Source: Spirosoma sordidisoli
GTDB taxonomy: Bacteria > Bacteroidota > Bacteroidia > Cytophagales > Spirosomataceae
Length of the DNA stretch: 64,000 bases
Direction: 5' to 3'
Assembly: GCF_004138325.1 (NCBI RefSeq)
Contig: NZ_SBLB01000006.1
Coordinates: 310,001-374,000, forward strand
Shown here: positions 1 through 64,000 of the stretch, piece after piece
How the letters are laid out: each line of letters begins with the position of its first letter
Numbering within the stretch: the first letter of the stretch is position 1
Notes under the pieces: model-generated
Told to the model about the DNA's origin: nothing
The model's database searches: none
What the model saw: the letters and a program-made list of their open reading frames with translations, nothing else
Made by a program: the position numbers and the translations under genes

Positions 1-1
1 G

Positions 2-358
2 GCGCTGGCGGGCCTGTCGATGGGTGGGTTGCAGACGCTGTACGCGGGCATTAAAAACACGCCGATGTTCTCGAGCCTGGGCGTGTTCAGTTCAGGCTGG
101 TTTGCCAATAACCCCAAGCTGACCGACCCGCAGTATGCGTTCATGAAAGATAACGCGTCGACCATTAACTCGAACCTAAAAAACCTGTGGATTTCAATGG
201 GCGGTAAAGAAGACATCGCCTACCAGAACTGCCAGATCATGATGAAGAAGTTCGACGAGATGGGCATCAAGTACAGCTACAGCGAATACGCCGGTGGCCA
301 CACCTGGCCGGTCTGGCGGCACGATTTGATGATGTTTAGCCAGGTGCTGTTTAAATAG
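2..358 (+). CDS. Esterase of the alpha/beta-hydrolase family (3' part only)
   Basis: The C-terminal 118 residues of a gene that begins before the window. The reading frame opens at base 2 and reads ALAGLSMGG, the nucleophile elbow GxSxG of an alpha/beta hydrolase, with the serine codon at 17-19. Near the end the segment GGHTWPVWRHDL holds a histidine (codon 299-301) in the position expected for the catalytic base. The pattern is that of the enterochelin-esterase/feruloyl-esterase group, which cleaves carboxylic esters and in this phylum is often exported. A GH10 xylanase lies 2 kb downstream on the same strand, so a xylan- or feruloyl-ester substrate is plausible, but that is inference. The start and any signal peptide lie outside the window. 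Confidence 0.8.
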   Translation, partial: ALAGLSMGGLQTLYAGIKNTPMFSSLGVFSSGWFANNPKLTDPQYAFMKDNASTINSNLKNLWISMGGKEDIAYQNCQIMMKKFDEMGIKYSYSEYAGGHTWPVWRHDLMMFSQVLFK

Positions 359-506
359 CCGAACTCGGATCTGCGTCGGGTTGCTTTGCCGTGGAGCAAC
401 CCGACGCGAACTGGAATTCGTATACAACATTCAGGAATTCGATGTACCTCCTGCCTGCACCTGCGGCTGACCTTTGTCTCATCAATCAACCAAACCAAAT
501 TGAACC

Positions 507-1310
507 ATGAGCAAGGTAATTTTAATCACAGGCGCGTCGTCGGGTATGGGTAAAGAAACCGCTAAAACGTTGATCGCCGAAGGGCACAAAGTATATGTGG
601 CTGCCCGGCGAATTGATCAGATGCAGGATCTGCAACGGGCAGGCGGCATTGCCCTGCAACTGGATGTTACCAACGAGGAAAACATCCAGCAGGTAGTCGA
701 CACCATCATCGAGCGGGAGGGGAAAATCGACGTGCTGTTCAACAATGCCGGATACGCCATTTACGGATCGGTCGAGGAAATTCCGATTCAGGAGGCCCGG
801 CGGCAGTTTGAGGTGAATGTGTTTGGCCTGGCCAGTTTAACCCAGAAAGTTATTCCCTTCATGCGCGAAGCCCGGTCTGGCACCATTATCAACACCTCCT
901 CGATGGGGGGCAAAATGTACACCCCGATGGGTGCCTGGTATCATGCGTCCAAGCACGCCATTGAGGGCTGGAGTGATTGCCTGCGTCTGGAGTTGAGCCA
1001 GTTTAACATCCAGGTCGTGATTCTGGAACCCGGTCTGATTGCCACTGAGTTTGGTGACGTGATGAGTGGTCCGATGGTGGCTCGGTCTGGCAGTGGCCCC
1101 TACGCCAACATTGTGAAAGGGGTTGCCAGTGCAGCCTCGATGGCCATGTCGCCAGCCTCGGTGATTGCAAAAACGGTGTCAGCTATTGTCAGGAGCCGCA
1201 AGCCCAAAACGCGCTATCGGGTGGGTAGTCTGGCCAAGCCGATGGTCTGGATGCGGGTTAATCTGGGCGACCGGCTGTTCGATAAAATCATTATGAGTCA
1301 GGTAAACTAA
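507..1310 (+). CDS. Short-chain dehydrogenase/reductase (SDR family)
   Basis: A 267-residue classical SDR. The Rossmann cofactor motif TGASSGMG is at residues 8-15, the structural motif NNAG at 79-82, a serine pair at 131-132, and the catalytic Tyr145-x-x-x-Lys149 in YHASK. An arginine-rich patch after the second strand (AARR) suggests NADP(H) rather than NAD(H). The family oxidises or reduces alcohols and carbonyls; the substrate cannot be told from sequence. An AraC-family regulator starts 9 bases after the stop on the same strand, so the two are probably cotranscribed, an arrangement common for small inducible oxidoreductase loci. The protein has no signal peptide and should be cytoplasmic. 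Confidence 0.9.
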   Translation: MSKVILITGASSGMGKETAKTLIAEGHKVYVAARRIDQMQDLQRAGGIALQLDVTNEENIQQVVDTIIEREGKIDVLFNNAGYAIYGSVEEIPIQEARRQFEVNVFGLASLTQKVIPFMREARSGTIINTSSMGGKMYTPMGAWYHASKHAIEGWSDCLRLELSQFNIQVVILEPGLIATEFGDVMSGPMVARSGSGPYANIVKGVASAASMAMSPASVIAKTVSAIVRSRKPKTRYRVGSLAKPMVWMRVNLGDRLFDKIIMSQVN

Positions 1311-1319
1311 GCAGGTCGT

Positions 1320-2234
1320 ATGGCAGCCGTTCATCACCTTGAAACCATCAGCGAGCTGAATCAACTGTTCAGCCAGGATAAGCCCCGGCATCCGCTGGTA
1401 TCGATTATTGACTTTACCCGCGCCGACATCAATGCGCAGGACGGGGTGCTGATGACCTCGGGGTTCTACTCCGTCATGTTCAAAAATTACTGTGTGGGCG
1501 ACGTAAAATATGGCAGAAAGCAGATCGATTTTCAGGAAGCAACCTTGTTCTGCATTGCGCCCCGGCAGGCCATCACGATTGAGGATGATCGAAATAAACA
1601 GGAGGAGCGGATTGGCTGGGGGTTGTTCTTCCACCCCGACCTGATCCGGGGCACTTCGCTGGCCGGTAAGATGAAAGACTATACCTTTTTTTCGTACGAA
1701 GCCAGTGAAGCGCTACACCTCTCCGACAAAGAGCAACAGACGTTACGTACCTGCATTCAGACCATCGACCAGGAATTGGGCGAAAACATTGACCGGCACA
1801 GTCAGACGCTGATTGTCTCGACCATCGAACTGCTGTTGAACTACTGTTCACGGTATTACGACCGTCAGTTCATCACCCGAAAGTCGGCGAACAGCGATTT
1901 GCTGATCCGGTTCGATCAGGTATTAAAGGCGTATTTCGACGATAAGCAGCTTCGGACAAAAGGGTTGCCCACGGTAGGCTATCTGGCAGACCAACTGGCA
2001 CTCTCCGCCCACTACCTGAGCGATCTGCTGAAGAAAGAAACCGGCCAAAATGCACAGGATCATATTCACGCGTACCTGATTGAAGAAGCCAAAACGAACC
2101 TGCTCGGCTCACGAGCCAGTGTGAGCGAAATTGCTTATCAATTAGGGTTTGAGTATCCGCAGTATTTCAGCAAGTTGTTCAAAGCAAAAACAGGTATGAC
2201 GCCTGCTACCTATCGAACATCAGCTACGGCATAG
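1320..2234 (+). CDS. AraC-family transcriptional regulator
   Basis: A 304-residue regulator. The last 100 residues or so hold the double helix-turn-helix of the AraC/XylS family, recognisable from LADQLALSAHYLSDLLKK (first HTH) and VSEIAYQLGFEYPQYFSKLF (second HTH) followed by the usual GMTPATYR ending. The N-terminal 180 residues look like a cupin-type sensory domain but carry no motif that names a ligand. It sits 9 bases downstream of the SDR gene and probably controls it. The GH10 gene begins 71 bases downstream on the same strand, so it could also belong to the regulon. Confidence 0.9.
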   Translation: MAAVHHLETISELNQLFSQDKPRHPLVSIIDFTRADINAQDGVLMTSGFYSVMFKNYCVGDVKYGRKQIDFQEATLFCIAPRQAITIEDDRNKQEERIGWGLFFHPDLIRGTSLAGKMKDYTFFSYEASEALHLSDKEQQTLRTCIQTIDQELGENIDRHSQTLIVSTIELLLNYCSRYYDRQFITRKSANSDLLIRFDQVLKAYFDDKQLRTKGLPTVGYLADQLALSAHYLSDLLKKETGQNAQDHIHAYLIEEAKTNLLGSRASVSEIAYQLGFEYPQYFSKLFKAKTGMTPATYRTSATA

Positions 2235-2305
2235 GTAACAACTGACTCTCAATAACTGGTAAGAAACCCTTAATAACGCATACAACTTTAAACGGTATAA
2301 ACCTC

Positions 2306-3421
2306 ATGTATCTCAACAGACACGTCTTTGCCACCAGCACGGCCGCACTCTTGCTGGCAACCGTTATCCTGCCCTTTGAATCGGCATCTGCCCAAACCAT
2401 TCCCTCGCTGAAAGACGCCTTCAGGAAAGATTTCGGCATCGGCACCTGCCTCAACAATGCCCAGATCGACGAACGGGACCCCAAAACGACGGAATTTATA
2501 GTACGTCAGTTTAACATGGCCACACCCGAGAACATCATGAAGTCGGCGCTGCTTCATCCAAAGTGGGATACCTACAACTTCGAGATGGCCGACAAGCTGG
2601 TGGCGTTTGGCAAAAAGCATAACATCAAAATCAATGGTCACACGCTGGTCTGGCACAGTCAGTTGCCCCCGTTTATCCGGGGCATTAAAAGCCCGGATTC
2701 GATCCGGACGTTCTTTACCGATCATATCAAAACGGTGGCCGGGCGTTACGAGGGTAAAGTCTTTTCGTGGGATGTCGTCAACGAAGCCCTGAACGAAGAC
2801 GGAACCCTGCGAAAATCGGTCTTCCTGCAGCACCTAGGCGACGATTACATCACGGAAGCGTTCCGGCTGGCGCAGCAGGCGGCTCCCAAAACGGAACTGT
2901 ACTACAACGATTACAACAACGAGCAACCTAAGAAGCGCGCGGGCTGTATCGACATCGTCAAAAAGATAAAAGCCGCCGGGGTGCGCATCGATGGCGTGGG
3001 CATACAGGGGCACTGGCATGTCGGCAAAGTACCCTTCGCCGACATCGAAGAAAGCATCCTCCAATACGCAGCTTTGGGCGTAAAAGTGATGTTTACGGAG
3101 CTGGATATCGAGGTGTTGCCACGCAACTTCCAGGGAGCCGACGTCGGCGCGCGCATGACCGCTAACGAGCAATCCAATCCCTACGTGAACGGACTCCCCG
3201 ACGCGGTGCAGCAACAGCTAGCCGCCGATTACGAGAATCTGTTCAAGCTCTTTCTGAAGCACAAAGACAAAGTTACCCGCGTCACGTTCTGGGGCGTCAA
3301 CGACGGCGATAGCTGGCTGAACGGCTGGCCCATCCGTGGCCGGACCAACTACCCGCTCCTGTTCGACCGCAACAACCAGCCCAAGCCCGCTTTCGAGAAG
3401 GTAATTGCGCTGAAAAAATAG
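2306..3421 (+). CDS. Secreted endo-1,4-beta-xylanase, glycoside hydrolase family 10
   Basis: A 371-residue GH10 enzyme that cleaves internal beta-1,4 bonds of xylan. A signal peptide fills roughly residues 1-30 (hydrophobic core, then SASAQ). The catalytic acid/base is Glu160 in WDVVNEAL and the nucleophile is Glu265 in FTELDIEV; the substrate-site motifs GHTLVWHSQ and TPENIMK are also present. The length is that of a single catalytic domain, with no carbohydrate-binding module and no type IX tail, so export to the periplasm or outer surface by the general route is likely. The last 207 bases are duplicated, with a frameshift, at 5208-5413. A perfect palindrome follows the stop. Confidence 0.93.
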   Translation: MYLNRHVFATSTAALLLATVILPFESASAQTIPSLKDAFRKDFGIGTCLNNAQIDERDPKTTEFIVRQFNMATPENIMKSALLHPKWDTYNFEMADKLVAFGKKHNIKINGHTLVWHSQLPPFIRGIKSPDSIRTFFTDHIKTVAGRYEGKVFSWDVVNEALNEDGTLRKSVFLQHLGDDYITEAFRLAQQAAPKTELYYNDYNNEQPKKRAGCIDIVKKIKAAGVRIDGVGIQGHWHVGKVPFADIEESILQYAALGVKVMFTELDIEVLPRNFQGADVGARMTANEQSNPYVNGLPDAVQQQLAADYENLFKLFLKHKDKVTRVTFWGVNDGDSWLNGWPIRGRTNYPLLFDRNNQPKPAFEKVIALKK

Positions 3422-3450
3422 CCTACCGGAGAGATAACTGTTCATCGCCA

Positions 3451-3476
3451 AAAGGGCCGGACTAGTCCGGCCCTTT
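3451..3476. terminator. Perfect 26-bp palindrome, probable bidirectional terminator
   Basis: The run from AAAGGGCCGG to CCGGCCCTTT is a perfect inverted repeat around ACTAGT. It ends in A and T runs on both sides and lies between the convergent xylanase (+) and Rid-family (-) genes, which suits factor-independent termination of both. Its T run is short, so efficiency is uncertain. Confidence 0.75.
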
Positions 3477-3494
3477 GTCCTGCTAGCGAGCGAA

Positions 3495-3887
3495 TTACTT
3501 CACGACGGTCGCTTCGAGTTCAATGGATGCTGTCTGGTAAAGCCCTTTCACTTCAATCAGCGTAGTCGCCTGCTTGAGGCCATGCCTGGCCGTAAATCCC
3601 TGGTAGAGATCCACACAGGTGGTGAAAAACTCGGCCGTTGAGGTCGTAAATACATTCAGGCGAACAATATGTTTGCATTCGTAGCCGGCCTCGCTGATGA
3701 GTTGTTCCACATTCTGAATCGTCTGAAGAAACTGAGTTCTCATATCGCCCGAGCTGAGCTGCCCGTTGGCATCGATGGCTACCTGTCCCGAGCAGTAAAG
3801 CGTCCCTTCGACCTGCTTAACCTCCACAGCTTGCGCCGAATTGGTGTACTCACCCCACTTCCAGGGATCGATTGTTCGTTTTTCCAT
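3495..3887 (-). CDS. Rid-family (YjgF/YER057c/UK114) protein without the usual arginine
   Basis: A 130-residue protein with the Rid fold pattern: the YCSGQVAIDANGQL strand-loop, the NVEQLISEAGYE helix, and the C-terminal strand IELEATVV. True RidA enzymes hydrolyse reactive enamine/imine intermediates and rely on an arginine in the segment before the VEV strand (E. coli Arg105). Here that segment reads KQATTLIEV, with threonine in place of the arginine, so imine deaminase activity is doubtful and this is better called a Rid-superfamily member of another subgroup. It is followed (in its upstream direction) by a divergently evolved WYL regulator on the same strand 84 bases away, which may control it. 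Confidence 0.85.
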   Translation of the reverse strand: MEKRTIDPWKWGEYTNSAQAVEVKQVEGTLYCSGQVAIDANGQLSSGDMRTQFLQTIQNVEQLISEAGYECKHIVRLNVFTTSTAEFFTTCVDLYQGFTARHGLKQATTLIEVKGLYQTASIELEATVVK

Positions 3888-3971
3888 TGTCCTGTTTGTT
3901 TGCGGTTACTTCAATAAAGCGATCGCTCATTGAACAAGACAAAGGTCATGGCCTCTAGCGACAGCCTTATG

Positions 3972-4952
3972 TCATACCCCAGTGGCAGGCGCAAAAAACT
4001 GATACGACCGCCTGGCCAGTTCGCTCAACTCCTGGAGTAACTCGGCTGGTTCGAGCACCGTAACGGCTCCTGCGTAGGGTAACAACCAGGCCGCTATGTA
4101 GGGCATTGATCCGATAAAAAAAGTCATCTCTGTTTGGCCATCCGGCAGTAGCTGCTCGTACGCCCAGCCAAATTGGTGTTTTGTATCGTGCAGCCGCTGA
4201 ACCGATTCGGCTGGCACCGCAGTCGGCTGCAGGCGAATAACGACCTTCTCCCTTCCTCGCCGGGTAGCCTCCTGTGCCCAGTAGTAGGCCAGGGTCTCAG
4301 ACCGAGCCACAAAAGCTTCGGCTCGGATGGACAAGTCCTGGATGCGGTCTAATCGAAAATTACGAAACGCTTGCCGTAGTCGGCAAAACCCCACCAGGTG
4401 CCATTGCTGGCTTAGGTACAAACCGATGGGCTCCACATCCCGTGTGGTGACCTCGGCAGAAACGGCTGCCCTGTAGCTGAGCTTGACAACTCGTTGCTGG
4501 GTAATGGCGGTAACCAATTGCTGATAAGCATTTGGGCGGCTGTGCAATTCGCCCGGTCCAACCACCTGAATGTGGGGAGCGAACGTTTCCAGGTGATCGC
4601 GGTCGGTGCGTCGTAGGGCAGCCCGCACCTTGTCCATCGCCGAGCCCGTGAGTTGCGCCGTAGACGTATCGGTTAACCCAATCGCCAGCTTTTCGGCTGT
4701 GAGTAGGGCCATAGCTTCCTCACGGGTAAACATAATAGGGGGTAACCGATAGCCATCTACGAGCGTGTAGCCTTTCCCGTCCTGCGTCACGATCGGAACA
4801 CCAGCCTGTTCGAGGGTTCGGATGTCGCGGTAGATAGTACGGGTGCTGACCGAAAAGCGCTGGGCTAATTCAGTCGCTGACAAAAGCCGTTTGGTTTGCA
4901 AGAGGGTCAACAGGGTGACCAGTCGGGTAAGGCGGTTTGTTTCGTGATCCAT
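3972..4952 (-). CDS. WYL-domain helix-turn-helix transcriptional regulator (YafY type)
   Basis: A 326-residue regulator. The N-terminal 60 residues form a winged HTH (SATELAQRFSVSTRTIYRDI), the middle carries a WYL domain around residues 145-215 (the stretch LSYRAAVSAEV to VEPIGLYLSQQWHLVGFCR), and the C-terminal part fits the WCX extension. WYL proteins sense small ligands or nucleic acid and usually repress neighbouring genes. The open frame extends to 5090, but the start at 4952 (MDHETNRLTRL) is chosen because the family begins there and a -7 element lies at 5010-5017, inside the longer frame. It is upstream of the Rid-family gene, its likely target. Confidence 0.87.
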   Translation of the reverse strand: MDHETNRLTRLVTLLTLLQTKRLLSATELAQRFSVSTRTIYRDIRTLEQAGVPIVTQDGKGYTLVDGYRLPPIMFTREEAMALLTAEKLAIGLTDTSTAQLTGSAMDKVRAALRRTDRDHLETFAPHIQVVGPGELHSRPNAYQQLVTAITQQRVVKLSYRAAVSAEVTTRDVEPIGLYLSQQWHLVGFCRLRQAFRNFRLDRIQDLSIRAEAFVARSETLAYYWAQEATRRGREKVVIRLQPTAVPAESVQRLHDTKHQFGWAYEQLLPDGQTEMTFFIGSMPYIAAWLLPYAGAVTVLEPAELLQELSELARRSYQFFAPATGV

Positions 4953-5009
4953 GGTTGATTGGCACACTACCGTTGAGCAAACAAACCAAGGAAGCCAGAA
5001 TGGATTGAC

Positions 5010-5017
5010 CAAATCTA
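5010..5017 (-). promoter_or_regulatory. Probable -7 element for the WYL regulator
   Basis: On the minus strand this reads TAGATTTG, an exact match to the Bacteroidota consensus TAnnTTTG, 58 bases before the chosen start codon. No clear -33 TTG is seen at the usual distance. Confidence 0.45.
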
Positions 5018-5207
5018 TCCGTCCATTTTTAGGGATAGACTTGCCATAGTATGCCGGAGATTTTTTCGGGCAGCCACCTGGGAGGTGCAAAAATAAGATT
5101 TTTGTTGAGTGGGAGTCGGATAATTCTGGTCAGCATGGTTCACCAAGCAACGATGGCAAAAACGATTGTGACTACTGATAGCCACATCGCCCGCCAGTGT
5201 TCAGAAC

Positions 5208-5413
5208 CAACTGGCTACCGATTACGAGAATCTGTTCAAGCTCTTTCTGAAGCACAAAGACAAAGTCACCGCGTCACGTTCTGGGGCGTCAACGACGGCG
5301 ATAGCTGGCTGAACGGCTGGCCCATCCGTGGCCGGACCAACTACCCGCTCCTGTTCAACCGCAACAACCAGCCTAAACCCGCTTTCGAGAAGGTAATTGC
5401 GTTAAAGAAATAG
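5208..5413 (+). pseudogene. Displaced 3' fragment of a GH10 xylanase gene
   Basis: These 206 bases match the last 207 bases of the xylanase gene (3215-3421) up to and including the stop. By eye there are 11 substitutions and one single-base deletion (ACCCGC in the intact gene, ACCGC near 5268-5272), which breaks the frame. Eight of ten changed codons are synonymous, so the fragment seems to have diverged mostly while under selection as part of a working gene, not as a dead duplicate. Homology starts sharply at 5208; the 255 bases before it resemble neither the xylanase nor any known gene. An open frame runs through this region but is not a credible gene. Confidence 0.85.
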
Positions 5414-5443
5414 AGCCAGCACCCGGTCAGATGGGTGCCGGCT
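5414..5443. terminator. Imperfect hairpin between xylanase remnant and desaturase gene
   Basis: AGCCAGCACCC (5414-5424) pairs with GGGTGCCGGCT (5433-5443) with one mismatch around an 8-base loop. It lies just past the stop of the minus-strand desaturase and the plus-strand remnant. There is no U-tract, so termination is only a possibility. Confidence 0.35.
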
Positions 5444-5452
5444 GGTTATGGC

Positions 5453-6535
5453 TTATACCGGCCGGCCCAGTTTCTGAAGCAGCCGGAAATGGGATACCAG
5501 CGCCGAACCAAAGCTGTGGTTCTCCAGGTAGGGTAATCCGAACTCCTGCGCCGTATTTTTTACAATGGCCGTAATAGCCGGGTAGTGAATATGGCACACC
5601 TTCGGAAACAAATGGTGCTCGATCTGCCGGTTCAGGCCACCACAGAAGAAAGCCGCGGTCCGGCTGCGGGGCGCAAAATTGGCCGTCGTCTCCAACTGGT
5701 GTATAGCCCAGGCATTTTGTACCGTACCGCTCTCGTCGGGCTGCGGAAAGGTAGTACCTTCTACCGCATGAGCCAGCTGAAAAACAAGCCCCAGTACCAG
5801 CCCTTCGACCAGGTGCATGACTACAAAACCGATCAGCAGCTGCCACCAGGTGATGTCAAGCACCAGCATGGGCAGCACCAGGAAAAAGAAATAATAACAG
5901 GCCTTTGAAAAGAACAGCCGGACATACTCCCGGCGCGGATGCGTCGAGTTGTCATGTTGACCGATCTGCTTCTTGAAGAACTTGACGTAATCTTTCCGGA
6001 ATACCCACGACAGCGACGCCAGCGCATAAAGCGGAAACGTATACCAATGCTGATACCGATGCCAGGGATGCAACGCTTCCTGAGCGTCGAGCCGAACGAG
6101 TCCCGGAGCTACTTCAATATCTTCGTCATGACCCGGAATATTAGTGTAGGTATGGTGAACCACATTGTGGGTTATGGTCCAGACGTAGGGATTGGCCCCC
6201 AGCAGATAAAAGCTGTTACCCAGCATCCTGTTCACCCACCGGCGTGACGAAAAAGCCCCGTGCAGCGCATCATGCGATACGTTGAACCCAATAAAGGCAG
6301 CAAACATCCCCAATAGCATAGCCAGCCCCAGCATGGCCCACAGGCCAAACTGATTCGACAGGATAAGGCCATATAGGCTCATATACCCAATCAGGAAGAA
6401 GCTGGCCTTAGCCCACATGGCTCCGTTGGCGTGGGGCGACAAAGCCTGTTCGGCGAAGTAAGCGTCGACCCGTTTTCGGACCGTGGGGAAAAAAGCTGAC
6501 TTGTTTTTATTAACGAATTTCAATTGGGCAGACAT
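5453..6535 (-). CDS. Membrane fatty-acid desaturase
   Basis: A 360-residue di-iron desaturase. The three histidine boxes are visible: H88-DALH92, H123-NVVHH128 and QIEHH at 304-308, the last with glutamine in place of the first histidine as in front-end (delta-5/delta-6-like) acyl desaturases. Two pairs of hydrophobic segments flank the boxes (around 45-85 and 215-255). It introduces double bonds into membrane acyl chains; no fused cytochrome b5 domain is present, so an external electron donor is required. An HxlR-family regulator gene ends 10 bases upstream on the same strand, making a probable two-gene operon in which the regulator is transcribed first. Confidence 0.9.
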   Translation of the reverse strand: MSAQLKFVNKNKSAFFPTVRKRVDAYFAEQALSPHANGAMWAKASFFLIGYMSLYGLILSNQFGLWAMLGLAMLLGMFAAFIGFNVSHDALHGAFSSRRWVNRMLGNSFYLLGANPYVWTITHNVVHHTYTNIPGHDEDIEVAPGLVRLDAQEALHPWHRYQHWYTFPLYALASLSWVFRKDYVKFFKKQIGQHDNSTHPRREYVRLFFSKACYYFFFLVLPMLVLDITWWQLLIGFVVMHLVEGLVLGLVFQLAHAVEGTTFPQPDESGTVQNAWAIHQLETTANFAPRSRTAAFFCGGLNRQIEHHLFPKVCHIHYPAITAIVKNTAQEFGLPYLENHSFGSALVSHFRLLQKLGRPV

Positions 6536-6545
6536 AGTTGGATGC

Positions 6546-6914
6546 TTATTGGATGAGTTGACCGATTAGCTGAATCTGCCTCAATATGGGCAGCGCCATC
6601 CGTCCTTGTGGGGTTAGCGAATACTCTACTCGTGGCGGAATCTCGGCATATGCTTCGCGTTTCATGATACCCAGCGATACCAGAGCTTTCAACTCACTGG
6701 CCAGTACTTTCTCGCTTACCTCGGGCAACAAATCACTTAGTTGACTGTAGCGAAGCGTTTGCTCGTTGAGCAGCAAAATGATATACAGGCGCCATTTGCC
6801 ACATATAACTGACAACGCATTGGTAATCAGGAGCAGGTCCGGCTCCGGCGGCAGCTCAGAGCGGTCGCTTGACATAACTGGTTTAGGTTGGCAGACTATA
6901 CAGCCTGCATACAC
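6546..6914 (-). CDS. HxlR-family winged-helix regulator
   Basis: A 122-residue protein with the HxlR signature: GKWRLYIILLLNEQTLRYSQL, then LPEVSEKVLASELKAL as recognition helix region, then the wing PPRVEYSLTPQG. Such regulators often respond to reactive electrophiles or redox state through cysteines; Cys5 and Cys8 near the N-terminus and Cys38 just before GKW are candidates. The start could also be the internal Met14 (6875), which would remove the first two cysteines. It precedes the desaturase gene by 10 bases and probably regulates it. An inverted repeat lies in its upstream region (7119-7137). Confidence 0.85.
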   Translation of the reverse strand: MYAGCIVCQPKPVMSSDRSELPPEPDLLLITNALSVICGKWRLYIILLLNEQTLRYSQLSDLLPEVSEKVLASELKALVSLGIMKREAYAEIPPRVEYSLTPQGRMALPILRQIQLIGQLIQ

Positions 6915-7118
6915 ACGCTTACGAAACAGACTATCAGAACAAACGGGAACGCATCGGTTGGGGCACGTACCTGACTACTAACGTCAATATACCGACAGCG
7001 TATGGGGGAAAGTCGATCACGCTGCTACTGAAACACCCAAAGACCGAATGAGGGGAGGGAAAAGAAAAGAGATTGTAGCACCACAATCACTATACTGTAC
7101 GAAACTGACTTACGACGC

Positions 7119-7137
7119 AGTAAGTTCCTAACTTACT
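7119..7137. promoter_or_regulatory. Inverted repeat AGTAAGTT-n3-AACTTACT, possible operator
   Basis: An 8-bp perfect inverted repeat with a 3-base spacer, preceded at 7108-7113 by a further ACTTAC half-site. It lies in the 249-base gap upstream of the HxlR gene. Redox-sensing HxlR-type regulators in other bacteria bind TACT/AGTA dyads, so an autoregulatory operator is possible. It could also be part of a terminator for the minus-strand gene ending at 7164. The rest of this gap shows only a small GATTGT/ACAATC dyad. Confidence 0.35.
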
Positions 7138-7163
7138 ATATTAAAATTGTAGGCTAACCCGTA

Positions 7164-8285
7164 TCACTTTAGCTTGTACGTGCCCACAATGGGGTAATGA
7201 TCCGAATAGCTAACGTAGTTGAGCGTCTCAAAGTTAAGGATGTGCAGCTCAGGATCATAAAATTGGTGATCGATTCGAATAAAGCCCGGTAGCCGGTTGT
7301 AGGTAAAACCAAAACCACGCCCGCTGGTTTCGAAACTGTTGGGTAGTGTCTGCCGCATGCGTTCGTAAACAACGCTATAGGGCGTGTCATTATGATCGCC
7401 GGTCACCACAACCGGATAGCGACTGCTCCTGATGTATTCTTCGACCCGCCGAACCTGCTCCCGCCGGCTGATAAATCCGGACCGCAGCGCGCTCAGCACC
7501 CCCCGCGTTTCGTGCTTCACGCCAGTCAGTTCGTCCTGCCGCAATACCTTGCCTACCCGGATTCCCATCGACTTAAGATGTACGTTGATGACGCATATGG
7601 TATCCGTACCGATCTTGATATTGGCCCATACGATGCCGTTGAAGCCGCTGAACGGTTCGCGCCCCGAGGATACAATAGGATAGGTCGAGAAAATAGCCGC
7701 ACCGATCGGCCCATTCCGCGCGGTGGCCAGTTCAGGATGCAGCAGTACGGAGTATACATAGCCGCTCTGCCGAAACCGGGTAATCAGATCGTAATCCTTC
7801 AGGGCCACGGAATTGTAAAACTCCTGCAAACACTTGATGGGGGCCTCGTAGCGGAGCACGTAATTAGCCACCCGGCGTACCTTCGGCGAACTTTCCGGGT
7901 AGTTTACCTGATCATCGGTATACCCAAATCCCTGCACGTTATAACTGAAAACCCGAAACGGAACAGCATTGCCCGTAGGATCAACGGGGCTGTTCCAGAC
8001 AAAGGTGCGCGGCCCGAACAGGATCATGCCAATGACAAGTACCAGCCCCGACAACCAGCTCCGCCAGGGACGACTTGTCAGCCAGAAAAAAACGAACAGC
8101 AGATTCAGCCCCCACGCAACCGGTATCGAGATCATGATCATGCCCGATAACCAGTGTTCAGTTGGCATGGACTGCAGCAGCCAGTACGCAAGGGCGGTGT
8201 AGAGAACCAGCAGTAAGTTGAGCGACCACAACAGCGAGCGAAAAAAAAAGGCAATAAATCGGCTAACCTGTGTTCGAACCGTCAT
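7164..8285 (-). CDS. Membrane-anchored endonuclease/exonuclease/phosphatase-family protein
   Basis: A 373-residue protein with three N-terminal membrane spans (about residues 10-100) followed by an EEP domain. The catalytic motifs are FSYNVQGF (metal/substrate asparagine), LQEFY (metal-binding glutamate), VTGDHNDTPYS (Asp-x-Asn), and the terminal YSDHYPIVG (Asp-His). The fold covers DNases, phosphoinositide phosphatases and sphingomyelinases; with the membrane anchor, an extracytoplasmic or membrane-associated phosphodiesterase is likely, substrate unknown. The gene stands alone, with a good divergent promoter towards rimP. Confidence 0.85.
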   Translation of the reverse strand: MTVRTQVSRFIAFFFRSLLWSLNLLLVLYTALAYWLLQSMPTEHWLSGMIMISIPVAWGLNLLFVFFWLTSRPWRSWLSGLVLVIGMILFGPRTFVWNSPVDPTGNAVPFRVFSYNVQGFGYTDDQVNYPESSPKVRRVANYVLRYEAPIKCLQEFYNSVALKDYDLITRFRQSGYVYSVLLHPELATARNGPIGAAIFSTYPIVSSGREPFSGFNGIVWANIKIGTDTICVINVHLKSMGIRVGKVLRQDELTGVKHETRGVLSALRSGFISRREQVRRVEEYIRSSRYPVVVTGDHNDTPYSVVYERMRQTLPNSFETSGRGFGFTYNRLPGFIRIDHQFYDPELHILNFETLNYVSYSDHYPIVGTYKLK

Positions 8286-8325
8286 GGTGTCTGATCATTG
8301 AGCTGGACGATGCTCCTCAAAAGCC

Positions 8326-8359
8326 CAAAAGTACGGTATAATGGCCGAAACGCCCACAA
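8326..8359 (-). promoter_or_regulatory. Probable promoter of the EEP-family gene
   Basis: The minus strand has TACTTTTG (8326-8333) matching the TAnnTTTG -7 element and a TTG (8357-8359) 23 bases further upstream as a possible -33 element. The -7 is about 40 bases before the start codon at 8285. Confidence 0.5.
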
Positions 8360-8377
8360 ACCCAGCCTGGTCAGCAC

Positions 8378-8408
8378 TTGCGAAGCCCACAAAAAAATAC
8401 TATCTTTG
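8378..8408 (+). promoter_or_regulatory. Promoter of the rimP-nusA transcript
   Basis: TATCTTTG at 8401-8408 matches the Bacteroidota -7 consensus exactly, and TTG at 8378-8380 lies 20 bases upstream at the usual -33 spacing. Transcription would begin near 8415 and pass through the hairpin at 8436-8462 before reaching rimP. Confidence 0.7.
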
Positions 8409-8435
8409 CACCAGAAATGATATTTAGTGTTAATG

Positions 8436-8462
8436 AAAAAAGGGAGTCGCACTCCCTTTTTT
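8436..8462 (+). terminator. Terminator-like hairpin in the rimP leader
   Basis: AAAAAAGGGAGT and ACTCCCTTTTTT form a perfect 12-bp stem around the loop CGC, ending in six T. It has the form of an intrinsic terminator, sits between the promoter and rimP, and ends only 14 bases before the rimP ATG. Because the gene behind it must be expressed, it is probably an attenuator or a structure that limits translation; the operon's own product NusA acts on such hairpins. Confidence 0.7.
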
Positions 8463-8476
8463 GTTAGCCCTACAGT

Positions 8477-8986
8477 ATGGACGACAAAACACGACTAACC
8501 GAATTACTGCAGCCTTACCTGAATAACGGCCAGTTTTACCTTGTTGACCTTCAGGTAGTTGGCCGCCAGGGTGGCCGGATCAAGGTAACCATTTTACTCG
8601 ATAGCGACGAGGGGATTACCATAGATCAGTGTGCTGACATCAGTCGTCGGCTGGGTGGCGAGATGGACGAAGCCAACTTCTTCGGCGATTCGCCCTTTAC
8701 GCTCGAAGTTTCGTCGCCAGGGGTCGATTTCCCGCTGGCGTTTTCGCGTCAGTATGTGCGTAACATCGGTCGGCAACTAGCGGTGGTGCTAACGGATGGC
8801 AGCCTGCACCGCGGTAAACTCGAGGCCGCCGATGAGCAGCAGATTGTGCTGAATATCGTACCCGAGAAACGGTCAAAAACCAAACAGAAGAAAGACGCTG
8901 AAGCTGGTATCGTTGTGTTGAGTGGCCCAACCTCCCTCCCCTACGACCAGATTAAAAAAGCAACCGTAGAAATATCGTTCAATTAA
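8477..8986 (+). CDS. rimP: Ribosome maturation factor RimP
   Basis: A 169-residue protein with the RimP pattern: the N-terminal alpha/beta domain (DLQVVGRQGGRIKVTILLDSD), the GITIDQCADISRRLG helix, the FTLEVSSPGVD motif, and a C-terminal SH3-like domain. RimP binds the 30S subunit during assembly. A lysine-rich insert lies near residues 133-141 (KRSKTKQKK). It is the first gene of the conserved rimP-nusA-infB cluster; nusA begins 116 bases later. The start ATG is 14 bases after the leader hairpin. Confidence 0.95.
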   Translation: MDDKTRLTELLQPYLNNGQFYLVDLQVVGRQGGRIKVTILLDSDEGITIDQCADISRRLGGEMDEANFFGDSPFTLEVSSPGVDFPLAFSRQYVRNIGRQLAVVLTDGSLHRGKLEAADEQQIVLNIVPEKRSKTKQKKDAEAGIVVLSGPTSLPYDQIKKATVEISFN

Positions 8987-9102
8987 GTTACAGACTGCTG
9001 CCTTCAGGGAACGACAAGTCCGTTCTGACTTTACTCGCTGATTGCCTGCCCGGGTAGACCACCCATATAGAAACTGAAACAGAAAAACTGCACACGAAGA
9101 AA

Positions 9103-10347
9103 ATGACCAGTGGATTATTAATCGAATCGTTTGCCGATTTCGCCCGGTCGAAGAACATTGACCGGCCCACCATGATCGCTATTCTGGAAGAAGTCTTCCG
9201 GACAATGATTCGTAAGAAATACGGCACCGACGAAAACTTCGACGTTATCATCAACGCCGAAAGTGGCGATCTGGAGATGTGGCGCACCCGCGAGATTGTC
9301 GACGATGACTCTGAAGACATCTGGGATTACGACAAAATCCCCCTCGCCGAAGCCCGCAAAATCCAGGACGACTTCGAAGTAGGCGAACAGGTTGCCGAAG
9401 AGGTAAAACTGGAAGACTTCGGCCGTCGGGTTGTTCAAACAGCCCGTCAGACCCTGATTCAGCGTATCAAGGATATGGAGAAAGAACTCCTGTATCAGAA
9501 ATACAAAGATCAGGTGGGCGATCTGGTCAGCGCCGAAGTGTATCAGCTGCTGAAACACGAAATTATCCTGGTCGACTCGGAGAATAACGAACTGAGCCTG
9601 CCCCGTACCGAACAGATTCCCAAAGATCGGTACCGGAAAGGCGAAGCCGTTAAAGCTGTGATCAAGAGCGTTGAGATGCTGAACGGCACGCCCAAAATCA
9701 TGCTGTCGCGCACGTCGCCGGTCTTCCTGGAGCGCCTGTTCGAAATAGAGGTTCCCGAAATTTACGATGGCCTGATCTCTATCCGCAAAATCGTTCGCGA
9801 ACCGGGCGAGCGGGCCAAAGTAGCCGTTGAATCGTACGACGATCGCATCGATCCGGTGGGTGCCTGCGTAGGTATGAAAGGCTCCCGGATTCACGGCATC
9901 GTTCGTGAGCTGGGTAACGAGAACATTGACGTTATCAACTATACCGAAAACCTCGAGCTGCTCATCAGCCGCGCCCTAAGCCCGGCCAAAATCAGCTCGA
10001 TGCAGATCGATCGCGAAACCAAACGGGTGTCGGTATTCCTCAAACCCGATCAGGTATCCCTGGCAATCGGTAAAGGCGGGCAGAACATCAAGCTGGCCGG
10101 CCGACTGGTCGACATGGAGATCGACGTGTTCCGCGACAACGAAGGCCAGGAGGATGACGAAGACGTTGACCTGATGGAATTCTCCGACGAAATCGACGAG
10201 TGGATGATCGATGAGCTGCGTAAGGTGGGTCTCGATACCGCCAAGAGCGTACTGGCCCTCAGCCGCGAAGAGCTCGTTCGGCGGACCGATCTGGAAGAAG
10301 ATACCGTTGAAGAAATCCTCAATATCCTTAAGCAGGAGTTTGAGTAA
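9103..10347 (+). CDS. nusA: Transcription termination/antitermination factor NusA
   Basis: A 414-residue NusA. The N-terminal RNA-polymerase-binding domain covers about 1-125, the S1 domain roughly 130-200 (VSAEVYQLLKHEIILV), and two KH domains follow, with the motifs GACVGMKGSRIHGIVRELG and LAIGKGGQNIKLAGRL. The tail is strongly acidic (EGQEDDEDVDL) and ends in one helix-hairpin-helix-like segment; the tandem AR repeats of E. coli NusA are not seen, as is usual in this phylum. NusA modulates pausing and intrinsic termination, so it could feed back on the hairpin ahead of rimP. Confidence 0.96.
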   Translation: MTSGLLIESFADFARSKNIDRPTMIAILEEVFRTMIRKKYGTDENFDVIINAESGDLEMWRTREIVDDDSEDIWDYDKIPLAEARKIQDDFEVGEQVAEEVKLEDFGRRVVQTARQTLIQRIKDMEKELLYQKYKDQVGDLVSAEVYQLLKHEIILVDSENNELSLPRTEQIPKDRYRKGEAVKAVIKSVEMLNGTPKIMLSRTSPVFLERLFEIEVPEIYDGLISIRKIVREPGERAKVAVESYDDRIDPVGACVGMKGSRIHGIVRELGNENIDVINYTENLELLISRALSPAKISSMQIDRETKRVSVFLKPDQVSLAIGKGGQNIKLAGRLVDMEIDVFRDNEGQEDDEDVDLMEFSDEIDEWMIDELRKVGLDTAKSVLALSREELVRRTDLEEDTVEEILNILKQEFE

Positions 10348-10370
10348 GACCGGCCGGTATCGCAACGGAG

Positions 10371-10412
10371 GAAGAATGGACAATTAACGACCTGACCAGG
10401 TGTTCATTCTTC
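10371..10412 (+). other. Nested hairpin between nusA and infB
   Basis: GAAGAATGGACA (10371-10382) pairs with TGTTCATTCTTC (10401-10412) with one G-U pair, and ACCTG/CAGGT forms a small inner stem. There is no T-tract, so it is more likely an RNA processing or stability element than a terminator. Confidence 0.4.
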
Positions 10413-10461
10413 ACTTTTCACGCGGCATTATTGAAAGAAGGGATTTTAATTGCTGTAACTG

Positions 10462-10494
10462 TTGTTCATACCATATCAACAACCATTAAATTTG
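10462..10494 (+). promoter_or_regulatory. infB: Separate promoter for infB
   Basis: TAAATTTG at 10487-10494 matches the -7 consensus and TTG at 10462-10464 lies 22 bases upstream. It would start transcripts close to the infB ATG at 10514, giving infB its own expression in addition to read-through from nusA. Confidence 0.55.
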
Positions 10495-10513
10495 CCGAAT
10501 ATAGACCGAACGT

Positions 10514-13500
10514 ATGGCAGAAGAAAAGTCAATGCGCCTAAATCAAGTGGCAAAAATTCTCAATTTGGCTGCCAGCCGAGTTGTGGAGCGTCTGTCTGCC
10601 AAAGGGTTTAAGGTCGATAATAATCCTAACACCAAAATCAACTCGGAACAGTTGGAGGTGTTAGCGAAGGAGTATAAATCAACGGAACTCCTGAACGGAG
10701 CTCGCCGGACCGAACCGTCGGTTGCGGTCGCCGAGCCACCGCGTCGTCGGGAGGAAGATTTCCTACCGGCCTACCGTCGTGATGACGCAGGTCGCCCCCT
10801 TGCCGAAGCCAAGCCCGAAGCGCCTAAACCCGCCCCGGCCGAGCCCAAACCAGCCCCCCAGACCGCTCAGACGGGTTTGCCGGGCCTGAAAGTCGTTGGC
10901 AAGATTGATCTAAATGCCAGACCGGCTGCCACACCTGCCCCCGAAGCCAAAGCTCCGGTGGAAGAGAAGCCTGTCGAAGCACCGAAACCGGCTCCCGCTC
11001 CTGCTCCGGTAACACCACCCAAAGTGGAAGCGCCGGTTGAGAAGCCGGTTCAGCCAGAACCGGTGAAGGCTCCGGTCGAAGCACCGAAACCGGCTCCCGC
11101 TCCGGTAGTGGCTAAAGAAGAACCCGCTCCGGCACCTGCTCCTGTAGAGCCTAAACCCGAAGCTCCCAAACCAGTACAGGCGGCACCCGTTCCGGCTGCG
11201 CCAGTAGCGCAACCAGAACCACCCAAAGTGGAAGCACCCAAGCCTGCTCCTGCAGCAGCTCCAGCGCCCGCACAGCCCCGCGCTGAAGAACGGCCGGCCG
11301 TTGCTCAGGCACCAGCCAAACCAGCCACGCCACCGCCCGCTCCAGCCCCGGCTGAGAGTGAGCCGGCACCGACCGAGACGATCCGGGCAGCCGGTAGTCA
11401 CCAGTTGGGTGGCCTGAAAATTCTGGGTAAAATCGAACTGCCGGTCAATAACCCCCGTCAGGGTGGTGGCGGCAGCAACGCCGATAAAAAGAAACGCAAG
11501 CGGATTCGGGGTGGTCGCGAAGGCGCCGTTGGTGGAACAAACCAGCAGGGTCAGGGCGGCAACGGACAACCGCAGGGTCAAGGAAATACCAATCGTCCGC
11601 AGGGCGACCGCGGTCCGGCAAACCGGGCGCAGGGCGACCGGCCACCAGGCGATCGGAACCAGCCGCGCGATGGAAATCGTACACCGGCCCAGGGCGATCG
11701 GACGGCAACTAACAGCCCGGCACAGGCTGGCGGCAACCAGGCTAACACCGGCAACAACGCCAACCGGGGCGGTAACAACGCCAACCGGGGTGGTAACAAT
11801 GCTAACCGGGGCGGTAACAACGCCAACCGGGGTGGTAACAACCGTCGTGAGGCCCCGTCACAGGCCGACGTACGGAAGTCGATCCAGCAGACCAACGCCC
11901 GTATGCAGGGCAACCAGCCCAACCGGGGTGCAGATCGTCGGCGCGACCGTCGGAACCAGCGCGAAGAAGATCGTCGCCTGCTGAACGAACAGGAAGAGCT
12001 CGAAGCAAAAATCCTGAAGGTAACCGAGTTTGTGTCGGCCAACGACCTGGCTTCGCTGATGAACGTCTCGATCAACGAGGTGATCTCGGTCTGTCTGAAC
12101 CTCGGTATGTTCGTCTCGATCAACCAGCGACTCGATGCGGAAGCCATCACGGTTATCGCCGATGAATTTGGTTATGACGTACAGTTCGTGTCGGCCGAAG
12201 ATGAAACCGAAGCGGGTATCGATGTTGAAGGCGACGAGCCGGATGATCTACAGCCCCGGGCACCGATCGTTACGATCATGGGACACGTCGACCACGGTAA
12301 AACATCGCTGCTCGACTACATCCGACGGGCCAAGGTAGCGGCTGGCGAAGCCGGTGGTATTACGCAGCACATTGGTGCCTACAGCGTACGTACCAACGAC
12401 GACCGGGCCATTACGTTCCTCGATACCCCGGGTCACGAAGCCTTTACGGCCATGCGGGCCCGCGGTGCGAAAGTAACCGACGTTGTTATTATCGTAATCG
12501 CAGCCGACGATAGCGTGATGCCCCAAACCCGCGAGGCTATCAACCACGCGCAGGTGGCTGGCGTACCGATTGTCTTTGCGTTCTCGAAAGTAGATAAACC
12601 AGGTGCCGACGCCGAGAAGATTCGTTCTGAACTGGCGTCTATGAACCTCCTCGTCGAAGAATGGGGTGGTAAGTACCAGGCCCAGGAAATCTCGTCTAAG
12701 TCGGGTATGGGCGTCGATGAGCTGCTTGAAAAAGTACTGCTCGAAGCCGAACTGCTCGAACTCAAAGCGAACCCCGACCGCCGGGCCCTCGGTACCGTTA
12801 TTGAAGCCTCGCTCGACAAAGGTCGTGGCTACATCTCAACGGTACTGGTCGAAAACGGAACGCTCCGCCAGGGAGACATCATGCTGGTAGGCGCCCATTA
12901 CGGGCGCATCCGGGCCATGACGAACGACCGGGGCGAACGGATCAAAGAAGCAGGTCCTGCCCAACCGGTTCAGATTCTGGGTCTGCCGGGTGCTCCGCAG
13001 GCTGGCGATAAGTTCAACGTGATGGAAACGGAGCGCGAAGCCCGTGAAATTGCGAACAAACGCGAACAGCTGCTCCGCGAACAAACGCTCCGGACCCGCA
13101 AGCACATCACCCTCGAAGAAATTGGCCGTCGTAAAGCGATCGGTACTTTCAAAGAGCTGAACGTGATTGTGAAAGGTGACGTAGATGGTTCGGTAGAAGC
13201 CCTGTCGGATTCGCTGCTTCAACTGTCGACGGAAGAGGTTCAGGTGAACATCATCCACAAAGCAGTCGGTCAGATTTCTGAATCGGACATTCTACTGGCT
13301 TCGGCCTCGGATGCGGTCATCGTTGGTTTCCAGGTGCGGCCATCGGCCCCGGCCCGGAAACTGGCCGAACAGGAGCAGATCGAAATTCGTCTGTACTCGA
13401 TTATTTACGACGCCATCAACGAGGTGAAAGACGCCATGGAAGGCCTGCTGGCACCAACCGTTGAAGAAGTAATTGTCGGTAATATCGAAGTACGCGAGGT

Positions 13501-13762
13501 GTTCAAGATCAGTAAGATCGGTACGGTAGCCGGTTGTTACGTGACCGAAGGCAATATCAAACGGAACAACAAGATCCGGCTTATCCGCGACTTCATCGTG
13601 GTACACACGGGCGAAATCAGCGCCCTCAAGCGTTTCAAAGATGACGTCAACGATGTGAAATTCGGCTATGAATGCGGCTTGAGCATCAAAAACTTCAACG
13701 ACATTGAAGTTGGTGATATCATCGAAAGCTTCGAACTGAAAGAAGTAAAACGGACGCTCTAA
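10514..13762 (+). CDS. infB: Translation initiation factor IF-2
   Basis: A 1082-residue IF-2, longer than the roughly 890 of E. coli because of a large disordered N-terminal half. Residues 1-60 form the small N-terminal HTH-like domain ([19 protein letters not shown]). Residues about 80-300 are rich in Pro, Ala, Glu and Lys; about 330-490 are rich in Gly, Asn, Arg and Gln, with a 7-residue tandem repeat. The GTPase domain begins at G590-HVDHGKT597, followed by DTPGHEAF and FSKVDKPG, then domains II, III and the fMet-tRNA-binding C-terminal domain. It delivers fMet-tRNA to the 30S subunit. The gene has its own promoter and ends at a strong terminator. Confidence 0.97.
11759..11842 (+). repeat. 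infB: Four tandem 21-bp repeats within infB
   Basis: Four nearly identical 21-base units (starting GCYAACCGGGGYGGTAACAA) encode ANRGGNN four times in the disordered linker of IF-2. Differences are third-position C/T changes only, so copy number may vary between strains by slippage or recombination without breaking the frame. Confidence 0.9.
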
Positions 13763-13814
13763 CCGGCGCTGTCGGGCGGTACGCGTTAATCGTGCATCCC
13801 ATATAGTAATCCTG

Positions 13815-13846
13815 AGCCCCGATTGTAGCACAATCGGGGCTTTTTT
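13815..13846 (+). terminator. Intrinsic terminator after infB
   Basis: AGCCCCGATTGT and ACAATCGGGGCT form a perfect 12-bp stem with loop AGC, followed by six T. It closes the rimP-nusA-infB region. The remaining bases to the next gene (13847-14063) show no gene or clear promoter; TATCTTAG at 14012 is only a near match to the -7 element. Confidence 0.93.
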
Positions 13847-14063
13847 GTGCTTCCGCCCGACCAGCAAGCCCATTATACGTGGCAGAAAGTACAGGAATCA
13901 GCGGCTTTTTGAGGTGAGCCCCTGCGCGGATGATAAACTGGTACAATCTGTGTACGATAGATAGCTGTCGCACCGGGCGGGTTCGGGTTTTACCAAGTCA
14001 TAATCCCTGACTATCTTAGGGCACCTACAAACCAAAGTCCCGCGCCAGGTCGTTATTTACTAG

Positions 14064-16127
14064 ATGAATTTCCTGTATCCCTCGTTCCTGTTCGGCCTGC
14101 TGGCCGTGTCGGTTCCCATTGCCATACACCTGTTTAACTTCCGTCGGACACGCCGGGTGTTTTTCACCAATGTTGCTTTGCTACGGACAGTCCAGACCGA
14201 GACCAAATCGTTTCGGCGGTTGAAGCACTGGCTTATTCTGGCAGCTCGCTGCCTGTTTCTGGCCTGTCTGGTGCTGGCCTTTGCGCAGCCATTCATCCCG
14301 AGCAAAAATCAGCTGGGCTTGTCGCGACAGGGCGTCACGAGCCTGTACGTTGATAACTCGTACAGCATGCAGAACGAGCGGAACGAAAAGCGGTATCTGG
14401 ATATAGCCATTGGCCGACTGGATGAACTCCTGACTCTGTTTCGCAACGCAACGTCGCTGCAGCTGCTGACCAACGACTTTTCGGCCGCCGAACAGCAGGC
14501 AGGCTCTGCCGAAGCCATCCGCGACCGGGTTACGTCGGTTCGCTTTGCCCACACGCCCCGAACCCTCGAAACCGTATACCGGCGGCAGCGTAACCTGCTC
14601 AGCAGCCTGAACCCGGGCGGCCGTAACCAGCTCTTCTGGTTTTCCGATTTCCAGAAAAGTACGGTAGGCGATCTGACCCGGCTGAAACTGGACACTACGG
14701 ACCGGCTCTTCATTGTGCCGCTCGACGCGCAGCCTACCCGAAACGTATACGTTGATTCGGTATGGCTCAGCACGCCATTCATTCGCGAAATGCAGAACAA
14801 CAGCCTGAACGTGAAGCTGACCAACGGCGGCCGCGAGAACGTGAAGAACCTGCCGGTTCGGCTGTACCTCGACGATACGCAGACCTCAACGGCTACGGCC
14901 GTGCTGCCCCCCGGTGGCTCGGCTACGGTGTCTCTCAACTTTAACGTAACGACGAAAGGCTACCACCGCGGCCGGATCGTATTCGAAGATTTCCCCATTA
15001 CATTCGACAACCAGTATTTTTTCGTCATAGAAGCCTCACCCGCCGTTCGGGTACTGCATCTGTTTGAGCAAAAAAGCCCGAAAGACTATGTAGACGCGGT
15101 TTACTCGGATGATAGCCTGTTTGTACGGCGCAGCTTCAGTGCGCTGAACTTCGACGTGGGGCAACTGCGCGAAACGGATCTGGTTGTGCTGGAAGGCGTA
15201 TCGCAGGTCTCGGGTACGCTTCGGTCCGAGCTGGAGCGATTTGTCAGGCAGGGAGGCAGCCTGGCTATCATTCCGCCCGCCACCCCCGATGCGTCGACCT
15301 ATGGGCCGTTCCTAAGCAGCCTGGGTGTAAATGGCGTAAGTACCCTGCCGGCAGAGCAGGCGTCGCGCCCCGTTGCTGACCCCGACCGGCGCAATCCGTT
15401 TTTCCAGGACGTCTTTCAGCAAAGCTACCAGTCCGAGCCGCTGAACATGCCCTCGGCCGCTCCGGTCTGGCGCTGGAGTGCCGGCGAGCGTTTGCTTACC
15501 CTCCGCGACGGAAGCCCGATGCTCACCCAGACCCGGTCCGGGCAGGGCAGCGTATACGTCCTGGGCACGCCCCTGGCAGCTGACTACGGCAACCTGGCCG
15601 AGCATGCGCTGTTCGTTCCGATCATGTATAAGATGGCGGCTCTAAGCGTCCGCTCCCAGCGAACGGCCTATTCGTTCGATGAAAATTTGCTGGCGGTACC
15701 GGTCAGCAACCCAGCGGAGCGGGCCGTTTACAAACTGAAGCGCGACAAGCTGGAGATCATTCCGATTCAGCGCGTTGTGGGGAATCAGCTGCTGCTCGAG
15801 ATGCCCAAGAGCAATGAGCTGGCAACCGGCCAGGAGGTTGAAGCCGGGTATTATGAATTGCAGAACAGCGCGGGCAAGACCGAGCGGCTGCTGGCCTTCA
15901 ACCACGGAAACGCCGAGTCGGCCATGGACTTCTACTCGGCCGATGAGCTGCGTCGGGTATTCGCCAGCCAGCCCAATGTTGAGGTATTCGACAGCATACA
16001 GGATGGCGACTTTGTGCAGGTGCTGGAGCAGGAAAACCTCGGCAAAAGCCTCTGGAAGTACTTTCTGCTGGCCGCTCTGGGCTTCCTGCTGATTGAGGTT
16101 GGTCTGGTTCGGTTTATGAAAGGGTAG
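14064..16127 (+). CDS. BatA-domain membrane protein
   Basis: A 687-residue protein. The first 75 residues match the BatA (aerotolerance regulator) N-terminal domain: a first span (YPSFLFGLLAVSVPIAIHLF), the arginine-rich FNFRRTRRVFFTN segment, then a second span (HWLILAARCLFLACLVLAFA). A von Willebrand-A-like region follows (LYVDNSYSMQNE near residue 95), although the metal site DxSxS reads DNSYS. The middle has an Ig-like portion (VKLTNGGRENVKNLPVRLYLDD) and a glutamine-amidotransferase-like stretch, and one span is near the C-terminus (FLLAALGFLLIEVGLV). Such proteins sit in the inner membrane, often near MoxR/Bat genes, which are absent here. Function unknown. Confidence 0.82.
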   Translation: MNFLYPSFLFGLLAVSVPIAIHLFNFRRTRRVFFTNVALLRTVQTETKSFRRLKHWLILAARCLFLACLVLAFAQPFIPSKNQLGLSRQGVTSLYVDNSYSMQNERNEKRYLDIAIGRLDELLTLFRNATSLQLLTNDFSAAEQQAGSAEAIRDRVTSVRFAHTPRTLETVYRRQRNLLSSLNPGGRNQLFWFSDFQKSTVGDLTRLKLDTTDRLFIVPLDAQPTRNVYVDSVWLSTPFIREMQNNSLNVKLTNGGRENVKNLPVRLYLDDTQTSTATAVLPPGGSATVSLNFNVTTKGYHRGRIVFEDFPITFDNQYFFVIEASPAVRVLHLFEQKSPKDYVDAVYSDDSLFVRRSFSALNFDVGQLRETDLVVLEGVSQVSGTLRSELERFVRQGGSLAIIPPATPDASTYGPFLSSLGVNGVSTLPAEQASRPVADPDRRNPFFQDVFQQSYQSEPLNMPSAAPVWRWSAGERLLTLRDGSPMLTQTRSGQGSVYVLGTPLAADYGNLAEHALFVPIMYKMAALSVRSQRTAYSFDENLLAVPVSNPAERAVYKLKRDKLEIIPIQRVVGNQLLLEMPKSNELATGQEVEAGYYELQNSAGKTERLLAFNHGNAESAMDFYSADELRRVFASQPNVEVFDSIQDGDFVQVLEQENLGKSLWKYFLLAALGFLLIEVGLVRFMKG

Positions 16128-16204
16128 CCTGTCTGCTGTACCGGTCCTGCTTCAATGATCAGGCGTCTGTAGAATGGCTATCGAAGCAGACCTGGTAACG
16201 TCTT

Positions 16205-16714
16205 TCATCGTTTCCGTTCGTATTCGACGAAATCAAAAGCCGCTTCGTGTCGATCGTCGGCTTGATGCGGCACCCGGCTCACTTCGGTCCAGTCACGCCG
16301 ATCGAACGTTGGAAAGTGGGCATCTCCGTCGAACTCCTTGTGAATTTCGGTCAGGTAAAGCGTAGTAGCCACCGGCAGCGCCATGGCGTATATTTCGGCC
16401 CCGCCAATAACAAATATCTCGTTGTCGTTCAACGATTTCGCTATAGCCAGCGCATCGTCGAGTGTGTGTACCACCGTTGTGCCGGCGGCCTGAAAGTCGG
16501 TATTGCGGGTAAGTATGATATTGGTCCGGTTGGGTAGCGGTTTCCCCAGGGCTTCCAGGGTTTTTCGACCCATGATGATGGGGTGATGGCTCGTTTTTCG
16601 CTTGAAAAACGCGAAGTCATCGGGCAGGTGCCAGGGCATATCGGGCTGGCCCTGGCTGTTGTTGAGACCAATGACACCATTTTGTGCCACGGCGGCAATA
16701 AGACTAATCTTCAT
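16205..16714 (-). CDS. folA: Dihydrofolate reductase
   Basis: A 169-residue DHFR, which reduces dihydrofolate to tetrahydrofolate with NADPH. Visible landmarks are the N-terminal ISLIAAVAQNGVIGLNN, the substrate loop MPWHLPDDFAFFK with the catalytic aspartate, MGRKTLEALGKPLPNR, and the cofactor motif FVIGGAEIYAMAL. Fmt, which uses a formylated folate, is encoded 106 bases upstream on the same strand, so the two may be cotranscribed and functionally linked. Confidence 0.95.
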   Translation of the reverse strand: MKISLIAAVAQNGVIGLNNSQGQPDMPWHLPDDFAFFKRKTSHHPIIMGRKTLEALGKPLPNRTNIILTRNTDFQAAGTTVVHTLDDALAIAKSLNDNEIFVIGGAEIYAMALPVATTLYLTEIHKEFDGDAHFPTFDRRDWTEVSRVPHQADDRHEAAFDFVEYERKR

Positions 16715-16820
16715 ACTCCCTGGTTTCTAACGTTTGTTGCTGGCTGACCGCTGGCCCAATGGCATCCGGCCACTGGGCTCCTATATATGCAAAAGGCGCA
16801 CGTACGTATCGGTCCGGTAC

Positions 16821-17747
16821 TCATAAAAGGCGATTTCCGCGTAAGAACTCGTCGGTGGTCATGCGCCGTTTGCCCTCGGCCTGTAACAAATCAACAGAGA
16901 GCCACTGATCGGCCGCCCGCACCAGAATCTGTTTTTTATGGTCGGTATACGCCTGACCCGGCTCGGCAGCGAAGGGCGACTCGTTGGCAATGGAGACGGC
17001 ATAGATTTTGAAGAACTTCTCGTTGATCGTTGTCCAGGCGGCTGGGTAAGGCGACAGGCCTCTTACGAAATTACGGATGTCCCGGGCGGGTTGATTCCAG
17101 TTGATTTCGGTGGTTTCGCGACTGAGTTTAGGAGCCGGTTTCAGATCGTCGGCTGCGGGTTGCGGATGGCGCGGGTAGTCACCAGCTTCGATAGCCCGCA
17201 CCGTCTGTACGACCAGGCTCGCCCCCCGTTCCATGAGTCGGTCGTGCAACGAACCAGCCGTATCGTCTGGATAGATCGGTTCCCGATCCTGAAAAATCAT
17301 CTGGCCGGTATCGATTTCTTTTTCGATGAAAAACGTAGTCACCCCCGTTTCGGTGTCGCCGTTGATGATGGCCCAGTTGATAGGTGCCGCACCCCGATAC
17401 TGTGGCAATAGCGACCCGTGCAGATTGAACGTACCGATCGTTGGCATCGACCAGACCACCTCGGGCAGCATCCGAAAAGCAACGACAACGAACAAATCGG
17501 CGTTATAAGCCTGCAGGGCGTTCAGGAAAGCCGGATCACGCAATTTTTCGGGCTGAAGGACAGGTAAACTGGCCGCTTCAGCCGCTTTTTTAACGGGCGA
17601 CGGCGACAGTTGCAGCCCGCGGCCCGAGGGGCGGTCGGGGGCGGTTACAACAGCGACTACGGTACAACCCGCGCCTAACAGCCGCTGCAGACTGGTAACA
17701 GCAAAGTCGGGCGTACCCATGAAAACAATACGAAGCGGTTGCGTCAT
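16821..17747 (-). CDS. fmt: Methionyl-tRNA formyltransferase
   Basis: A 308-residue enzyme that formylates initiator Met-tRNA with 10-formyltetrahydrofolate. It opens with IVFMGTPDFAVTSLQRLL, has the catalytic FNLHGSLLPQYRGAAPINWAI region split here as NLHGSLLPQYRG and PINWAI, and the C-terminal tRNA-binding domain around residues 205-308. Its product is the substrate used by IF-2, encoded 4 kb away. folA follows on the same strand. The start ATG is supported by the conserved N-terminus directly after it. Confidence 0.96.
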   Translation of the reverse strand: MTQPLRIVFMGTPDFAVTSLQRLLGAGCTVVAVVTAPDRPSGRGLQLSPSPVKKAAEAASLPVLQPEKLRDPAFLNALQAYNADLFVVVAFRMLPEVVWSMPTIGTFNLHGSLLPQYRGAAPINWAIINGDTETGVTTFFIEKEIDTGQMIFQDREPIYPDDTAGSLHDRLMERGASLVVQTVRAIEAGDYPRHPQPAADDLKPAPKLSRETTEINWNQPARDIRNFVRGLSPYPAAWTTINEKFFKIYAVSIANESPFAAEPGQAYTDHKKQILVRAADQWLSVDLLQAEGKRRMTTDEFLRGNRLL

Positions 17748-17787
17748 GAATGGTCAGTCAGTTTTTAGCAGGCGGGCCGGTATGCTG

Positions 17788-17818
17788 TTGATATAGCCCG
17801 GAAGTATTCTTAATTTTG
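17788..17818 (+). promoter_or_regulatory. greA: Promoter for the greA leader transcript
   Basis: TAATTTTG at 17811-17818 fits the -7 element and TTG at 17788-17790 is 20 bases upstream. Transcription from here gives a leader of about 235 bases before greA, carrying a CCTGC/GCAGG hairpin near 17830 and a terminator-like hairpin at 17980-18010. Confidence 0.6.
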
Positions 17819-17979
17819 TGAAACAGATGTCCTGCTCCTGGCAGGCATCGCGTCAGAACGTGATCGGCCGACAGCGGCCCTACCCATGCGACGAACAGAT
17901 AAACACATATTCGAACCGCTCGCTTCGGACTCCCGACGGCGACACTGACGCGGCTGCAAAGAAAACCAATTTGGATGCA

Positions 17980-18010
17980 GAACGGTCGGCGTACCGTTCT
18001 TTTTGTTTTT
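17980..18010 (+). terminator. Terminator-like hairpin in the greA leader
   Basis: GAACGGT (17980-17986) and ACCGTTC (17993-17999) form a 7-bp stem followed by TTTTTGTTTTT. It lies between the greA promoter and the gene, 51 bases before the ATG. E. coli greA also has a leader terminator that releases a short RNA, so regulated read-through or a small RNA is plausible here. Confidence 0.7.
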
Positions 18011-18061
18011 AGTAGCGGCCCCAAACCATTGTGAAACTCGAGTAACGCGTATCGTACTATT

Positions 18062-18535
18062 ATGGGAAAGATTTCATATTACACCGAAGAAGGGCTCAAC
18101 CGGCTCAAGGCTGAGCTGAATGACCTGAAGACCAAAGGCCGGGCCGAAATTGCCCGTCAGATTGCCGAAGCCCGCGACAAAGGCGACCTCAGCGAAAACG
18201 CGGAGTATGACGCAGCCAAAGATGCGCAGGGTCTTCATGAGCTGAAAATATCGAAACTTGAAGAAGTGCTGTCGAACGCCCGCATTCTCGATGAGTCGAC
18301 TATCGATGCATCGCAGGTATCGGTGTTGTCGAAAGTAAAGATCAAGAACAAGAAAAACGGAGCCGAGATGTTGTATACGCTGGTTTCGGAAGAAGAGGCC
18401 GACCTGAAAGCGGGCCGGATCTCGGTAGGTTCACCCATCGGCAAAGGACTGCTCGGCAAGCGCGTCGGCGATATAGCCGAAATTAAAGTACCAGCCGGCG
18501 TGATGGAATTTGAAGTTGTTGAAATAGCCCGATAA
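18062..18535 (+). CDS. greA: Transcription elongation factor GreA
   Basis: A 157-residue GreA of standard length. The N-terminal coiled coil (residues 1-75) carries the tip acidic pair in DKGDLSENAEYDAAKD, which stimulates transcript cleavage by backtracked RNA polymerase, and the C-terminal FKBP-like domain ends with SPIGKGLLGKRVGD and the final strand. The HIT-family gene follows on the same strand after 91 bases that hold an imperfect hairpin. Confidence 0.97.
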   Translation: MGKISYYTEEGLNRLKAELNDLKTKGRAEIARQIAEARDKGDLSENAEYDAAKDAQGLHELKISKLEEVLSNARILDESTIDASQVSVLSKVKIKNKKNGAEMLYTLVSEEEADLKAGRISVGSPIGKGLLGKRVGDIAEIKVPAGVMEFEVVEIAR

Positions 18536-18548
18536 TCTGGTTTTTCGA

Positions 18549-18603
18549 TATACGGTTTTCAGGCAGGCGACTAGCTGTACGGCGCACACCTGGAAACCGT
18601 ATA
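18549..18603 (+). other. Long imperfect hairpin between greA and the HIT gene
   Basis: TATACGGTTTTCAGG (18549-18563) pairs with CCTGGAAACCGTATA (18589-18603) except for one G-U position, around a 25-base loop. There is no T-tract. It may mark the boundary of greA mRNA or affect processing. Confidence 0.4.
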
Positions 18604-18626
18604 CCGGACACTAAATTCATATTGAT

Positions 18627-19019
18627 ATGACTATCTTCTCGCGGATTGTGGCTGGCGAGATTCCCGCCCACAAGATTGCCGAAACCGACGATTACCTGGC
18701 GTTTCTGGATGCGTTTCCGACCACAACGGGCCACACGCTGGTTATCCCCAAAAAAGAGGTCGACTATCTGTTCGATCTGGAAGATGAGTTATATATGGGC
18801 CTGATGGCCTTTGCCAAACGCATAGCCCCCGCCATTGAAAAAGCCATTCTCTGCAAGCGCATTGGCGTTGCGGTAATTGGACTGGAGGTACCTCACGCGC
18901 ACGTTCATCTGATTCCGTTGAATTCCATGGCCGACATGAACTTCAGTAACAAGATGAAGCCGAGCCAGGAAGAACTGTCCGAAACGGCCGCCCTCATCCG
19001 TCAGCATCTGTCGTTGTAG
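18627..19019 (+). CDS. HIT-family nucleotide hydrolase/transferase
   Basis: A 130-residue protein with the histidine-triad motif HAHVHLIPL near residue 93-101 and the typical N-terminal IFSRIVAGEIPAHKI. HIT proteins of this type hydrolyse adenosine phosphoramidates or dinucleoside polyphosphates; the exact substrate is unknown. It lies downstream of greA and ends 14 bases before the convergent stop of the next gene. Confidence 0.93.
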   Translation: MTIFSRIVAGEIPAHKIAETDDYLAFLDAFPTTTGHTLVIPKKEVDYLFDLEDELYMGLMAFAKRIAPAIEKAILCKRIGVAVIGLEVPHAHVHLIPLNSMADMNFSNKMKPSQEELSETAALIRQHLSL

Positions 19020-19033
19020 ACGCAGCCACTGGT

Positions 19034-21220
19034 TCAGGGAAGTACCCGACCCGCAACGTGGGCTTCGTCATCTTCGCCATTCTCATACCCGTTATTGGGC
19101 GTCGAGTCAGCATCGGCCGGCCCTGTCAGTGTGGCTTTTATCACCAGAAGGCCGGGGGCGACGGCCCGTAACGGAACGGTTCGACCCAGACTTTGGCCCG
19201 GCGCCAGACTTACCGGGTCAGAAATCAATTCTGTGCCTGCTAACATCCATCCCGGCGTCGGTATAAACTGAACATTTGCCGGCAACTGGCAGCGCACCTG
19301 TACGGCTTCAGCACCTGCCCCGCCATCGTTACGGATAGTCATTTTGACCTGCAACACCTGATTCCGTTCGAGTACTTGTTTGTCCAGCGCCATATGTACG
19401 CTTAAATCAGGCCGGGCAGGATCGGGCAAGGGTTGATTTGGTAAAACGGCTGGTAACGGCTGCGCAACCGGATTGTCCGATGCATAGAGAGCCCCGTTGT
19501 CAGGATAGGTCCGAAAGTCGACGGTGGCGTTGTCATCCTCTCCATCGGCCGTACCGGTGTCTGGCTCGCTATCCGGGTCGGTTACCGCGGCTTTCAGGAT
19601 CTGCGCAGCATTTCGGTACTGGCCCGGCCGCGCCACCCGCGCCCAGTAGGAAAGCGACCGAATGGTATGGGCCGCAAGCGACTGAACGGTATCCTGGATG
19701 CTCCCGGGTATCTGCCGAAAATCAGCACTCCGACTAAATACCAGTCCGGCGGGTAAGCGGTTATCTACCACAACCGATTGAGCGTCGGCCGGTCCCTGGT
19801 TCTCTACGGTAACGGTGAACTGAACCTCCTCCCCTACGGCCGGGGTCCGTTGCTGAACAGTCATGGCCAGGCTCAGATCAGCCTGCGGATACACACGCCG
19901 ACGGAAACGTACCCGGCTAATAGCCTGTCTGCCCCGTTCGAGTACGTAGAGTGTTGTTCCGACCAAAGCGGCATCGACCGGCAGGTTGAAGCCTTCGGCT
20001 ACCCGGTTAACCTGCATCCGGTAATTATCCACAGTCGGGTTGTACTGAAGCCGAATCGAACTCAGATCCAGCCCGCGCCCGTTGGTATAGCCCAGCACAA
20101 ATCCTGAACCGGTAAAATCGGCCAGACTACTATCCGTGTCAAATACCAGACCCAGGGGCGACGCATGGGGCGTAAAGCTGGTGATTTCGCTGGATGGTAC
20201 AGCCTGGCGGGTTGCCGGATCAATCACAAACCAGGCGTCGGGTCCGGTATTGACAATAGCTGACGCGAATGGAATGGCAGGCCGGGGCGGATAGGCAGGG
20301 TCTGTACGAAAGCCCTCCGTTCGGTACCCGGCCGAAAGCAGCGGGTCCGCATCCGGGTTGTAGTCAGGAAACTGCTGTGGCGTTTCGTTGCCGCCAATAA
20401 GCCAGGGAAAACCATAATGCCGACCGGGCCGCAGCCAGTTCAGCTCTTCGGGATCAGACCGATTGCCGGCGTTCTCGGCCCCGAACAAACGACCTTCGCT
20501 GTTGAAGGCCATGTCAAACGTGTTACGAACACCTTCGCAGAACAGGAGCCCCGACTGCCGGACGGCTTCATCATTGTTGGGCAGAAACAGATTTTCTGCC
20601 GCCAGTGGCAACCGAAAAATACGGGCTGTCAGCGCAGTCTCACGCAGGTTGGGGAAACGACCACCGGCATCCTGTACTTCGCCATGGTCCGTTCGGGAGC
20701 CACTGGCAATGTAGACCGAATCCTGATCAGGCGACACACAAACACCATTGAACGCATGATCGAAGGCGGTGTTCGAATTAGCGTAGGGCGCCGTTTCGAG
20801 CAAGGTCGACCACTGCCGGGAACCATCGGCCTTAAGACGCCCCTTTGCCACGCGGCCCACCCCTTCGTACGGAAACCGGCGAATTCCAACCAGAATCAGC
20901 GTACTATCGGCAAAAGCCAGGCCCTGCAGGTAATCGATGCCATGCTGCGCTACACCGGCCACAGGCACCTCCTCAGGCAGCCCTCCGGTAGGGGTCGGTC
21001 TGAGTTGAAACACATTCCCCTCGGTATCGGCATAGAACAATGTACGCGAAACCGGATCCTGTACCAGCCGAACCCCCGCCCTCGACAGGAACATATACGT
21101 ATCGACAGTTACGTGGGGATGCAGCGATCTGGGTTGAGCAACGGCCAGGTTCTGACTGGCAACGATTGCCAGAACGAACAGCCAGCAGGCTCCACCCTTT
21201 ATGCCAATACCTCGTGCCAT
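19034..21220 (-). CDS. Secreted beta-propeller (glucose/sorbosone dehydrogenase-like) protein with DUF11 repeats
   Basis: A 728-residue exported protein. The signal peptide covers about 1-28 (ends NLAVAQ). Residues about 40-440 resemble the PQQ-dependent glucose/sorbosone dehydrogenase propeller, with landmarks YLQGLAFADSTLILVGIRRF, GVCVSPDQDSVYIASGSR and ENAGNRSDPEELNWLRPGRHYGFP split across the blades. Two Ig-like DUF11/CARDB-type repeats follow (starts near ADLSLAMTVQQ and PDLSVHMALDK). Nothing resembling a type IX sorting tail ends the protein, so its route to the surface is unclear. Whether it binds PQQ or is catalytic cannot be told from sequence. Confidence 0.78.
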   Translation of the reverse strand: MARGIGIKGGACWLFVLAIVASQNLAVAQPRSLHPHVTVDTYMFLSRAGVRLVQDPVSRTLFYADTEGNVFQLRPTPTGGLPEEVPVAGVAQHGIDYLQGLAFADSTLILVGIRRFPYEGVGRVAKGRLKADGSRQWSTLLETAPYANSNTAFDHAFNGVCVSPDQDSVYIASGSRTDHGEVQDAGGRFPNLRETALTARIFRLPLAAENLFLPNNDEAVRQSGLLFCEGVRNTFDMAFNSEGRLFGAENAGNRSDPEELNWLRPGRHYGFPWLIGGNETPQQFPDYNPDADPLLSAGYRTEGFRTDPAYPPRPAIPFASAIVNTGPDAWFVIDPATRQAVPSSEITSFTPHASPLGLVFDTDSSLADFTGSGFVLGYTNGRGLDLSSIRLQYNPTVDNYRMQVNRVAEGFNLPVDAALVGTTLYVLERGRQAISRVRFRRRVYPQADLSLAMTVQQRTPAVGEEVQFTVTVENQGPADAQSVVVDNRLPAGLVFSRSADFRQIPGSIQDTVQSLAAHTIRSLSYWARVARPGQYRNAAQILKAAVTDPDSEPDTGTADGEDDNATVDFRTYPDNGALYASDNPVAQPLPAVLPNQPLPDPARPDLSVHMALDKQVLERNQVLQVKMTIRNDGGAGAEAVQVRCQLPANVQFIPTPGWMLAGTELISDPVSLAPGQSLGRTVPLRAVAPGLLVIKATLTGPADADSTPNNGYENGEDDEAHVAGRVLP

Positions 21221-21359
21221 TTAGTATTCGTAGGCTCGTTTACAGGAGCAAATTTCGTGGCTGCTTCCCCATCCGCATAGTTTCATAGAACTATTTAATC
21301 TACTGAATTACCAATAAATTGACGGTGCAGATATACGGTCAGTCCAGATGGCGCAGGGC

Positions 21360-22364
21360 TTATTTCAGCTTCTGCTGCAGCGCTTTCATCTCCGTAACGG
21401 GCGAGGCTCGTTCGTACAGAACGTTGTAAACAGCCTCTACTATGGGCATGTCGACCTTATATTGCCGGTTGATGGCGTGGATGCTTTTTACGGCATAGTA
21501 CCCTTCGGCAATCATATTCATTTCGGCCTGGGCCGACTGAATGGTGTATCCCCGGCCAATGAGTGTACCGAAGGTGCGGTTGCGGCTGAAGGGCGAATAG
21601 GCCGTAACGAGCAGATCGCCCAGGTAGGCCGAGCCGCTGAGGTCGCGGTGCTGCGGGTATACGGCATCGACAAACCGCTTGATTTCCTGCATGGCGTTAG
21701 AGACCAGTACGGCCTGAAAGTTATCGCCGTAGCCGATCCCACGCGTAATACCCGATGCCAGCGCGATAATATTTTTCATGACAGCACTGTATTCGATGCC
21801 GTAGATGTCGGCCAGGGGCGATGCCTGAACGAAGCGGCAGGTCAGCAGTTGGGCTACTTCATCGGCGCAGTCGAGGTCGGTAGAGCCGATCGTCAGGTAG
21901 GACTGCTTTTCGAGGGCTACTTCTTCGGCATGACACGGTCCGGCAATGACCGCCATCCGGCTGGTTGGTACGCCATACTGATCGCTGACCCAGTCGGTTA
22001 CGAGCTGATTTTTTTCGGGAATCATACCCTTGATCGCCGAAATAACGCATTTCCCGGCGAAATCACGAGCTTCCAGCCCGCCCAGCGCATCGCCCACGAA
22101 TGCCGCTGGTACGGCCAGGATAATATAATCGCTGTCTTTAAACGCGTCTCGTATTTTGGTGCAGATCTTTACCTTGCGCGGGTTGATCTGGACATCGCTG
22201 AGGTAGCTCTTGTTGTGATGAAACTGCCTGATGTGGTCGGCGTCGGCTTTGCTCCGGAGCCACCATTTGATAAGTACATTATTTTCGGACAGGATCTTGA
22301 TGAGCGCCGTAGCCCAGCTTCCCCCACCCACCATCGTTAAACGGGTTGGTTGTTGAGATTTCAT
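21360..22364 (-). CDS. gpsA: Glycerol-3-phosphate dehydrogenase [NAD(P)+]
   Basis: A 334-residue enzyme that reduces dihydroxyacetone phosphate to sn-glycerol-3-phosphate, the backbone of phospholipids. The cofactor motif MVGGGSWATAL is near residues 11-21, the conserved KGMIPEKN lies around 113, AGPCHAEEVA around 141, the catalytic lysine is in AVMKNIIALASGI, and SAYLGDLLVTAYSPFSRNRTFG follows. A Gfo/Idh/MocA enzyme is encoded 45 bases upstream on the same strand. Confidence 0.95.
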   Translation of the reverse strand: MKSQQPTRLTMVGGGSWATALIKILSENNVLIKWWLRSKADADHIRQFHHNKSYLSDVQINPRKVKICTKIRDAFKDSDYIILAVPAAFVGDALGGLEARDFAGKCVISAIKGMIPEKNQLVTDWVSDQYGVPTSRMAVIAGPCHAEEVALEKQSYLTIGSTDLDCADEVAQLLTCRFVQASPLADIYGIEYSAVMKNIIALASGITRGIGYGDNFQAVLVSNAMQEIKRFVDAVYPQHRDLSGSAYLGDLLVTAYSPFSRNRTFGTLIGRGYTIQSAQAEMNMIAEGYYAVKSIHAINRQYKVDMPIVEAVYNVLYERASPVTEMKALQQKLK

Positions 22365-22409
22365 GGGGTAAAGCTAGGAAAAAGCTTGTCTGGTTCAATA
22401 AAACGGCGT

Positions 22410-23444
22410 TTACAGCCCCGTCCCTCCCTGTGCCGATGCGTAAATGGCGTCGATAACCGTCATCAGCCGGGCCCCCTGTTCGCCGGTGCAGATGGTAGAT
22501 GGTTTGCCGGCGCAGGCATCCAAAAAAGCAACGGTATTTTTCAGCTGGATGTCGACTTCATCCAGGTAGGGAAACGTGATGTCGGCCAGTTCGCCGGCCA
22601 CCTCGGTATGCAGCACAAACGGGAACAGCTGCACTCCTCCCTGGCTCCCGAACACCTCCAGATTCCGGTCTACATCGACCTGGTTGTTGAGCGCAAACGT
22701 GGCCGACAGCATAATTGAGGCCTTATTTGGGAAAGACAGGTATGCCATACCGGCATCTTCTACCTCGAACGTGTCGGGGTTCCAGGCACCCTTCAGCCCC
22801 TTGCCACCCGCTTTGCCGATGAAATCGTAGGTATTGCCAACCACCCGGTCGGGCAGTTCGTAGTCGAAAGCCATCAGGGCCAGGTCGAGCACGTGAACCC
22901 CCAGGTCCATCAGCGCCCCGCCCCCCTGCATCTCTCTGTTAGTGAAGTAGCCCCAGCCCGGAATTCCCCGCCGACGCAGGAAGTTGGCTTTGATGTGATA
23001 AATAGCCCCCAGCCGCCCCTCCGCCTTGCAGCGCATCAGCAGTTGCCACTCGGGCGTTTGCCGAAGCTGGAAGTTGTAGCCCAGCACCAGCCCTTTTTCC
23101 GTAGCCAGTTCGGCCATGTCGCGGGCTTCCTGCGCCGTAAGCGCCGGTGGTTTTTCGCAGAAAACGTGACATCCCCACGATAAGGCCTGCCTGGTATACG
23201 GGTAATGAAATTTGTTGGGTGTACAGATCACCACCAGGTTCGGCTGGCACGCCCGGTACATAGCGTCGGCATCGGCAAACGCGTGCGGAATAGCGTGTTT
23301 GTCGGCCAGCGCACGGGCTTTGGTCTGGTCGCGGCTGCAGACGGCTACGATCTCGACTTGATCTGAACAGGCTTTCAGGGCGGGAATGTGGTTTGTATCG
23401 GCAATACTGCCTCCGCCAATAATGGCTACACGAAAAGCGGGCAT
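22410..23444 (-). CDS. Gfo/Idh/MocA-family oxidoreductase
   Basis: A 344-residue NAD(P)-dependent dehydrogenase. The Rossmann motif is in AIIGGGSIADTNHIPAL, the family motif EKPPALTAQEA carries the conserved lysine, and the C-terminal alpha/beta domain holds DLGVHVLDLAL with the likely catalytic histidine. The family oxidises or isomerises sugars and inositols; the substrate is unknown. It is probably cotranscribed with gpsA. Confidence 0.92.
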   Translation of the reverse strand: MPAFRVAIIGGGSIADTNHIPALKACSDQVEIVAVCSRDQTKARALADKHAIPHAFADADAMYRACQPNLVVICTPNKFHYPYTRQALSWGCHVFCEKPPALTAQEARDMAELATEKGLVLGYNFQLRQTPEWQLLMRCKAEGRLGAIYHIKANFLRRRGIPGWGYFTNREMQGGGALMDLGVHVLDLALMAFDYELPDRVVGNTYDFIGKAGGKGLKGAWNPDTFEVEDAGMAYLSFPNKASIMLSATFALNNQVDVDRNLEVFGSQGGVQLFPFVLHTEVAGELADITFPYLDEVDIQLKNTVAFLDACAGKPSTICTGEQGARLMTVIDAIYASAQGGTGL

Positions 23445-23585
23445 AGGAATAAGGACTCGGGGTTAGGTCAGAACAGAGCGGTAAATATCACAGATTCGGG
23501 TTATCATTCCTCGCTCCTGTTTACCGGCAACTCAAAGTCTTACCGCTAACTAACTGGCATACAGTACAATTACTCACCTTTATTC

Positions 23586-23593
23586 TAGCTTTG
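23586..23593 (+). promoter_or_regulatory. Probable -7 element for the DUF2339 gene
   Basis: TAGCTTTG matches TAnnTTTG exactly, 27 bases before the start codon at 23620. No TTG is seen at the -33 spacing. Confidence 0.45.
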
Positions 23594-23619
23594 TTTCCTC
23601 TCAAGCCTTTTGCCGTACC

Positions 23620-26094
23620 ATGGAACTGTTCTTACTGCTCATCCTTACGCTTACCGCTTTCCTTTTATACAGTCGCTTTGGCTCCGTAAAACAACTGCTC
23701 GAGCAGCAGCGTAGCGATATGGGCCAGCTACGCGCGGAGTTACTTCGGCTGCGCGACGAGATACGGGGCACTGCCGGCGAGACAGGTCCGGCACTGATTA
23801 CCCCGGCCCGCCCAACGCCCCCCGTAGCGGCCCCCCTTGCTGGGCCCGTTGCAGAGCCGGTGCCGCCCGTGGTTATACCTCAACCAGTACCGGCTCCCGA
23901 ACCGGTGTCGCAGCCCGTTACGGAATCCGCTCCGCAGCCAGCCCCAGGCCGTTTGGCAGTACCGCCCGCGGTTCGGCAACCGGCCCCGCCCCGCCCGTCG
24001 TTCATCCGCCGGTTTCTGACCGACAATCCCGACCTGGAAAAATTCATTGGCGAAAACCTCATCAACAAAATCGGCATTGCCATTCTGGTTTTGGGCATTG
24101 GCTATTTCGTGAAGTACGCCATCGATCAGCAGTGGCTCAGCGAAGCCGGACGGGTAGCGATCGGCATAACGGCGGGCGCTGTACTGCTTGGCATGGCCCA
24201 CCGGCTTCGGAAGACGTTTACAGCCTTCAGTTCGGTACTGGTGGGTGGTGGTCTGACGGTTCTTTATTTTACGATTGCCATTGCCTTTCATTATTACAGC
24301 CTGTTTAGCCAGACCAGCGCCTTCGTAATCATGGTCGTTATAACGGGTTTCGGGGTGCTGCTGACGCTGGCCTACAACCGGGTCGAGCTGGCCATCATGA
24401 CGCTGCTTGGCGGTTTTGCGACCCCGTTCATGGTCAGCTCGGGTGAGGGAAACTATATCGTACTGTTTACCTACATCCTGATTCTGGACGTAGGGATGCT
24501 GGTTCTGTCTTACTTCAGAAAATGGCCGCAGGTTCACCTGCTATCGTATGTCTGTACGGTTCTACTGTATGGCTTCTGGCTGTCGGTTAGCGTGGTAGAC
24601 CAGCCCAACGCGCCTTATACCGGCGCCTGGGTGTTTGCCAGTTTGTTCTACGGGCTGTTTCTGACCATGAATCTGCTGCACAATCTGAAAGAGAAAGCGC
24701 TGTTTAGCCGCGTCGACATCGGCCTGCTGCTGAGTAATACGGCGCTGTACTACAGCGCGGGCATGATCACCATGGCTCATATCGACGGTGGACGCTGGCA
24801 GGGGGCCTTTACAGCCGGACTGGCGGTTGTCAACCTGGCGCTGGCCCGGTTTCTCTTCCGCCGGGCTGGCGTTGATCGCACCCTGCTCTATTTGCTGATC
24901 GGCCTGGTGGTGACCTTCGGCAGTCTGGCGATACCGGTTCAGTTAGAGGGCAACTACATTACCATGTTCTGGGCGCTGGAAGCCGTTCTACTCCTGTGGT
25001 TATCGCAGAAATCCAGTCTTCGGCTCATGGCTACCAGTGCCGTACTGGTTACCGGACTAATGCTCATCAGCCTCTGGATGGATTGGGAATCGATGTACGG
25101 TGACGGGGCCGTTCAGTTGCTGCCTGTCATCCTCAACAAAGCCGTTATTACCAGCCTGGTGGCCATTGGCGGTCTGGTCGGCTCCCGCCAGTTACTGGGT
25201 CGGCAGGAAGCCCCTATTCCTTTCTGGCCCGCCAATCTGGTCATCAGCCGGTACCGCCAGTTTCTGAGCTATGTTCTGCTGATTACGATCTACCTGGCCG
25301 GTGCCCTGGAAACGAACTATCAGGCTATTAACCAGTATGGCTTCGGCCCTAACCGGCTAGCAGTCCTTGGTGCCTACAACATGCTGTTTGCGGGTGTTAT
25401 GCTAGCGCTGGCCTACCGATCGGGTATCCAGAGCTGGCTACGCCAGGCCGCTGGCCTGGGGCTATTGTTCCTGCTTCTGTACGTCTTTGTGTTCGCAACG
25501 GCCCCGCTGGGCGTACTGTCTGACCATTATTACGGAACGAGCCCATCGCTGGCGGGTTTTGGCTGGCATTACCTCAGTCTGGCCTCGCTGGCCGGCATAT
25601 TGATCCTGCTTCAGCGAATTATTGCCCGGCTCGACCCGTTGCCGGCCGCTGTTGCCCGATACTGGCCGTGGGTGCTGGGTTTCGTGGTGGTGTATGCGGC
25701 CACCTGGGAGCTGTTCAACCATGTTGTGTTCAGCCGTTTTCCGGGGGTAGCTATCGCCCAAACCAGCGGGCAGAAAGCCCTTTCCTACGACCAGTTCGAC
25801 GCCGTTCTCCAACAGGTGACTACGGTTGGGCTGCCCATTCTGTGGGGCATTTGCGCCTTCGTGTTCATGTGGCTGGGGCTGTCGCGCAAAAACCGGAGCT
25901 TCCGGGTTCTGTCGCTGGCCTTGTTCGCGCTGACCCTGCTCAAGCTATTTCTGTACGACATGCGCGACATTTCGGAAGGAGGCCGGGTAGCTGCATTTAT
26001 CATTCTGGGTGTGCTGCTGCTCGTGATATCGTTCATGTACCAGCGCATCAAAAAACTGCTCAGTGCCGACCAGCCCGATTCGCCCGTCCTATGA
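23620..26094 (+). CDS. DUF2339 multispan membrane protein
   Basis: An 824-residue protein. After one N-terminal hydrophobic helix comes a short coiled coil (VKQLLEQQRSDMGQLRAEL), a Pro/Val-rich linker (residues 55-130), then DNPDLEKFIGENLINKIGIAILVLG split at the start of some twenty membrane spans. This matches the DUF2339 family, of unknown function, whose members usually pair with a DUF3999 gene, as here. The stop codon overlaps the start of the next gene (ATGA), which points to coupled translation. Confidence 0.88.
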   Translation: MELFLLLILTLTAFLLYSRFGSVKQLLEQQRSDMGQLRAELLRLRDEIRGTAGETGPALITPARPTPPVAAPLAGPVAEPVPPVVIPQPVPAPEPVSQPVTESAPQPAPGRLAVPPAVRQPAPPRPSFIRRFLTDNPDLEKFIGENLINKIGIAILVLGIGYFVKYAIDQQWLSEAGRVAIGITAGAVLLGMAHRLRKTFTAFSSVLVGGGLTVLYFTIAIAFHYYSLFSQTSAFVIMVVITGFGVLLTLAYNRVELAIMTLLGGFATPFMVSSGEGNYIVLFTYILILDVGMLVLSYFRKWPQVHLLSYVCTVLLYGFWLSVSVVDQPNAPYTGAWVFASLFYGLFLTMNLLHNLKEKALFSRVDIGLLLSNTALYYSAGMITMAHIDGGRWQGAFTAGLAVVNLALARFLFRRAGVDRTLLYLLIGLVVTFGSLAIPVQLEGNYITMFWALEAVLLLWLSQKSSLRLMATSAVLVTGLMLISLWMDWESMYGDGAVQLLPVILNKAVITSLVAIGGLVGSRQLLGRQEAPIPFWPANLVISRYRQFLSYVLLITIYLAGALETNYQAINQYGFGPNRLAVLGAYNMLFAGVMLALAYRSGIQSWLRQAAGLGLLFLLLYVFVFATAPLGVLSDHYYGTSPSLAGFGWHYLSLASLAGILILLQRIIARLDPLPAAVARYWPWVLGFVVVYAATWELFNHVVFSRFPGVAIAQTSGQKALSYDQFDAVLQQVTTVGLPILWGICAFVFMWLGLSRKNRSFRVLSLALFALTLLKLFLYDMRDISEGGRVAAFIILGVLLLVISFMYQRIKKLLSADQPDSPVL

Positions 26095-27326
26095 GAAGAT
26101 TGATTTGTATGGGCGCTGTGCTGTGTTTACCCATGCGACTCAGCGTGGCGCAGTCGTACCGGTACCGGGCCGACCTGGAACCGGTGCGGCAGTCGGGTTT
26201 TCACCGGATCATGCTCCCATCATCCGTAGTGGGCCAGCTTAACAACACACTGGGCGACATCCGGCTGGTCGACAATCAAGACCGGGAAGTCCCATACCAG
26301 CTCCGCCAATCGGGAGCAGGCCCGACCAGCCGGTTCGTGGCTTACTCGATCGTCAGCCGGAGCAGCGTACCGGACCGGTATACGACGCTGGTTGTTCAGC
26401 CACCCGACCAGAAACCGATCCAATCGCTGACCCTGCTGGTCAAAAATGCGCGTCTTCAGAAACAGGCCCGGCTCAGCGGCAGTAACGACAACCGGCAGTG
26501 GTTCGGCATACGCGAAGACGTCGTGCTCGAATCGCCTGATAGCAAAGACCATACATCCGGTCGCCTGCAGCTGGACTTTCCGCTGAGCGACTACCGGTTC
26601 TACCGGCTCGACCTGGCCGACTCGCTGACGGCGCCGTTGAACATTCTCCAGATTGGTGGGTATCAGCCGGTAGTCGTAACGCCTTCGTATACGCCGATCA
26701 ACGGCCTGCAGCAGCAACAGCTAGCCACCAAAACGACCACCCATACCGATATACGGCTAACTTTTTCGGCCCCGGCCCGGATTGACAGGCTCGTTATTCC
26801 GATCAATAGGCCCGCCCGGTATGAGCGCCGGGCCGAACTCGGCCTGATCAGCCGGCGGAGGGGCCGTCGCCGGCGGGTCGAGACGGAATTTGAAGTGATT
26901 CGGTCATTCACTCTCCGCTCCGGCGACAGTGCGGTAGTGCTGCTTTCGGGTCTGCGTACGCCCAGTCTGCATCTGATCATTCACAACGGAGACAGCCCCC
27001 CTTTGCAGCCTGGGCGTATTCGGGCATACCAGCGCACGACCTGGCTCACGGCCGATCTAAGCGCCGGTACGCCCTACGCGTTGCTCCTCGGCAGCGAGCA
27101 GCTGTCAGCGCCCCGGTACGATTTGACAACGTTCAGCACCCTATTGCCCGACGCGTTACCGATTATCAACCTGGCTCCACTCAGACCGATGAATACCGAC
27201 CCGATCAGCGATGCAGGTTCGATCGATACCAGGTGGTTCATCTGGCCGGCGCTCGGTCTGGCCCTGCTGATCATGGCGATTCAATCGTACCGACTGATCA
27301 AGGAGATGCAACGCCCCGTTTCCTGA
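26091..27326 (+). CDS. DUF3999-like secreted/membrane-anchored protein
   Basis: A 411-residue protein with a signal peptide (MRRLICMGAVLCLPMRLSVAQ, cut after residue 20 or so), a beta-rich extracytoplasmic region with discoidin-like strands (QARLSGSNDNRQWFGI), and one membrane span near the C-terminus (WFIWPALGLALLIMAIQSY). The open frame extends upstream to 25668 inside the previous gene, but the start at 26091 gives the signal peptide and the ATGA overlap with the DUF2339 stop. The pair probably forms a membrane complex; the function is unknown. Confidence 0.82.
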   Translation: MRRLICMGAVLCLPMRLSVAQSYRYRADLEPVRQSGFHRIMLPSSVVGQLNNTLGDIRLVDNQDREVPYQLRQSGAGPTSRFVAYSIVSRSSVPDRYTTLVVQPPDQKPIQSLTLLVKNARLQKQARLSGSNDNRQWFGIREDVVLESPDSKDHTSGRLQLDFPLSDYRFYRLDLADSLTAPLNILQIGGYQPVVVTPSYTPINGLQQQQLATKTTTHTDIRLTFSAPARIDRLVIPINRPARYERRAELGLISRRRGRRRRVETEFEVIRSFTLRSGDSAVVLLSGLRTPSLHLIIHNGDSPPLQPGRIRAYQRTTWLTADLSAGTPYALLLGSEQLSAPRYDLTTFSTLLPDALPIINLAPLRPMNTDPISDAGSIDTRWFIWPALGLALLIMAIQSYRLIKEMQRPVS

Positions 27327-27344
27327 ACCCGCCCACCAGCGCCT

Positions 27345-27734
27345 TTATGGAATAACCGTAACCGATCGGTATACCGGTGTTTCGACGGGGGTCGACACAC
27401 TGATTTCGCGAATAACCACGTCGAGTCCGTTTGATAGTTTGAGGGTATAGGTTCCCGAGGCTAGTTCGCTCAGATCCAGTTGCAGGCGGGTTTTAGTTTC
27501 GGTCTGGAGCATAGTCCGGTTGAAGCAGGCATTTCCTTGCTGATCCAGCAGCTGAATCGATACCTCGCCCCCCAGTTCTTTATCGATGTTCACCACCAGT
27601 TTACCACGTATAGACACGTAGGCCCCCACCTGATAATGGGCTAGTTTGGTTGGTCGGTCGCGCCGGGGCAGCGGGGCGGCCATAGTCAGGTTGACAAGAA
27701 AGGTCAGAAGCAGTGTTGTTGCGAGTCTGTTCAT
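27345..27734 (-). CDS. Small secreted beta-rich protein, unknown function
   Basis: A 129-residue protein with a signal peptide (residues 1-19, ending TMAAP) and a single beta-sandwich-like domain. The pattern VSIQLLDQQGNACFNRTM ... SELASGTYTLKLSNG resembles the strand order of type IX C-terminal sorting domains or of Bacteroidota adhesion modules, but the basic residue in the last strand is lacking, so it is probably a stand-alone periplasmic protein. It is monocistronic; the terminator of the efflux operon lies upstream of it. Confidence 0.65.
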   Translation of the reverse strand: MNRLATTLLLTFLVNLTMAAPLPRRDRPTKLAHYQVGAYVSIRGKLVVNIDKELGGEVSIQLLDQQGNACFNRTMLQTETKTRLQLDLSELASGTYTLKLSNGLDVVIREISVSTPVETPVYRSVTVIP

Positions 27735-27875
27735 AGTAGTAAGAGGTTAGTTGTTTTGTGCTTAGTCGCGAGATAAAGACACGCAGCAAACCAAACATTG
27801 CGCCTATCTGGACAAATGGCTCATTTTGTCCATAAGTGGCAGCAGCTGACCCCGGTATCCGGGCTGGTCATAAAC

Positions 27876-27913
27876 GCCAAAACGCCCGACGGAACAGCGT
27901 CGGGCGTTTTGGC
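27876..27913 (-). terminator. Strong terminator of the TolC/HlyD efflux operon
   Basis: GCCAAAACGCCCGACG (27876-27891) and CGTCGGGCGTTTTGGC (27898-27913) form a perfect 16-bp stem with a 6-base loop. It lies 20 bases past the stop of the minus-strand adaptor gene. The GC-rich core flanked by A/T runs suits termination on either strand. Confidence 0.85.
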
Positions 27914-27933
27914 ATCAGGCAGTCAGAAACCGA

Positions 27934-29343
27934 TTACTCTTCTTTTTCTTCTGTCTTTTTCTTGGCTTTATTCGGATCACGTTTCGTCACCAGCTCGCCG
28001 TCTTTCAGCTTTTTGGATACCGCAATGAACGGACCGGAAATGATCTGCTCGCCCGGCTTCAGCCCCGATATCACTTCGATATTCTCGAAGTCGCTGATCC
28101 CGGTTTTCACCTCGCGCTGCACGGCCTTACCGCCGACGTTTACAAACACCAGCTCCTTCACCGCTTCCTTTTTCTCGACCTGACCGGCTGGCTTCTCATC
28201 GACTGTGCCGCTGGGCCGATCAGTCTGTTCCGGCGTCTCTACCTCCGCACCGCGCGTCGTTACCGCGGCAATCGGCACCGCCAGCACGCCCGATTTCCGG
28301 TCGGTAATCACCTCCACCGAAGCCGTCATACCTGGTTTGAAGGGATATCCTTTCTTGTCTTTCTGGGCCAGCAGGTCGGCATACGAACTGTTGAGAATCT
28401 TGATTTTGACTTCAAACTCCGTTACGGCATCCGACGACAGCGCTGCGGCTGTAGCCCCCGACGAACTGGTAAGCCCGTTGGCCGTATTGGCAATTTCGTA
28501 GACAACCCCTTTGAACTTACGACCCGCCGTGGTGTACGAATCCACCTCAATGTCGGCCGTATCGCCCAGGTTCACCCGAACGATGTCGTTTTCGTTAACG
28601 TTTACGCGCACTTCCATGTTCTGGAGGTTTGCGATACGCATAATTTCGGTACCGGCCATCTGGGATGTACCGACCACGCGCTCGCCCAGCTCAACGTTCA
28701 GTTTGGAAACCGTACCGTTTACGGGGGCGTAGATGGTTGTTTTACGCAGGTTCTCGGTAGCATCCCGCAGGCTCGCTTCGGCACTTTGAATGCTGAACTG
28801 AGCGGCCCGTACGTTTGCTTTTGCCGCTTCAACTTCCTGCTGGGCTACGTTGTAGTTGGCCTCGCTGGTTTCCAGATCGGCCGAAGAAATCACTTTATCC
28901 GCAAACAGTTTCCGGTTACGGTCATAATCGGCCTTGGCCCGGATCAGCCGCGCACTCGATTGCGATACCGACGCTTTCGACTGTTCCAACTGCGCCCGGC
29001 TCTGGTTCACCGTAGCCCGCGCCCGCGCCAGCAGCGACTCGTAGTTGTCGGGCCGGATACGAACCAGCAGCTGACCCGCCTTAACCGGATCACCTTCGTT
29101 TACGTACAGGCCAATAATTTCGCCTGATACGTCGGGGCTGATTTTTACCTCTACCTGGGGCTGAACCCGGCCCGACGCACTGACGCGCTCGGTAATATTG
29201 GTTCGCTTAACCGTTGCAAAGTCTACTTCGGTCATCTTGGGCTTCCCGATCATGCCAGCCTGCTTGGCGGCTACCAGACCTCCCACGAGTAGCACAACGA
29301 GTCCACCCAATATCCACCAGATGCGGTTCGATTTCTTCTTCAT
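27934..29343 (-). CDS. Periplasmic adaptor subunit of a tripartite efflux system (HlyD/MacA type)
   Basis: A 469-residue membrane-fusion protein. One N-terminal membrane anchor (residues 8-27) precedes the lipoyl-like half motifs (VQPQVEVKISPDVSGEIIGL and IYAPVNGTVSKLNVELGE), a long coiled-coil hairpin between them (about 100-200), then the beta-barrel domain. A charged tail ends KKKTEEKEE. The protein bridges an inner-membrane transporter to the TolC-type channel encoded 83 bases upstream. The matching inner-membrane part is likely the LolD/MacB-type ABC transporter; an ATPase gene lies 1 kb away, and an FtsX-type permease at 46471. Confidence 0.92.
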   Translation of the reverse strand: MKKKSNRIWWILGGLVVLLVGGLVAAKQAGMIGKPKMTEVDFATVKRTNITERVSASGRVQPQVEVKISPDVSGEIIGLYVNEGDPVKAGQLLVRIRPDNYESLLARARATVNQSRAQLEQSKASVSQSSARLIRAKADYDRNRKLFADKVISSADLETSEANYNVAQQEVEAAKANVRAAQFSIQSAEASLRDATENLRKTTIYAPVNGTVSKLNVELGERVVGTSQMAGTEIMRIANLQNMEVRVNVNENDIVRVNLGDTADIEVDSYTTAGRKFKGVVYEIANTANGLTSSSGATAAALSSDAVTEFEVKIKILNSSYADLLAQKDKKGYPFKPGMTASVEVITDRKSGVLAVPIAAVTTRGAEVETPEQTDRPSGTVDEKPAGQVEKKEAVKELVFVNVGGKAVQREVKTGISDFENIEVISGLKPGEQIISGPFIAVSKKLKDGELVTKRDPNKAKKKTEEKEE

Positions 29344-29426
29344 AGTTCATTATTGAGTGATCGAGCGATGCGTGATTCGGCGCCTTCTGAGCCGGCCGCT
29401 CCATCACAGATTCACCCAATTACCTA

Positions 29427-30932
29427 TTAAAACGTAAGCGGTTTATTCTGATAAAAGTCTAATATCTTGGTCCGGAACACGTAATCGTACTTGGCCTGCA
29501 CCAGGCTGGCGCGCGCCCGGTCGAGGTTACTCTTCGCAATGTTATAATCTACGGCATTGATGGCCCCGGCGTTGAACCGGTTTTCTGATGCCCGGAAGGC
29601 CTGCTCAAAGGCGGTTACCTGCGTCAGGGTAGCCCGGTATCGGTTGCCCGATGCCACTAAATTAGCGTAAGCGTTTTCAATATTTTGCCGCAGCGCCAGC
29701 CGGGTGTTGTCGGCCTGCAACTCGGAGTTCTGCCGGTTGATCGTAGCCAGCTGCACCCGGGTGCGGGCTTGATACCGGTTAAAGATCGGCACCTGAAGTG
29801 TAAGCCCCAGCGACCGGTTCTGGTTATTCTTGAACTGCTCGGCGAAGTTAAAATTCTCGAACGAGTAATTCGGCTGATCGATGAGAATCGTTTGTTGTAT
29901 GCCGTTGATCGTGATCGTCTGCGGAATCTGCGTGACGCCATTCTCGATCCGGCGTTGGGCACCGAAGTTGGAGTACAGGGTCGTTACACCACCATTTAAG
30001 GTCAGCAGCGGCATGTAGTTACCCCGGGCTACCCGAACCCCTACCTCATCGCTCCGCACCCGCAGGTCGGCGGCCCGCACATCGGGCATGTTATTGGTCG
30101 CAATTTCGTAGACCTGCTGGGGCGACGCATCGTAATCGGCTACGTTCGGATCGGGCAGCGACACGGGCTGCACACTGATGGCCTGATTGCCAAACAGGTT
30201 CATGGCCTGAAGCAGGGCTACCTTGGCCAGATCGATGTTGTTCTGCGCGTTCACGATGGCCAGCTCGTCAGTAGCCCGCTGAGCCTGCAAATCGAACAAC
30301 GCCGACTCGGCCGCAGCACCGGCGTTGACCAGTTTCTGCGTCCGCTCGTACTGCGACCGGCTCACGTCGGCCTGCCGCTGGGCAATGGCCAGCTGCTCCT
30401 GCCCCGTCAGTACGTTCAGGTAGTTCTGTACCACCAGCAGGATGACGTTGTTCTGAGTGGCCAGCAGGTTCTGTTCATTCGATTGAACCAGCAGCGCATT
30501 CTGCCGGATGGTATTTTGCAGAATGCCTCCGTTGTAGACCGTTACCGACGATGTCAGCTGAAAGTTGTTCGACAGAATGGAGCGCTCAACAAACTGGTTG
30601 GTTACGGGGTTTACGTTAAAACCCGAGCTGAAGTTCTGGGTTGCAAATCCGTTCAGGTTGGGCAGCCGGTTGAGCTTGGACTGTTGCAGCTGAACGTTGC
30701 TGTTGTTCACCTGAAGCTGGCTTTGCCGAACAGTGATGTTATTTTTCAGCGCAATTTCGATGCACTGCTGCAGGCTGAGCTGCTGCGACGGAGCGATGGC
30801 TGCGTCGCCCGTTGCGGGCGAAACGGCCGCTGGTGGATTGGTGGTCGACTGAGCCAGACTGGTCAGCGCGCTCCAGCCAAAACAACACCCCATTACTCCG
30901 ATTCGTAGAAAGCGCATGCGTCTTGTATTCAT
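29427..30932 (-). CDS. TolC-family outer-membrane efflux protein
   Basis: A 501-residue protein with a signal peptide (residues 1-28, ending TSLAQ) and two TolC repeats. LSLQQCIEIALKNNITVRQSQ starts the first repeat and PQQVYEIATNNMPDVRAADL the second, each followed by long helices rich in Gln, Asn and Ala. It forms the outer-membrane channel of a tripartite pump or type I exporter. It is the first gene of the operon with the HlyD-like adaptor. Confidence 0.94.
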   Translation of the reverse strand: MNTRRMRFLRIGVMGCCFGWSALTSLAQSTTNPPAAVSPATGDAAIAPSQQLSLQQCIEIALKNNITVRQSQLQVNNSNVQLQQSKLNRLPNLNGFATQNFSSGFNVNPVTNQFVERSILSNNFQLTSSVTVYNGGILQNTIRQNALLVQSNEQNLLATQNNVILLVVQNYLNVLTGQEQLAIAQRQADVSRSQYERTQKLVNAGAAAESALFDLQAQRATDELAIVNAQNNIDLAKVALLQAMNLFGNQAISVQPVSLPDPNVADYDASPQQVYEIATNNMPDVRAADLRVRSDEVGVRVARGNYMPLLTLNGGVTTLYSNFGAQRRIENGVTQIPQTITINGIQQTILIDQPNYSFENFNFAEQFKNNQNRSLGLTLQVPIFNRYQARTRVQLATINRQNSELQADNTRLALRQNIENAYANLVASGNRYRATLTQVTAFEQAFRASENRFNAGAINAVDYNIAKSNLDRARASLVQAKYDYVFRTKILDFYQNKPLTF

Positions 30933-30954
30933 TGTGTTTGATGATTCAATGTTA

Positions 30955-30962
30955 CAAACTTA
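30955..30962 (-). promoter_or_regulatory. Probable -7 element of the efflux operon
   Basis: On the minus strand this reads TAAGTTTG, an exact TAnnTTTG match, 23 bases before the TolC-family start codon. No -33 TTG at usual spacing. Confidence 0.45.
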
Positions 30963-31007
30963 CCTTCGGCGCAGCTATCGTTTTAGGATAAACGGCGCAA
31001 ACCAAGC

Positions 31008-31805
31008 ATGTTTCTGGTTTATAATTCGGATTTACTCGCTGAAGATGCCTTTCTACTGACGGCCAACGACCGGGCATTTCAATATGGTGACGGTCTTTTT
31101 GAGACCATTCGTTACGAAGCCGGGCAACTGTGGTTCTGGAATGATCACCTCAGCCGACTAACAGCAGGCATGGCTGCGCTCCACCTGTTGGCACCGGCTG
31201 CAGCCTGGTCAGAGACGCTGCAGCAGCGTGTTCTGGCCCTGCTGGCGGCCAACGGGCTGACGCAGGCCAGCGCCCGGGTCAGAATTCAGGTCTGGCGGCA
31301 GACCGGAGGCCTCTATACGCCCACGACCAACCAGCTTAACCTGCTGATAACAGCCCGGCCCGGTCAGCCATTTGCTATAACCAATCAGGCAAAAATAGGT
31401 ATTTATCCAGATATACAATTAGCGTATTCTCCCATTTCAGGCTACAAAACCTCCAATGCGTTACCGTATGTACTGGCGGGGTTATTTAAGCAAGAACAAG
31501 GCTATCAGGATGCTATTCTGCTCGACCAGCAGGGTCATCTGGCGGAGTGCGTAGCGTCGAACCTGTTCTGGTTTCGGCAGGATGTGCTGCATACCCCGTC
31601 GTTACAGACCGGCTGCATCAACGGTATTGCCCGGCGCCAGCTGCTGCGGGCCTTTCCCATGGTTCGGGAGGGGCTTTTCCTACCTGCCAGCCTGGCCGAA
31701 GCAGAGTTGGTGTTTACCGCCAACGTCATGGGTATTCAGGTGTACAAAGGGCGGCTGAGCGAAACGCTTCAGGCCAGGCTCCTGACCCTGTTCAGCCCGA
31801 CCTGA
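31008..31805 (+). CDS. Class IV aminotransferase / aminodeoxychorismate lyase-like PLP enzyme
   Basis: A 265-residue PLP fold-type IV protein. The N-terminal NDRAFQYGDGLFETIR is typical, the PLP lysine is in SGYKTSNALPYVLAG, and LAECVASNLFWF plus CINGIARRQLL complete the cofactor pocket. The family holds branched-chain aminotransferase, D-amino-acid aminotransferase and the 4-amino-4-deoxychorismate lyase of folate synthesis (PabC). The short length and the lack of arginine-rich carboxylate motifs favour a PabC-like role, but this is not certain. Confidence 0.85.
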   Translation: MFLVYNSDLLAEDAFLLTANDRAFQYGDGLFETIRYEAGQLWFWNDHLSRLTAGMAALHLLAPAAAWSETLQQRVLALLAANGLTQASARVRIQVWRQTGGLYTPTTNQLNLLITARPGQPFAITNQAKIGIYPDIQLAYSPISGYKTSNALPYVLAGLFKQEQGYQDAILLDQQGHLAECVASNLFWFRQDVLHTPSLQTGCINGIARRQLLRAFPMVREGLFLPASLAEAELVFTANVMGIQVYKGRLSETLQARLLTLFSPT

Positions 31806-31816
31806 CCACCAGCCGC

Positions 31817-32512
31817 TTACAGGACCGTACCAACCGCAGGCTGGCCACTCTCTTCGAGCCATCCGTCTTTCAGCCGCACGATGCGGGACCCGTATTCGGC
31901 GTTTAGCTCAGAGTGTGTCACCTGCACGATGGTAACCCCGTCTTTCTGGTTCAACTCCCGAAACAGTTCCATAATATCACGGGCCTGATCGGAATGCAGG
32001 TTGCCGGTAGGCTCGTCGGCAAAGATGACGCTCGGCTGGGCCGCCAGCGCCCGCGCAATACCGACCAGCTGCTGCTGCCCACCCGACAGTTGAGCCGGGA
32101 ACAAATCTTTTTTAGCCACCATATTGAACCGGTCGAGCAGCTCAGCCACCCGACTTTTACGCTCCGAGCTGCCTACGCCTTTGTACAGTAGCGGAGTCTC
32201 GATGTTTTCGTACACCGTCAGTTCGTCAATCAGGTGGTAGGCCTGAAACACAAAGCCAATCTGCGTCCGGTGGAGTTCGGTCCGGCGTTTTTCGCTCAGT
32301 TTCTGAACGGGCTGATCGGCAAACAGATACTCTCCTTCCGACGGCTCTTCGAGCAGGCCCAGAATGTGAAGCAGGGTACTTTTACCCGATCCGCTCGGCC
32401 CCATGATTGACACAAACTCGCCCTGCGCGATGCTAAGATTGATAGTCCGTAGTACATAAACCCGACCAAATCCGGCCGGGTAGTATTTCGACACGTTGCG
32501 AAGTTGAATCAT
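31817..32512 (-). CDS. ABC transporter ATP-binding protein (LolD/MacB type)
   Basis: A 231-residue ATPase. Walker A is GPSGSGKST, the signature is LSGGQQQLVGIARAL (Q-V variant of the usual QRVAIARA), and Walker B VIFADEPTGNL is followed by the H-loop VTHSEL. Members drive lipoprotein release or MacB/FtsX-type mechanotransmission. The open frame begins at 32608, but the start at 32512 (MIQLRNVSKYY) fits the family. The nearest partners are the adaptor and TolC genes on the same strand, and an FtsX permease 14 kb away; no permease is adjacent. Confidence 0.92.
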   Translation of the reverse strand: MIQLRNVSKYYPAGFGRVYVLRTINLSIAQGEFVSIMGPSGSGKSTLLHILGLLEEPSEGEYLFADQPVQKLSEKRRTELHRTQIGFVFQAYHLIDELTVYENIETPLLYKGVGSSERKSRVAELLDRFNMVAKKDLFPAQLSGGQQQLVGIARALAAQPSVIFADEPTGNLHSDQARDIMELFRELNQKDGVTIVQVTHSELNAEYGSRIVRLKDGWLEESGQPAVGTVL

Positions 32513-32783
32513 AATTGATTTATTTTGAGTTACTTCAGTGGCACTGGTATTCCGTAATTTGCGGGCCGCGGCTGCAGCCCGGCGCCCTGACACCGACACC
32601 CTGTTCAAGCGCCGTGCCAGCTTCCTTTTTGAGCTGTCTGTCAGTTAATTACCTAAAATAAAACCACTACAGCGTCCGATAGCGGACAGGAATTCCTCTG
32701 AAACCGGACACTTTTTTTTGAGGTTCATGCAACAATAAGCCATTAACTCGCATCTTGTATCAAATCATTAACTTGTTTCAGCC

Positions 32784-33488
32784 ATGAAAATACTTACTGT
32801 GCTGCTGGTTCTCTTTACGGCGAGTCTGAACACGACCAGCCGTGACTGGAAAAAAGACCGGCCTATATCGAGCTTTACGAAACTAAGCGTTTCGAGTGGC
32901 ATTGACGTTTACCTGACGCAGGGCAACAGCGAAAGGCTGACGATCGAATCCAAAGGAGTTGATGAAGAAGACGTGAAGTCGGAGGTTCGCAACGGCACCC
33001 TCCGGCTTTATATCGAGCGCAAAGGAGGAAACTGGGGGTTCAACTTCGGGCGTGACCGCTACGTCAAGGCCTACCTGACGTTCAAACAGCTGACCGATCT
33101 GCAGGCGTCGGGGGGAGCCGATGTGCTGGGCCAGGGAACGCTCTCGTTCAATGACCTGAACGTCGATGCATCGGGTGGGGCTGATATTAAGCTGACCCTG
33201 AAAGCAAACGACCTGAACGCGTCGGCCTCGGGCGGAGCTGATCTGCTGATCGAAGGGTCGGCCCGGGTACTCAACGCCAGCGGCTCGGGCGGAGCCGATC
33301 TCGACGCCCGCAAGCTGGTTGTCGAAGTTGGCAACGCGGTCTCCTCGGGCGGGTCTGACGTGTATATCAACGCCACCCGCGAGTTAAGTCTGAAAGCCTC
33401 GGGCGGCTCTGATATTTATTACTACGGTTCGGCCCGGGTTCTGGGCAAGAGCGAATCGGGCGGGTCCGATATTACAAAAAGAAACTAA
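32784..33488 (+). CDS. Exported GIN-domain (DUF2807) beta-helix-like protein
   Basis: A 234-residue protein with a signal peptide (residues 1-19) and a GIN domain: SFTKLSVSSGIDVYLTQGNSERLTIES at the start, then a ladder of short strands ending in SGGAD (four times) and SGGSD (three times), spaced about 17-21 residues. This is the usual form of putative auto-transporter adhesin head-GIN proteins of Bacteroidota, predicted to fold as a right-handed solenoid on the cell surface or in the periplasm. Function unknown. It converges on a sigma factor gene. Confidence 0.9.
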   Translation: MKILTVLLVLFTASLNTTSRDWKKDRPISSFTKLSVSSGIDVYLTQGNSERLTIESKGVDEEDVKSEVRNGTLRLYIERKGGNWGFNFGRDRYVKAYLTFKQLTDLQASGGADVLGQGTLSFNDLNVDASGGADIKLTLKANDLNASASGGADLLIEGSARVLNASGSGGADLDARKLVVEVGNAVSSGGSDVYINATRELSLKASGGSDIYYYGSARVLGKSESGGSDITKRN

Positions 33489-33741
33489 ACAGCCGACCAG
33501 CTGACCACGATGCGACCGGGCGTTTGTAATAAACGACCCGGTCGTATTGCGTTTGTACGATAGCCAGTGTAGTGGGCCGGCCCGCTCTGGTGTGGGTAGT
33601 GAGGTAAGTCCGGGCGTCGTCATAACTATCGAAGCCCGTCAGATGGGTACGTTTTTCGGTATGCTGACACGCGATATAGCGGGGCGCCGGCGACGTTGCC
33701 AGCAGCCCGGTAACGCAGAAATCATGGTTCAGGACGCCCAT
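33472..33741 (-). CDS. Small protein overlapping the sigma factor 3' end, unknown
   Basis: An 89-residue open frame starting MGVLNHDFCVTGLL. Its ATG overlaps the end of the sigma factor gene by 13 bases, which allows coupled translation, and its stop overlaps the convergent GIN gene end by 17 bases. The composition (balanced polar residues and a strand-like VYYKRPVASW near the end) looks like a small alpha/beta protein but matches nothing I recognise. It could be an accident of frame; codon use would decide. Confidence 0.4.
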   Translation of the reverse strand: MGVLNHDFCVTGLLATSPAPRYIACQHTEKRTHLTGFDSYDDARTYLTTHTRAGRPTTLAIVQTQYDRVVYYKRPVASWSAGRLFSFFL

Positions 33742-34283
33742 AGTGATGCTTCGCAAAGGGTACGAACTTTATCGCGCGACCGTTTCAGGCGCATTTTCAC
33801 GGCACTCTCTTTCAGGTTCAGCTTTTTGGCAATCTGAAGCACATCCAGCCCTTCCTGATACTTCATCCGCAGAATCAGCGCTTCCTGCGGAGCAATAGAC
33901 TCCATGGCTTTGGCCAGCTGCTGCAGGTTATTTTCAGCACTCTCACCGTCAGCCGACTGCGCTACGGCGTATTCGGTTTCCTGATCCAGACCGGTTGTGG
34001 CCAGCCGGTTCGACCGCTTGATCTGATCGATGCAGTAGTTGTAGGAGATCGAATAAAGCCAGGTTGAAAACGACGACCGCTCTTGAAAACGATCCAGGTG
34101 AGCAAACATGCGCAGGAAAATATCATGAGTATAATCCTGGGCCTGCTCCGAATTTTTTGTCATGGAATAACATCTGTTGTATACCTTGCGTACATATCGG
34201 TTATACAACAGCTCAAAACACTCGTTAGGGTTAGTATTACGGTACTGACGAATAACTTCTTCGTCATTCAATGCTGGTTTCAT
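33729..34283 (-). CDS. RNA polymerase sigma-70 family factor (ECF type)
   Basis: A 184-residue sigma factor. Region 2 is visible in ECFELLYNRYVRKVYNRCYSMTKN and AQDYTHDIFLRMFAHLDRF, with the WLYSISYNYCIDQIKR segment, and region 4 in APQEALILRMKYQEGLDVLQIAKKLNLKESAVKMRLKRSRDKVR. No anti-sigma gene is adjacent, unlike many Bacteroidota ECF factors, although a small overlapping frame follows. It is divergent from the H-NOX/NOS operon across 243 AT-rich bases, so it may share regulation with it or even control it. Confidence 0.93.
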   Translation of the reverse strand: MKPALNDEEVIRQYRNTNPNECFELLYNRYVRKVYNRCYSMTKNSEQAQDYTHDIFLRMFAHLDRFQERSSFSTWLYSISYNYCIDQIKRSNRLATTGLDQETEYAVAQSADGESAENNLQQLAKAMESIAPQEALILRMKYQEGLDVLQIAKKLNLKESAVKMRLKRSRDKVRTLCEASLWAS

Positions 34284-34526
34284 ACGTTTGGAAGTGGTAG
34301 AAGTTTTGGGGTAGTTGACTTAAGTACTTTCTTGTTCTTTGATGACCCAAATTTGATCTTACTGTTATAGTTTGTGGCCAATTATTCGATGAACTGTACC
34401 GTTTTGCCGATTTTTGGAAAACCTAAGTCGATATTCCATTCTAATTTGTAATTATTTCATCTAATAATTTTATAATTTGTTACCCATATTGGTATATTGC
34501 TAAGGTTTTAATCTCACTGCTTGTAC
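34284..34526. promoter_or_regulatory. AT-rich divergent intergenic region between sigma factor and H-NOX genes
   Basis: 243 bases, strikingly AT-rich between about 34370 and 34510 compared with the genes around it. It must hold the promoter of the NO operon and that of the sigma gene. No perfect TAnnTTTG occurs in either direction; near misses on the plus strand are TAATTTG at about 34443 and 34472. Several GTT half-sites that might suit a LytTR regulator occur, but none forms a convincing direct repeat. Confidence 0.5.
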
Positions 34527-35066
34527 ATGAAAGGAATTGTATTTACGGAACTTTTAGAAATGGTTGAGGACCAGTATGGTTACGCGCTGGTAGACACCAT
34601 ATTAGACCAAAGTAATCTTCCTTCCGGAGGCATTTATACGGCCATTGGCACGTATGATCATGGCGAGATGGTTACTTTGCTGCACAGTCTTAGCCAGCAT
34701 ACCACTACCCCTGTTCCAGAGCTCCTGCGCGCGTATGGCCGGTACATGTTTGGCTCCTTCACCCGCAATTATTACCAGTTTATCGAGCGATCTACCTCTG
34801 CCTTTAGTTTACTAAACTCCATTCAGCATTACATTCATGTTGAAGTGAGAAAACTATATCCGGATGCGGAGTTGCCCCACTTCGCCATGGAGCAGCCTTC
34901 AGAAAACCACCTGAAGATGTATTACCAGTCGGAGCGGAAACTATCAGATTTCGCCTATGGTCTGATCGAAGGGTGTCTGGCTCATTATGGAGAAACCGCC
35001 ACCATCCGGAAAACGGAGCTGACCCCCGATGGCAGTCAGGTTTTGTTCGACATCGTGAAAGACTAA
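34527..35066 (+). CDS. H-NOX haem nitric oxide/oxygen-binding sensor protein
   Basis: A 179-residue stand-alone H-NOX domain. It begins MKGIVFTELLEMVEDQYG as the family does. The proximal haem ligand is His104 (IHVEVRKLYPDAELP) and the haem-propionate motif Y-x-S-x-R is Tyr133-Gln-Ser135-Glu-Arg137. Such proteins bind NO with very high affinity; NO breaks the iron-histidine bond and the changed protein inhibits or activates a partner kinase. The frame extends six bases to a TTG, but the ATG at 34527 is the natural start. A hybrid histidine kinase gene starts 4 bases after the stop, a regulator and the NOS gene follow, so its ligand is very likely NO made by the same operon. Confidence 0.95.
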   Translation: MKGIVFTELLEMVEDQYGYALVDTILDQSNLPSGGIYTAIGTYDHGEMVTLLHSLSQHTTTPVPELLRAYGRYMFGSFTRNYYQFIERSTSAFSLLNSIQHYIHVEVRKLYPDAELPHFAMEQPSENHLKMYYQSERKLSDFAYGLIEGCLAHYGETATIRKTELTPDGSQVLFDIVKD

Positions 35067-35070
35067 GCGT

Positions 35071-37200
35071 ATGCCCGACAACGACATAGACCTGATCAAA
35101 AGGCGGTTGGCGCGGGAAAAAGCAGCCCGTTTGCAGGCAGAGGCCATACTTGAAAAAAAAGCGCTGGCCCTCTATAATGCCAACAACCAGCTCCAGCACC
35201 TCAACGACCACCTCGAACAGCAGGTGCGCGACAAGCTGGGCGAGCTGGAGCAGAGCGAACAACGCTATCGGCAACTGATCGAATCGGTACAGGACATCAT
35301 CTATAAAATTTCGCCCAGGGGGTATTTCACATTCGTCAGCCCGGTGGTCGAGAAATCGCTCGGCTATACCGAAGCGGAATTTGTCGGTACGCATTTTACG
35401 CGCTTCGTCGATGACGACTACCGCAAACCCCTGACCGATTTTTACCTGGCCATGATGACCGAAGGCCAGGATAGTACCTACAACGAGTTTCCGATTCGGT
35501 CAAAAGACGGTCGCCACGTCTGGATTGGTCAGACCGTGCGGCCGATTACGGTCGATGGTCAGATCGTAGAACTGGTAGCCGTGGCTCGTGACGTATCGGA
35601 CCGCAAACTGGCCGAACAGGAGCTGGCCAAGGCCCGTCAGGTAGCCGAAGAAGCCCAACGGGCCGAAAAACAGTTTCTGACCAACATGAGCCATGAGATC
35701 AGAACGCCCCTCAACGCCATCATCGGGATGTCGCACCTGCTGTTCGATACGCAGCCAACCCGCCAGCAACGCGAATACATCGATATCCTGAAGACGTCGG
35801 CCGACTTTCTGCACAGCCTGATTTCTGACCTGCTCGACATGACCAAAATCGAAGCAGGCCGCATTGAAGTGAGTCCGCGCCCCTTCGATCTGGCGGGGCT
35901 GCTGCGGGCTACCCAGAAGGTATTCGAGATCAAGCTGCACAACCGGCCCGTTACCATCGACGTGATGCACGACGCCCGTATTTCGGGCGATTTTATCGGC
36001 GACGATGTCATGCTGAACCAGATTCTGATGAACCTGATCGGCAACGCCGAAAAATTCACGGAAGAAGGCAGTATTCAGATCACCGCCCGGATTGTACAGG
36101 AAGACGACAACCGCTGCTGGATCGAGTTCAGCGTGACCGATACGGGCGTCGGCATCCCGGAAGACAAGCAGGGTCTGATTTTCAAGAAGTTCAGACAGGT
36201 AAATCCGCAGGGACACAAGTACAAGGGAACGGGGCTCGGCCTGGCCATCACCAAAGAACTGGTCGAGATTCAGGAAGGAACCATCAGCGTCAGAAGCCAG
36301 AACGGACAGGGAAGTACCTTTACGTTCAAATTGCCCTACGTCCGCGCCACGGCCACGACCGACAATCGGGATGCTGGCAACCCCGTTCTGAAGACGGTGG
36401 GTAAACTGCCCGTCAGCCACGTTATGGTCGTTGAAGACAACCTGATGAACCAGACCTATATCGGCAGTCTGCTCACCAAGTGGAAAATTCCGTTCACGCT
36501 GGCATCGGACGGCAAAAAAGCCGTTGAGGAAGCCAAACAGCAGCGGTTCGACATGATCCTGATGGATATTCAGATGCCGATCATGGACGGCTACGAAGCC
36601 ACCGTGGCCATCCGGAGTACCCACAACCCCAACCAGCACGTACCCATCATCGCCCTGACAGCCTCCGCCATGCTCGATCACAAAAGCCTGGCGATGGAAG
36701 TAGGCATGAACGACTTCCTGACCAAGCCTTTTGAGCCGAGTCAGCTGCTGAACATACTGGAGCGATACGCCCCAACGGCCGCGTCGGAAGCCGCCCCCCG
36801 TAAATCAGACCCTTCGGTTAAGCCGAAACCCACCTTACCGGCCGATGATGTCCTGGACCGGCAGCGCTTGTTCGAACTATACGGTTCGGATAAAGAGCAT
36901 GCCGCCGAAATGTTCGCCACGTTTCTGGACGATGTGGTGCCTGAATTACTCCAGTTACCTGACCTTTGTACCGACCAGAACTGGTCAATGCTGGCTTCTA
37001 TGGCCCATAAGCTGAAACCAACGCTGGGTATGGTGGGCCTGTCGAGACTGGAAGATGAACTCCGTCAGATTGAACGGGGCCTGGGCCAGAACATTGATAA
37101 AGAGCCGCTGGTGCAACGTTGTCAGGCGCTGGTCGAAGAGGTTACGGACCTGTTGCCGGTCTTACGGAACGAGATAAAAACGCTTTCTCCAAAAGCTTAA
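35071..37200 (+). CDS. Hybrid sensor histidine kinase with PAS, receiver and HPt domains
   Basis: A 709-residue cytoplasmic kinase without membrane spans. Order: N-terminal coiled coil (about 5-65, with REKAARLQAEAILEKKALALY, a type common in H-NOX-linked kinases), PAS domain (about 70-190), HisKA with phospho-acceptor His208 in NMSHEIRTPLN, HATPase (N box NQILMNLIGNAEKF, G1 DTGVGI, G2 GTGLGLAI), receiver with Asp499 in LMDIQMPIMDG, and a C-terminal HPt with His646 in MAHKLKPTLG. It holds a complete His-Asp-His relay and can pass phosphate to the regulator encoded 3 bases downstream. The H-NOX protein encoded just upstream is the likely input; the PAS domain may add a second signal. Confidence 0.95.
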   Translation: MPDNDIDLIKRRLAREKAARLQAEAILEKKALALYNANNQLQHLNDHLEQQVRDKLGELEQSEQRYRQLIESVQDIIYKISPRGYFTFVSPVVEKSLGYTEAEFVGTHFTRFVDDDYRKPLTDFYLAMMTEGQDSTYNEFPIRSKDGRHVWIGQTVRPITVDGQIVELVAVARDVSDRKLAEQELAKARQVAEEAQRAEKQFLTNMSHEIRTPLNAIIGMSHLLFDTQPTRQQREYIDILKTSADFLHSLISDLLDMTKIEAGRIEVSPRPFDLAGLLRATQKVFEIKLHNRPVTIDVMHDARISGDFIGDDVMLNQILMNLIGNAEKFTEEGSIQITARIVQEDDNRCWIEFSVTDTGVGIPEDKQGLIFKKFRQVNPQGHKYKGTGLGLAITKELVEIQEGTISVRSQNGQGSTFTFKLPYVRATATTDNRDAGNPVLKTVGKLPVSHVMVVEDNLMNQTYIGSLLTKWKIPFTLASDGKKAVEEAKQQRFDMILMDIQMPIMDGYEATVAIRSTHNPNQHVPIIALTASAMLDHKSLAMEVGMNDFLTKPFEPSQLLNILERYAPTAASEAAPRKSDPSVKPKPTLPADDVLDRQRLFELYGSDKEHAAEMFATFLDDVVPELLQLPDLCTDQNWSMLASMAHKLKPTLGMVGLSRLEDELRQIERGLGQNIDKEPLVQRCQALVEEVTDLLPVLRNEIKTLSPKA

Positions 37201-37203
37201 TCG

Positions 37204-37896
37204 ATGAGCTTGACATGTATCATTGTAGATGACGAGCTGATGGCGCGGAACGCGTTGCAGCGCATGTGCGAACAGCACGAGGCCCTGAGCGTGGTCGGTA
37301 CCTTTGCCGGCGCAGCACCAGCGCTGGATTACCTGGCCGAACACAGCGTTGACCTGATCTGGCTCGATGTTGAAATGCCGGATTTGTCAGGCTTCGGACT
37401 GCTCGAACAGCTGTCGTCTATTCCGCTGGTGGTGCTCACCACCAGCAAGACCGAGTATGCCTACGATGCGTACCAGTATCAGGTAACCGACTACCTGAAG
37501 AAGCCAATTACCCTGCCCCGGTTTAAAATTGCCGTGGAGCGGGCGCTGGAACTGGGTGTGCGTAATCGGCCAACGGTATCGCAGGATCGGCAGGAAATTT
37601 ACATCAAAACCGACGGGCGCTATATCCGGCTCCCGTTCGAAACCATCGCTTATATTGAGAATATGGGCGACTACGTCAAGATCTTCACCACGACACAAAC
37701 CTATATTGTGTACGCTACCATGAAGTATATCGAGGAGAAGCTGGGCCCACAGTTTCTGCGGGTTCATCGATCGTATATCGTTCACCTCGACAAGATCGTG
37801 GATATCGAAGAGAATACGCTGGTTATTCAAAACAAGGTAATTCCAATCAGTCGGGCCAACAAGTCCGAACTGATGAACCGGCTGAACCTGTTATGA
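37204..37896 (+). CDS. LytTR-family response regulator
   Basis: A 230-residue regulator. The receiver has the acidic pair Asp9-Asp10, the phosphorylation site Asp55 in LIWLDVEMPDLSG, the switch residue in LTTSKTEYAYDAY, and Lys in YLKKPI. The LytTR DNA-binding domain covers about 130-230 (KTDGRYIRLPFETIAYIENMGDY split by the strand turn, and FLRVHRSYIVHLDKI). It should accept phosphate from the HPt domain of the kinase encoded immediately upstream and bind DNA as a dimer at direct repeats. Its targets probably include this operon, since NOS is the next gene, but no clear binding site was found. Confidence 0.95.
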   Translation: MSLTCIIVDDELMARNALQRMCEQHEALSVVGTFAGAAPALDYLAEHSVDLIWLDVEMPDLSGFGLLEQLSSIPLVVLTTSKTEYAYDAYQYQVTDYLKKPITLPRFKIAVERALELGVRNRPTVSQDRQEIYIKTDGRYIRLPFETIAYIENMGDYVKIFTTTQTYIVYATMKYIEEKLGPQFLRVHRSYIVHLDKIVDIEENTLVIQNKVIPISRANKSELMNRLNLL

Positions 37897-37942
37897 CTGA
37901 TCAACGACGCCTGCCGACTCCATTAAACTCAATATACTTACG

Positions 37943-40900
37943 ATGAATACTTTCTCCGTTCATGATCCGGCTCACTCCCGTGGTCCTGACCTTGCCCCGG
38001 CAACGGTCTCTGCCATTCAGGATGAGCTGGCGGCCATGCCGCTCCTGACTGCTCCCGAAAAGGTACTTGTTAAGGATGTATGGAATAAATTCCTGGCTTT
38101 TCAGGACATGCTTGTCGAGCTGTTCTTCGAACGGCTCCTGCACGAGAACCCCGACCTGGCCGATCGGCTGGGCGATTCGGTCGATCTGGTTCCGGGTTAT
38201 TTTGCGCAGCTGTTCGACCAGAGCGTGCGGCAGCTGATCCCGCAAACGGAGCGTATCCTGCGCGAGAGTTACCGGGGTGTATACCCGTCTCAACCGGCTC
38301 ATCATCAGCCGATCGATCAGCAGATAGCGCTCCTGACCGACCTGGGTATGCGCCCCGTTCACTGGATTTCCGCCCGCCGGGTGTGGATGTGGACCATTGC
38401 TCAGGTACCGCACCTCGAAGACTATGACCGGGATAACATAGCGCGGGGCAACGAATCGGCTTTTTACCGCTTTTTCTCGCTTCATTTACTTCCCACGGCT
38501 TTCGACGTCGATCGGGCCTATGCCAGCATGCTGACGCCAGACATGGTACAGGTCATGCGGAAAAGCTGCGAGATTATGGCGGCCAACGCACTGTCCACCG
38601 GTACGGAGTTTTACCAGGAGCTGTTTCAGACCCAGCCCGATCTGCTGCCCTATTTCGGCCGTACCGACGTAGACGGGCTGGCCGAACACCTGATGCATAC
38701 GCTGGTGTTTCTGACGCGCTCGCTCGAAGCAGGCCGGGATGTAGCGACGGAGCTCCGCGACCTGGGCCGTACCCACCTGCGGGCCGGCATTCCGCCGGAG
38801 GCCTATCCTAAACTGGTGGCCCCCATGCTGGCGGTTATGAAACGGCATCTGCCCAACTTCTCTGCCGAACAGGAGCAGGCCTGGTCGATGCTCCTCATCC
38901 GGGTGAGCCATGTGCTGCAGCAGCCCATGATCAGCGTACAGCGGCTACTGGCCTCGGCCCGCGAGTTTATTGACCAGCTGGCCGCCGAGCTGGAGTGGAC
39001 CCAGGCCGACCGGATTCGGCGGTGGGGCGAAGTGGAACGGGAAATCAGGGCAACGGGTACCTACACGCAGACCTACGACGAACTGTCGTACGGGGCGCAG
39101 CTGGCCTGGCGAAACGCCACCAAATGCATCGGGCGCATCTCGTGGCGGAACATGCTGGTTCGGGATATGCGGCACGTGAACGACCCCGACGCGATGTTCC
39201 GCGAGTGCGTCGAACACATGCGTCTGGCTACCAACGGCGGCATTATTCAGACCGTGATGACCGTTTTCCGCCCCAAAAAACCCGCCGAACGCTGGGGGCC
39301 GCGCATCTGGAACAGCCAGTACGTCCGGTTTGCGGCTTACGAGCAACCCGACGGCTCGATACTGGGCGACCCCGCCAACCTGAAACTCACCCAGGCCATT
39401 GTGCGGCAGGGCTGGACTCCCCCGGCCGACAAAACAGCCTTCGATTATCTGCCGCTGGTCATCGACGTACCCGGTCAGCAGCCGCGTCTGTATTCGTTTC
39501 AACCCGACGATGTGCTGCGGGTAACGCTCGAACACCCGCAGTACCCGGCGTTTGATGCCCTCAACCTGCAATGGTGTGCGGTTCCGGCCATTACCAATTT
39601 CCGGCTCGACATCGGGGGCGTACAGTACGGTTGTGTGCCGTTCAACGGCTGGTTTATGGAAACCGAAATTGCCCGCAACCTCTGGGAAGAAGGCCGCTAC
39701 AACCTGGCCGAACCCATTGCCCGCAGCTTCAACCTGGACACCTCCAGCGCGCTCTGGCACGACCGCGCCTTTCTGGAGCTGAACGCAGCCGTACTGCATT
39801 CCTTCACCAAAGCCCGGGTTACGCTGGTCGATCACCAGACGGCCGCCCGCCAGTTTATGACCCACGATCAGCGCGAAAAACGAGCCGGGCGCGAGTGCCC
39901 GGCCCAGTGGTCGTGGGTGGTGCCGTCGGCCGGCGGCAGTACTACGCCCGTCTGGCACCACGAAATGCGGGATTTCTACCTGAACCCCAGCTTCCACTAC
40001 GCGGCCGACCGCTGGTCGGTCATTGACGATCAGTACGTCATGGCTGATGATCACGTCATGGCCTCGACACCCGTAGCGCAGCGGCTGCTCATTCTGTACG
40101 GATCGGAAACCGGCACGTCTGAAAGCTATGCCCACCAGACCGCCCGCCGGCTGAGTCGATACCATCCGCGGGTTATGGCGCTCGACGAATACGATCTGAC
40201 TCAACTCCCTCAGGAACAGTGGCTGCTGATTATTTCATCCACGTTCCGAAAAGGAGAGCTACCGGCCAACGCCCAGCGCTTTTATACCCAGATCAGACAG
40301 TTGCCCGATGGAGCCCTCAGCAAGCTTCATTTTGCGGTACTGGCTCTGGGCAATACCGTTTATCCGCACTTCTGCGCTGCCGGCATCATGCTGGACCAGC
40401 AGCTGGCCCGGCTGGGTGCTAACCGGGCAGCCGCCCTGCACAAAGCCGATGAAATCAACGGCCAGGCCGCTACTTTCCGGCAATGGCTGGGTCTGGTAGC
40501 CCGCTTGCTGGGCGAAGATCCGAGCCGATCGACCGAGGAGCAGACTAGCCGGGCCGACTGGAAACTTCAGGTGTCGTTCGTTGACGCGGAGCATGTCGAT
40601 AGCGCCGAGACGGATAAGCGGCTCCATCGCCACCCCGGCGTCGACGTGCCCGTCATCACCAACCGCGAACTGCTTAAGGAGGTGATTGTAGGCAGCCGGT
40701 CTACCCGTTTCATTGCCTTCGATATTTCAGAGACCGGCCTTACCTACGAAACCGGCGACCACGTTGTCATTTACCCGCACAACCCACCCGAACTGGTGGA
40801 GCGGATTTGCCGCCAGATCAACGTAGACGCCGACGCCTATTTTTACACCTCCCTGACAACCCCGGAAGGAGCCGACGTCCTGGGCGATCATACGTACCCG

Positions 40901-42055
40901 GCTCCGGTGCGGGTAGGCGACGTGCTGATCAAAGACCTCGATCTGTCACTCCGCGAACCGTACGACGAGCTTGTCGATGCCTTGCTGGCGGCCGCCCAGA
41001 ACCCGGCCGAACGCGCCATGCTGGCGAGCTGGAGTGAACTGCTGAACCGCGACGAGTATGACGCCGATGGGCAGGCCCTCAAAAAACACATGGCAGACGC
41101 GTTTATGAGCGTCTGCGATTTGCTGGATGCGTTTCCGTCGGCACCGCTCACGTTTGGTCAGCTCATTGAGCTGCTACCCCGCCAGCGCCCCCGCCTGTAC
41201 TCGATTTCGTCCTGCTCACTGGTGTACCCGACCGAGATCCACGTTACGGTTGGGGTTGTGCAGATCACCACCGACGAAGGTTATACCCGACCAGGTTTGT
41301 GTTCCAACTACCTGGCCCGGCTAACCACGGGTGATCATGTCAGACTATCGGTACGCACCTCCAACTTCCGCCCCCCGCGCGATCCGCAGGCGCCGATGCT
41401 CATGGTCGGACCTGGTACGGGCCTGTCGCCCCTGGTTGGTTTTCTGCAGCACCGCGAAGTACAGCTCCGCATGCTCCGGCAGGCGCAGCAGTCGGCCAGC
41501 GGTCATACCCTGTCCGATGCGCCGTCGGCTACGCTCAAATACCCCGGCAGCCCGCTGCTGAAAGCCCGGAACGGTCGGCCTAAAACCGGCTGGAGCTCGG
41601 CCCGGCCGGGCGAAACCCGCCTGTTTTTCGGCTGCCGCAACCTGAACGACTACCTCTACCAGCAGGAACTGGAAACCTGGCACGAAGAAGGCATCCTGAC
41701 CCACCTCGACGTTGCCTTTTCCCGACTGGGCGAAGACCGCATCTACGTACAGGATTTGATGGGACGGCAGGGAGCCGCTATATGGGAGGTGCTATCGCAG
41801 CCCGATTGCCACTACTATGTCTGCGGAGACGCCAAGATGGCCGATGATGTATTTGCCGTTCTGCTGAATGTGGCCCGCACGTATGGCGGCCTGTCGGCTA
41901 CCGAAGCGGTCGAGTTTTTCAGGACCATGCAGCACGAAAACCGCTTCTTCATGGACGTCTGGGGGGTATTGCTCAACTTCAAACAGTCGATGGCCGAAGT
42001 GCAGGCCGCCAAGTATACGCAGGGAGAACGCTGGTTAATGGATCGAATCGGGTAA
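37943..42055 (+). CDS. Nitric oxide synthase with two globin domains and a fused diflavin reductase
   Basis: A 1370-residue protein making NO and citrulline from L-arginine. About 30-175: globin-like domain lacking histidine at the expected proximal position (DLGMRP, Pro138; His140 is two residues on). About 195-335: second globin with proximal His278 in DLGRTHLRAGI. About 345-695: NOS oxygenase with haem thiolate Cys395 (WRNATKCIGRISW), arginine-binding Glu575 (GWFMETEIARN) and pterin-site WSW in CPAQWSWVVP. About 712-850: flavodoxin (Y719GSETGT). About 885-1370: FAD domain (R1084LYS) and NADPH site (VG1156PGTG). The roughly 20-residue linker before the flavodoxin shows no calmodulin-binding helix. 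The globins may oxidise NO to nitrate, as proposed for the Synechococcus PCC 7335 globin-NOS. Fourth gene of the H-NOX operon. Confidence 0.96.
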   Translation: MNTFSVHDPAHSRGPDLAPATVSAIQDELAAMPLLTAPEKVLVKDVWNKFLAFQDMLVELFFERLLHENPDLADRLGDSVDLVPGYFAQLFDQSVRQLIPQTERILRESYRGVYPSQPAHHQPIDQQIALLTDLGMRPVHWISARRVWMWTIAQVPHLEDYDRDNIARGNESAFYRFFSLHLLPTAFDVDRAYASMLTPDMVQVMRKSCEIMAANALSTGTEFYQELFQTQPDLLPYFGRTDVDGLAEHLMHTLVFLTRSLEAGRDVATELRDLGRTHLRAGIPPEAYPKLVAPMLAVMKRHLPNFSAEQEQAWSMLLIRVSHVLQQPMISVQRLLASAREFIDQLAAELEWTQADRIRRWGEVEREIRATGTYTQTYDELSYGAQLAWRNATKCIGRISWRNMLVRDMRHVNDPDAMFRECVEHMRLATNGGIIQTVMTVFRPKKPAERWGPRIWNSQYVRFAAYEQPDGSILGDPANLKLTQAIVRQGWTPPADKTAFDYLPLVIDVPGQQPRLYSFQPDDVLRVTLEHPQYPAFDALNLQWCAVPAITNFRLDIGGVQYGCVPFNGWFMETEIARNLWEEGRYNLAEPIARSFNLDTSSALWHDRAFLELNAAVLHSFTKARVTLVDHQTAARQFMTHDQREKRAGRECPAQWSWVVPSAGGSTTPVWHHEMRDFYLNPSFHYAADRWSVIDDQYVMADDHVMASTPVAQRLLILYGSETGTSESYAHQTARRLSRYHPRVMALDEYDLTQLPQEQWLLIISSTFRKGELPANAQRFYTQIRQLPDGALSKLHFAVLALGNTVYPHFCAAGIMLDQQLARLGANRAAALHKADEINGQAATFRQWLGLVARLLGEDPSRSTEEQTSRADWKLQVSFVDAEHVDSAETDKRLHRHPGVDVPVITNRELLKEVIVGSRSTRFIAFDISETGLTYETGDHVVIYPHNPPELVERICRQINVDADAYFYTSLTTPEGADVLGDHTYPAPVRVGDVLIKDLDLSLREPYDELVDALLAAAQNPAERAMLASWSELLNRDEYDADGQALKKHMADAFMSVCDLLDAFPSAPLTFGQLIELLPRQRPRLYSISSCSLVYPTEIHVTVGVVQITTDEGYTRPGLCSNYLARLTTGDHVRLSVRTSNFRPPRDPQAPMLMVGPGTGLSPLVGFLQHREVQLRMLRQAQQSASGHTLSDAPSATLKYPGSPLLKARNGRPKTGWSSARPGETRLFFGCRNLNDYLYQQELETWHEEGILTHLDVAFSRLGEDRIYVQDLMGRQGAAIWEVLSQPDCHYYVCGDAKMADDVFAVLLNVARTYGGLSATEAVEFFRTMQHENRFFMDVWGVLLNFKQSMAEVQAAKYTQGERWLMDRIG

Positions 42056-42060
42056 TTTTG
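42053..42060 (+). promoter_or_regulatory. purK: Possible -7 element for purK overlapping the NOS stop codon
   Basis: TAATTTTG matches the TAnnTTTG consensus; its first three bases are the NOS stop codon. It lies 25 bases before the purK start. No TTG at the -33 spacing. Confidence 0.4.
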
Positions 42061-42085
42061 CCCACTCATTCATCCGTTCACGCTC

Positions 42086-43222
42086 TTGACACCGACTCTC
42101 GGAATTCTGGGCGGAGGGCAGCTGGGCCTTATGCTCCTGCAAGCCGCCATTGACTGGAACCTGCGTGTGCACGTGCTCGACCCCGACGCCGACGCACCCT
42201 GCCGCCATTTATGTACTCAATTCAACACCGGCTCCCTGACCGACTACGATACCGTGTATCAGTTCGGTCAGGGAGTCGATGTGCTGACGATTGAGATTGA
42301 ACGCGTTAATGTAGACGCCCTCGAAGCCCTCGAACGCGAAGGAAAGCGCGTATACCCGCAGCCCGCCGTCATCCGCGTCATTCAGGATAAACGACTTCAG
42401 AAACAGTTCTACCGCGACAATAACCTGCCCACGGCCGACTTTACCCTGACCGACAACCGCGCTGACGCCATCCGGCAGATCAGCCAGAACCCGGCGTTAC
42501 TGCCCGCCTTTCATAAACTCGGCCGCGACGGGTACGACGGGCGGGGCGTTCAGCGGATCGCTACCGCAGCTGACGCCGACAAAGCCTTCGATGCGCCGGG
42601 CGTACTCGAAAAAGCAGTCGACTTCGAAAAAGAGCTGGCCGTTATCGTGGCCCGTAATGAACGGGGCGACGTGCAGACGTTCCCGACGGTAGAGATGGTC
42701 TTTCATCCAGAGCTGAACCTGGTCGAGTACCTCTTCGCCCCCGCCGAAATTACCACCGATATAGACCGGCAGGCGCAGGCCATAGCCCGCCAGACGGCCG
42801 ATGCGTTTGGCATTGTTGGGCTGCTGGCGGTTGAGCTGTTTCTCGACAAAGCCGGTAACGTACTCATCAACGAAGTAGCGCCCCGGCCCCACAACAGCGG
42901 TCATCATACCATCCAGGCCAACGTAACCTCGCAGTTTGAACAACACTGGCGGGCCATTCTGAACTACCCCCTGGGTAACACCGATGCCTACCAGCCAGCC
43001 GCCATGCTCAACCTGCTGGGCGAAGACGGGCATACCGGCCCGGCGCGCTACGAAGGACTCGAAACGCTGCTGACCATGCCGGGGGTGTTCCCCTTCTTTT
43101 ACGGCAAAGCCATTACCAAGCCGTTCCGGAAGATGGGCCACGTCACGGTTATGGACGCCGACATGGACACCCTTCGCCAGAAAGTATCGGCTGTGAAAAC
43201 GGGAATCCGGGTAGTGACCTAG
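42086..43222 (+). CDS. purK: N5-carboxyaminoimidazole ribonucleotide synthase
   Basis: A 378-residue ATP-grasp enzyme of purine synthesis that carboxylates AIR with bicarbonate and ATP. It opens with [20 protein letters not shown]; the ATP-grasp region includes [26 protein letters not shown], and the metal-site motif [16 protein letters not shown]. The start is TTG at 42086, as no ATG or GTG is found before the conserved N-terminus. Its stop overlaps by 4 bases the stop of the convergent FAH-family gene. Its usual partner purE is not adjacent. Confidence 0.95.
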
Positions 43223-44055
43223 GCTACCCGGTTGGTCAGCGTTCCGATTCCGTCAATGGTAATGCGAACCTCATCCTGGCTGGCCAGGGTAAAATCGTCG
43301 GGCGGAACGATACCGGTGCCGGTCATGAGGTAGCAGCCGTTCGGAAACGAGCACTCCCGAAACAGAAACGAAACCAGTTCGTTATGCTGACGCTTCATCT
43401 GGTTGATGGCAATACGGTTGCTGAAAACAGGCTGACCCGCCCGGAGAATGTCCAGCTGTATCTGCGAATCGGGCGCGATGGGCGATTCCGGCACGTACAG
43501 ACAAGGCCCGAGAGCCGCGCTGCCGTCGTAGGTTTTGGCCTGCGGCAGGTAAAGCGGATTTTCGCCCTCGATGCTGCGCGAGCTCATGTCGTTACCGCAG
43601 GTATAGCCAACAATCGCACCCGAGGAGGTCATGAACAGGGTTAGTTCGGGCTCCGGCACATTCCAGGTCGAATCGGCCCGGATCCGGACGGCGTCGCCCG
43701 GCCCCACAACACGCTCGGCCGTAGATTTAAAAAACAGTTCGGGCCGCTCAGCGTCGTAGACCCGGTCGTAGAAATTATCGCCCCCCGACTTTTTCGACTC
43801 TTCCATCCGGGCATCGCGGCTCCGCAGGTAGGTTACGCCCGAGGCCCATACCTCCTGCCGTCCGATGGGAGCCAGCAGGTCGGTTTCGGCCCACTGCTGG
43901 TACTCGTCCGATGGCGTGTTCTGGGTGGTATACTGACGCAGTACGGTATAGAGGTCGTCCTGGTTGACGAGTTCGTCCCAGTCCGTAATGGGGAGGTGAT
44001 AATACTGCTGCTGATCGCTCAGCACGATGCCGGAGCGGGTTTTATACAGATGCAT
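43219..44055 (-). CDS. Fumarylacetoacetate hydrolase (FAH) family protein
   Basis: A 278-residue protein of the FAH superfamily. The metal and active-site motifs appear as [14 protein letters not shown], then [31 protein letters not shown] split over two strands, and [15 protein letters not shown]. Members hydrolyse C-C bonds or hydrate/decarboxylate keto acids in sugar-acid or aromatic breakdown; the [19 protein letters not shown] form is common in the subgroup linked to sugar-acid (2-keto-3-deoxy) pathways. It faces purK convergently and has no pathway neighbours here. Confidence 0.88.
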
Positions 44056-44189
44056 AGGAACGCTAAAACTAGATCGTGAAAGTAGTACAGTGAATAAATG
44101 CCAGGCGGGCGTAGAATTACTGACGTTGGCCGCTTTTTTTGCCGCATTCGTTGTTAAGTACGTATACGGTTCCCTTTCTTTGAGTCCTG

Positions 44190-44882
44190 ATGCTGCAGAA
44201 AACCCGGGGCATTGCCCTTAGCTACATCCGCTACCGCGAAACGTCGATCATCGCCCGCGTTTATACCGAAGAATTCGGTTTGCAGAGCTACATTGTGAAC
44301 GGCGTTCGGTCGGCCAAGAGCAAAAATAACCGCATTGCTCTCTTTCAGCCGCTCACGTTACTGGATATGGTCGTGTATTACAAGAACGACCGCGACCTGC
44401 ATCGGCTTTCGGAGGTGAAAACGCTGCATCCGTTTCAGAGTCTGCCGTTCGAGGTGACCAAATCGACCATTGCGCTCTTCGTTACGGAAATGCTCAACAA
44501 GGTCCTGAAAGAAGAGGCCGGCAGTCCAGTGCTGTTCCGGTTTCTGCTCGACTCGGTCCTGTTTCTGGAAGAAGCCCGGTCCAACTACGAAAATTTCCAC
44601 CTGATCTTTCTGCTCAAACTGTCGTTTTTCCTGGGTTTCGGTCCCGAAGGCGCGCGCGAGTTCGAAGACCAGCTGCGCGAGAACTCCTACCCCTTCTTAC
44701 CCGATGCGGCTGTTGAGGAAGCGCTGAACACCATGCTTCGGAAACCCTTCGGCACGCCTATCTCGCTGACCCGCACGGCCCGAAACGAGCTGGCCAACGC
44801 GCTGGTTGCCTACTATCAGATTCACATCGACACCGTTGGCGAAGTAAAATCGCTACCCGTTCTGCGCGAGGTGCTTGGCTAG
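44190..44882 (+). CDS. recO: DNA repair protein RecO
   Basis: A 230-residue RecO, which loads RecA onto SSB-coated DNA with RecR. The N-terminal OB fold is recognisable as [26 protein letters not shown] split by turns and [22 protein letters not shown], followed by a helical domain. It lacks an obvious four-cysteine zinc motif, as in some RecO branches of this phylum. It stands alone between oppositely oriented genes. Confidence 0.9.
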
Positions 44883-44885
44883 CGA

Positions 44886-46369
44886 TCAGGGTTTTACAGC
44901 CGTAATTTTTACGACACCGGCTCCGTCCAGCACATCGCCCGGCTGCAGGCCCGACAGGTCGATGCTCAAGTCGGCCCCCACCCGTTTCCAGGGCAGTTTT
45001 TTGGCCGAGCCCAGCAGCGTAACGGTCGACGTTTCGGTCAGGGTTACCCCCAGAAGGGTTAGCTGCGGTACGTAGCGGGGCACGATCGCATAGAGGGTAT
45101 TGGCTTTTCGGGTAAAGAAAGCGTTGATGTGCGCTTTCCCGCCCGGCTGCGGTTTGGTCAGCTCGCTTACGTCGTAGCTGGTCTGGTACCCCCTTCCTTG
45201 ACGTCGGGCCGCTTGCCGGCGCTCCACTGACGCGGCACTGTCCAGGCTTCTGCATCGAATATGGCTTCGCCGTTCCGGTCCAGCCAGGCCCCCAGCTGCC
45301 TCAGCCGGTCTTCCATCAGGTCAGGAATGCGCCCGTCGGCGGTAGGGCCGATGTCGAGCAGCAGGTTACCGCCCCGCGATACAATATCAGCCAGAATCAG
45401 CACCAGGTCGGCTCCGCTTTTGTAATCGGTAACGGTTTCCATCCGGTTGTACCCGAACGACTGCCCCATACCCCGGTTCTCTTCCCACACCACACTGGCG
45501 TCCATACCTGACCCGTATTCGGAGGTGAAGTACGTGCTCCGATGCACCTTCCGGGTGTTCTTGCCCCAGCGGTCGTTGACCACCACTTCGTCCTTCACCG
45601 GCGATTCGTTATAGAGCCAGGCCAGCAGGTCGGGGCTTCGCCACTGCGTATCGGTCAGGTCCCACTCGCCATCCGAGAAGATAATAGACGGCTTGTAGCG
45701 GGTTACCACGTCCTTAAACTGCGGAAACAAGTGTTCGTTGACAAACCGGCTTTTGTCGGCCTGTAACCATACCGGGTTGTACCATTCGTACAGCGAATAA
45801 TAAATGCCCATTTTTAGCCCGGCCTTCCGAACCGAATTGCTCAGATCGCCGAGCAAGTCACGCTTAGGCCCGACCGAAACCGCATTCCAGGGCCGCCCCC
45901 ACGACCGATCGGCTTCGGCGCTGGGCCAGAGGGTAAAGCCCTCGTGGTGTTTGCTGGTCAGCACCACGTACCGCGCGCCCGATTTCCTGAACACCTCGGC
46001 CCAGTGATCCGGCTCGAACAGCTCCGCCCGAAACTGGGAAGCAAACTCCTTGTAGTCGAAGCTGGCTCCGTAATTCTTCGTGTGGAACGCTTTCACCTCC
46101 TTGTGGCTGTGCCGGTCGGTCTCCATCAGATTACTCCAGTACCATTCGGAATACCCGTCAGGCCGAACGGGCGCATAAGCCGGGACGGAATACGTACCCC
46201 AGTGGATGAAGATGCCAAACTTAGCTTTCCGGAACCAGTCGGGAATAGGCCGCTGGTCGAGCGACGCCCAGTTGGGTTGGTAGGGTTGGGCATGAACGGG
46301 CGACCCGGTTCGTACAAGCAGACTGATCAGCAGCAGAAAGGCCGTGTGCGCAGCGTTAATCGATTGCAT
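44886..46369 (-). pseudogene. Alpha-L-fucosidase (GH29) with a frameshift near its 3' end
   Basis: A secreted GH29 enzyme interrupted late. Residues 1-27 are a signal peptide. The catalytic domain (PDWFRKAKFGIFIHWGTYS, VLTSKHHEGFTLWPS, nucleophile Asp in IIFSDGEWD) runs in one frame to about 45190, where the frame slips and stops at 45167. The missing C-terminal Ig-like domain (YQTSYDVSELTKPQPGG onward) continues in another frame down to 44886. The switch point is a run of five G on the coding strand (45189-45193); one more G, or two fewer, would restore the full protein of about 494 residues. Sequencing error, phase variation or real inactivation are all possible. Confidence 0.85.
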
Positions 46370-46470
46370 GAATACAGAGATAAGGATTGGTCATAAAAAG
46401 GTTAGAAATACTGACTAATACTCCTTTTACGGGCGATACAACCGACCGACCAACGCTAACCGTACATCCC

Positions 46471-48936
46471 ATGAATGGGCAGTCTCTCAAACTCTTCTGG
46501 CGACGAACCGCTCAGCGAAAGAGCCATTTTTTTATCAATCTGTTCGGACTGTCGGTAGCCATTGCGGCCACGACCCTTATTTTTTTGTGGGTCAACCACG
46601 AAACCAGCTTCGACCGGCATTTCAGCAACGCCGACCAGATCTACCGCGTTTATCCGGAAATCAGCGTCAATGGTAAGGATTTCAGCAATGCCATGGCTCC
46701 GCCCCCACTGATGCGCGTTCTCTCCCGCGACTTTCCGGAGGTTATGGCCAGCACGCGCATCTGGAGTTACCCGAACAAACTGGTTAGCTACGAGCAGGCA
46801 GGCCACGAAACAAAGGCTTTCAACGAGAAACGACTGTATCAGGCCGACTCCACATTCTTCGATCTGTTCAACATCCGGATGCTCCAGGGCGACGCCAGAA
46901 AAGCCCTGACGGTACCCTTCAAAATGGTCATCACCGAAGAAACGGCCATTCGGTATTTTGGCGAAGCCGTTTACCGCTCGGGCAAAGCACTGGGTAAAAG
47001 TCTGTCCATTACCTTCTTCGGCAAAAAATACGACTGCGAAGTAACGGGCATCACCGAAAACGTGCCGGCCAACTCGCATTTCCACTACGACCTCATCCTG
47101 TCTAACGTCACCGACCCCTGGTGCAACTCCAACGTCTGGGTCGACAACACCTATTACACCTACGTATTGCTACGCCCCGGCAGCGATCCCAAAGCGCTGG
47201 AGGCCAAGCTGCCTTCGCTCATCCGCACCCATCTGAACCCGCAGCTACAGGTGAATTTCGGGGTCAGTTACGATGCTCTCCGGAAGCGGGGCGAATACTG
47301 GGACTACAAACTACAGCCGCTGACCGACATCCACCTGGGCTCCAACTTTGCCCGGGAGCTGGAGCCCAATGGGAACCGGAACAATGTTACGTTGCTGATG
47401 GCGGTCGCTTTTTTCATGCTGCTCATTGCCTGCATCAATTACACCAACCTGACCATGGCGGGGGCTATCGAGCGCTCGCGGGAGGTCGGTGTGCGCAAGG
47501 TACTGGGATCGACGGTTGGGCAGCTGCGCGCCCAGTTTTTTACGGAGTCGGCCTTGATGAGCGGGTTGGCGCTGGTGCTGGCCACCCTGCTGATCGTGCT
47601 GCTGCTGAACCCGTTTACCGAGATGCTGGGCGCTTCTTTACCAACCAACCCACTGCGTGAGGGTACCACATGGCTCCTGCTGGGAGGTATTTTTGGCCTG
47701 GTAACCCTGTTGGGTGGCGCTTATCCGGCTTACTACCTGTCTACGTTTACGACCACGCTGGCCCTGAAGGGGAAGGTTAGCCCCCGCTCGGGCACGGTAA
47801 GTTTTCAGGGGGTTTTGGTAACCGCCCAGTTTGCTATTTCCATCACCCTGGCCATCTGTGCTCTGGTGGTTTATCGGCAGCTGGATCTGCTGCGCTCACA
47901 GTCGGCTGGTTTTCAGAAAGACAATGTGATCATGGTGGCCGACCCTTCTGTCAAGCTACGCGATCAGTCGGAGGTGTTCATTCAGGAACTGTCCCGTTTT
48001 CCGGGTATCAGCAGTGCCAGCGTCTGCTCCGACTATCCGGGCAGCGGCAGCTACTCGTTTCCCATCGCGGCCCGGCGCAAGGGCGAATCGGCCGATCAGC
48101 TCCTGTATAACTTCACCGCAGGGTACGATTTCCTGAAGACCTTTTCGATCAACCTGCTGGAGGGGCGCGACTTTGCCAAGACGTTCGACGATGCCAGCCC
48201 CAAACGGGTGATTCTCAACGAAACGGCGGTCCGGATGCTGGGGCTGAAAACGCCCATTCATGCCCAGATCGTCACCAAAAACCTGAACGTACTTAAACTG
48301 GAAGAGCAAACCTACGAGGTCATCGGGGTAGTAAAAGACTTCAACTTCGAGTCGCTGCACAAAGCCATTCTGCCGATGGCTATTTTTCTCGATCAGAACG
48401 GCTCGTACGTGTCCATCCGGGTTAAGCCCGGCAATCCGGATCAGCACCTGGCCGCTATCCGTCAGGTATGGGAGAAACGGCTGCCCGGTGTCCCGTTTGA
48501 GTATTCGTTTCTGGATTCTCAGCTGGATACGCTCTACAAAACCGAACGCAGCCTGAGCCAGGTGCTGGCTATACTGACCGGTCTTACCATTCTGGTAGCC
48601 GCGGTGGGCCTCTTCGGGCTAACCCTGCTGATGGTGCAGCGCCGAACCAAGGAAATCGGCATCCGAAAGGTGATCGGAGCGAGTTTGGCGGATGTGCTGC
48701 TGACGCTGAACCGCGATTATATCCGCTGGATGGGGGCTGCGTTCCTGATCGCCTGCCCGATGGCCTGGTTCGCTATGAACCGCTGGCTCCAGCATTTTGC
48801 CTATCAGGCCACTATTCCCTGGTGGTTGTTTGCCGCAACGGGCCTACTGGCCCTGGGTATTGCCCTGCTGACCGCCAGCTTTCAAACGATCCGGGCCGCC
48901 CTGCAGAACCCCGTAAACTCGCTGCGTAACGAATAA
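46471..48936 (+). CDS. FtsX/MacB-type ABC transporter permease
   Basis: An 821-residue permease with the doubled Bacteroidota layout. One span near the N-terminus (FFINLFGLSVAIAATTLIFLW split at 20) is followed by a periplasmic MacB-PCD domain, three spans with the cytoplasmic RSREVGVRKVLGS motif (about 365), a second span set and periplasmic domain, and a last three-span FtsX module with RRTKEIGIRKVIGAS (about 730). It works with a LolD-like ATPase; the one at 31817 is a candidate. The frame begins at 46387 with a TTG, but the ATG at 46471 (MNGQSLKLFWRR) is the family start. Confidence 0.92.
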   Translation: MNGQSLKLFWRRTAQRKSHFFINLFGLSVAIAATTLIFLWVNHETSFDRHFSNADQIYRVYPEISVNGKDFSNAMAPPPLMRVLSRDFPEVMASTRIWSYPNKLVSYEQAGHETKAFNEKRLYQADSTFFDLFNIRMLQGDARKALTVPFKMVITEETAIRYFGEAVYRSGKALGKSLSITFFGKKYDCEVTGITENVPANSHFHYDLILSNVTDPWCNSNVWVDNTYYTYVLLRPGSDPKALEAKLPSLIRTHLNPQLQVNFGVSYDALRKRGEYWDYKLQPLTDIHLGSNFARELEPNGNRNNVTLLMAVAFFMLLIACINYTNLTMAGAIERSREVGVRKVLGSTVGQLRAQFFTESALMSGLALVLATLLIVLLLNPFTEMLGASLPTNPLREGTTWLLLGGIFGLVTLLGGAYPAYYLSTFTTTLALKGKVSPRSGTVSFQGVLVTAQFAISITLAICALVVYRQLDLLRSQSAGFQKDNVIMVADPSVKLRDQSEVFIQELSRFPGISSASVCSDYPGSGSYSFPIAARRKGESADQLLYNFTAGYDFLKTFSINLLEGRDFAKTFDDASPKRVILNETAVRMLGLKTPIHAQIVTKNLNVLKLEEQTYEVIGVVKDFNFESLHKAILPMAIFLDQNGSYVSIRVKPGNPDQHLAAIRQVWEKRLPGVPFEYSFLDSQLDTLYKTERSLSQVLAILTGLTILVAAVGLFGLTLLMVQRRTKEIGIRKVIGASLADVLLTLNRDYIRWMGAAFLIACPMAWFAMNRWLQHFAYQATIPWWLFAATGLLALGIALLTASFQTIRAALQNPVNSLRNE

Positions 48937-48951
48937 ACCCCCAGACGGCGG

Positions 48952-49683
48952 CTATATCTTCCGCTTCAGCTCGAAGTGCTGACCCAGGTAAAGCCGCCGT
49001 ACCTGCTCATCGCTGGCCAGCTCTTCGGCCGAGCCTTGTTTCAGGATTTTTCCTTCGAACAGTAGGTACGCCCGGTCGGTGATCGACAGGGTTTCGTTTA
49101 CGTTGTGGTCGGTAATCAGAATGCCAATGTTGCGGTGCTTGAGCTTGGCCACAATGCTCTGGATATCTTCGACGGCAATGGGGTCAACGCCCGCAAACGG
49201 CTCATCGAGCAGGATAAACTTAGGGTCAACGGCCAGCGCGCGGGCAATTTCGGTGCGCCGGCGCTCACCACCCGATAACACCTTACCCTTACTCTTCCGA
49301 ACGTGCGTCAGGCTGAACTCGTCCAGCAGCTCTTCTACCTTGTCGCGCTGCTGTTTTTTAGGCAGGTCGGTCATTTCGAGCACCGCCAGCACGTTTTCCT
49401 CGACCGACAGATCCCGGAATACCGAAGCCTCCTGCGCCAGATAGCCCAGGCCGAGCCGGGCGCGTTTGTACATGGGCAGGTCCGTTACGTCGATGTCATC
49501 GATAAAGACCTTGCCGCTGTTGGGTTTTACCAGCCCTACCGCCATGTAGAACGACGTTGTTTTACCGGCTCCGTTGGGTCCCAGCAGACCGACGATCTCA
49601 CCCTGGGCCACCTGGTACGACACGTTGTTGTTTACAAACCGCGCCCCGTATTTTTTAACTAAATTTTCGGTTCTGAGAATCAT
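48952..49683 (-). CDS. lptB: LPS export ABC transporter ATP-binding protein
   Basis: A 243-residue ATPase that powers LPS transport from the inner membrane through LptFG to the outer membrane. Walker A is GPNGAGKTT, the signature [15 protein letters not shown], Walker [14 protein letters not shown] and the H-loop [10 protein letters not shown], all as in LptB. No lptFG, lptA or lptC genes lie nearby. It ends 16 bases from the convergent permease gene. Confidence 0.95.
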
Positions 49684-49807
49684 TGACTTAATCGGTATGG
49701 AGTACGCCGGCCTGTAGCTTGCTCCCTAAAGTGGGCTGGCACCTCGGGGGAAACCAGTGTGGTTCAACTTCATTCTGTCTTGCCGGCGGTCGTAATGCTG
49801 GCATAGC

Positions 49808-51559
49808 TCACGAACACCGAATATCTTTCAGCATCAGCTGGGTCGATATGTTGCCGTTATATACGTTCTGCTCAACATGGTAGCAGATCGAAAACGGACT
49901 ACCCGCCCGCAGGTGCGCGGCCATGTGGGCCATACCGAAACCGACGGCTGTCAGCGTTTGGCTTGCCCGGTGAGTGGTACGCTGCCGCACCTGAATTTTC
50001 AGGTGTTTCTCTTTCATGATCGTCGGCTCGCTGGCCAGATGCACCTCCTCGGTCATGAACGTTGGCTGCATATTGTGCGGCCCGAACGGCCCCATCTGTC
50101 TCAGTATCCGAACAAACTTGGCGTCGATTTCGCTGAAGTCCATGGGCAGATCGATGTCGATCAGGGGCGTCAGATGCTCTTCTTTGATCTTACGCGCCAC
50201 CACTTCTTCAAACTTCTGCCGAAACGCGTCAATTTTGTCTTCGGCTATGGTCATCCCGGCGGCAAACGTATGGCCCCCAAACTGTTCGAGCAGGTCAGCG
50301 CACTCTTCAATGGCTTCGTACACATCGAACCCCGGCACCGACCGGGCCGAACCGGCCGCCTTATCGTTGGAGCGCGTCAGGATAATGGTGGGGCGGTGAA
50401 AATGCTCGATACACCGCGACGCCACAATACCAATCACGCCTTTATGCCAGCTGGCATCGAACAGGACGGTACTCTTGGCGTTGGTCAGCGCTTCGCTCCG
50501 CCGAATCATATCCAGGGCCTGCTCGGTCATGCTGCTGTCAAACTGCCTTCGGTCGTTGTTGTGTTTGTTAATGGCCATCGCAAACGCATCCGCTTCCTCG
50601 TCATCTTCGGCCAGTAGCAACTGTACGGCCGCTTTGGCGTGCTGGATACGTCCGGCGGCATTGATCCGCGGACCAATGCCGAACACCACGTTCGTAATAT
50701 CCAGCTCGCCCCGGAAGCCCGCTATATTGATTAACGCTTTCAGCCCGGTTCGGGGTGTTGCGTTAAGATATTTTAACCCATAGTAGGCCATCACCCGGTT
50801 CTCGCCCGTAATGGGAACGATATCTGACGCGATGCTGACAGCAACCAGATCCAGATGCGGAAACAGGTCGGTGAGCGGGATCTGGCGACACTGGCAAAAC
50901 GCCTGCAGCAGTTTGAAGCCAACGCCACAGCCGCTCAGTTCTTTGTAGGGATAGGCGCAGTCGTCGCGCTTGGGATCGAGCACGGCAGCCGCAGCGGGAA
51001 TCTCGCTACCCGGCCGGTGGTGATCACAGATGATAAAATCGACGCCCAGCGCCGTAGCCTGAGCCACCCGATCAACCGATTTGATGCCACAGTCGAGCGC
51101 AATGATCAGCGTAAATCCGTTCTCGGCCGCCCATTCGACGCCCTGCTGCGAAATGCCATAGCCTTCCTTGTAGCGATCCGGAATGTAGTAGTCGATGGCC
51201 GAATGGTACTGTTTCAGAAAGCCGTAGACCAGCGCAACCGAGGTGGTACCATCTACATCGTAATCGCCATAGACCAGAATTTTCTCCGGCCGTTCCGGGT
51301 TCATAGCCCGATCCAGACGACTGATGGCCCGATCCATATCGCGCATTAGAAAAGGATCGTGTAAGTGATTAATTTCAGGCCTGAAAAAGGCCCGGGCCTC
51401 CTCGTAGGTATGCACACCCCGCTGCACCAGTAAAGCCGCCAGAAACGGGCTAACCCCCAACGACGCCGTCAATGACTCAATAGCAGTCTGTTGTGGAACA
51501 GCATCGGGAAAGGGTTTCCGGATCCATCGTTTGGCGGGTGGTGTCGACTGGGCTATCAT
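49808..51559 (-). CDS. recJ: Single-stranded-DNA-specific exonuclease RecJ
   Basis: A 583-residue RecJ, a 5'-3' exonuclease of recombination and repair. The DHH phosphoesterase motifs are VYGDYDVDGTTS (I), ALDCGIKS (II) and FIICDHHRPG (III); the DHHA1 part holds GQFGGHTFAAGMTI-like QFGGHTFAAGM, and an OB domain lies at the C-terminus. It is divergent from the DUF2141 gene with 40 bases between. Confidence 0.95.
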   Translation of the reverse strand: MIAQSTPPAKRWIRKPFPDAVPQQTAIESLTASLGVSPFLAALLVQRGVHTYEEARAFFRPEINHLHDPFLMRDMDRAISRLDRAMNPERPEKILVYGDYDVDGTTSVALVYGFLKQYHSAIDYYIPDRYKEGYGISQQGVEWAAENGFTLIIALDCGIKSVDRVAQATALGVDFIICDHHRPGSEIPAAAAVLDPKRDDCAYPYKELSGCGVGFKLLQAFCQCRQIPLTDLFPHLDLVAVSIASDIVPITGENRVMAYYGLKYLNATPRTGLKALINIAGFRGELDITNVVFGIGPRINAAGRIQHAKAAVQLLLAEDDEEADAFAMAINKHNNDRRQFDSSMTEQALDMIRRSEALTNAKSTVLFDASWHKGVIGIVASRCIEHFHRPTIILTRSNDKAAGSARSVPGFDVYEAIEECADLLEQFGGHTFAAGMTIAEDKIDAFRQKFEEVVARKIKEEHLTPLIDIDLPMDFSEIDAKFVRILRQMGPFGPHNMQPTFMTEEVHLASEPTIMKEKHLKIQVRQRTTHRASQTLTAVGFGMAHMAAHLRAGSPFSICYHVEQNVYNGNISTQLMLKDIRCS

Positions 51560-51599
51560 AAATGCAAAATAAATCCGTTTTTAGAGAAACTTCGTGTCT

Positions 51600-52022
51600 A
51601 TGCTTCTTTTGCTGTCGTTCATCAACCTGTTTTTTACCGGTTTTCAGTCTGCATCCCCGCCCGCCAAAGTAGGTCTAACGATTGATGTTCAGAATATTCG
51701 CAAGAAGCAGGGCGCTGTGTACATAGCCCTGTTCGAGCCCGGCAAAACATTTCCCGAAGGTAATCCAAGGGAAGGCCGGAAACTAGACGTGACCGGCAAC
51801 AGCGTAAAAGCCACTTTTTCGGTAGAGCCCGGCGACTATGCGGTGGCGGTATACCACGACGAGAACGGCAACGGCAAAATGGACAAACGGGTATTCGGCA
51901 TTCCCAAAGAACCGTATGGCTTCAGTAATAATTTCCGGCCGGTGATGTCGGCCCCAAAATTCAGCGACTGCCGCTTCAGCGTCAACGAGAGCGGCAAGGC
52001 CATCAGCATCCGCCTGGAATAA
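51600..52022 (+). CDS. Secreted DUF2141 protein
   Basis: A 140-residue exported protein. The signal peptide is short (residues 1-17), then comes a single transthyretin-like beta-sandwich: LTIDVQNIRKKQGAVYIALF, GDYAVAVYHDENGNGKMDK (with a calcium-like acidic loop) and FGIPKEPYGFSNN. DUF2141 proteins are of unknown function. The ATG at 51600 is preferred to the GTG six bases earlier. It lies ahead of guaB. Confidence 0.85.
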   Translation: MLLLLSFINLFFTGFQSASPPAKVGLTIDVQNIRKKQGAVYIALFEPGKTFPEGNPREGRKLDVTGNSVKATFSVEPGDYAVAVYHDENGNGKMDKRVFGIPKEPYGFSNNFRPVMSAPKFSDCRFSVNESGKAISIRLE

Positions 52023-52077
52023 CCCAACCCGTTTGTAGCGTTGTGTCGTACAGCCCGCGAAAGCCGGTTATTGGTTC

Positions 52078-52134
52078 TATTTTTGCAAATTTTTCCCGAA
52101 ACGGCTCTGGACATTGAAAAAATCCGTAGTTTTG
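52078..52134 (+). promoter_or_regulatory. guaB: Two -7-like elements ahead of guaB
   Basis: TATTTTTG at 52078-52085 and TAGTTTTG at 52127-52134 both fit TAnnTTTG. Neither has a TTG at the ideal -33 spacing. Either could start guaB transcripts (gene start 52166). Confidence 0.45.
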
Positions 52135-52165
52135 TCTGGCAAATAACACCACCTGCTTATTTGCC

Positions 52166-53638
52166 ATGAGCTTAGACTCCAGTAAGTTTCTTTACGAGGC
52201 TCTCACCTACGACGACGTTCTGCTTTTACCTGCCTATTCGGAGGTTCTACCGCGCGATACGACGACCGTCACCCAGCTTACCCGCAACATCCAGCTCAAC
52301 ATTCCGCTCATATCGGCGGCTATGGACACGGTTACTGAATCGTCGCTGGCGATTGCAATGGCCCAGGAAGGCGGCATTGGCATCATCCACAAAAACATGA
52401 GCGTGGAGGCCCAGGCCGACCAGGTTCGGAAGGTAAAACGTTCCGAGAGCGGTATGATCATCGACCCGATTACCCTGCCCGAAAGCGCCACCCTGGCCGA
52501 TGCCCACAAGATCATGCGCGAGTTCAAAATCGGTGGCATACCGGTTGTGGACGAAGCGGGCAAACTGGTCGGTATTCTGACCAACCGCGATCTGCGGTTT
52601 CAGCGTAACCTGGCCCGGCCCGTTACCGAAATCATGACGCGGCAGAACCTGATCACGGCCAAAGCCGGACTCTCGCTCGAAGATGCCGAGAGCATTTTGC
52701 AGGAATACAAAATCGAAAAACTGCCCATCGTCAACGAAGACTACAAACTCGTTGGCCTCATTACCTACAAAGACATCCTGAAGCGCAAAAGCCACCCCAA
52801 CGCCTGCAAAGACAGTCTGGGACGCCTGCGCGTCGGCGCTGCCGTTGGCGTAACCCCCGACCTGACCCGGCGCATCGAAGCGCTTGTGAAGGCGGGCGTC
52901 GACGTGATCAGCGTCGATACGGCCCACGGTCACTCGAAAGGTGTGCTCGATGCCGTACGCAATATCAAGCTGCAGTTCCCCAACCTGGAAGTCATTGCCG
53001 GCAACGTAGCAACCGGCGAAGGGGCAAAAGCCCTGGCCGACGCGGGGGCCGATGCCGTTAAAGTAGGTGTAGGGCCCGGTAGTATCTGCACCACCCGCAT
53101 CATTGCCGGTATTGGTATGCCCCAGCTGACGGCCGTTTATGAATCGGCCAAGGCGTTGCAGGGCACGGGCGTTCCGGTCATTGCCGATGGGGGTATCCGT
53201 TTCTCGGGCGACATCACCAAGGCACTGGCAGGTGGTGCCAGCACGGTTATGATCGGCTCGCTGCTGGCCGGTACCGAAGAGGCTCCCGGCGAGGTAGTAC
53301 TTTACGAAGGACGCCGGTTCAAAACCTACCGGGGCATGGGGTCGGTAGAGGCCATGGAAGATGGCTCGAAGGACCGCTACTTCCAGGATGCCGAAGACGA
53401 CATCAAGAAACTCGTACCCGAAGGCATTGTAGGCCGCGTACCGTTCAAAGGCAAGGTAGCCGAGATCATCTACCAGATGGTGGGTGGCCTGAAAGCCGGT
53501 ATGGGCTACTGCGGAGCCAAGGATATTCCGGCGCTCCAGCAGGCTAAATTCGTGAAGATTACAACCGCAGGATCGCGCGAAAGCCATCCGCACGATATCC
53601 AGATTCAGAAAGAAGCGCCGAACTATTCGTCGCGGTAA
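52166..53638 (+). CDS. guaB: Inosine-5'-monophosphate dehydrogenase
   Basis: A 490-residue IMPDH, the committed step of GMP synthesis (IMP to XMP with NAD). It begins with [17 protein letters not shown], carries two CBS domains (about residues 95-205), the phosphate loop and catalytic cysteine in [12 protein letters not shown], the [13 protein letters not shown] motif, and the flap [10 protein letters not shown]. The C-terminal basic segment is complete. It ends at an intrinsic terminator. Confidence 0.97.
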
Positions 53639-53651
53639 TCGCCTGTTTTAC

Positions 53652-53715
53652 CCGGCCGCTGGCGGAACCGTTTTGTGCAAAAGCACGACGCGGCCCCGTC
53701 AGCGGCCGGTTTTTT
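53652..53715 (+). terminator. Intrinsic terminator after guaB
   Basis: CCGGCCGCTG (53652-53661) pairs with CAGCGGCCGG (53700-53709), followed by six T. The 38-base loop holds smaller stems. The convergent phosphoesterase gene ends at 53714, within the T run. Confidence 0.75.
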
Positions 53716-54448
53716 AGCCGATATAATGTACGGTGCTGGTGGTGCCGTGGTTATCGAGGTTGATCTCGCGAATGCCCACGCGGTAATGATCGACGGCGAA
53801 ATCGTCGCTATCCTGCTTCATCTGGTAATAGGTAGACGGCGATAGGAGCGTCAGCAGGTTACCCCGCTGTACGACTTTGTCGACATGATAATGGCCGCAA
53901 ACAACCGTAACGTGGCAGGGAAGTTCACGCACCAGCGATAGAAACTGCTCAGTCTGTAAAAATGGGTGATGCGAGTCCATGAACGCCACGTCGGCGGGCA
54001 GGGGCGGGTGATGCATGAATACCAATACGTTGTTATCACGCAGGGCCAGCAGGTACTCCCGCAGCCAGGCCCACTGCTTAGCCGAAAACTGGCCTTTCGA
54101 TGAATCCAGAAACAGGGCCGGGTGCCCTTCCAGCGGCAGCGCGTAGTAGAGTTCAGATCCGGTCAGAAAATTGGACCGGCCAAATACCTCCGCCATCAGC
54201 ACCGAGTCGTCATGGTTACCCGAAATGACGTAATGCGGAAACGGTAAGCCGCTGAGCAGTTCTTTCACCCAGGTGTAGGTTTCCCGATCACCGGCTTGGT
54301 AGCAGATATCTCCTCCGATAACCAGCCCGTTTGGACGTATGTGTTCCAGATGAGCCAGGGCCTGCAAGAAGTTCTGCCGAACGTCGACACCCATCGGTTT
54401 TTCGCCCTCGGCACCAATATGCGGGTCAGTAATAAAGGCAATACGCAT
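53714..54448 (-). CDS. Calcineurin-like metallophosphoesterase
   Basis: A 244-residue phosphoesterase with all five metal motifs: ITDPHIG (DxH), GGDICYQAGD (GD), ISGNHDD (GNHD), VFMHHPPLP and CGHYHVDK (GHxH). Related enzymes cleave cyclic nucleotides or other phosphodiesters; the substrate is unknown. The start overlaps the mazG stop by one base (TGATG), so the two are translationally coupled. Confidence 0.92.
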   Translation of the reverse strand: MRIAFITDPHIGAEGEKPMGVDVRQNFLQALAHLEHIRPNGLVIGGDICYQAGDRETYTWVKELLSGLPFPHYVISGNHDDSVLMAEVFGRSNFLTGSELYYALPLEGHPALFLDSSKGQFSAKQWAWLREYLLALRDNNVLVFMHHPPLPADVAFMDSHHPFLQTEQFLSLVRELPCHVTVVCGHYHVDKVVQRGNLLTLLSPSTYYQMKQDSDDFAVDHYRVGIREINLDNHGTTSTVHYIG

Positions 54449-55272
54449 CAGACGGTTTTTGCTTCGTTCCAGTAAACATCCATTTCGGCCAGGGTCATGT
54501 CGGCCAGCGCCTTACCGTTGGCGCGGGCGCGCTCTTCCAGGTACTGAAATCGTTTAATGAATTTTTTGTTTGTACGCTCCAGCGCGGTCTCCGGATTTAT
54601 ATCGATAAAGCGGGCGTAGTTGACCAGCGAAAACAGCAGATCACCAAATTCACCTTCGGCCCGCTGGCTGTCGATAGCCTCGCCGGTATCGCCGTTGAAT
54701 TCGGCTTTAAACTCCTGCATTTCTTCTTCTACCTTTTCCCAGACCTGCTGCCGTTCTTCCCAGTCAAAGCCGGCTCCGCGGGCTTTCTCCTGAATACGCA
54801 TGGCTTTTACCAGCGCAGGCAGCGACCCCGGTACGCCACCCAGGACCGATTTGTTGCCCTCTTTGAGCTTAAGCTGCTCCCAGTTGGCTTTTACCTGCTC
54901 TTCGGTTTCGGCCACCACTGTACCACCAGCGGCATCGGGGTAGATATGCGGATGCCGGCGAATGAGTTTTTCGCAGATGCCGTTCAGCACGTCGGCCATG
55001 TCGAACCGGCCCAGCTCGGAGGCAATTCGGGCGTAGAAAACCAGGTGAAGCTGAATGTCGCCCAGTTCTTTCTGTATCTCGGGGAGGTCGTTCTCCAGGA
55101 TAGCGTCTGACAGTTCGTAGGTTTCTTCGATGGTTAGGTGGCGCAGGCTTTCGAGCGTCTGTTTCCGGTCCCAGGGGCACTGCTCCCGCAGTTCGTCCAT
55201 GATGGTCAGCAACCGATCGAAGGCCATCAGCTGCTCCTGACGACGCGGGGGTAATTCGTGAAATGGCTTCAT
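54448..55272 (-). CDS. mazG: Nucleoside triphosphate pyrophosphohydrolase MazG
   Basis: A 274-residue all-alpha NTP pyrophosphatase with two MazG modules. The first has LREQCPWDRKQTLESLRHL and EETYELSDAI, the second GEFGDLLFSLVNYARF, each giving the EExx...Exx D metal pattern. It removes aberrant or excess NTPs. It is followed by the phosphoesterase gene with a one-base overlap. Confidence 0.95.
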   Translation of the reverse strand: MKPFHELPPRRQEQLMAFDRLLTIMDELREQCPWDRKQTLESLRHLTIEETYELSDAILENDLPEIQKELGDIQLHLVFYARIASELGRFDMADVLNGICEKLIRRHPHIYPDAAGGTVVAETEEQVKANWEQLKLKEGNKSVLGGVPGSLPALVKAMRIQEKARGAGFDWEERQQVWEKVEEEMQEFKAEFNGDTGEAIDSQRAEGEFGDLLFSLVNYARFIDINPETALERTNKKFIKRFQYLEERARANGKALADMTLAEMDVYWNEAKTV

Positions 55273-55377
55273 GTTGTATATGAACCGACACCCGATCCTG
55301 ACTCCCTGTTACCGGGCCCGCCCGAATGCCATGACAAACAACAAAGATACGAGCAGATCGGCTGACTTAGTCCCGGC

Positions 55378-56925
55378 TCATGTCTTAACCATGCGCATCA
55401 CGGCCTGACCCGAGTCGGTGTGCAGGCTGTAGAGGTAGTATCCCGCTACCAGCCCGGTGCCATTCAGCGGCACGACGTAATTGCCGGCATCGTGAAAACC
55501 GTCGCGCAGAACCTGGAGGGGGCGGCCCTGGAGGTCAACTACCGTCAGGCGGGCATACTGGGCTTTTTTGAGCGTAAACTGAATTTCTGTCGTGTCGACA
55601 AACGGGTTCGGCGCATTTTGTCCGAGTGCAAACGAACCCGTGGTCACCTCTAGGGCCGATGTCTGACGGAAGATCGGGAGCGTCTCAAACGAGCGTCCCA
55701 GCAGCTGTTGGGAGGTATCGGCACTGACGCCCAAATGGTCCTGCAACACGCTGGCATACACCTGCCTGAAGTCGTTTTTGAACCGGATATCGCCACTCGG
55801 GTCCAGGTCGCCCAGGTTGGGCGCGCTTCCGATAATACCTCCGCGTACGGTTTTTCCGATCACGAACAACGGAGCTGCGGTACCGTGGTCTGTGCCGGTA
55901 GTACCGTTCTGGTTTAACCGGCGGCCAAACTCCGAAAACGTCATAATGGTAACCCGATCGGCCAGATTCTGACGGGTCAGGTCTTTCTGGAACGCGGTTA
56001 TGGCGTCGGATACGGTTTGAAGCAGGGTGGCGTGCAGGCCTGCGGTTGTGTTACCGGCCGTAACCTGGTTGGCGTGCGTATCGAACCCGTTCAGCGTGGT
56101 CAGGTAAACGGGGGTCGTCAGCCCGCCCGAAATCAGATCGGCCACAATAGCGAGCTGCTTACCCAGATTCGTATTGGGATAGGTGACGGTGTTTTTTCCC
56201 GCATCGGCTTTTTGCTTGATCACGTCCGAATACCGGATCGACTGGGCAGCCACCTGGTTCAGAAACCGGAGTTCGTCGCCCGCCAGCGTATTCTGAAGCG
56301 CACCGGCATCGTTGCTGGTTCCCTTCACGAGCTGATAAAACGCATCCGGATTGTCGAAAACGGTACCCATTGACCCAACGTTACTTTGCAGCAGCATCGA
56401 CTCAACGGAACCGAGCTGTATGGCCATTGGCTGCTGGGGCAGGGTAACCGGATAGGCCGGAAACTTTTTCTGGAGATAGCGGCCTACCCATCCCTCCTCT
56501 TCCTGTACATTGGCGTCGGACCCCGACAACCAGATATCCGTCGATCGAAAATGGGACCGATTGGGCGACTCATAGCCTACGTTCTGAACAATGGTCAGCT
56601 GGGCATTATGGTACAGCTCCCGAAAACCGGCCAGCGCCGGATTCAGGCCCAGCTGGTCAGTCAGTTTCAGCACACTGTTTTTTGCAATGGCAATGGCAGG
56701 CCGTTTCTGGTAATAGATATCGTTTTCGAACGGTACCACCGTGTTAAGCCCGTCGTTTCCTCCCTGCAACTGAACCAGCACCAGAATGGTATCGGCGGGC
56801 GCGGAGCCGTTGATCAGCCACGGATTGTAGGCCGAAGCCCGCACCGGAATGCCCTGTACGCCAACGGCGACACCGCCCATCAGCAGGCTCATCTGGCGAA
56901 GAAAATCATGACGGTTCATCAGCAT
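55378..56925 (-). CDS. DUF1501 protein with a type IX secretion tail
   Basis: A 515-residue exported protein. The N-terminus (NRHDFLRQMSLLMGGVAVGVQG) resembles the twin-arginine-like leader usual for DUF1501, though with a single arginine pair broken. The DUF1501 core holds QLQGGNDGLNTVVPF, GFDTHANQ and FSEFGRRLNQNGTTGTDHG, a sulfatase-like fold of unknown activity. The last 80 residues form a type IX sorting domain (APNPFVDTTEIQF, VDLQGRPLQ, GYYLYSLHT, final lysine), so it should be anchored at or released from the surface. A DUF1800 gene is 51 bases upstream on the same strand. Confidence 0.92.
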   Translation of the reverse strand: MLMNRHDFLRQMSLLMGGVAVGVQGIPVRASAYNPWLINGSAPADTILVLVQLQGGNDGLNTVVPFENDIYYQKRPAIAIAKNSVLKLTDQLGLNPALAGFRELYHNAQLTIVQNVGYESPNRSHFRSTDIWLSGSDANVQEEEGWVGRYLQKKFPAYPVTLPQQPMAIQLGSVESMLLQSNVGSMGTVFDNPDAFYQLVKGTSNDAGALQNTLAGDELRFLNQVAAQSIRYSDVIKQKADAGKNTVTYPNTNLGKQLAIVADLISGGLTTPVYLTTLNGFDTHANQVTAGNTTAGLHATLLQTVSDAITAFQKDLTRQNLADRVTIMTFSEFGRRLNQNGTTGTDHGTAAPLFVIGKTVRGGIIGSAPNLGDLDPSGDIRFKNDFRQVYASVLQDHLGVSADTSQQLLGRSFETLPIFRQTSALEVTTGSFALGQNAPNPFVDTTEIQFTLKKAQYARLTVVDLQGRPLQVLRDGFHDAGNYVVPLNGTGLVAGYYLYSLHTDSGQAVMRMVKT

Positions 56926-56976
56926 AGAGAGTAGTTGGGTGTGATACCAGATCCGTTTGTCAAGCGCGTATCTCGA

Positions 56977-58335
56977 TCAGGTTAGTTGAAATTCAGGAAG
57001 ACGCATCAGCGCTTTCAGAAATTTTTGAATGCGGGCGTCGGCATTGGGCGTGTTGGTCGACCAGTTGGTAACCACCGTACCGTCGAGCAGCGTATCGAGC
57101 AGTAGTTTCTCCCGGCTGGCCGGTGGGTCGACCGCCAGCAGCGCACGAAGCACGTCTTTAACAAACAGGGGCGCATTCTCGGAGCTGCTGAACGAACGGG
57201 CAAAATCAAGCGGGTTCACCCTGAACGGCAGGGTTTGTCCATTGCTCTTGCGGCCGTTGATCAGCGAATCGGAATAGCCCCCCCGGGCCGGGTAGGTGTT
57301 GGAACTGATCCAGTCGCGCTGACCGGGCCATCCGGCTACGTCGGGCGGATAAAACAGGTACTGTTGCAGCACCCGGCCCATGTCGCCCAGATAAACCAGA
57401 TCCGGGGCGGCAACGCCCAGGCCTTTCAGCGCGCCGATCATCAACTCGGTCGGACTCTTGATTTTGGCACCCCGGTACTCGGGCCGGTAGAACTCATCGG
57501 CGGTAAAGAGGAACTGCAAAACAGCCCGGATGCTGTAGCTGGCCTTCCGGAACACATCGGCCATTTGCCCAACGAACAACTCATTGGGCTTGTAGTACAC
57601 AAACTCCCGGTACAGCTTCCGGCAGATGAATTCGGCAACGACATCTTTGCTCAGGATGATATCGACCACATCGGCATAGGTGAAGTTACCGGTTCGGCCC
57701 AGCAGGGTTTTGCTGACGTCGGCAAAATTGGCTTTGCTGAACACGGCCGTCAATCCATCGACCCGCCACCCCGTCAGGGCCAGGGCTGCCTGCCTCACAT
57801 CCGTTTCGGTGTAATTACCGATGCCCATGGTAAACAGCTCCATCAGCTCGCGGGCGTAGTTTTCGTTCGGTGCGTTTTTGTTATTCTGCCGGCCATCCAG
57901 GTAGATGAGCATGGCCGGGTTGATGCTGACCTCTTTCGTAAACTGGCGAAAATCGCCAAACACATGCTGCCGGAACAAAGCATTCTGCTGGTACATGTAC
58001 TGCGGATAATCTACCTTGGCCCGGTCCGACACAAAATGATTATGCCAGAACAGCACCATTTTTTCGCGCAGGCTGGTGCCTTCGGTCAGCATCCGATTCA
58101 GCCACCAGCTGGTCAGTTCGGTATACCGTACGCTCCGCATGGTATCGTTGGCTACCGGGCGCTCGGTTACCCAGCTGGCGGGAGGAGCAGGCTGCGGCCG
58201 ATCGGCCAGAAGCTCCTGGCTCACAAAGTCGGCCGCCGATGGGTACGACAGTGCTTTGGCCAGATCGGCCCGGGTGTAACCGAACAGACAACGGGCCAGC
58301 AGATGGCGGGCTGAGTCGGCGTTCCAAACCTGCAT
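56977..58335 (-). CDS. DUF1800 family protein
   Basis: A 452-residue protein. The DUF1800 pattern is visible in ARHLLARCLFGYTRADL, KMVLFWHNHFVSDRAKV, NENYARELMELFTMGIGNYTE, and DVAGWPGQRDWISSNTY. The family is of unknown function and almost always forms an operon with a DUF1501 gene, as here. No clear signal peptide is present in the 452 residues. Confidence 0.9.
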   Translation of the reverse strand: MQVWNADSARHLLARCLFGYTRADLAKALSYPSAADFVSQELLADRPQPAPPASWVTERPVANDTMRSVRYTELTSWWLNRMLTEGTSLREKMVLFWHNHFVSDRAKVDYPQYMYQQNALFRQHVFGDFRQFTKEVSINPAMLIYLDGRQNNKNAPNENYARELMELFTMGIGNYTETDVRQAALALTGWRVDGLTAVFSKANFADVSKTLLGRTGNFTYADVVDIILSKDVVAEFICRKLYREFVYYKPNELFVGQMADVFRKASYSIRAVLQFLFTADEFYRPEYRGAKIKSPTELMIGALKGLGVAAPDLVYLGDMGRVLQQYLFYPPDVAGWPGQRDWISSNTYPARGGYSDSLINGRKSNGQTLPFRVNPLDFARSFSSSENAPLFVKDVLRALLAVDPPASREKLLLDTLLDGTVVTNWSTNTPNADARIQKFLKALMRLPEFQLT

Positions 58336-58630
58336 GATATACGAGTGTTATGTCAGCAAACAATATATAAACTTAATCGACTATCCAGTTAACGACTCAA
58401 CGAATAAGTTAATTAATTAACAGTCAGCCACTTAAATATAGCCAAACTGCTTTGCTTCAACTTATTTTATCGGTAAATAATCATACTGACAGGCGTCTGG
58501 CCCGGTGGTACCGATTGCTTCCCTCCCAGCGACTACGGTACAGTCAGGGCCGTTCAAATGATTTCCTGAAAAATCGTTGGAAATCAAAAAGTGGCACCGT
58601 TACTTTGACAAACAAAGTACTTTACATTTC
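58336..58630. other. AT-rich intergenic region without a recognised gene
   Basis: 295 bases between the divergent DUF1800 and DUF1361 genes, AT-rich over about 58340-58470. TACTTTG near 58612 is one base short of the -7 consensus. Nothing else was recognised. Confidence 0.6.
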
Positions 58631-59326
58631 ATGCAACATTCACTTACTCCATTTGCTCAGGCGCTGGTCAGCCAGCCAGGACAGACCAGACCCGGGAAAG
58701 GGCTAATGGCCCTGGCCGGTTTAACCCTGGCGGGGTTGAGCCTGGTTACGATGCGGGGGCTTCTGACAGGCAACTGGTGGTTTTTTGTCATGCTCACCTG
58801 GAACCTGTTTCTGGCCTTTTTCCCGCTGGGCGTGGTGCTGGTCCTCCGCGATCTGCGCACGGCGGGGTTCCTGAACCGGTGGTTGTTACTGGGCAGCCTG
58901 GCCGTATGGCTGGCGTTTCTGCCCAATGCACCCTACATCATTACCGACCTCTTTCATATCCAGCATATTGAGCCGCCCCTGCTCTGGTTCGATACGATCA
59001 CCCTGTTTCTTTTTGCCCAGACCGGGCTGCTGGCCGGCCTTTACTCGACCCTGATTGTTCATCGGATCGTGCGCCCCCTGGCGGGCACCTGGCCAACCTG
59101 GGGACTCATGCTGGGCAGTCAGGTGTTGTCGGGACTGGGCATATACCTGGGTCGGTTTGGCCGCTGGAACAGCTGGGACGTTCTAACCAACCCCGTTGCC
59201 CTGACGCGGGCGCTGGCCAGAGTGTATCAGGACCATCTGAGCCTCAAACTGACGTTATCGTACGGGTTTGTGCTGGTGGTCGTCTATCTTGCTTTTTACT
59301 GGTATGTAGAAGACAACCGGCGGTAA
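58631..59326 (+). CDS. DUF1361 membrane protein
   Basis: A 231-residue protein with about six membrane spans. The conserved DUF1361 segments are visible: WNLFLAFFPLGVVLVLRD, LPNAPYIITDLFHI and GIYLGRFGRWNSWDV. The function is unknown. The open frame extends back to 58577 with a TTG, but the ATG at 58631 is a better start. dgkA follows 82 bases later. Confidence 0.87.
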   Translation: MQHSLTPFAQALVSQPGQTRPGKGLMALAGLTLAGLSLVTMRGLLTGNWWFFVMLTWNLFLAFFPLGVVLVLRDLRTAGFLNRWLLLGSLAVWLAFLPNAPYIITDLFHIQHIEPPLLWFDTITLFLFAQTGLLAGLYSTLIVHRIVRPLAGTWPTWGLMLGSQVLSGLGIYLGRFGRWNSWDVLTNPVALTRALARVYQDHLSLKLTLSYGFVLVVVYLAFYWYVEDNRR

Positions 59327-59396
59327 AGGGTCCGTTTCGCGCCCGTATGGCCGCAGTTTCCGTCCCGCCCGGTAGCTATCTACCCTGTTTCAACTG

Positions 59397-59404
59397 TATG
59401 TTTG
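59397..59404 (+). promoter_or_regulatory. Possible -7 element for dgkA giving a leaderless transcript
   Basis: TATGTTTG matches TAnnTTTG and ends only 4 bases before the ATG at 59409, so transcription from it would begin at or within the start codon. No -33 TTG was found, which makes it doubtful. Confidence 0.3.
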
Positions 59405-59408
59405 CCGA

Positions 59409-59783
59409 ATGATCGATTGGCAGAAAGTAGTACGCAGCTTTCGATTTGCAGGGCAGGGCATCGTAGATCTGTTCCGTTTCGAAAACAACGCCCGGGTCCA
59501 TCTGCTCCTGGCGGGGCTGGTGGTTGGCGCGGGCCTGTGGCTGCAGCTCAGCCGGACGGAGTGGGCCATTATCGTAACGCAGATTGGTCTGGTCTGGGCC
59601 GCCGAAGCCGTCAATACCGCCATCGAGAAGTTATGCGATCTGGTATCGCCCGGCTATCATCCGCAGATCAAAGCCGTCAAGGATCTTTCGTCGGGTGCGG
59701 TCCTGATCCTGGCCATCACGGCGGTGGTAGTTGGCGCCCTGATTCTGGGCGGACACCTGCTCGAGCGTTTTATGAGTAACTAA
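59409..59783 (+). CDS. dgkA: Diacylglycerol kinase / undecaprenol kinase family
   Basis: A 124-residue membrane enzyme with three hydrophobic helices. The signature EAVNTAIEKLCDLVSP carries the catalytic glutamate and Asn, and FRFENNARVHLLLAGLV is the usual first-helix pattern. It phosphorylates lipid alcohols, recycling diacylglycerol or undecaprenol at the inner membrane. Confidence 0.93.
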   Translation: MIDWQKVVRSFRFAGQGIVDLFRFENNARVHLLLAGLVVGAGLWLQLSRTEWAIIVTQIGLVWAAEAVNTAIEKLCDLVSPGYHPQIKAVKDLSSGAVLILAITAVVVGALILGGHLLERFMSN

Positions 59784-59846
59784 ACCGTTGACCAGCCAAC
59801 CCGGCCGTAGAGGCCCGGTTGACTCCTTTAAACTGAATACGATCTT

Positions 59847-60494
59847 ATGTACGAATCTCACGAACATCTGCAGACGCTGACGGAGATCCGCAGCCTGATG
59901 GAGCGGTCGTCCAAATTCCTGTCCCTGAGCGGTCTGTCGGGCGTGTCGGCGGGGGTGGTGGCGCTGGCCGGAGCAGCCGTTGTCTACACACGACTTCGCG
60001 CCGACTGGGTCAGTGCGTTGGGCTATCTGCCCGCCGGTTCGTATACCGATACGACCCACGCAGCCCTCGTGCCGTTTCTGGTGCAGGTAGCGGTAGCGGT
60101 GCTGGTGCTGGCCTTGCTGTCGGGCACCTACTTTACCGTTCGGAAAGCCCGACGGCAGGAGCAACGGGTCTGGAATGCCAGCTCACGGCGGTTACTCTGG
60201 GCCATGCTGATTCCACTGGCTACGGGGGGCTTATTTTGCCTCGTTCTGCTGATGCACAAGCTCATCTGGCTGGCCTTTCCGGCTACGCTGATCTTTTACG
60301 GACTGGCCCTGCTGAACGGCAGTCGGTACACCGTCCGGGATGTAGAGTCGCTGGGCTATTGCGAAATCGGACTGGGGTTACTGGCGTTAGTCTGGCCCGG
60401 CTATAACCTGCTGGCGTGGGCCATCGGGTTTGGTGTGCTGCACATTGTCTACGGCCTCACCATGTATTATAAATATGAACGAAATACGGCATGA
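59847..60494 (+). CDS. Four-to-six-span membrane protein paired with a regulator, unknown
   Basis: A 215-residue protein with a short polar N-terminus (EHLQTLTEIRSLMERSSKFLSL) and about six membrane spans. Its stop overlaps the start of a winged-helix regulator (ATGA), and the two are kept together in related bacteria as far as I recall, so this is probably a membrane sensor or effector controlled by that regulator. No enzyme motif is visible. Confidence 0.75.
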   Translation: MYESHEHLQTLTEIRSLMERSSKFLSLSGLSGVSAGVVALAGAAVVYTRLRADWVSALGYLPAGSYTDTTHAALVPFLVQVAVAVLVLALLSGTYFTVRKARRQEQRVWNASSRRLLWAMLIPLATGGLFCLVLLMHKLIWLAFPATLIFYGLALLNGSRYTVRDVESLGYCEIGLGLLALVWPGYNLLAWAIGFGVLHIVYGLTMYYKYERNTA

Positions 60495-60787
60495 TCGATC
60501 TGCTCGCTCAATTTAACAAAGCCTTTGAGAGCAAAGCGCGTCTGAATATCATGTCAGTACTGATGGTAAACGACTCCATGAGTTTCAACGCGCTGAAGGA
60601 ATTGCTCAGTCTAACCGACGGCAACCTGGCAACGCATTTGCGGGCGCTGGAAGAGTCGGGGTATATTGCCGTATCCAAGCAGTTCGTGGGTCGGAAGCCA
60701 AACACCACCTACGCAGCCACCGACACGGGCCGCCAGGCTTTTCAGGACCACCTCAATGCCCTCGAAGCCTTCATCAAAAACCTGTGA
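60491..60787 (+). CDS. Winged-helix transcriptional regulator
   Basis: A 98-residue single-domain regulator. The fold is that of the ArsR/MarR-like winged helix: ARLNIMSVLMVNDSMSFNAL, SLTDGNLATHLRALEESGYI as recognition helix, then the wing VGRKPNTTYAATDTG. No metal-binding cysteines are present. It is translationally coupled to the membrane protein before it and probably regulates that gene. Confidence 0.9.
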   Translation: MIDLLAQFNKAFESKARLNIMSVLMVNDSMSFNALKELLSLTDGNLATHLRALEESGYIAVSKQFVGRKPNTTYAATDTGRQAFQDHLNALEAFIKNL

Positions 60788-60828
60788 TTCAGCGGATCAT
60801 CGACCGGATTCATAACTGACGACACCCC

Positions 60829-61161
60829 TTACAGCGCCAGTTCGACAGACGGGTCCCACAGGCGGGTCTGGAAATCGACCACCCGATCATCTTCCACCTG
60901 TACGCCTTCGGCTTCGAGGAGTTCCTGCATGGCGGTGGGGCTGCCAAAAAAGTGTTTGCCCGACAGTACCCCGATTCGGTTGACCACCCGGTGGGCGGGT
61001 ACGTCGTGGCCGTGCGAGGCTACCATAGCCCAGCCTACCATACGCGCTCCGGCCCGCAAACTCAGATAGCGGGCAATGGCTCCGTAGGTGGTGACCCGGC
61101 CGACCGGCACCTCCCGCACGACCCGGTATACTTCCGCGAAATAATCTTTATCCTCAAGCAT
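60829..61161 (-). CDS. Alkyltransferase-like protein (MGMT family) without the active cysteine
   Basis: A 110-residue protein with the DNA-binding core of O6-alkylguanine-DNA alkyltransferase: PVGRVTTYGAIARYL, RMVGWAMVASHG (recognition helix and arginine finger) and VPAHRVVNRIGVLSGK. In active enzymes the motif is PCHR; here it is PAHR, so no alkyl transfer is possible. Alkyltransferase-like proteins bind alkylated guanine and route it to nucleotide excision repair. The known E. coli form has tryptophan at this place; alanine is a further variant. Confidence 0.9.
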   Translation of the reverse strand: MLEDKDYFAEVYRVVREVPVGRVTTYGAIARYLSLRAGARMVGWAMVASHGHDVPAHRVVNRIGVLSGKHFFGSPTAMQELLEAEGVQVEDDRVVDFQTRLWDPSVELAL

Positions 61162-61190
61162 ACTGCCGAACCGTCTGCTACGCTACCGGA

Positions 61191-61763
61191 TCATGACGAC
61201 CGGGGTGTTTCGATTTCGGCCACCAGCCTTCCGTACCATTCTTCGCCGTAGGCCCGGATAAGAGCCTCGCGAACAAACTTATAAATAGGCACGTTGAGCT
61301 GTTCGCCCAGTCCGCAGGCCGGGCTGCAGATGGGCCAGCGGTCGTAGTTAAGCGCGTGAAAATGCTCGTATTTGGTGACGCGGATGGGATACAGATGACA
61401 CGAGATCGGTTTTTTCCAGTCGACTTTTCCGTCGTTGTACGCTTCTTCGATGCCGCACTTCAGGATGCCTTTATCATCCCAGGTTGCGTAGACGCACTCG
61501 CGCCCGCCTACCGTATTCGTCACGTAGCCACCCTCTCCGTCGGGCTCATATCCGCCCCGTTGTTCAATAACCTGGATGCCTTCGGGCGATAAATAAGGCT
61601 TGATGTCTTCATAGATCCGGTCCAGAATCAGATGCTCTTCGTCCTCAAGGGGAGCCCCCATATCGCCTTCGACGCAGCAGGCGCCTTTGCATTTGTCCAG
61701 GTTGCAGACAAAGAATTTTTCGGCCACATCATCGCTGATGCAGGTATTATCCAGTAGAATCAT
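61191..61763 (-). CDS. DUF3109 cysteine-rich protein
   Basis: A 190-residue protein with the DUF3109 pattern: [50 protein letters not shown] and [10 protein letters not shown]. These cysteines, nine or so in total, resemble a metal or iron-sulfur site of the kind found in the YkgJ zinc/iron-chelating group. Function unknown. It is a separate gene between convergent and tandem neighbours. Confidence 0.88.
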
Positions 61764-61782
61764 GCCGGTTGACAGGGGCCCT

Positions 61783-61814
61783 ACCCCCGCTGATTTATGT
61801 CAATAAGCGGGGGT
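61783..61814. terminator. Hairpin after the lytic transglycosylase gene
   Basis: ACCCCCGCT (61783-61791) pairs with AGCGGGGGT (61806-61814) around a 14-base loop, just past the minus-strand stop at 61824. No T-tract follows on that strand, so termination is uncertain. Confidence 0.45.
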
Positions 61815-61823
61815 AAGCCCACC

Positions 61824-64000
61824 TTACTTCACTATTTTGATCTTTTGTCCTTCTTTAACAGCAACATCGGTCAGATTATTCCATTGCTGAATCTGTTCGA
61901 TGGTGACCCCGTAGCTTTTCGAGATGCGGAACATGGTCTCTCCTTTGGCAACGGTATGGTAAACAACCTCCCCACCCGCCGACGCAGCCTCGGGTTTGGA
62001 CGGCTGCACAGCCCGACCGGGCGTTGCTTTCACGACCAGCTGCTGACCCACTTCCAGCACATCGCTGGCCGTCCGGCTGTTGAGCGCCAGGAGTTCATCG
62101 ACCGTTAAGCCATACAGACGGGAAATGCTGTAATAAGTCTGCCCGGCTTCAACCGTATGACTGGCAGCCGACCGGTTCACGACCGGGGTCGGGGCAGCCG
62201 GACGCGGAGCCGGTTCGACCGTACGCTCGGGCGCACTGGGGGCGGGCGTGCGGTCAGCTTTCACGACGGCAGGCGCAGCCGGGCGCGGGGGCGCTTTGGT
62301 AGCGGGTACCGTAAGTGATCCGTCGGCCTGCTGTTCGCGGGGGCCTTCGTAGCGGTCCGACTCCGGCGCGGATTTGGCCGGGGTCGTTGCCCGTTCGGGC
62401 CGGGTAGCGACCGGTACCGTTTTTTCAGGAGTTCCGGTTTCCGGCGACCGGACAATCACGACCCGTTGCGAACCCGTATCAGACGAGCGGCTCGTGGTGG
62501 GCTGGGCCGGGGCGGGTGCCGGATCAGGCCGGGTGGCCGGTTCGGAGCTACCGTCGTTGGGCGTTACCCCCCCGCCTACCAGCTTGGGCTGATATACTTT
62601 ACGTTCCGACGCCGTGCGGGGCACATCGCTCATCCCGCTGACGGGCCTCCGCGGACCGCTGTTGCTGGCTACCTCGGCCTGACGGGCTGCCGGGGTTGGC
62701 GTCTGATCGTATACCGGTGGCGTAGGCGAGTTGATAATTTCGACCGGTTTGTTGTTGGGTCGGCGTTCGCGCAGCCACATGACCCGCCCTACGGCCAGCT
62801 TCTGTACCCGGTCGAGCCGATTGTAGCGCATCAGCTTCTTCAGCCGCAGGCCGTACCGCTGCGAGATGCTGCGCGACGTTTCGCCATCCCGAACCGTATG
62901 AAAAGGCACCAGCGCTTTCTTCCGCTTCTTGGCCAGGTAATACACATCGTTGACAATAACCGGGTCCCGATCGCTCATGTCGTTGTACCGCAGAAAGCTC
63001 GACACGCTGATTTTCGCCTTCCGCGCCAGCGTGGTGGCATTGTCGCCAGCCTGGGCCTGGATACCGGGCAATCCGTTAATTTCGTACAGAATCGGTTCAT
63101 TTTTGCTGCTGACACCCGTCGTTACCCGGCGCAGCACCGGAAACCCAACGTCATTCTGTACGAACTCGGGCGTTTTTTTGGCCCCGACGCTTACGATCTT
63201 CTGCCGAACGTCGTTGATCTGATCCGACGCCACCGGTATAGCCATAACGTAGGCTTTGTCGGTGGGTACGGCTTCGCCGAGCACCCAGCGGTTGTATTTC
63301 CGCAGTTCGAATTCATCGACGCCCAGATCGTCGGCAATGGAGCGCATGGTTTTGCCGCCCCCGTTACCATATTCGATCAGCGCAAACCGGTTCGACGACT
63401 GGTGGGTCGGCAGGGCGCTTTCGATGGCGATCTTATGCGCAAAAAAGCGCAGAATATACCGGTCGGTCCGCCCGTCGAGGGCTACCTCCCGTGCATACGA
63501 CCAGTCGGGCGGTATTAGTTTGGAGATGCCGCCAGCGCCCAGGTAATACGAGTACAGCGACGCAATCCAGTTGTTGAACTGGCCGTTGCTTTTCTTCATG
63601 TACCGGGCCGCGCCATGCGTTGATGCCGTAATGCTCTTCCGCTCATCGACCTCATCATCGACGCGCAGACCGTGTTCAACCGCGGTTTCCCGCTTAAACT
63701 GCCAGTACCCGACCGCCGTTGACGCCGACACGGCATCGGGTGTCAGCGAACTCTCCTGCACGGCCAGGTATTTGAAGTCGGTAGGTACGTCTTCATCGAT
63801 CAGGATGGCTTCAATTATCGGGAAGTACAGCGCCACCCGGTCGAGTTTGGCGGTCCAGTACTGCCGGTTGGCCATCAGCGCGTTTACATCCTGTTGCACG
63901 ATACGGCGGGCATCGGGATCGAGCCGCACCGAGATATCGGCAAAGGTTATCTGCTCGGGTACGGCTGGCACCGACGTCTGGGCCAGGGCCGTAAAGCCCG
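61824..64000 (-). CDS. LysM-containing membrane-bound lytic murein transglycosylase (MltD-like), 5' end outside window
   Basis: At least 725 residues; the frame remains open to the window edge and reads GFTALAQTSVPAVPEQ, the end of a signal peptide, so the true start lies beyond 64000. The catalytic SLT domain covers about the first 180 residues, with the Glu in YLAVQESSLTPDA and AVGYWQFKRETA. Four LysM-like modules follow: one near IQAQAGDNATTL, one near HTVRDGETSRSI, then after a Pro/Thr/Ala-rich linker HTVEAGQTYYSI and HTVAKGETMFRI at the C-terminus. It cleaves peptidoglycan glycan strands in the periplasm. Confidence 0.92.
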   Translation of the reverse strand, partial: GFTALAQTSVPAVPEQITFADISVRLDPDARRIVQQDVNALMANRQYWTAKLDRVALYFPIIEAILIDEDVPTDFKYLAVQESSLTPDAVSASTAVGYWQFKRETAVEHGLRVDDEVDERKSITASTHGAARYMKKSNGQFNNWIASLYSYYLGAGGISKLIPPDWSYAREVALDGRTDRYILRFFAHKIAIESALPTHQSSNRFALIEYGNGGGKTMRSIADDLGVDEFELRKYNRWVLGEAVPTDKAYVMAIPVASDQINDVRQKIVSVGAKKTPEFVQNDVGFPVLRRVTTGVSSKNEPILYEINGLPGIQAQAGDNATTLARKAKISVSSFLRYNDMSDRDPVIVNDVYYLAKKRKKALVPFHTVRDGETSRSISQRYGLRLKKLMRYNRLDRVQKLAVGRVMWLRERRPNNKPVEIINSPTPPVYDQTPTPAARQAEVASNSGPRRPVSGMSDVPRTASERKVYQPKLVGGGVTPNDGSSEPATRPDPAPAPAQPTTSRSSDTGSQRVVIVRSPETGTPEKTVPVATRPERATTPAKSAPESDRYEGPREQQADGSLTVPATKAPPRPAAPAVVKADRTPAPSAPERTVEPAPRPAAPTPVVNRSAASHTVEAGQTYYSISRLYGLTVDELLALNSRTASDVLEVGQQLVVKATPGRAVQPSKPEAASAGGEVVYHTVAKGETMFRISKSYGVTIEQIQQWNNLTDVAVKEGQKIKIVK

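Follow-up and report, generated by a model that had tools for sequence, protein, structure and literature searches.

The window, a 64,000-nucleotide stretch of the 7.37-Mb genome of Spirosoma sordidisoli, includes a cluster of four genes on the + strand (nucleotides 34527-42055) that, according to open reading frame calling, code for an H-NOX protein, a hybrid histidine kinase, a LytTR response regulator, and an NO synthase (NOS), in this order and with intergenic gaps of 4, 3, and 46 bases (Table 1). The initial annotation had proposed four same-strand genes separated by these gaps, and alignments confirmed all the functional residues it had singled out: His104 and Tyr133/Ser135/Arg137 in H-NOX, His208, Asp499, and His646 in the kinase, and Asp55 in the LytTR regulator. 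The domains it had assigned (H-NOX, kinase, LytTR, and NOS with its reductase) were also found with Pfam, but it missed the pseudoglobin and globin parts of the NOS and overlooked two further components of the cluster, a divergent gene for an ECF sigma factor and a conserved element at nucleotides 34385-34417.

The H-NOX open reading frame opens at a TTG at nucleotide 34521 (34521-35066); the ATG at 34527 was taken as the start because the resulting 179-amino acid product agrees with its relatives. The gene purK begins 30 bases 3' of the NOS gene. It was not counted as part of the unit since it occupies this position in only 2 (L018 and L022) of the 12 NOS-bearing relatives with visible downstream DNA, a count that leaves out L024, which stops inside NOS. 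Scans of the whole window detected neither Rfam matches nor tRNA genes. Promoter and terminator searches gave 7 sigma-70 promoter-like sites (4.3 in shuffled sequences) and 15 terminator-like sites (8.1 in shuffled sequences); because the tools were not built for Bacteroidota, these sites were set aside. The G+C content is 0.60-0.61 over the NOS gene, against 0.49 at nucleotides 34001-36000, and is also 0.59 after NOS (42001-44000).

Table 1. Coordinates of the features of the cluster within the window.
Feature	Coordinates	Strand	Basis or remarks
ECF sigma factor gene, 184 aa	33729-34283	-	Pfam Sigma70_r2/r4_2; divergent from operon
-7-like promoter element CAAATTTG for ECF gene	34348-34355	-	Like element near conserved site in most modules
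33-base element TTCGATGAACTGN5TTTNNCCGNTTTTTGG, candidate LytTR operator	34385-34417		Conserved in 21 modules
H-NOX, stand-alone haem NO sensor, 179 aa	34527-35066	+	HNOB, E=4.6e-42
PAS-HisKA-HATPase-REC-HPt hybrid kinase, 709 aa	35071-37200	+	Pfam PAS, HisKA, HATPase_c, Response_reg, Hpt
REC-LytTR response regulator, 230 aa	37204-37896	+	Pfam Response_reg, LytTR
Globin-type multidomain NOS, 1370 aa	37943-42055	+	NO_synthase (E=9e-142), flavodoxin, FAD, NAD domains (Pfam); phmmer to 9q05
Pseudoglobin region of NOS, ~residues 20-195	38000-38527	+	Collinear with non-haem pseudoglobin of syNOS; borders from a passage of PMC12922734
Haem globin of NOS, ~residues 196-325	38528-38917	+	Pfam Globin 222-325; flavohaemoglobin alignment 196-322
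NOS oxygenase domain	38939-40015	+	PF02898, residues 333-691; Cys395, Ile550
Flavodoxin, FAD, NADPH reductase domains	40091-41962	+	Pfam

The NOS unites globin, oxygenase, flavodoxin, FAD, and NADPH regions within a single polypeptide and can be considered a globin-type multidomain enzyme. In a phmmer comparison its residues 20-330 matched the pseudoglobin and haem globin of PDB entry 9q05 (E=2e-73), and the best aligned stretch encompassed residues 20-1173. The globin residues His278 and Phe238, invariant in 12 NOS, probably play the F8 and CD1 roles. Within the oxygenase, Cys395, which we take from NOS motifs to be the haem ligand, is invariant in the same number of proteins, and Glu573, Glu575, Trp656, and Trp658 are retained in 12 of 12. 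Ile550 sits in a VPAI motif, by which we presume it to be the position where SyNOS has exchanged Val for Ile; this exchange is described in a passage of PMC6104048. Approximately 150 additional N-terminal residues are present in 9 of the 12 aligned NOS and absent from those of the window, L022, and L027. For the corresponding part of the L015 protein a match to the 9q05 C2 domain was obtained (E=1e-5), and therefore the window NOS is without the C2 part that gives syNOS its Ca2+ response.

The closest described enzyme is syNOS (also SyNOS) from Synechococcus PCC 7335 (9q05; passages of PMC6104048 and PMC12922734), in which pseudoglobin, haem globin, oxygenase, flavodoxin, and FAD/NADPH parts are likewise joined in one chain. 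Both differ in the Ca2+-responsive N-terminal C2 domain, which syNOS has, L015 keeps as a matching part, and the window NOS lacks in the alignment; for this reason the latter was not classed as a six-domain syNOS. An H-NOX relay is encoded alongside the window NOS, a feature compared on the side of the window only. Since the syNOS globin oxidises NO to nitrate, i.e., acts as an NO dioxygenase, according to a passage of PMC12922734, the window NOS should, judging by its parts, be able both to make and to destroy NO.

The sensor protein has the HNOB domain, the proximal His, and the Tyr-x-Ser-x-Arg motif of H-NOX proteins, and His104 and Tyr133/Ser135/Arg137 do not vary among the 13 aligned sequences, that of the window included. 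The nearest solved structures are 6ocv and 6bde. The window protein has Phe142, and 6ocv also has Phe at the matching site, presumably the position where a distal Tyr enables other H-NOX to bind O2; its replacement by Phe suggests selectivity for NO. The adjoining kinase includes HisKA, HATPase, and receiver domains, as expected for an H-NOX/histidine kinase system, and its His208, Asp499, and HPt His646 are conserved in 13 aligned kinases. About 250 amino acids present in 11 of these 13 are missing from the other two, those of the window and L022; in the relatives scanned they consist of further PAS domains (Pfam). The regulator combines a REC domain, whose phospho-acceptor Asp55 is conserved in 14 aligned sequences, with a LytTR domain, and can thus be assigned to the LytTR response regulators. 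A direct action of NO on AgrA via cysteines is mentioned in a passage of PMC6769237.

The proposal that the four genes form a unit was borne out within the family. NOS (PF02898) was found in 14 of 222 family genomes, all of them within Spirosoma, and H-NOX (PF07700) in 53, among them all 14 with NOS. All 14 NOS-bearing genomes retain the order H-NOX, kinase, LytTR, NOS; in 13 the genes are contiguous on one strand, and in G205 the cluster is split over two contigs whose pieces are consistent with the same order. The outer flanks of the cluster vary between groups of NOS-bearing genomes, and the retention of gene order exceeds chance. The NOS of one relative, G190, is 97.5% identical to that of the window. 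The gap between the LytTR and NOS genes measures 25-46 bases in 6 of 14 loci and 154-312 in the other 8, which leaves room in the latter for a separate NOS promoter. In one NOS-bearing genome, L025, H-NOX reads in two frames. No plasmid-borne NOS emerged among the records listed: none of the 121 plasmid records matching the NOS query covered at least 80% of it, and among the best 40 of these 121 only the reductase part was matched.

Twenty further H-NOX stretches were taken from the family, and 7 of them harbor the ECF, H-NOX, kinase, and LytTR genes in the same order with no NOS, six from Spirosoma (L090-L095) and one, L106, from another genus. In a tree of three proteins the six Spirosoma modules without NOS form one clade (100/100); this tree requires two changes of NOS state and is compatible with gain as well as with loss. 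NOS therefore either joined the module or was lost from it, and the sensor-kinase-regulator module predates, or outlives, its link to NOS.

In 19 of 21 modules (the window counted) H-NOX has an ECF homologue as its neighbor; the ECF gene reads in two frames in L016, and none was found in L019. Within the intergenic DNA between both genes, most of which is unalignable across modules, the 33-base element with the core CAGTTCATCGAA stands out as conserved, and it is weakest in L015, L016, and L019, the clade that contains both ECF losses. The sequence CAAATTTG is read here as a -7 element on the assumption that the Bacteroidota consensus TAnnTTTG applies. A box like CAAANNTG, oriented towards the ECF gene, lies at a nearly fixed distance of 34-39 bases from the element in 18 of 21 modules, and element and box are shared by modules with and without NOS. 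The full element has a single match in the 7.4 Mb of its own genome when up to 3 mismatches are allowed (reversed control, 0) and was found in 0 of 100 shuffles of the window. By itself, the 15-base core occurs in the window about as often as chance predicts (1 found, 0.92 expected).

With a looser version of the pattern there were 48 matches in 35 genomes against 8 for the reversed control, so exclusive association of the element with the operon was rejected for the genus; in the genome of the window this version scored one match, as did its control. By position, 19 of the 48 lie at H-NOX modules and 29 elsewhere. Sixteen of these 29, picked mainly for few mismatches, were examined: 7 precede ECF paralogues (60-66% identity), 6 precede members of a family of ~100-residue proteins, 1 precedes a related kinase without H-NOX, and 2 precede none of these. 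A -7-like box is found 36-37 bases from the element in 11 of the 16 sites, and a profile search located LytTR-domain genes near 3 of them. G216, which has neither H-NOX nor NOS, carries a perfect element, and hence the element is not private to the NO relay. When the core was scored against the LytTR binding consensus, its reverse complement was an exact match in 10 of 21 modules; with only these matching, the exact consensus was rejected as proof of an operator. Nucleotides 34385-34417 can be considered a candidate operator through which LytTR would act on the ECF gene, and the ECF sigma factor is the probable transcriptional output of the relay.

The initial annotation had suggested a search for NOS genes close to H-NOX genes and a mapping of the phylogeny. 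Besides the Spirosoma loci, adjacency was found in 6 of 6 readable Rhodobacteraceae loci and in 0 of 4 from Myxococcota. The loci of the latter two groups come from a scan of one genome per species (84,980 species) with two exact peptide patterns, which yielded 41 loci; it is not a census and did not reach the cyanobacterial NOS loci. The 41 comprise 7 from Spirosoma, 12 globin-type NOS outside Spirosoma (8 Rhodobacteraceae and 4 Myxococcota), and 22 other NOS, "globin-type" being used here for NOS whose match extends into the N-terminal part of the query; among five such proteins scanned, Pfam Globin came up for L035, L036, and L037 but not for L040 or L042. In the six readable Rhodobacteraceae loci (L035, L037, L038, L039, L041, and L045; L036 and L043, cut at a contig edge, were left out) H-NOX is divergent from NOS and is followed by a HisKA-HATPase-REC kinase gene, and in L041 a REC-GGDEF gene also adjoins NOS. 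No H-NOX was found within the available flank of the four Myxococcota loci, three of which belong to genomes with H-NOX elsewhere.

The globin-type NOS oxygenases form one clade (100/100), within which those of Spirosoma stand next to those of Rhodobacteraceae (99/96); the row L110, labelled 'oxyonly' beside the Rhodobacteraceae, is the L036 gene. The H-NOX proteins do not follow this pattern. A single clade of Spirosoma-type and Rhodobacteraceae H-NOX was rejected with the NOS-less modules inside the group (AU test, p=4e-8), and also in a narrower test (p=6e-45), which is biased towards rejection because the NOS-less Spirosoma modules were left outside the group and whose H-NOX tree carries a long-branch warning. 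As these H-NOX are not one clade, the NOS/H-NOX pairing has arisen, or been rebuilt, at least twice. Either NOS joined two different H-NOX relays or it held its place while H-NOX was replaced, and both point to a functional tie, for which this second adjacency, with a different H-NOX clade, argues.

Outside Spirosoma, H-NOX is present in 11 of the 12 genomes with globin-type NOS and in 0 of the 22 with other NOS. Such co-occurrence was set aside as evidence, and the case rests on adjacency, because H-NOX is common in Rhodobacteraceae, the family of G223 (86 of the 120 genomes sampled). NOS itself was found in 2 of 345 genomes when this family was sampled a second time. Among 395 Bacteroidota genomes 12 have NOS, two of them Spirosoma; no H-NOX was detected in the 10 others, two of which cannot be told apart, in their oxygenase rows, from two of the 22 other NOS of the scan.

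Taken together, the cluster may be a single NO-responsive regulatory unit with a built-in source and sink of NO, a reading to which we give about equal measures of belief and doubt. Binding of NO to the haem of H-NOX would alter the state of the adjoining hybrid kinase, and phosphate would pass from His208 to Asp499, His646, and finally Asp55 of the LytTR regulator, which would act at the conserved element in the DNA separating the H-NOX operon from the ECF gene and thereby switch the sigma factor as well as, probably, the operon to which the regulator itself belongs. The NOS oxygenase would make NO from arginine and the NOS globin would destroy it, and by doing both the enzyme would set the NO level read by H-NOX. 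NO binding, phosphotransfer, and catalysis are the activities expected from the protein families; the binding of the regulator to the candidate element and the sign of the response are conjectural. The more specific proposal of a closed bacterial circuit, running from a globin NOS without C2 to the H-NOX of the same operon and through the phosphorelay to LytTR and ECF, is tentative, possible but rather doubtful. Equally conjectural is the idea that self-made NO, instead of NO from outside, is the usual signal. The initial annotation had read the genes as an autocrine or quorum-like loop in which NO from the fourth is sensed by the first. The conserved unit is supported and a functional tie argued for; the globin of the NOS, the seven modules without NOS, and L025 speak against a simple source-to-sensor loop, and quorum-like behavior would be a further conjecture. 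Observations that count against the mechanism as a whole are the seven modules without NOS, the two-frame H-NOX of L025, the long LytTR-NOS gaps in 8 of 14 loci, the 0 of 4 in Myxococcota, the 10 of 21 matches to the LytTR consensus, the element of G216, and the long-branch warning in the H-NOX tree.

The relay could instead sense NO from outside, released by plants, amoebae, or denitrifying neighbors, with NO as a threat and NOS kept mainly for the NO dioxygenase activity of its globin and reductase and for feedback. This is a serious although somewhat unlikely alternative, with which the seven modules without NOS and the NO dioxygenase activity of the syNOS globin (in a passage of PMC12922734) agree. 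The genome of the window has no flavohaemoglobin above the NF009805 cut-off, and its sole match to the globin part of this model lies in the window NOS, making the NOS globin a candidate for the NO dioxygenase of the cell. A bare flavohaemoglobin would suffice for such a role, however, and the oxygenase has retained Cys395 and Glu573/Glu575/Trp656/Trp658 in 12 of 12 proteins.

A NOS that is a passenger, landed 3' of an existing NO relay and separately controlled with no functional tie to it, would fit the 154-312-base gaps, the absence of NOS from one Spirosoma clade, the H-NOX in two frames in one NOS genome, and the G+C content of 0.60-0.61 over NOS compared with 0.49 at 34001-36000, yet the value after NOS is 0.59 too. 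The preservation of the order in 14 genomes whose flanks differ between groups, and the recurrence of the adjacency in Rhodobacteraceae with H-NOX of a different clade, make this explanation improbable. Still less credit is due to nitrogen use, in which NOS would convert arginine to nitrate as proposed for SyNOS and the H-NOX relay would merely keep free NO low. Globin, oxygenase, and reductase are arranged as in SyNOS, for which this function was proposed (in a passage of PMC6104048), but there is no assimilatory NirB above the family cut-off in the genome of the window, so reuse of nitrate looks less likely and feeding on arginine by way of nitrate is weakened. The regulatory unit with its own source and sink remains our preferred reading.

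Parts of this system have precedents. Passages of PMC6104048 and PMC7400543 already mention a globin NOS from Spirosoma linguale, and according to a passage of PMC4648414 the NOS of this species was retrieved there as well. A pathway with NOS and H-NOX/kinase in one bacterium, as in the window, is that of Silicibacter sp. TrichCH4B (passages of PMC5563961, PMC9500659, and PMC8738867), whose NOS is cited in a passage of PMC9500659 for signalling in biofilm formation. Its output is a diguanylate cyclase (passage of PMC8738867), whereas that of the window is the LytTR regulator and probably the ECF sigma factor; Pfam detected no GGDEF or EAL domain in the four operon proteins and the five neighbors scanned. 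The H-NOX/histidine kinase systems of Shewanella and Vibrio, in the passage of PMC8738867 that describes them, share with the window an H-NOX gene with a kinase partner and differ from it in the LytTR output and the NOS of the same operon. Microscilla bins (PMC5563961) are Bacteroidetes with both H-NOX and NOS, as is the window; the passage states co-presence and no operon. The same source, in the passage seen, credits Rao et al. 2015 with the earlier detection of NOS together with H-NOX in an alphaproteobacterial lineage.

The authors of the initial annotation knew of no described system with the complete gene set. In the open-licence literature we found no description of the four-gene operon with a LytTR/ECF output and no paper pairing Spirosoma with H-NOX, and the passages that mention H-NOX and LytTR together describe no such system; the presence of NOS and H-NOX in one bacterium, on the other hand, was already in print (passage of PMC5563961).

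The cluster ties an NO sensor and an NO synthase in one conserved operon of cultured bacteria and also offers a candidate operator as well as an output gene that can be read. We know of no pathogens in Spirosoma. The cluster bears on two questions, namely where bacterial H-NOX proteins obtain their NO and what multidomain bacterial NOS are for, and is a good test case for bacterial self-signalling by NO. Relatives that have or lack NOS, or that have or lack the C2 part, provide natural controls, and the presence of a related NOS with a different H-NOX in Rhodobacteraceae indicates that the pairing is no one-off accident. If true, the closed circuit would be a self-contained bacterial counterpart of the animal pair of NOS and soluble guanylate cyclase, in which NO source, sink, receptor, and transcriptional output would be inherited together.

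The kinase and the NOS encoded in the window are both shortened, and the same two shortenings occur together in the near relative L022. As indicated by the alignments, the kinases of these two loci are devoid of further PAS domains and their NOS proteins lack the C2 part, i.e. the N-terminal domain of syNOS. The NADPH-binding part of NOS includes a longer stretch (approximately residues 1184-1225) that, of the 12 sequences aligned, just the window and L022 share.

Features and their coordinates
Locus	Feature	Coordinates
Window	Kinase and NOS, both shortened	35071-42055
Window	Longer stretch, NADPH-binding part of NOS	41492-41618
Window	G+C 0.49	34001-36000
Window	G+C 0.59-0.61 (NOS and stretch after)	38001-44000
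L025 (G200)	H-NOX in two frames	6164-6702
L041	REC-GGDEF gene	13986-14909
L129 (G216)	Perfect copy of the 33-base element and related PAS-hybrid kinase	3001-6032

In L025, a NOS-bearing relative, the operon has an open NOS frame but its H-NOX gene is split between two frames; this split reflects either a broken gene or a sequencing error. The genome of the window itself harbors two more H-NOX genes outside the operon, one of which is degraded (L096 and L097, on contigs C5 and C2). Three H-NOX genes are found within 19 kb in L101 (G167), one of them preceding an HNOBA-domain kinase that is followed by a LytTR gene.

The 33-base element located at the ECF gene, a candidate LytTR operator, is also found close to the gene starts of a family of proteins of about 100 residues with a hydrophobic C-terminus (L130, L134, L138, L139, L140, and L142). 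A Pfam scan of one member detected no family above the cut-off. A perfect copy also occurs in G216, a genome with neither H-NOX nor NOS, where it lies some 220 bases upstream of a related PAS-hybrid kinase (51% identity).

In the Rhodobacteraceae locus L041 a REC-GGDEF gene adjoins NOS, with H-NOX and the kinase on its other side. This gene resembles the diguanylate cyclase target described for Silicibacter sp. TrichCH4B, as told in a citing passage (PMC8738867). The other members of the NOS clade seen here come from Rhodobacteraceae and Myxococcota, which together with the G+C contrast may mean that the NOS is of horizontal origin.
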